The translations under genes and the position numbers were made by a program. This document shows positions 1-20,582 of a stretch of DNA of 20,582 bases, piece by piece. Position 1 is the first letter of the stretch. Every line of letters begins with the position of its first letter. This DNA comes from a virus. The stretch is taken from positions 1 through 20,582 of the IMG/VR virus record IMGVR_UViG_3300025141_000982, one strand, 5' to 3'. The notes below the pieces were generated by a model. That model had not been told where the DNA came from and did not search any database. It was given only the letters and a program-made list of their open reading frames with translations.

Positions 1-232
1 AATGAAGAGAGCCGTAAAATTCTCTTTGGGCTGCAGATTGTGTGGTGATTCCACCGGAGCCAACAACCAGCGTCTCATCGTTTTCTTGGAATAAGAGAGA
101 GATATCAAACATTAAGGAAGAATTTTCCGTGTCCTCACTGCTTCCCAGAATTGATATTTTATCTATGTACGGCGCTGGAAGGAACTCGCCCGTGTTTATT
201 ATAATATCGCCATTAAAAATCAGGTCTGACAT
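1..232 (-). CDS. Hypothetical virion-operon protein, partial (3' end beyond left edge)
   Basis: An open frame begins with ATG at 232-230 and stays open to base 1, giving 77 codons of an unfinished protein. It starts MSDLIFNGDIIINTGEF and continues with a mixed polar and hydrophobic, probably beta-rich sequence. The start is supported by GGAG at 244-241, eight bases upstream (GGAG-CCAGAAAT-ATG), and by a 13-base overlap with the end of the preceding gene in a different frame, which is typical of coupled phage genes. The visible part includes a DISLLFQEND segment and a Gly-rich VVGSGG patch. I recognise no domain. By position it is the next gene of the tail/baseplate operon, so a virion role is likely but inferred only from neighbours. 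The C-terminal part is not in the window. Confidence 0.6.
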   Translation of the reverse strand, partial: MSDLIFNGDIIINTGEFLPAPYIDKISILGSSEDTENSSLMFDISLLFQENDETLVVGSGGITTQSAAQREFYGSLH

Positions 233-1224
233 ATTTCTGGCTCCGTCACTGTACCGTAAATATCATAAAATAAACTATCACCTCTTTTATCCCGGCAATC
301 GAAATCTAGATCGATATAATAAGACTCTTTGCTGAAGTCGGTGGTGGCGCGGCATGCTATTTTTCGATCGGAATTTCGATCTGTAAGAACGTCAAAATAA
401 TACTCCACACTGTCTGCAGATAGTTCTGTATCTGATAATCTATCCGGCGTTTCTGAAACTAAAAAACCATTTTGAACCTGCGGCGAATTTCTCCTGAAAT
501 ATTTTCTGTTTAACTGTTGGGGCGTGTTGTCCCCAGAAACATCAAGTATTTCGTATACCTCAATTTCAAAATTTTCTGTTAGCAAAATCGTGTTAAGTTC
601 TTCGACGTAATAAAACGGATCTTGATGTTCTATTTGTATAACCTTGCCATCGCTGAATACTGCTGTTTTATCTCCAACTCTTCGAAAGGAGGTAGGATCA
701 AAATCCAAAGTGTTATTCTTTATTCTTTTCACATATGTCGATTCAATGTTTATTTGTGGAATTAGAGAATTGTTGGCACTATCTCTGTTTTGTGTTGAAA
801 CGATTCTACTTTGAATTGAGACAACCTTCCATGCCGGCGCCCTATCTATCTCGGCGCCGGAGTTCACATCGCTTATGGAGCCATCTATCTTAAAGATGTC
901 CGACTCGGGTAAAGATGCTCTGTCGATTTCTCGAGGCTGATCATAGGTTCCGGCCGTTCCCCCGCGAAAGCCATTTAGAGTCTCATCCAGATCGCGAAAT
1001 AGAGTCAGACTTTCGATATACTGCGTATCATTCTTAATTCTATTATGTATTATACTTTGGTTCTCGGCCGAGGCACTGTTTGTATATTTTTTATCATAAA
1101 TGATATTGTTATCATAAAATGCGTAATAGACCGGCTTAAAAGTTCCCTTAGACAACAGATGGCGGCCATAGGTTGTAAGCTCTATGTCGTAAACTTGCTC
1201 TTTTTTGTTTAAAAATTTGGCCAT
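220..1224 (-). CDS. Conserved-looking hypothetical virion protein, 334 aa
   Basis: Complete gene, ATG at 1224 and TGA at 222-220, encoding 334 residues. The start is fixed by a TAATG junction: the TAA of the 3042-residue gene shares one base with this ATG, and a purine-rich GGAAGAGAGAG at 1239-1229 precedes it. The N-terminus (MAKFLNKKEQVYDIELTTYG, then KPVYYAFYDNNIIYD) is the most distinctive part. From memory it resembles a small structural gene that follows giant tail proteins in uncultured marine phages; no search was possible. Other marks are RAPAWKV near residue 130, IPQINIE near residue 157, and NFEIEVYEI near residue 220. No signal peptide, membrane span or catalytic motif is visible. 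The high Asp/Ser/Tyr content and alternating pattern suggest a beta-rich virion subunit. Function unknown; a baseplate or fibre-attachment role is inferred only from operon position. Confidence 0.6.
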   Translation of the reverse strand: MAKFLNKKEQVYDIELTTYGRHLLSKGTFKPVYYAFYDNNIIYDKKYTNSASAENQSIIHNRIKNDTQYIESLTLFRDLDETLNGFRGGTAGTYDQPREIDRASLPESDIFKIDGSISDVNSGAEIDRAPAWKVVSIQSRIVSTQNRDSANNSLIPQINIESTYVKRIKNNTLDFDPTSFRRVGDKTAVFSDGKVIQIEHQDPFYYVEELNTILLTENFEIEVYEILDVSGDNTPQQLNRKYFRRNSPQVQNGFLVSETPDRLSDTELSADSVEYYFDVLTDRNSDRKIACRATTDFSKESYYIDLDFDCRDKRGDSLFYDIYGTVTEPEICQT

Positions 1225-4200
1225 TATTCTCTCTCTTCCGGGCGAGGGCGAGCGGGGCGATCCTCACCTTCACGCCGGGAGTCTTTCTTTCTATCCTCTT
1301 TATATAGAATTTCGGCCTCAAATTTAACTGATTCTACAAAAGATACGTAATCGTACGGCCAATTAAACTCAACCGGGTAATTCTCTTGCACCTTGCGGGA
1401 GTCAAAAATATCCTTGGGTCGCGACGAGCCGCCGGCCTGCGGGAAAATCTTGTCTCTATATTGAGCTTGGGAGCGCTGCTTTACCTTAAAAACCATCCAT
1501 CGTGTATCGTCACCCAACACGTCTTCTTCTGTTAGAAGTTGGTTGTCGTCAAGTAAATGCGTTATAGATTGAGACGTTTTTGTAATTTTTTTATAATTTC
1601 TCGGGGCAACATTTTGCCATATATAACTCAAGTCATCCCTATCAAACGTATATTTAAATTCAAAAATATACATTGCCATCGGATCAATTTCTTGTCTGTT
1701 AATAAAATCGAACTGTGGAGGTAGCACGTATTTTTTCATCTTCCTTATAAGCTTTCTAATCGAGGCGCCGGCGTAACTTAAGGAATCACCCTTTCGGCTA
1801 TCGATCTTCGTAGAAAGACTGGCATCAATAATATTACGATCTATGCCGAAAAACATTTTTCTCTGGGAATTTAAATTCTGGTTACTGGAGTCTTCTCCAC
1901 CAACAGACATCTTATAGGGAATCGCCACTATTGCCTCCCTAATGGTCATGCTATCAGCAAGCTTGCCGAGCTTCTTTCTGGAGTTGCCTCCCTCAAATTT
2001 GACGATATCAGTGAGTGGCTTCATCGTCTGGTGGACGGCATCGCCTCCGGAGGTGTTTTGCAGGTTATATATACTGGGGGAGCGGAGCACACTATAGTGA
2101 TATTTCAGCCAATCGTTCGGGATTTCCCCAATCTCCACAAAAACACCCTTCCCCGGGTCCGGTTCAATAATGCCGAATTGGTGCCACATTCCTCGCGGTA
2201 CAGAGCCGGATCCATAGCCAGTAGGAAGTGTGAGCGTGGACGAGGCACTGCTGATCGGGTGGGCGCCAGAATCATTGAAATTTAGCATCGGAGTTTCAAA
2301 CTTGGGCTGTATGACCCACCTCTGACCAACAGACTCATTCTCTGATAGGATTTCATTTCCGAAACGATCGCGGCGCGAGCGGCGAACTCTTTCAATTCCA
2401 AATAAATTAATGCTCGCCTTTGCCTGCATGGCATTTTGGTTTATATTTTTCCCTTCGTAAATTAGATTTTCAAGTATATTTGTACCATAGTCTAGAGTTC
2501 CAGAATTTCTACTATACGTCGCTATAAGCTGTGTGTTGACAAATTGAGAATTGCTATCGGTGGGAACGCTACCCGGAGGGGTCGCCACACCAGGATCAAC
2601 CCTCCAATATTCAGTTTTAATTTCCGATAGTATTCTTTCTAAATCGTATGCAGTACCGGCAGTCGGGGCAAACACGAAATCTACCCAAGCTTCTCCGTTG
2701 TAGTAGGGCGGCGTATAGGCCCAGTTAAAGCCGGATAGGCTGTCCAGAGGGCAACTGCCAGTCACAAAACTATTGCTAGCACTGGCCGCTGTTGGGCGCC
2801 CGCTAATGGCCGGCCCAAATGCTGTTGGGCGGCTATACATTGTGAAATTTTCCTTAAAAACGCTTTTTGGAGCCTGTCTCGGATCTTGCGGCAGTGGGAA
2901 CTCCCCACTTTCGAAGGCACTTGAAGCCGTGTTATAGTATTTTGCGCCGTACGTGCCGTAAGCCAAATTATCACCAGAGGCGCCCGATTCATATGTGTAG
3001 ACTCTATTCCCGCCGGCGGATCTCCGAAACTTTAGACGGCCGCCGTAAACCGAGCCCGTTTCAAATCTCAGGCCATCCGTTACAATCGCGGATTTCAACG
3101 TTGTATACTCACCATCACTCAAAAAGAAGTTGGCGATCTCGGCAAAGAAATTTGAAGCCATCTTCGAATAAATTTCATCGCTACCTATGCCGTTTAGCGA
3201 GGCTGTCGCACCGTCAAGGGTGGCTGACGGGTGTGGCTCGCAATCAAAAAACTTGACATTATTTATGTGGTGTTCTGGTTTAATTAGAGTTTCGAACGGT
3301 ACCCGAAAGTCCCAGAATTCGCCGCCGGCGTACCCGCCCTGAGCATCTACAGAACTGGTGGCCGTTATCATCCAGGCGTTCCTCTTTGACCCGGCGGAAG
3401 CTGCACTTACATAAAATTCTTCTTTTTTGAATTTGGTTGGGGATGTTACGATCGGATAATCTACCGCAATGCCAGATTTAATCGTATTATATAACAGCCC
3501 GGGCGCAAACAAGGCTTGTGCCAGCGGGCGACTCAGCCCGGGCGGATCATTAACCACATCTCCATTGCTGTTTTCGGCCATTATCAGACTTGAGTAAGAG
3601 TCTCTAAACTTCTCAACCAAATCTATAGTGCGCTGGGCCGGATAAAAACCCTTATACGGGTTAAATCGTATTGACGCACTGCAAACTAATCTTATTTCGG
3701 CGCCGCGTAAATCGCTTTTTTTCTTTATATTTAAAAATTCTCTCATAAAATCTGAATTCGAATAATCTTTATAAAAGGAGCCTGTAGTGCTATTCGCATC
3801 TGTGCCGACAATTTCAAAAGTATCAAGTACCCTGCCGCCCTTCAGGCCATACCTCTCATAATCCTCAACGTGTTGGCTAATTCTAAATTCTGGCACTACC
3901 GCATATCCGCGAGTTACTCTCTTTAGTTCGCTCCTGAAATCATCATAGGTATCAAACCATGGTTCTGATGAGGCTGATTGAAACACAAATGAGGAGCCGG
4001 TTTTGATAACAAGGCCGGCTTGCGCTGCAGCCTCCCATGCGGCGGCGCCGGCGCCAATATCTATGACATTACCAAAGAACCCGTCGCCGCTATAAGAGCC
4101 GGTTTCTGGAATATCAGGCCCTGCGGGTGATGCCACAGTTTTGGGGCCGCCGAGCATATGCTTTCTAGCATAGAGCGCGGCTGTTGTGGTACTGGCATTT

Positions 4201-7200
4201 CGGTCAGCGTTCACTGCACTACCGCTTAAAACTTGCATATAGCCGTTCTGTAATTCCCCCGCCGAGTTTGAGCGAATTAATTCGTTATGCGGGCTGCCGG
4301 GGACTATTACCGGCACGGTGGTTCTTGTTAGAAAGTCTATCGGCTCATCGAGCGGCCAAGAACTTTGGCTGACCTCTCTCCCGTATGAATTAATTAAAAT
4401 GCTATCTTTATGAAGATCATATCGGCCCTGCGCGGAGGTGCGCCAAAAAAGGTTATCATAACCATCTCTCTTAGTAGAGATTGCCGAAAATTCGTTTAAC
4501 CTGGATGGGAAAAGTGTTTCCGAATAAAGAGCCCAATTTAATGAGTATTTGCTAGAGTTTCTAACGATCTTGACTATTTGATCGAATGGGGTAACTGTTC
4601 TTTCTTCAGGATTAACAAGCAGGGTGTCATTTAACTCTTCATTGCCAAAATATATTTTTTCATTACCATAAGTTGCTTTGATTACAATGTCTGTCTGACC
4701 GGCGTTAATGCCCATCGATATGGGACTAGCCCTCTCAGTAAACGGCGTGAATGTATAGCTTTTCAGTCCGTTATTTTCAAAAGTAAGCGTGTTGTCTTTT
4801 CTATGCTTTCTAATTATCGGATGAGCCACCGGGCCATTTATGGGGGCGGCCCTATATCCAAAAACACCCTTCCTTTTCGACAACAGCAAGTTGAAATAAT
4901 CAGCCTGCGTATTGAGATCGACGGCGGTGTTTATGCCGGCCCTGTCCAGCAAATCTGTATTATAATAATCACCCACATCAGACCCCAAATTTTCTCCGAG
5001 GTTGTTATCGCCGCCACTATCGACAGGCTCACTAACATAAATATTCAAATCTAAAGTCGGCTGATAAATTGAAGCAGTGCCGGCCTTACCTAATACAGAA
5101 CTTCCCGACACAAAGTCAAAGTAGGCTGTATAGCCTGTCGCGGAGCTTGAATAATAGCCGGCCTGGGGGCCTCGTAGCGCCGCAAAACCATAATATCTAA
5201 GATTGGCGCCGTGCCCTTCGGGCGAAAGGGAGCTAGTAATCCATGAGTATTGACGGTCGGCGCGGGGGATTTGGTGCTGAACAAAGAAGTTGTCAAACTG
5301 CGAAGCGCTGTAAAAAGTGCCGCCGGCGTTTTGGCGAATCATACTTCTAGGATTTCGTTGAATTTTATTGAATGCCGGTGATTCGTTGATGGATGCGCCC
5401 GGGCTTGCTACCAGGGTAGAATCGCGGCCAAATCTTCCGGAATGGCGTTGTAGATGAGCTACGAGGCCAAAGTCGTTACCGTGTATGTCAGAGACTCTAA
5501 TACCGGCTGTTCCGGAGCCTGTAGCCTCCGACACTGTACCAGAAATATTTTGGTAGGGCCTACGTACCGTTAGATTTCTGTAGCTAAGGGCGTTATATAC
5601 AGAGTACTCATTGGAACGTATGTCGCCATACCCGTGACCCAGCACTTCGACTGAGCCCGGCGCCGAAAAGCGGCTTCTAATAATAGATTTATTGGTGCTG
5701 GCCGTGAAGTAGCCCACGCTGTAATCTGGAATAAACTCAAAATGGCCGCTATCAGACCGATGGGAGTCAAGAATTAGTCGTCCCTGCGACGTGGCGGGCG
5801 CCTGAGTAATCTGAATCGGAAGTACCGGCGGGCTCTCGACAAAGCCCCGGGGGTTCGAATACCCTCCCACGCTGTGTACAATTTCGTAATTATGTGCATA
5901 GTTCCCAAGAGTCGGGGGGACAGTGGACAGGAGTATATTTCTGATGTTCACTGGGCGCTTAGCCACGTGATCCCGGTAAAAAACAGCTTTCTGAGAAGCA
6001 GTCATGGGGTAGGGGGCGACTCCTACGGCATTAGCTTCCGGCCATGGGTAGTCTGCGCCGGCCATGCCTAGGCCGCCAATCTTACCACCGGAGCCGGTTA
6101 GGGTACCAAGAAGTATTTTCCATGCTTCTGGGCGATTTGTATAATTATCGTTGCCAGAGTTTAATTTGATATGTCGGTGTTGAGAACCGCCCACAGCGTA
6201 GCTAGTGAACGGGCCCTGCATCGGCGTATCCATATCTGGTCCGTAAGCATCATTGTGGACATTTACAATATCAATTCCGCTCACCACGTTAGCGGCGACC
6301 TTGCCAGAATAGCCGGTAGTAACTGAAGAATTAACAACATTGAACGGGAAAGCAAAAGAAGATTTTACATTCGCGGGACCATAACCGCCATCCCAGTCTC
6401 TTCCATGTTGTGTCTTGAAAAATCTTTTAATTTTTTTGTTCGGGAAGTTATTATAATACTCTTCTTTGACGGGCTCTATGTCTTCGGCAAAAGCAACCAA
6501 CACATTGAGGGGGACAAAAACCCCCCCGTCTGTATTCACTGGGCCGGCCGGATATAGGGCATTTTTCGTGAACTCTATATTTTTGTTATCTTCAAAATTA
6601 ATTCCACCCTTAAGGGTAGCCGGGGAGTTTTGTTTCCTCGTAATTTCAAGCAAATATGGTTTTGACAATATTTTTTGAAGATTTTCGTTTCTATTATATG
6701 TTATTCCACCCACACTAGAGAGCGTAACATCTTTTTGATTATTGACCAAACTTATATTATTCAATATTGTTCGGCGCGCGGCGTCAACGATCGCATCTCC
6801 GGAGGACTGAAAGCTCCCGGGCTGGGCGCGTGAACGCGCCACTGGTGGAGCACCTATAATATCGGCGGCAGGAGTCTCGAGTTCTGTCCCAATATTGTAT
6901 GTCTTTTCGCCAACACCCATGACAGGAGCCTCCAAAGACCTTCTGGAAAACTCAATCGTCGGAAATGGTGTCTTGTATTTGTTTCTTTCAAGTACGTGGC
7001 TTTCAATAATGTTATAAGAATTCTCAATAAATTTCGCGGAGGCCGGAACGACTTGTGCGATAACCTGCGCAATCGCGTCATCCAGCCATCTGTAATAATT
7101 TATAAATTTCTCCACGTTGGAAACGGTTGTCACCTTTCTGAAAAAGATCTCTCTGAGCTTTTCAAGCCCCTTATAGCGTTCGCGGTATCTATTAACCGGC

Positions 7201-10200
7201 GCGCCAATAACATTGTTGAAGTCGATTACACCGGCAAAAAAATGCAACATCTCTTCGGAAATGGCGCCGTACATGCTTTTTTCTACGGCGTGAAAGAAGG
7301 TTGCGGGGATATTTTTTGTGCCAAATACCTTTTCTTGATCTCCGTAGATGTCTATCATTGTCGAAGACACTGGATTCTCGGGGTCAATAAACTTGAGAGA
7401 ATTTATGTTTTCCTTGTTTACTACGCCAGTAGAGTCGGTATTAAAGCCATAGCCATAGCCGGTATACTGGTGGCCTGAAATGCCGCCCACCCAGCCATAA
7501 TTATCGCGAAGTTCCTGGGAGCCCGAACTAAGATCTCGGATATAATAAAATTCGCCACTGCTATCAGAACCCGTAATATTGTCGAAATTCCAATGCAAGG
7601 CAAGGGCGTTTAAATTGGTGGCATCTGTAGAGGATAGGGCGGGGTCAAGAGCCGAAAAATTCTTAAAAGAATCAGATACGCCGGCATTACCTATATCGTA
7701 AAGATGTTGATCTATGTCTTTATCGCTTATGTATCTGACCCAGTGCTTCATGTTGGTTAAAAGAACATCGCTCTTGTCTTTCAAGGATCCGGTAATGTTT
7801 GTTCTTCTAGCGCCGCCATAAATCCTCTTGGCCGCCCTCAAAACTTTTCTTCCCGTTGCCTCCCCTATCGAAGCCGTCAACAAGAAGCTATTTTGAATGA
7901 TATCTTTGACTGCGTTAACGCCGCGAAATTCAAGAGTATAAGAACCAATCGAAGATCCAGTTACTAAATCAACAACGGGATATGTGTCAGGCTTAAGTCT
8001 TACAGAGAAATTCCAATTTTCATTATCATAAACATCATAGAAAAGACTGCTGGTAAGCTCTGGGAAGGGGTTGGGCGAGATCGAAGAAGTAATCTTAAAG
8101 TAAACATTTTTTGAGGCCAGCCTGTCTCTAACAGCCGATACCTGAAAATTAGCTCGGTCTGTCGGAAACCAAGTTGTATCATCGGCAGACGCAGTATTGG
8201 CTTCATGCATGCCAAAGAGAGAAATGTTGGTGAATCTGCGATCCCGGGACGTGTCGTCTCCGTTAAAAGCTGGGAAAATGATATTCGCTTCTACCGTCAT
8301 GCCATATCGGCTCTCTTTGCCGGCCTCATATGTGCCTGAGATATATCCGAGAGCTTCTGGATTGGATGCATCTGCTTTCTGATAGACTACACCAGCCATG
8401 TTCCCGTTTTTATTTAGGTTTACAGAAGTATTGGCTCTGAGTACAAGTTCTAGATTATCTTTTAGGTAAAAGCCTCTTCCATCTGAATATGTTTTTAATT
8501 TGATGATCCTGTCATCAAGATTAAAGCACCTAAAGATGTTTCGAACGGATCGTTCAGTTCCCTTGGACTTAAAGATCCCGGCCAGACTATTATATAGATT
8601 TAAATAAATTAGGTTTTTAGTTTCTGTTAGATCTCCTTCGAAATCTATGTCTTTGTTCCTGTTAAGGAATCTCTCCATAACCGTTGAATCCACAAAAATT
8701 TCAGGCATATAGAGCCCAAGAGACTGCGGCAAATGTTGGGCGAAGGGAATAGGGCTCGCTGATGCGGTGGTGTAATTGGTGCTTTTGAGATCCGGAATGG
8801 CACGAATTTGAAGATAAAGTTTATCGAAGTAGGCGCCGGCAATGTGCGTAAGCTTTCTTAGGTCGCTCGTTGATTCCTCTTCTTCTTCAAGAACCCAGGC
8901 CGGCACAAGACTAACAAAAGAGTTATTGTTGTTGCCATCATGGGCCATTCCTTTGGATAACAGCGTTGTCTTAAGGGCACTGACACTTGAATGGGTAGAA
9001 TAAATTATCGGATCGAGATATTCAGCCGGAGCAGCCAGGGCTTCCACCATGGCAGATGCTGTGGTTCTCGAATTTGCCCCATAGCCTATCCACGTTCCGT
9101 TACTGATTCTACCAGAATAATCAAGAGCGGTGCTATCTATCGAGGAATCTCCCGTTATGCCTTCATTGAACTTGTAATAGACGCCCAAAGTCGCATTGCT
9201 ATAGTCGCTATTGGCGCCACCGCGAACATGATAATTATAATAAGTCGAGATCTGTTCCGAGTCTCTTCTCACTTTCCAAAAGCGAAACTCGTCAAGTGAA
9301 CCACTAAATTTCCCCGAACCCGGAGCACCGATGGGCCCCGCTGGGGAGGCTGAAGCCGTTATAAGGGCTCCTATCCGGCCGGCCATGCCTTTAGAATTTA
9401 ACTCGTTTATCGTAACCGCAGCGGTGTTGGTATCGTTCAACACGCCATTAACGTATAGCTTCGTGACAAAGAAGCTACCTGAATTATAAAAAGCAAAAGC
9501 ATAATGCGCAAAACTTTGTAGGCTTGCCGGAGTGAGCCCGCTACCAATTGATTGCTGATAGATACCAGCGGTTCCGGAAAGTGTCGTAATGAGGAATGGC
9601 GAGGCACCGGAGCCAGTCAACTCTACACGCATACGCCCGTAGCCGGCGCTAGCGGAAGCTTCGCTATTCCACATATCAAAGACGACTTCTTTGGTTGTTG
9701 TCAGAGCGCTTCCAAAGGCGGGCTTCTTTAGCCAAAATTCTACCGTTACGCCGGCATTAAAATCCGATTTTAAATTTGATTCTCTTGTACCCAAACCATA
9801 ATCTGACGGCAGACCGGCGCCAGCATACACACTCTCGTTATAGAGATTGGAGTGTTGAAATTTGTTATCATTGGGATTTGAAAAAGCTTGTGCTAACGTC
9901 TCATGCGAGGACGTATTTGGGCCACCGTAAAAAGTAATATATTCTTGAGTATTTGACAGTCCGTAGCCGGTATCAAATGCCCCTTGCGAGCCCCAGCCGT
10001 CAGCGCTGAAAACGGCATATCCGTTTGTTCTCGGATATTCATTATTAAAAATATATCGCTCTACACCCAGAAGCTTATTAAAAAACTCATTTATTTCGGC
10101 GTCTGAACCATCGTAGGGGTAATAGTCATGAATATACTCGATAGCAGACTTGTAGTAAAGATAGGCAGAGCCGTATTTGGCAAAATTCTCAGGCTGGGAA

Positions 10201-10352
10201 AAGTCTATCTGGGGGATAAACTGTTCCTGTTTTTGTTTTATGGCTCGGACATTTCTTTCTGATTCGACGGTCTTGAATGCGTCTTTTGTGTCGGTGTCAG
10301 AAAGATAATTTCTTGAGGCATCAGCCGAATTGAAAAAATCTTTAATACTCAT
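1224..10352 (-). CDS. Giant multidomain virion (baseplate/tail-fibre) protein, 3042 aa, with LamG-like domain and gpI/gp7-like segment
   Basis: A single uninterrupted 9.1-kb frame, ATG at 10352 and TAA at 1226-1224. Layout: residues 1-120 polar with FIPQIDFSQPENF and YPYDGSDAE; about 198-425 a LamG/concanavalin-like fold (TVEFWLKKP, LYVNG, SGSLDEFRFWKV, GVYYKFNEG); 483-620 a segment resembling P2 gpI / T4 gp7-type wedge proteins (VPAWVLEEEEE, then FKSKGTERSVRNIF); then a very long Ser/Gly/Tyr/Asn-rich region with distinct blocks such as AKRPVNIRNI (near 1467), YSNSDFM (near 2200), IKSGIAVDYP (near 2290), FTMYSRPTAFGP (near 2505), PPYYNGEAW (near 2550) and PRGMWHQFG (near 2718); about 2875-2990 a block starting YVLPPQFDF and including WMVFKVKQR; and a charged tail of about 27 residues. 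From memory these blocks recur in unannotated giant proteins of marine phages. Its position after gp25- and gp6-like genes suggests a baseplate-wedge protein extended with receptor-facing domains. The start overlaps the upstream gene by 11 bases and has only a weak AGAAG, so translational coupling is likely. No intein, frameshift or internal stop is seen. Confidence 0.75.
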   Translation of the reverse strand: MSIKDFFNSADASRNYLSDTDTKDAFKTVESERNVRAIKQKQEQFIPQIDFSQPENFAKYGSAYLYYKSAIEYIHDYYPYDGSDAEINEFFNKLLGVERYIFNNEYPRTNGYAVFSADGWGSQGAFDTGYGLSNTQEYITFYGGPNTSSHETLAQAFSNPNDNKFQHSNLYNESVYAGAGLPSDYGLGTRESNLKSDFNAGVTVEFWLKKPAFGSALTTTKEVVFDMWNSEASASAGYGRMRVELTGSGASPFLITTLSGTAGIYQQSIGSGLTPASLQSFAHYAFAFYNSGSFFVTKLYVNGVLNDTNTAAVTINELNSKGMAGRIGALITASASPAGPIGAPGSGKFSGSLDEFRFWKVRRDSEQISTYYNYHVRGGANSDYSNATLGVYYKFNEGITGDSSIDSTALDYSGRISNGTWIGYGANSRTTASAMVEALAAPAEYLDPIIYSTHSSVSALKTTLLSKGMAHDGNNNNSFVSLVPAWVLEEEEESTSDLRKLTHIAGAYFDKLYLQIRAIPDLKSTNYTTASASPIPFAQHLPQSLGLYMPEIFVDSTVMERFLNRNKDIDFEGDLTETKNLIYLNLYNSLAGIFKSKGTERSVRNIFRCFNLDDRIIKLKTYSDGRGFYLKDNLELVLRANTSVNLNKNGNMAGVVYQKADASNPEALGYISGTYEAGKESRYGMTVEANIIFPAFNGDDTSRDRRFTNISLFGMHEANTASADDTTWFPTDRANFQVSAVRDRLASKNVYFKITSSISPNPFPELTSSLFYDVYDNENWNFSVRLKPDTYPVVDLVTGSSIGSYTLEFRGVNAVKDIIQNSFLLTASIGEATGRKVLRAAKRIYGGARRTNITGSLKDKSDVLLTNMKHWVRYISDKDIDQHLYDIGNAGVSDSFKNFSALDPALSSTDATNLNALALHWNFDNITGSDSSGEFYYIRDLSSGSQELRDNYGWVGGISGHQYTGYGYGFNTDSTGVVNKENINSLKFIDPENPVSSTMIDIYGDQEKVFGTKNIPATFFHAVEKSMYGAISEEMLHFFAGVIDFNNVIGAPVNRYRERYKGLEKLREIFFRKVTTVSNVEKFINYYRWLDDAIAQVIAQVVPASAKFIENSYNIIESHVLERNKYKTPFPTIEFSRRSLEAPVMGVGEKTYNIGTELETPAADIIGAPPVARSRAQPGSFQSSGDAIVDAARRTILNNISLVNNQKDVTLSSVGGITYNRNENLQKILSKPYLLEITRKQNSPATLKGGINFEDNKNIEFTKNALYPAGPVNTDGGVFVPLNVLVAFAEDIEPVKEEYYNNFPNKKIKRFFKTQHGRDWDGGYGPANVKSSFAFPFNVVNSSVTTGYSGKVAANVVSGIDIVNVHNDAYGPDMDTPMQGPFTSYAVGGSQHRHIKLNSGNDNYTNRPEAWKILLGTLTGSGGKIGGLGMAGADYPWPEANAVGVAPYPMTASQKAVFYRDHVAKRPVNIRNILLSTVPPTLGNYAHNYEIVHSVGGYSNPRGFVESPPVLPIQITQAPATSQGRLILDSHRSDSGHFEFIPDYSVGYFTASTNKSIIRSRFSAPGSVEVLGHGYGDIRSNEYSVYNALSYRNLTVRRPYQNISGTVSEATGSGTAGIRVSDIHGNDFGLVAHLQRHSGRFGRDSTLVASPGASINESPAFNKIQRNPRSMIRQNAGGTFYSASQFDNFFVQHQIPRADRQYSWITSSLSPEGHGANLRYYGFAALRGPQAGYYSSSATGYTAYFDFVSGSSVLGKAGTASIYQPTLDLNIYVSEPVDSGGDNNLGENLGSDVGDYYNTDLLDRAGINTAVDLNTQADYFNLLLSKRKGVFGYRAAPINGPVAHPIIRKHRKDNTLTFENNGLKSYTFTPFTERASPISMGINAGQTDIVIKATYGNEKIYFGNEELNDTLLVNPEERTVTPFDQIVKIVRNSSKYSLNWALYSETLFPSRLNEFSAISTKRDGYDNLFWRTSAQGRYDLHKDSILINSYGREVSQSSWPLDEPIDFLTRTTVPVIVPGSPHNELIRSNSAGELQNGYMQVLSGSAVNADRNASTTTAALYARKHMLGGPKTVASPAGPDIPETGSYSGDGFFGNVIDIGAGAAAWEAAAQAGLVIKTGSSFVFQSASSEPWFDTYDDFRSELKRVTRGYAVVPEFRISQHVEDYERYGLKGGRVLDTFEIVGTDANSTTGSFYKDYSNSDFMREFLNIKKKSDLRGAEIRLVCSASIRFNPYKGFYPAQRTIDLVEKFRDSYSSLIMAENSNGDVVNDPPGLSRPLAQALFAPGLLYNTIKSGIAVDYPIVTSPTKFKKEEFYVSAASAGSKRNAWMITATSSVDAQGGYAGGEFWDFRVPFETLIKPEHHINNVKFFDCEPHPSATLDGATASLNGIGSDEIYSKMASNFFAEIANFFLSDGEYTTLKSAIVTDGLRFETGSVYGGRLKFRRSAGGNRVYTYESGASGDNLAYGTYGAKYYNTASSAFESGEFPLPQDPRQAPKSVFKENFTMYSRPTAFGPAISGRPTAASASNSFVTGSCPLDSLSGFNWAYTPPYYNGEAWVDFVFAPTAGTAYDLERILSEIKTEYWRVDPGVATPPGSVPTDSNSQFVNTQLIATYSRNSGTLDYGTNILENLIYEGKNINQNAMQAKASINLFGIERVRRSRRDRFGNEILSENESVGQRWVIQPKFETPMLNFNDSGAHPISSASSTLTLPTGYGSGSVPRGMWHQFGIIEPDPGKGVFVEIGEIPNDWLKYHYSVLRSPSIYNLQNTSGGDAVHQTMKPLTDIVKFEGGNSRKKLGKLADSMTIREAIVAIPYKMSVGGEDSSNQNLNSQRKMFFGIDRNIIDASLSTKIDSRKGDSLSYAGASIRKLIRKMKKYVLPPQFDFINRQEIDPMAMYIFEFKYTFDRDDLSYIWQNVAPRNYKKITKTSQSITHLLDDNQLLTEEDVLGDDTRWMVFKVKQRSQAQYRDKIFPQAGGSSRPKDIFDSRKVQENYPVEFNWPYDYVSFVESVKFEAEILYKEDRKKDSRREGEDRPARPRPEERE
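8490..8906 (-). other. Putative P2 gpI / T4 gp7-like baseplate-wedge segment within the 3042-aa protein
   Basis: Residues of about 483-620 read VPAWVLEEEEE, then a helical stretch (LTHIAGAYFDKLYLQIRAI), then a hydrophobic block (LPQSLGLYMPEIF), then helices ending LYNSLAGIFKSKGTERSVRNIF. Known P2 gpI-type tail proteins (the TIGR02242 type) share this order: an N-terminal P-x-(W/L) with acidic residues, paired helices, a 'LG' block, and a terminal Y-(R/K)-x-KGT followed by basic and Leu/Ile residues. The spacing here, about 110 residues from Trp486 to Lys597, fits such a module. Gene order supports it, since gpI follows gp25- and gp6/J-type genes in many contractile tails. The assignment is inference from pattern and order and needs a profile comparison. 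Confidence 0.5.
9080..9760 (-). other. LamG/concanavalin A-like domain within the 3042-aa protein
   Basis: Residues of about 198-425 show the usual sequence of a Laminin_G_3-type jelly roll: an opening strand VTVEFWLKK; a middle block with FAHYAFAFYNSG followed by KLYVNGVLNDT, the typical 'observed value, then artificial ligand-loop asparagine' region; then FSGSLDEFRFWKVRRDSEQI; and a closing GVYYKFNEG ... ALDYSGRISNGTW. In phages and bacterial adhesins such domains bind glycans or act as structural decorations. Here the domain would lie near the N-terminus of a giant wedge or fibre protein. The limits are approximate, and the specific fold is assigned from pattern, not from a profile search. 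Confidence 0.7.
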
Positions 10353-11862
10353 AATCTTCTACTCTAAATTTGAACACTTTGGATTGCTCGGACCAGGATT
10401 TTAAATCATTATCATAGAAGGCAAATTTGAAGGCATATTCGTAACCAGACTCGAGATTCGCCATATCAAAATCAAAATAATTGCCAGAAACATCGTAAGA
10501 CATCATGGTATGAAGATCTGAGCCGGTTCCATATGGAATAGCATTATAAGCATCGATAGTCCTGTAAACCGTGTAGGAAGCACTGGAAATTGAAGTGCTA
10601 TCGGGGTGTGCGTCAGCTACGGTGTAGATTGTTGGGCTCCAGTACTTATTCCTCGTATAAAGATTAAATCTTGCAATTTCATCGGCCCGATAACTATTTC
10701 TGAGATTCGTTATGTTCAAATAGTAAGTAGGCTTGGAAACGGTTTGTGCAGCGCTTAAAGTTTCAGGGATTATCGAGCCCGTCGCATACTCGGTGGCGCC
10801 CGAATGCCATACATCAAACAGCTTTGTAAGTGGCGTGGACGACGCTGTAGTTGCCACAGAGGCAGAATAAATCCCCGTTGATACCCAGCCACCGGTAATA
10901 TTTGTATTGCCGTCATAAAGAATAAGCTTTGAGCCGCTTGGCGTAGAATTGTTGCTCGAGCCGGAATAAAGACTCAAAAGAATCTCCCCAGTACTAGGGC
11001 CAGGAATGTCCACCAGCCGCCCACGAATATAATTATAAAGATAGATTGTATTTAGATTGTCGGCGGCGGGAGCTAGAGAACTACTGTAATAAAAATTCCC
11101 CCTATCATCCTTAATCGTGCTGTCCCACCTCGCCTCTATAACGGGCGCCTTAAAAAAATATTGCGAGCCGCTGGCGAAAAAGCGTTTTGTAAAGTAAGAA
11201 GTCGTAGAGCCGCTCGGGTTATGAATGATCGCTCCAGCATCCTGCCCGGTAGAACTTGAATGATAAGCCTCATAAGAGGACGATAGCCTAATTCCAACGC
11301 CATAATTTACTTGGGTGCCGTCCATCCACATCTCAACTAATTGAGAAATGTCAATGCTTATATCTTCTAAGCCGGTCGAAAAATCTTGAGAGTAGTGGTA
11401 TCCCGAAGATGTTATGTAATCCCCCCCGACACTAGTCCAAGCTGCCGTATTGGAAGCAGACATCCAATTGACACCCTCATTGCCAGCCGTCTCATCTTTA
11501 TAATTCTCTAAATCGAGGCCAATGCCCTCCTGCCACGATCTGGAAACTGCTGAAACCGCCAAGGTGAAGCTTCTCGGCACTGTCTTAGAATGTACCGCGT
11601 TAAACACCCTCAGATAAAAACTAACACTGCCGCTAGCGGGAATGGATCCGGCAGCCCTATCAATCGTTATATCTGCAACTGGGAATTTCATTAAAAATCG
11701 AGACAACTCCTGAGAGCCCGTGGATTCTCTGCCATAAATCGAAAATACTTCGACTATATCTGCCAAGCCGGTATTTGAACCGGTGCCTCGAGCTGTCAAA
11801 TTTGATTTATATGCATTCACTATGGTCGCATCCATGGCGGCGCCGTAACGCTTAATGGCCAT
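10342..11862 (-). CDS. DNRLRE-like beta-rich virion protein, 506 aa
   Basis: Complete gene, ATG at 11862 and TAA at 10344-10342. The start shares one base with the stop of the gp6-like gene (TAATG) and is preceded by AAGGGGAG at 11879-11872, nine bases away, which overlaps the last codons of that gene. Residues of about 10-195 match the DNRLRE pattern known from bacterial surface and phage fibre proteins: an opening 'Ala-x-Asp-Ala-x-Ile/Val' type strand (MDATIVNAY), an ELSRFLMKFPV strand near 55, a SRSWQEGIG block near 108, and ISIDISQLVEMWMDG followed by NYGVGI near 166-185. The remainder is rich in Ser, Thr, Gly and Tyr and ends in a likely fibronectin-like strand set (GYEYAFKFAFYDND, KFRVEDYEY). 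No signal peptide is seen, as expected for a virion component. Such domains are structural or adhesive; here it probably decorates the baseplate or links fibres. It is unusual that it separates the gp6-like gene from the gpI-containing giant gene. Confidence 0.65.
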   Translation of the reverse strand: MAIKRYGAAMDATIVNAYKSNLTARGTGSNTGLADIVEVFSIYGRESTGSQELSRFLMKFPVADITIDRAAGSIPASGSVSFYLRVFNAVHSKTVPRSFTLAVSAVSRSWQEGIGLDLENYKDETAGNEGVNWMSASNTAAWTSVGGDYITSSGYHYSQDFSTGLEDISIDISQLVEMWMDGTQVNYGVGIRLSSSYEAYHSSSTGQDAGAIIHNPSGSTTSYFTKRFFASGSQYFFKAPVIEARWDSTIKDDRGNFYYSSSLAPAADNLNTIYLYNYIRGRLVDIPGPSTGEILLSLYSGSSNNSTPSGSKLILYDGNTNITGGWVSTGIYSASVATTASSTPLTKLFDVWHSGATEYATGSIIPETLSAAQTVSKPTYYLNITNLRNSYRADEIARFNLYTRNKYWSPTIYTVADAHPDSTSISSASYTVYRTIDAYNAIPYGTGSDLHTMMSYDVSGNYFDFDMANLESGYEYAFKFAFYDNDLKSWSEQSKVFKFRVEDYEY

Positions 11863-13655
11863 TATCTAATTCTCCCCTTGATGTCTATTTGTGCAAACTT
11901 TAGCTCCGCGACTGCATTTTTTGGAATAATCACGTAATCTCCTGCGGGAGATAGATTTCTATTAATGTTGAACTTTACTCCAGAGTAATTGCCGGCGCTC
12001 TTACCCGTAACCCTAACACTAACTACATCCATCACGCCCCGAACTTTTGAAAGTTCTTTATATATTTCAGAAATGGATATCGGCTCACCGATATAAAAAT
12101 GAGTCTTGTATTTGGTTTGCAATTGGCGCACACACGCGTCGATTAGCTCAAACTTATCCGCACCAGAAGTTGGAGACACTACAAATTCTATACCAAAATT
12201 AATTACAAAAGCATCGATAATATCGATTGTATCGTTAATCATCCGATAATGATTGAGCCAAGTTTTCAGATTGTTCTTAATGGCGCTATTAGCTGTCACC
12301 AATTTATTAAATTTATTTTCGGAAATAATATACAGATTTAGATTTCGTCTAGAGGAATTCGGATCTTTCTGGGCGGAACATCTTTTTATTGAGCCAAACT
12401 TTGCTGGCATTCTATACGCTATGTTTTCATAGTCAGATTGGGTGACTGCTCTATTCTGGGTTGGAAAAGTATCAAAAATCCTTCTTTTGATCTCACTAGT
12501 CGTTGCATTCGTAACATTTCCAACTATTGGCTCTTCATTGCTAACTTCCACGGAGCCGACTATAGTAGATATTGTAGAACTGTTCAGGCTCTGTCTATCT
12601 TCAAATTCCAATATGGGATTAGAAGCCTTATTTAAGCTGCCCACCGCCAAATTAGAATTAAGCGGCGAGCTATTTCTGTAACTAATGGCCAAAGTGGTAT
12701 TCGATGGAACTATTCCATAACTTTCAGTTTTCGACAGTCTGGTCGGGTCAAAAGTCGTATCAGTGACATAATCTTTTCCAAATATGTCCATCGCTACCGA
12801 TGTTGGATCTGCCACAACATTGGATTCGCTCGGGTTCCCACTTCCAAACTGCAGTATTGTGGAGGAGCGCGTTCTCTCGACTACAAATTTTCTTGAAACA
12901 AGATAAGGCTTCAAAATGGAGGGGACATTGTCATTTCTATAATTCCTATTCGACACCTCTTTGAAAACGATATCCTGCGCGAGATAATCCACTTCAAAAT
13001 ATTCATTCCCGTCAGAATCAGTGACTGAGATAATCTCGGCCATGTTCGAATTGTTTATTTCCACCCTTTTGAATCTCTCATAGGCTCCCACAATAATAGT
13101 TTCGCGACTGAAATATCCTGAAACTACCTGTCCGTACGCCTTGATGGCATAAAAAGTAGGAGCACCAGTTGCGGCATCAGTTCGTGCAGCCACTATTGGA
13201 TTTTCAGGAGAATTAAAATCTACATTTTCTGTCAAAACAAAATTTAGGCCACTGTCAGATGTAAAGCGTGAAGAGCGCTTCATAATCGGGATATATCTCC
13301 TATCCGGGCCAATACCAGTAGCAGAAGCCGGAACCAAGACATAAATAGCAGCCTTGCCGTATGTCGAGGGTCGGCCAGTATATTTATATCCCAGCGCTCT
13401 ACCGTGTCTAAGTACGTTGTCATATTGATAGGCGGTGTCAAGAAAGGCTTCATTTACATTATAATCCAAGTAAAAAGAAAGCTGATCCCCGACGTAAGCA
13501 ACCATATCTGTCATTATGGCCGCGAATGAACCCTCGCTAAAATCTTGAAAAGTATCTGGGTAAAATCTTTCTGCGATTTGCAGCAGATCTCCACGGATGG
13601 TGTTAAACTCTCTATGAGTATAGTCTATTGGCAGTATCTTTTTCTGATCAGACAT
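11862..13655 (-). CDS. Baseplate wedge protein, T4 gp6 / P2 gpJ family, 597 aa
   Basis: Complete gene, ATG at 13655 and TAA at 11864-11862. GAGGGA at 13666-13661, five bases upstream, supports the start, and the gene begins 14 bases after the gp25-like stop. The N-terminal region (about residues 10-100) carries the recognisable wedge motif: REFNTIRGDLLQIAE, then FSEGSFAAIMTDMVAYVGDQ, then FYLDYNVNEAFLDTA, then GYKYTGRPS. The C-terminal half has the J-like core: a FPTQNRAVTQSDYENIA segment near 395-410 (the conserved 'R-A-V-T-x-x-D-Y' element), the strand NFGIEFVV near 485, YIGEPISISEIYKEL near 520, and VRGVMDVVSVRV near 541. In contractile tails this protein forms the dimeric wedge core that clamps gp7-like protein and joins the gp25-like subunit, making the iris that triggers sheath contraction. 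The length is close to T4 gp6 (660 residues) and about twice that of P2 J. It acts in the virion and is assembled in the infected cell. Confidence 0.92.
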   Translation of the reverse strand: MSDQKKILPIDYTHREFNTIRGDLLQIAERFYPDTFQDFSEGSFAAIMTDMVAYVGDQLSFYLDYNVNEAFLDTAYQYDNVLRHGRALGYKYTGRPSTYGKAAIYVLVPASATGIGPDRRYIPIMKRSSRFTSDSGLNFVLTENVDFNSPENPIVAARTDAATGAPTFYAIKAYGQVVSGYFSRETIIVGAYERFKRVEINNSNMAEIISVTDSDGNEYFEVDYLAQDIVFKEVSNRNYRNDNVPSILKPYLVSRKFVVERTRSSTILQFGSGNPSESNVVADPTSVAMDIFGKDYVTDTTFDPTRLSKTESYGIVPSNTTLAISYRNSSPLNSNLAVGSLNKASNPILEFEDRQSLNSSTISTIVGSVEVSNEEPIVGNVTNATTSEIKRRIFDTFPTQNRAVTQSDYENIAYRMPAKFGSIKRCSAQKDPNSSRRNLNLYIISENKFNKLVTANSAIKNNLKTWLNHYRMINDTIDIIDAFVINFGIEFVVSPTSGADKFELIDACVRQLQTKYKTHFYIGEPISISEIYKELSKVRGVMDVVSVRVTGKSAGNYSGVKFNINRNLSPAGDYVIIPKNAVAELKFAQIDIKGRIR

Positions 13656-13669
13656 ATTTGTCCCTCATT

Positions 13670-14038
13670 TTAAATAGTAAACTCAAGTAAATCATCAATG
13701 CCTATTCTCGGTATCGCGTACATAACAGCGATACCTAGCTTATTTCTATCAATATTTTTATCACTGAAGCCAACTTTTCTTATTTCAACAAACGGCAGGT
13801 ACACAGAAGCCTGCTCTCTTATTCGGTTTTCGATTTCCCCGTAGATATTTTCGCCATAATTAGAGAACAAAAACCGAGAAATACCCACGCCATATTGTGG
13901 ATTCATAACCCGCTCGCCAGGATTAGTCAAAATTAGCATTTTTAAATTTTGCTTAATCATTGTTTCGAAATCCTTTATAAGAGAGAATCCGTCCCCAGAA
14001 TCAATACTTAGCGGTAATCTTACACCCAGACCGGCCAT
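13670..14038 (-). CDS. gp25-like baseplate wedge subunit (GPW/gp25 family), 122 aa
   Basis: Complete gene, ATG at 14038 and TAA at 13672-13670, encoding 122 residues, the usual family size. The core motif is clear: FETMIKQNLKMLILTNPGER, then VMNPQYGVGISRFLF, then IENRIREQASVYLPFVEI. The 'T-x-P-G-E-R ... P-x-(F/Y)-G' element and the following amphipathic helix are diagnostic of T4 gp25, P2 gpW and Afp9-type proteins. Despite old 'lysozyme' labels for this family, it is a structural subunit that nucleates sheath assembly on the baseplate wedge. Only the first ten or so residues differ from the core. It has the strongest Shine-Dalgarno of the window (AAGGAGGA, seven-base spacing), fitting a subunit needed in several copies per particle. 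An ATG four bases further upstream is out of frame and soon stopped. Confidence 0.93.
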   Translation of the reverse strand: MAGLGVRLPLSIDSGDGFSLIKDFETMIKQNLKMLILTNPGERVMNPQYGVGISRFLFSNYGENIYGEIENRIREQASVYLPFVEIRKVGFSDKNIDRNKLGIAVMYAIPRIGIDDLLEFTI

Positions 14039-14044
14039 ACATTA

Positions 14045-14052
14045 TCCTCCTT
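14045..14052 (-). promoter_or_regulatory. Strong Shine-Dalgarno of the gp25-like gene
   Basis: AAGGAGGA lies seven bases before the ATG at 14038. It is nearly a full match to the 3' end of bacterial 16S rRNA and the best ribosome binding site among the genes of this window. It fixes the start of the gp25-like gene and is one of only two sites here placed outside any coding frame. Confidence 0.85.
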
Positions 14053-14071
14053 TATAGGTAAATACTATAAA
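14051..14071 (-). repeat. 7-bp inverted repeat abutting the gp25-like ribosome binding site
   Basis: In the 36-base gap, TTTATAG and CTATAAA form a perfect 7-bp inverted repeat around a 7-base loop (arms 14071-14065 and 14057-14051 on the minus strand). The downstream arm runs directly into the Shine-Dalgarno, sharing its first A residues. The stem is nearly all A-T and has no U-run after it in the reading direction, so it is not a convincing terminator. It could be an mRNA processing site, a weak translational modulator or chance. Confidence 0.55.
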
Positions 14072-14074
14072 TTG

Positions 14075-17000
14075 CTATTTTTCGCACAATTCGTTATTGG
14101 CATCAAGCGGATTAGTTCTCAGCCGCCGGCGCTGCCACCACGGAACGAACTGTCTGCCGGGCGCTGGCCTAATCGCCTCTCTGAGTCTCTTTAGGAAAAT
14201 TTCCCCGGGGCCGCCGGCTGCTTTCGCTATGTCGGATGGTGTAAAATCTCGAGAGTTATAATAAGCCTTAAACAACTTCTTTATTCTCAGCGTCGAATTT
14301 TTCAATATTTGCTGGTCCCAATTATCCCATTCTCTTACACCCAAGCCTCCCTTTCTATCTTTTAGCGAAGCCCAGGCCCCATCGGGCCCAATGGTTTCCA
14401 ATTCTGCGCTAATCGTTCCATCATCGTTTTGTGTAATATCCGCAAAAATCCCTGGCTTAGAAACCTCGTCAAAACGAATATCTCTCTGGAATGTCTCGCC
14501 ATCATCAACAGTTAACTCTCCTATAGACGGCAACATCGCCATGTCATTATATATGGCCACGATCGATACGAGCTTCGGCATCGGCAAAATATATCGCGTG
14601 ATAAGTCTAAAAATATTATCATTTTTTAGATGGTTGATGAGGCATAGTAACAATTTTCCATCTCGCTCCAAACCTACAAATTTATTCAGTTCAAGGTCGA
14701 GAGCATCTATTTCAGAAAAGGCCACCTCGTATTTTGAACCGCCAACCGCGATAGAAAGAACTAAGCCGTATCTAACTCCCAACTCTCCTTCAAGTGTTTT
14801 ATTCCCGCTTTCATCTTCTACCAAACTCATTGTGCCGGGATAAACTTCCGATATGAGCTTTTTTAAATCTTCATTGGAGCCTATTTCTTCAGCGGCCTTA
14901 GAAGAAGTCATGCGCGTGCCATTAATAGAAACATATTTCTCTATAATAAATGGCTTTTCACTGGATGGCCGCTGTGTTGTTCCTATGTCGCCCAGATCTG
15001 TTGCTTCTATGTCGCCCAGATCTGTTTCTATGTCGCCCACATCTCCGAACGGAATAGAAATTATTCCGGCAATCGGTTTTAATACGTCATGCGGCTCTTC
15101 ATCACTGTGATATTCGCCGGCCATGTAAACTATTTCGCCGTCATCTTCATTTTGATGAACGTGATAATGGCCCACATATTCCTCACCAAGACCAAACCCA
15201 CTATTGTCATTATCTTCAGCAATTACAAATTGGTTTCCATTTGTGTAATAGGGCTCAGAAACTTCATCGTTTTTCTCTACTGGCACTGTCGGAAGATCTG
15301 AATAAAATATAGAGAACTTACCATTCGGAAGCAAGGCGTTATTTAGCGTTAACTCTTCGCCTCCGATCGTCATAGTCTCCAAAAAATAGTAACCGAGATC
15401 CTTAACTTCTGGTTCTAATTCAAGGCGTTTCAAGTTTGTTAATAACTTCTTAGACATAAAATTAATTTGTTCTGTAACCAACTCTTTCATGACTAGCTTG
15501 GCGTCCGACTCGGTGAGCCTTACCGCTTCTAAATTCTTTTCTGCCCTATAGCTCTTTAAAGTTTGAAAAAACTCGGCCTCTCCAAGCTTTTTGGCATCCA
15601 CTAAATCATCGCGGTACTGATATTCATACTCCTCTTGCATATCATTTAACCGAAACAGGGCCTGTAAAACTTCTGATGGGGGATCCGGAATATCCCCCGA
15701 ATCTACCCTGTAGCCGTAATACTGGACACACTGCTCTAAAAACCCATACCAAAACTCTTCATCTTTAAAAGTATTGAAGGCTTCCCAGAGCGGCGGCTGT
15801 GCATCCTTGAACTGCTTTTGCATATTCTCAACGATATAGGAGGAGTAAGCTGAGCTATAAACCATGGGGAATCGCGGAGCAAACTTGGCAAACGTCGGGA
15901 GAGATTTAATCATGTGTGCGCTAACATATATTCTAATCGCGGCGGTTATTAGGCCGGCCATGGCTGCCTTCGCAGAGCGGTCCATAATTCTATTATACGG
16001 CAACTCTTTCACACAATCCGGATCCGATTTTAATCTTTCGTCTTCTGGAATATTTGGATAAAGCTGGCCTATCATGTCTTGGATTTCACCAAAATCAACC
16101 AAATCACTAAGTTGGGGTTTACAAGGACTAAGTTCCGGAAACAGAACATCAACCATTCCAAGCCACCCTTCAGCCTTGGCGGGCTTTATATACAGAGGAG
16201 GATTGACATAGTTGCCCCCGAATTTCATAGGATCCAAATATAAAACGCGGTTCTCGCCCTCTCTTTCTTCAGTTTCTACAAGATACTGCATTCTGCTTAT
16301 TCCCAAAACCATATCATCATTTGTAAGTTTGCGGCCGTCGCGCTCAACATCGCTGTATGGAATAAATTCGCCGCCTTCGTTAACACCATAATCAAAGTCT
16401 TCCTGAGTTAGATCATCAAACTTGGCGCCATAGTTCCAGCTAGTCTCGTCGCCGGCCACATCAGCCATTATGCGTCTTAACATTTCTTGCGTGATGTTCT
16501 GCCTTATTTCCTTTAAATCCCGTGTTTCAAGATTGATATCATTGACTCCGTTAAGGATTTCTTTAAAAAGTAGGGTTTGTGGGGTGTACCACTGTAGCCG
16601 ATCCAAATCGAACGTTGAATTGAATATTGGATAGCCCTCCAAAAGCTCTATCATATCTGGATTGTCAAAAAAAGTATCATCAACTGATAGAAACTCGCAT
16701 TTCAAAGAGGTTACAATTTGGTCTTGTCTTTTCGCCTTCCTCGCTTCGCGCGCGCTAGTGGGTTCGCCGCCGGCATCCAAGCCCGGATTAAACAAAGAAT
16801 CTATTGAAACATCAAGATCGGCTCCAAAATTGAACCGTTCTTCTATCAATATTCTGAGATTGTCATCTTTTCTGTTGACTATGGCGCCGCTTTCATTTTC
16901 GGCTAAATCACCAAAATAGCATTTAATATCAAAGCCATATGAATACGGACATTCGCCCGTAGCCTTAAGCCCTTTCGCATTATCCTCAAAGCTCAATGCG

Positions 17001-20000
17001 ATGTCGGGACTTCCTTTTCTAGCTTTCCTGGTAAACTCGATCTCTTCCACGTTACCGCCAATAACCACATTTTGTATGTCTATGTTGTAGCCAAGGTCTG
17101 GTATCGCCAATAAATCAATGTTTCCGCCGCCGACGACGGCGGCGGCGGCAATGCCGGCCGTACCGGCGACAGCGGCGGCTAATACAATATTGCTGCTCCT
17201 AAAACCCAACTCTTCTATTGTTTTTTGCCATGAATAATCATCAACTTTATCATTATTTATATTAACCGCTGCCGAGCCGGCGGCCATAGACATCAAATCC
17301 TGTAAATATACCGCGACCTTCGTGGGGAATGAGCCTCTCTGGTTTTCTAGCTTTTTACTCAACAGGCTGCCGAATAGCGCTGCCACATTCCCGCCAGATT
17401 CTAAAAAGCCCCCCATGTCAAGGTCAAATTTAGTATAGAAATCAACATAATTGGCTCTATTTGCGGCAAAACGATAATGTGCTGTTAGTGGATTTCCCAT
17501 CGTATCAGAAAGCATCATATTTATCATGCCCCAATTGTCTTCTCCCGGGCCATTGCCGATCATATCTGTTGAATAATCGGCCTTTAAAATCTCAAGATCG
17601 CCACCCAGCACGGAGGCAGCCGCTTCAATGTTAGTTGGCGCGTCGTAGGGCACCAAGCCATTATCGCAGCCGGGATCAGAAACCAGCGGCGGCATATTAT
17701 CTTCTAAATATTTCGGGAGGCCCTTCTGCAATACCGCCGTCAAATCCCCCAAGTCTTCAAGGGCTTGAACATTGTCACACAATGCGCTCAATTGTTTAGG
17801 GCTAGCCCGGCCTTGCAAGACTTGCTTTCTTAGAGTGCAAAATTTCTCTAGCTTCTCCGGGTCGATACAAATTGATGGATTCGCTGGGGTTTCATCGCCG
17901 GGAGGGATATCAGATAACATATCCCTCATCTGTGCTTTGAAGCCGGCCGGCATAAGATTGCCTATATTTTTAAAAAAGCTTCCGATAGCTCTTTTATTTG
18001 GAATTGCTTCGCGATAGCTTGGATATTCAAACTCTATCAAACTTTCTATAATTATCAACATCGAGTCTGACGGCTCTCCCAAAAATGCACTCATCATTTC
18101 AGCTTGTGTTAGGGACGCCGACATGTCTTCTGAAAACTGTATGGCTAAATCAGTGTCGGCTAGCGCGGCCCCACCAACGCCCAGATTGGCCATCATATCA
18201 ATTATGGTGCTGTCCACTACCTGTTCGTCTACTCCATCGCCGCATATGGAGTCCCTTATTAAGTTTTTCAAGGTGTCCCGGCCAGTTAAAAGGTCGGGTA
18301 CGGAGCTTAAAAGATCCCCGTATAAGGCCAAAGCATTACATATGGCATTCCCTATAAGTTCGCAAACCTTGATTATGAGAGCCATTAGTACTTTTAATAA
18401 AGCTTGCTGCGCAGCGAATTTAATTGCTTCGAAAAGTATGTTAAGAATATCCTTATAATTCGCATACCAACCAAACGGGTTGACGAGGCGCGGAAACCGA
18501 ATGTCTTCAACATTGCGGCAAATGGGCAGCTCCAAATCTTGAAACCAATCCATCAATGGGGGATTAAAAAAACTAGCCGGGGGCCTCGGGCAATCTATCG
18601 CAATGATAAGATTTGATATCAGTTGAGCCCCCGGAAACTTGTTAAGCTCATCTACGAGTTCTAACAAATCGTCGCTGTAGACCCCAATCAGTGCCGCAAT
18701 ATATGCCTCTAATACATTTTGTGTATTTAAATCAGAGCCGGCTTTGTCAAATTGTTGCGCTAAGGTTCTATTTGGACTTTCTTTATCTTCGGGATTGGAA
18801 TCCCATTCCCATGGCGGCGTCCAATCATCTTTCCAGGCGTCCAGATCATCGACTCTTAAATCAGAGTTTGGTGAAACCTCTCCCGTTTCTATAAAGTCTG
18901 ATATCTCTTGACCACTTGATCCCTCTACAAGAACATCGCCAGCCTCAAGTCTCTCAAAAACGAGTGCATTGAGTTCATCTTGTTTTTCTTTCGGCAATCC
19001 AACAAAAAGCTCTCCAACGCTATTTACCGACATTGCACGCAGTGCGCTCTCTACTATTTTCCCAAGGGCTTGCTCCAGGGTTAGCCCCCCCAAAAGACAC
19101 CGGATCGTTTCTGATAGGGCATCATACAGCCCGCACAGCTTGATATCGTCTATGCCGGCGTTAAGACCGTCGAATGCCCAGTGGGCCTTTCCTCCGATCG
19201 CCTTGAAGGCTATTGCGTTGGCGCAAAGGGCGGCGAAAGGCTGTTCGGAAACCTCTAATTCGCCAAACGCTTGCTCGAGAGCCATGGCGCCGATATTCGT
19301 CTTCTTTTCGCCCTCTGGCGCGCTAGGATCATATATAACACCAAGCTTGATTTCCTCGTCTAAGGCTTCGCCTAGGCTTGCCTTGCAAAGCTGCTCATGA
19401 AACTTATATGCGATAGCGTCACCAATACTGAAGGCTTCATCAAAAATATCTTGACCAAATTGCTTAGCCTCATTCGCCAAAGCTTCGCGAACACATGACA
19501 AGCCAGTTTGCTCATAATAAGCCAAAGTATTGCTTAAATATACTTCTGGGTATGTGTGCTTAATAATAAAGTCTGTCCACGGCTCTGGCACCCTCGCAGA
19601 CAAGCCGGTATCCATTTCCTTTAGTCTGGCGAAGTAAGCAACCGCCGTTTTATCTTTCCATGCTTGCGAAGACTTTAGATCTGAAAGTATGCCCGACATA
19701 AATATTTGTTTGTCACCACAACCTTCAGTGAAAAATTTGATATTCTTTAAATCAAATTCATCTGTAAATGCAAGAGTGATCTCGGTGACCCTATCGCGAC
19801 CAAGGAAAAGCCTTAAATCGCTTATTTCTCCGCGCGGCATGTTATAGCCGTGCTTATTTAGAAAAGTATCCAGTTCGCTAAAGACATCCCCGATCAAAGA
19901 ATCGCCAACCATACCAAGGAAATCACCATAATCCCCCAAATTAAAAATTCTATTGTCACCTAAAAACAAAATATTTGAGCCATCTCTCATCCTTAAGACT

Positions 20001-20582
20001 TTCAAATACCGATTATATAGGTGTAGCCCTTTGCGAATTTTCATTAGCATCGGTTCTATATCTGATGCGACGTAAGTTACTACTATATCGCCCTCTTCGC
20101 CATCATCCTCTTCGCCGGCGGCCGCCTCGATCGCATCTATAACGGCGAAAGGAACCGAATAAAGCAATTTTAAACGTGATTTGAGTCTGGCATCAAGAAA
20201 ATAATCTGTATATTCTATATTTTCTCTTACAAAGTCTTTTGTACCGTCAGAAATGTCTTTGCTATAAACTTCCAATAGTGCAATAATAACTTGGTCCTCA
20301 AACTCTTTATAGATCTCATTTAACGCCTCTGTTGCTTCGCCCTCTGTCATCCCTGCTTCGTAGCCAGTATTCTTATAAGTAGTAGAAATCGCAATCTGGT
20401 AATTGCAAACTTTTTCATTCAAAAACGGCTCGTATAAACCCTTGGTCCTCCAATCGGGAGCGGTGGCCAAAGGATTCGGAATACATTTTGGACAATATTT
20501 GGGCTCTGGGACTGTTTCAATGTCTTTACATGCATCGTTTAGTCCGTCGCCGTCTGCGTCTTGGTATGGTAAAAATTCAGAA
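14075..20582 (-). CDS. Giant virion protein, >2168 aa, 5' end beyond right edge
   Basis: The frame ends at TAG (14077-14075) and is open through the right edge, so the true start lies outside the window; a TTG at 20470 is simply an in-frame Leu codon. Of the 2168 visible residues, 8-18 form a thrombospondin-type-3 or EF-hand-like Ca-binding loop (DADGDGLNDAC), followed by a YCPKC pair. Further features: a hydrophobic helix-rich block near 680-710 (LLKVLMALIIKVCELIG); an Ala/Gly-rich hydrophobic stretch at about 1132-1153; a His-rich segment at 1804-1834 (GHYHVH ... GEYHSDEEPH); a short in-frame repeat at about 1845-1867 (LGDIEATD, LGDIGTT); and a basic C-terminus with PWWQRRRLRTNP and a final Cys. 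The body is acidic, rich in Leu, Asp and Glu, and probably largely helical, unlike the Ser/Gly/beta-rich 3042-residue protein. From memory similar C-termini and His motifs occur in unannotated giant proteins of marine phages. By position, just before gp25, it could belong to the hub, spike or tail-tube end of the baseplate. That role is inference. Confidence 0.7.
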   Translation of the reverse strand, partial: SEFLPYQDADGDGLNDACKDIETVPEPKYCPKCIPNPLATAPDWRTKGLYEPFLNEKVCNYQIAISTTYKNTGYEAGMTEGEATEALNEIYKEFEDQVIIALLEVYSKDISDGTKDFVRENIEYTDYFLDARLKSRLKLLYSVPFAVIDAIEAAAGEEDDGEEGDIVVTYVASDIEPMLMKIRKGLHLYNRYLKVLRMRDGSNILFLGDNRIFNLGDYGDFLGMVGDSLIGDVFSELDTFLNKHGYNMPRGEISDLRLFLGRDRVTEITLAFTDEFDLKNIKFFTEGCGDKQIFMSGILSDLKSSQAWKDKTAVAYFARLKEMDTGLSARVPEPWTDFIIKHTYPEVYLSNTLAYYEQTGLSCVREALANEAKQFGQDIFDEAFSIGDAIAYKFHEQLCKASLGEALDEEIKLGVIYDPSAPEGEKKTNIGAMALEQAFGELEVSEQPFAALCANAIAFKAIGGKAHWAFDGLNAGIDDIKLCGLYDALSETIRCLLGGLTLEQALGKIVESALRAMSVNSVGELFVGLPKEKQDELNALVFERLEAGDVLVEGSSGQEISDFIETGEVSPNSDLRVDDLDAWKDDWTPPWEWDSNPEDKESPNRTLAQQFDKAGSDLNTQNVLEAYIAALIGVYSDDLLELVDELNKFPGAQLISNLIIAIDCPRPPASFFNPPLMDWFQDLELPICRNVEDIRFPRLVNPFGWYANYKDILNILFEAIKFAAQQALLKVLMALIIKVCELIGNAICNALALYGDLLSSVPDLLTGRDTLKNLIRDSICGDGVDEQVVDSTIIDMMANLGVGGAALADTDLAIQFSEDMSASLTQAEMMSAFLGEPSDSMLIIIESLIEFEYPSYREAIPNKRAIGSFFKNIGNLMPAGFKAQMRDMLSDIPPGDETPANPSICIDPEKLEKFCTLRKQVLQGRASPKQLSALCDNVQALEDLGDLTAVLQKGLPKYLEDNMPPLVSDPGCDNGLVPYDAPTNIEAAASVLGGDLEILKADYSTDMIGNGPGEDNWGMINMMLSDTMGNPLTAHYRFAANRANYVDFYTKFDLDMGGFLESGGNVAALFGSLLSKKLENQRGSFPTKVAVYLQDLMSMAAGSAAVNINNDKVDDYSWQKTIEELGFRSSNIVLAAAVAGTAGIAAAAVVGGGNIDLLAIPDLGYNIDIQNVVIGGNVEEIEFTRKARKGSPDIALSFEDNAKGLKATGECPYSYGFDIKCYFGDLAENESGAIVNRKDDNLRILIEERFNFGADLDVSIDSLFNPGLDAGGEPTSAREARKAKRQDQIVTSLKCEFLSVDDTFFDNPDMIELLEGYPIFNSTFDLDRLQWYTPQTLLFKEILNGVNDINLETRDLKEIRQNITQEMLRRIMADVAGDETSWNYGAKFDDLTQEDFDYGVNEGGEFIPYSDVERDGRKLTNDDMVLGISRMQYLVETEEREGENRVLYLDPMKFGGNYVNPPLYIKPAKAEGWLGMVDVLFPELSPCKPQLSDLVDFGEIQDMIGQLYPNIPEDERLKSDPDCVKELPYNRIMDRSAKAAMAGLITAAIRIYVSAHMIKSLPTFAKFAPRFPMVYSSAYSSYIVENMQKQFKDAQPPLWEAFNTFKDEEFWYGFLEQCVQYYGYRVDSGDIPDPPSEVLQALFRLNDMQEEYEYQYRDDLVDAKKLGEAEFFQTLKSYRAEKNLEAVRLTESDAKLVMKELVTEQINFMSKKLLTNLKRLELEPEVKDLGYYFLETMTIGGEELTLNNALLPNGKFSIFYSDLPTVPVEKNDEVSEPYYTNGNQFVIAEDNDNSGFGLGEEYVGHYHVHQNEDDGEIVYMAGEYHSDEEPHDVLKPIAGIISIPFGDVGDIETDLGDIEATDLGDIGTTQRPSSEKPFIIEKYVSINGTRMTSSKAAEEIGSNEDLKKLISEVYPGTMSLVEDESGNKTLEGELGVRYGLVLSIAVGGSKYEVAFSEIDALDLELNKFVGLERDGKLLLCLINHLKNDNIFRLITRYILPMPKLVSIVAIYNDMAMLPSIGELTVDDGETFQRDIRFDEVSKPGIFADITQNDDGTISAELETIGPDGAWASLKDRKGGLGVREWDNWDQQILKNSTLRIKKLFKAYYNSRDFTPSDIAKAAGGPGEIFLKRLREAIRPAPGRQFVPWWQRRRLRTNPLDANNELCEK
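14983..15047 (-). repeat. Three tandem ~20-bp coding repeats (spacing 24 and 21 bp)
   Basis: On the plus strand CTATGTCGCCCAGATCTGTT occurs at 14983-15002 and again, identical, at 15007-15026. A third diverged copy is at 15028-15047 (CTATGTCGCCCACATCTCCG). The steps of 24 and 21 bases keep frame, so the protein carries DLGDIEAT / DLGDIGTT / GDVGDIET units. Nucleotide identity of the first two copies points to recent duplication within the giant gene, forming a short acidic linker beside the His-rich segment. Confidence 0.85.
20528..20560 (-). other. TSP3/EF-hand-like calcium-binding loop at the visible N-terminal end
   Basis: The codons translate to DADGDGLNDAC: acidic side chains at alternating positions, a central Gly, a hydrophobic residue, then Asp and Cys. 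This is the consensus of thrombospondin type 3 repeats and close to EF-hand and dockerin loops. A further CxxC pair follows at 20494-20483. Family knowledge suggests Ca2+ binding and more copies upstream, which are outside the window. Confidence 0.6.

Follow-up and report, generated by a model that had tools for sequence, protein, structure and literature searches.

A 3042-aa protein encoded in the window (the 20.6-kb virus fragment analyzed here, 20,582 nucleotides) is very probably the third, gp7-type wedge component of the baseplate in greatly enlarged form; its core would sit in the wedge, and the LamG domains and C-terminal region would point outward. The original prediction had placed a gpI/gp7-like module at 8490-8906 (given as residues 483-620), which on the minus strand encodes residues 483-621 of the 3042-aa open reading frame (ORF). 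This segment proved to be real and conserved, but the unit runs past residue 620, and a second helical block (about residues 1021-1130) travels with it. The core is split into residues ~470-632 and ~1021-1130 by a second LamG/pentraxin-like domain.

Gene order of the wedge cassette

The window carries the following genes, which are transcribed from the minus strand in the order listed:

14075-20581 (-), upstream very large ORF, about 2131-2168 aa or more, open at the window edge
13670..14038 (-), gp25-like sheath initiator, 122 aa (Pfam GPW_gp25 E 6.2e-10; PHROG wedge subunit E 2.4e-18)
11862..13655 (-), gp6/J-like wedge protein, 597 aa (PHROG baseplate wedge subunit E 2.7e-18)
10342..11862 (-), 506-aa protein between gp6 and the giant protein, fixed fourth member of the wedge cassette
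1224..10352 (-), candidate giant gp7-like wedge protein, 3042 aa (homologues 2919-4409 aa)
220..1224 (-), downstream protein, 334 aa, conserved in the cassette

Database searches bore out the gp25- and gp6/J-like genes proposed upstream of the giant gene (Pfam E 6e-10, PHROG wedge E 3e-18), and the 597-aa gp6-like protein additionally showed profile matches to gp6 of P-HM1, ACG-2014f and fENko-Kae01. The predicted order, gp25-gp6 followed by the giant, was also correct, except that a conserved 506-aa gene in between had been missed. This protein (~510 aa in relatives) was found at the same place in every checked locus covering it, and the order gp25-gp6-506aa-giant-334aa was kept in every checked locus spanning the cassette. 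The very large upstream ORF is conserved across the lineage and returned no matches in PHROG and Pfam searches.

A length-constrained segment in a variable protein

Using the full-length giant as query, we identified 28 close relatives among viral contigs, while a profile of the segment alone reached at least 510 viral-contig loci in one scan. In the isolate collection, tblastn with the giant and with the 506-aa protein gave no matches. All 22 aligned relatives keep the segment, with a mean column identity of 60% and 19 invariant columns, among them P, Y, D and the K-x-K-G-T motif. Few parts of the giant are as constrained in length as this segment: in 50 full-length homologues of 2919-4409 aa, the length of residues 541-600 was constant (60/60/60) and that of residues 1021-1080 likewise fixed (60/60/61). 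Outside the core, single 60-residue blocks grew up to 766 residues in the same homologues. One relative of 4409 aa (L014, 10001-23227) carries three LamG stretches, one of them near residue 2288-2451, which suggests repeated gain of LamG-type modules.

A core split by a second LamG-type domain

Combining profile searches, AF2 models and alignments of relatives, we divided the giant into the following parts:

9246..9758 (-), LamG-1, residues 199-369, ahead of the core (Pfam Laminin_G_3 E 6e-9, above cut-off)
8457..8945 (-), candidate gpI/gp7-like core, first half, residues 470-632 (AF2 helices; gpI-type model matches in relatives; profile-profile comparison with decoys)
8523..8630 (-), residues 575-610, helix-turn-helix with the KGT motif (KxKGT unchanged across 22 relatives)
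7395..8435 (-), residues 640-986, a further jelly roll of LamG/pentraxin type, inserted between the core halves (AF2 and structural alignment)
6963..7292 (-), core, second half, residues about 1021-1130, helices and PAS-strand (profile matches; AF2 helices)
1227..6932 (-), residues 1141-3042, outer part (hot spots of insertion; some relatives split near 1850-2096; no relative detected outside the lineage)

A LamG domain in front of the module had been predicted and was recovered as LamG-1, in a region that is the site of large insertions in relatives (up to 597 aa); the second LamG-type domain, between the core halves, had been overlooked. AF2 modeled this LamG-2 with a pLDDT of about 70-96, mostly above 85, and the model aligned to a LamG-fold region over 211 residues (VIA-align Z 15.7, rmsd 3.3 A; Foldseek E 2e-5). 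Membership in the LamG/concanavalin-like group was thus matched by profile for LamG-1 and by fold for LamG-2. AF2 confidence of the core helices was about 50-70. Within the first half of the core, the helical pair is the predicted core-bundle part and the KGT helix hairpin the predicted trifurcation part. The outer region (1140-3042) and the N terminus (1-180) had no relatives among reference phages in profile searches.

Compact orthologues delimit the core. Profiles of residues 440-660 and 1000-1150 each matched three proteins that occupy the same cassette position as the giant, in Flavobacterium phage immuto (QQO92079, 1265 aa), Microcystis phage Mel-JY01 (WWT39511, 1336 aa) and LR756508 (1404 aa). 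E values were 4e-14 (immuto) and 3e-15 (Mel-JY01) for the first half, and 8e-12, 3e-7 and 6e-5 across the three orthologues for the second. As no other block of the giant matched the compact orthologues in profile searches, the two halves represent the common core; the gap between them measures ~70 residues in immuto versus about 390 in the 3042-aa protein. The immuto and Mel-JY01 proteins share the gene order and both core halves with the giant, but are about 1700 residues shorter and are annotated as 'hypothetical'.

Similarity of the core to gpI and gp7

Both the VPAWVLEEEEE stretch and FKSKGTERSVRNIF, on which the gpI/gp7 assignment had been based, are present within residues 483-621. When searched alone against Pfam, PHROGs, NCBIfam and the PDB, the window segment gave no useful match and no gpI model, and the 3042-aa protein had no PHROG match to the known gp7 families phrog_964, phrog_2885 and phrog_17744. 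Searching with the 22 relatives, the best-supported tail-family matches were to TIGR02242 (7 members, best E 9e-4, with an unrelated model matching equally many members), Tail_P2_I (3) and phrog_5726 (3). All three are gpI-type families, and all matches in the relatives were sub-threshold: the best relative reached 14.5 bits against the curated PF09684 cut-off of 20.6 bits, for which the window itself had no matches, and the best TIGR02242 score was about 13 against a cut-off of 51.9. For the immuto family, searched independently, the first match was also TIGR02242.

We then considered where such matches fall in whole records, scanning 24 of them (21 related contigs and 3 phage genomes) in six frames, with not every model run on every record. 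All eight gpI-type matches (Tail_P2_I, TIGR02242, phrog_5726) were weak and lay inside the segment or its orthologue, mapping in the giant or its compact orthologue either to the KGT region or to the segment around it. Even counting sub-threshold matches, none was found elsewhere in the 24 records. In line with the prediction, no separate gpI gene was detected in related records of up to 203 kb, which may be incomplete. The segment is hence the sole site of gpI-type matches in the scanned records and the best candidate for the third wedge component, albeit below every curated cut-off.

Profile-profile comparisons were run with controls. Against gp7 cores, hhalign scored 34.4 (E 4e-4) compared to at most 19.6 for 102 real decoy blocks, a value somewhat biased by the gp7-core template, which was cut around the KG motif and so favors it. 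Against gpI, scores were 24.4-24.6, with the 102 decoys reaching at most 20.5 and 150 column shuffles at most 18.2. As a yardstick, gpI and gp7 cores scored 25.9 against each other; the window family is therefore about as close to either as each is to the other. Profile scores thus support homology to gpI/gp7, with gp7 probably nearer than gpI. Moreover, the window family aligns in register with P2 gpI: an N-terminal helical pair precedes the KGT helix hairpin and a strand follows it, and the AF2 model shows this order of helices and strand. The spacing, in turn, is not typical of P2 gpI as had been claimed, since the first Pro and KGT are about 113 residues apart in the window protein versus about 73 in P2 gpI. 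Taken cumulatively, these sequence comparisons point to a gpI/gp7-like segment.

The PDB fold search of the window model returned a list filled by LamG/pentraxin matches that barely probed the core helices, so the lack of gpI/gp7 in this list says nothing. Profiles A1, A3 and A4 retrieved no gpI or gp7 chain from the PDB by sequence, and AF2 of the compact immuto core (13 sequences) gave a pLDDT of 33. The helix-turn-helix (HTH) part scored 20.0 against cyanophage gp7 N termini versus 19.2 for decoys, which is marginal and about decoy level; by eye, the P-x-F-x-R-E patterns of the two are similar. A scan of viral sequences with P2 gpI found only near-identical P2 relatives.

Comparison with known wedge proteins

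Cyanophage gp7, the best profile match of the window family, is likewise thousands of residues long, follows gp25-gp6 and has a KG(T/S) helix in its first few hundred residues. It is annotated directly after gp25-gp6 in S-H38 (5512 aa), P-HM1 (4446 aa) and ACG-2014f (4225 aa), and the 7312-aa 'baseplate wedge initiator' of P-SSM4 was the largest bacterial-virus protein in one survey (PMC8553790). Unlike in the window, a front LamG has not been described for it, and no extra 506-aa gene follows gp6. T4 gp7 (1032 aa) also follows gp6 and carries its core (~646-760, STKGIEASYKFLF) behind ~640 residues of other sequence; it differs in being smaller, in a front that is not LamG and in that a direct sequence match to the window protein is not detectable. 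The T4-type order gp25-gp6-gp7 is the same in the window, plus one extra gene. P2 gpI (Tail_P2_I, PF09684; TIGR02242) shares the position after J, but is a stand-alone protein of ~180-250 aa, whereas the window core sits in a 3042-aa chain, one gene away from gp6. A KGT-equivalent motif is present in P2 gpI, cyanophage gp7 and, as KGI, T4 gp7.

The layout had been proposed as an unusual baseplate design. Because giant gp7 proteins of 4225-7312 aa already follow gp25-gp6 in marine cyanophages and the T4 gp7 core is itself buried behind ~640 residues, it is better described as a variant. New here are the paired LamG layout, in front of and within the core, in a large lineage for which no isolate was found, and the extra conserved 506-aa cassette protein. 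A literature search for a baseplate wedge together with LamG found none, and the literature found on cyanophage and T4 gp7 gives no domain boundaries for the gp7 core.

Gp7-like wedge parts with insertions or lateral domains that carry spikes or fibers have been described, namely XM1 gp17 and Alg12/Afp12 of contractile injection systems. XM1 is the published model for the (gp6)2-gp7 geometry: its core bundle and trifurcation consist of two copies of the gp6-like gp16 and one of the gpI/gp7-like gp17, and the tail spikes are held by insertions in gp17 (PMC10457771). The gp7-like part of AlgoCIS lies laterally, where it interacts with fibers (PMC8894135). XM1 gp17, however, has only 242 aa, and Alg12 consists of fused gp6- and gp7-like parts.

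In Klebsiella jumbo phage fENko-Kae01 (L202, 21467-31495), ENKO_265c, a virion protein by mass spectrometry of 3342 aa, directly follows gp6. This position suggests a wedge/gp7 role; a gp7 core was not detected in the protein, and its PHROG family is labeled 'head and packaging'.

Proposed arrangement and alternative explanations

By analogy to XM1 gp17 with gp16, we infer that the helical core (~470-632 and ~1021-1130) most likely packs against two subunits of the gp6-like protein (597 aa) and that, together, they would make up the core bundle and trifurcation of the wedge, beneath gp25. LamG-1 (199-369), the core-inserted LamG (640-986) and the ~1900-residue C-terminal part would then project outward as lateral baseplate, putatively binding receptor glycans or carrying fibers, and binding at these parts may be passed on to the wedge. 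A stronger version appears rather unlikely: in this abundant lineage, a single covalent chain would serve both as wedge core and as main receptor-binding surface, and the core itself would have taken up a lectin-type domain. If true, glycan binding would move the wedge directly and trigger contraction, with no separate joint from fiber to wedge. A single chain is not obligatory in any case, as two relatives split the giant gene: it comprises two ORFs with a TGATG overlap in L197 (8603-19065) and with a 52-nt overlap in L024 (10001-22263), and the split maps near query residues 1710-2096. These loci, together with compact orthologues that stop at 1265-1404 aa, would also fit a cleaved product in the mature virion, with the N-terminal ~1150 residues acting as gp7 and the rest as a separate, non-covalently assembled part. 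We consider such cleavage improbable, given that the ORF is uninterrupted (2919-4409 aa) in 50 other full-length homologues and that no protease site was identified.

The two LamG-type domains, the long variable outer regions and gpI scores below the curated cut-offs could alternatively mark the giant as a receptor-binding fiber or adhesin, its KGT helix being a chance resemblance and the true third wedge component lying elsewhere. This explanation is disfavored and very unlikely: gpI-type matches occur nowhere else in the related records, and the core is both the most length-constrained part and the only one that the compact orthologues, encoded at this same locus, have retained. Less likely still, to the point of being nearly negligible, is that the 506-aa protein is the gpI/gp7 equivalent. 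It does occupy the gpI position directly after gp6/J and is kept throughout the cassette, with profile matches in immuto, Mel-JY01 and LR756508 (E 1e-12 to 4e-20). Its profile blocks, however, scored no better than decoys when compared with gpI and gp7 cores, its sequence lacks the KGT motif, and PHROG and Pfam searches returned no matches; the Mel-JY01 orthologue resembles CBM96, a beta-sandwich (E 5.5e-5, below cut-off). We therefore rejected it as gpI.

With the giant read as a gp7-type wedge protein, a third wedge component is assigned in a large environmental phage group (at least 510 loci, none in the isolate collection), and likewise in two isolated phages in which the protein was 'hypothetical'. 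The comparison also illustrates how a wedge protein may grow: the length of the gpI/gp7 core stays fixed, and insertions add lectin-type and other domains around it and even inside it. Giant tail genes can thus be annotated with the core as anchor, and the insert-bearing outer parts are likely the host-recognition region. At the other end of the cassette, the N-terminal motif YDIELTTYGRHLLSKG of the 334-aa protein has a weak match (E 0.001) in a 217-aa frame that follows the Mel-JY01 orthologue.
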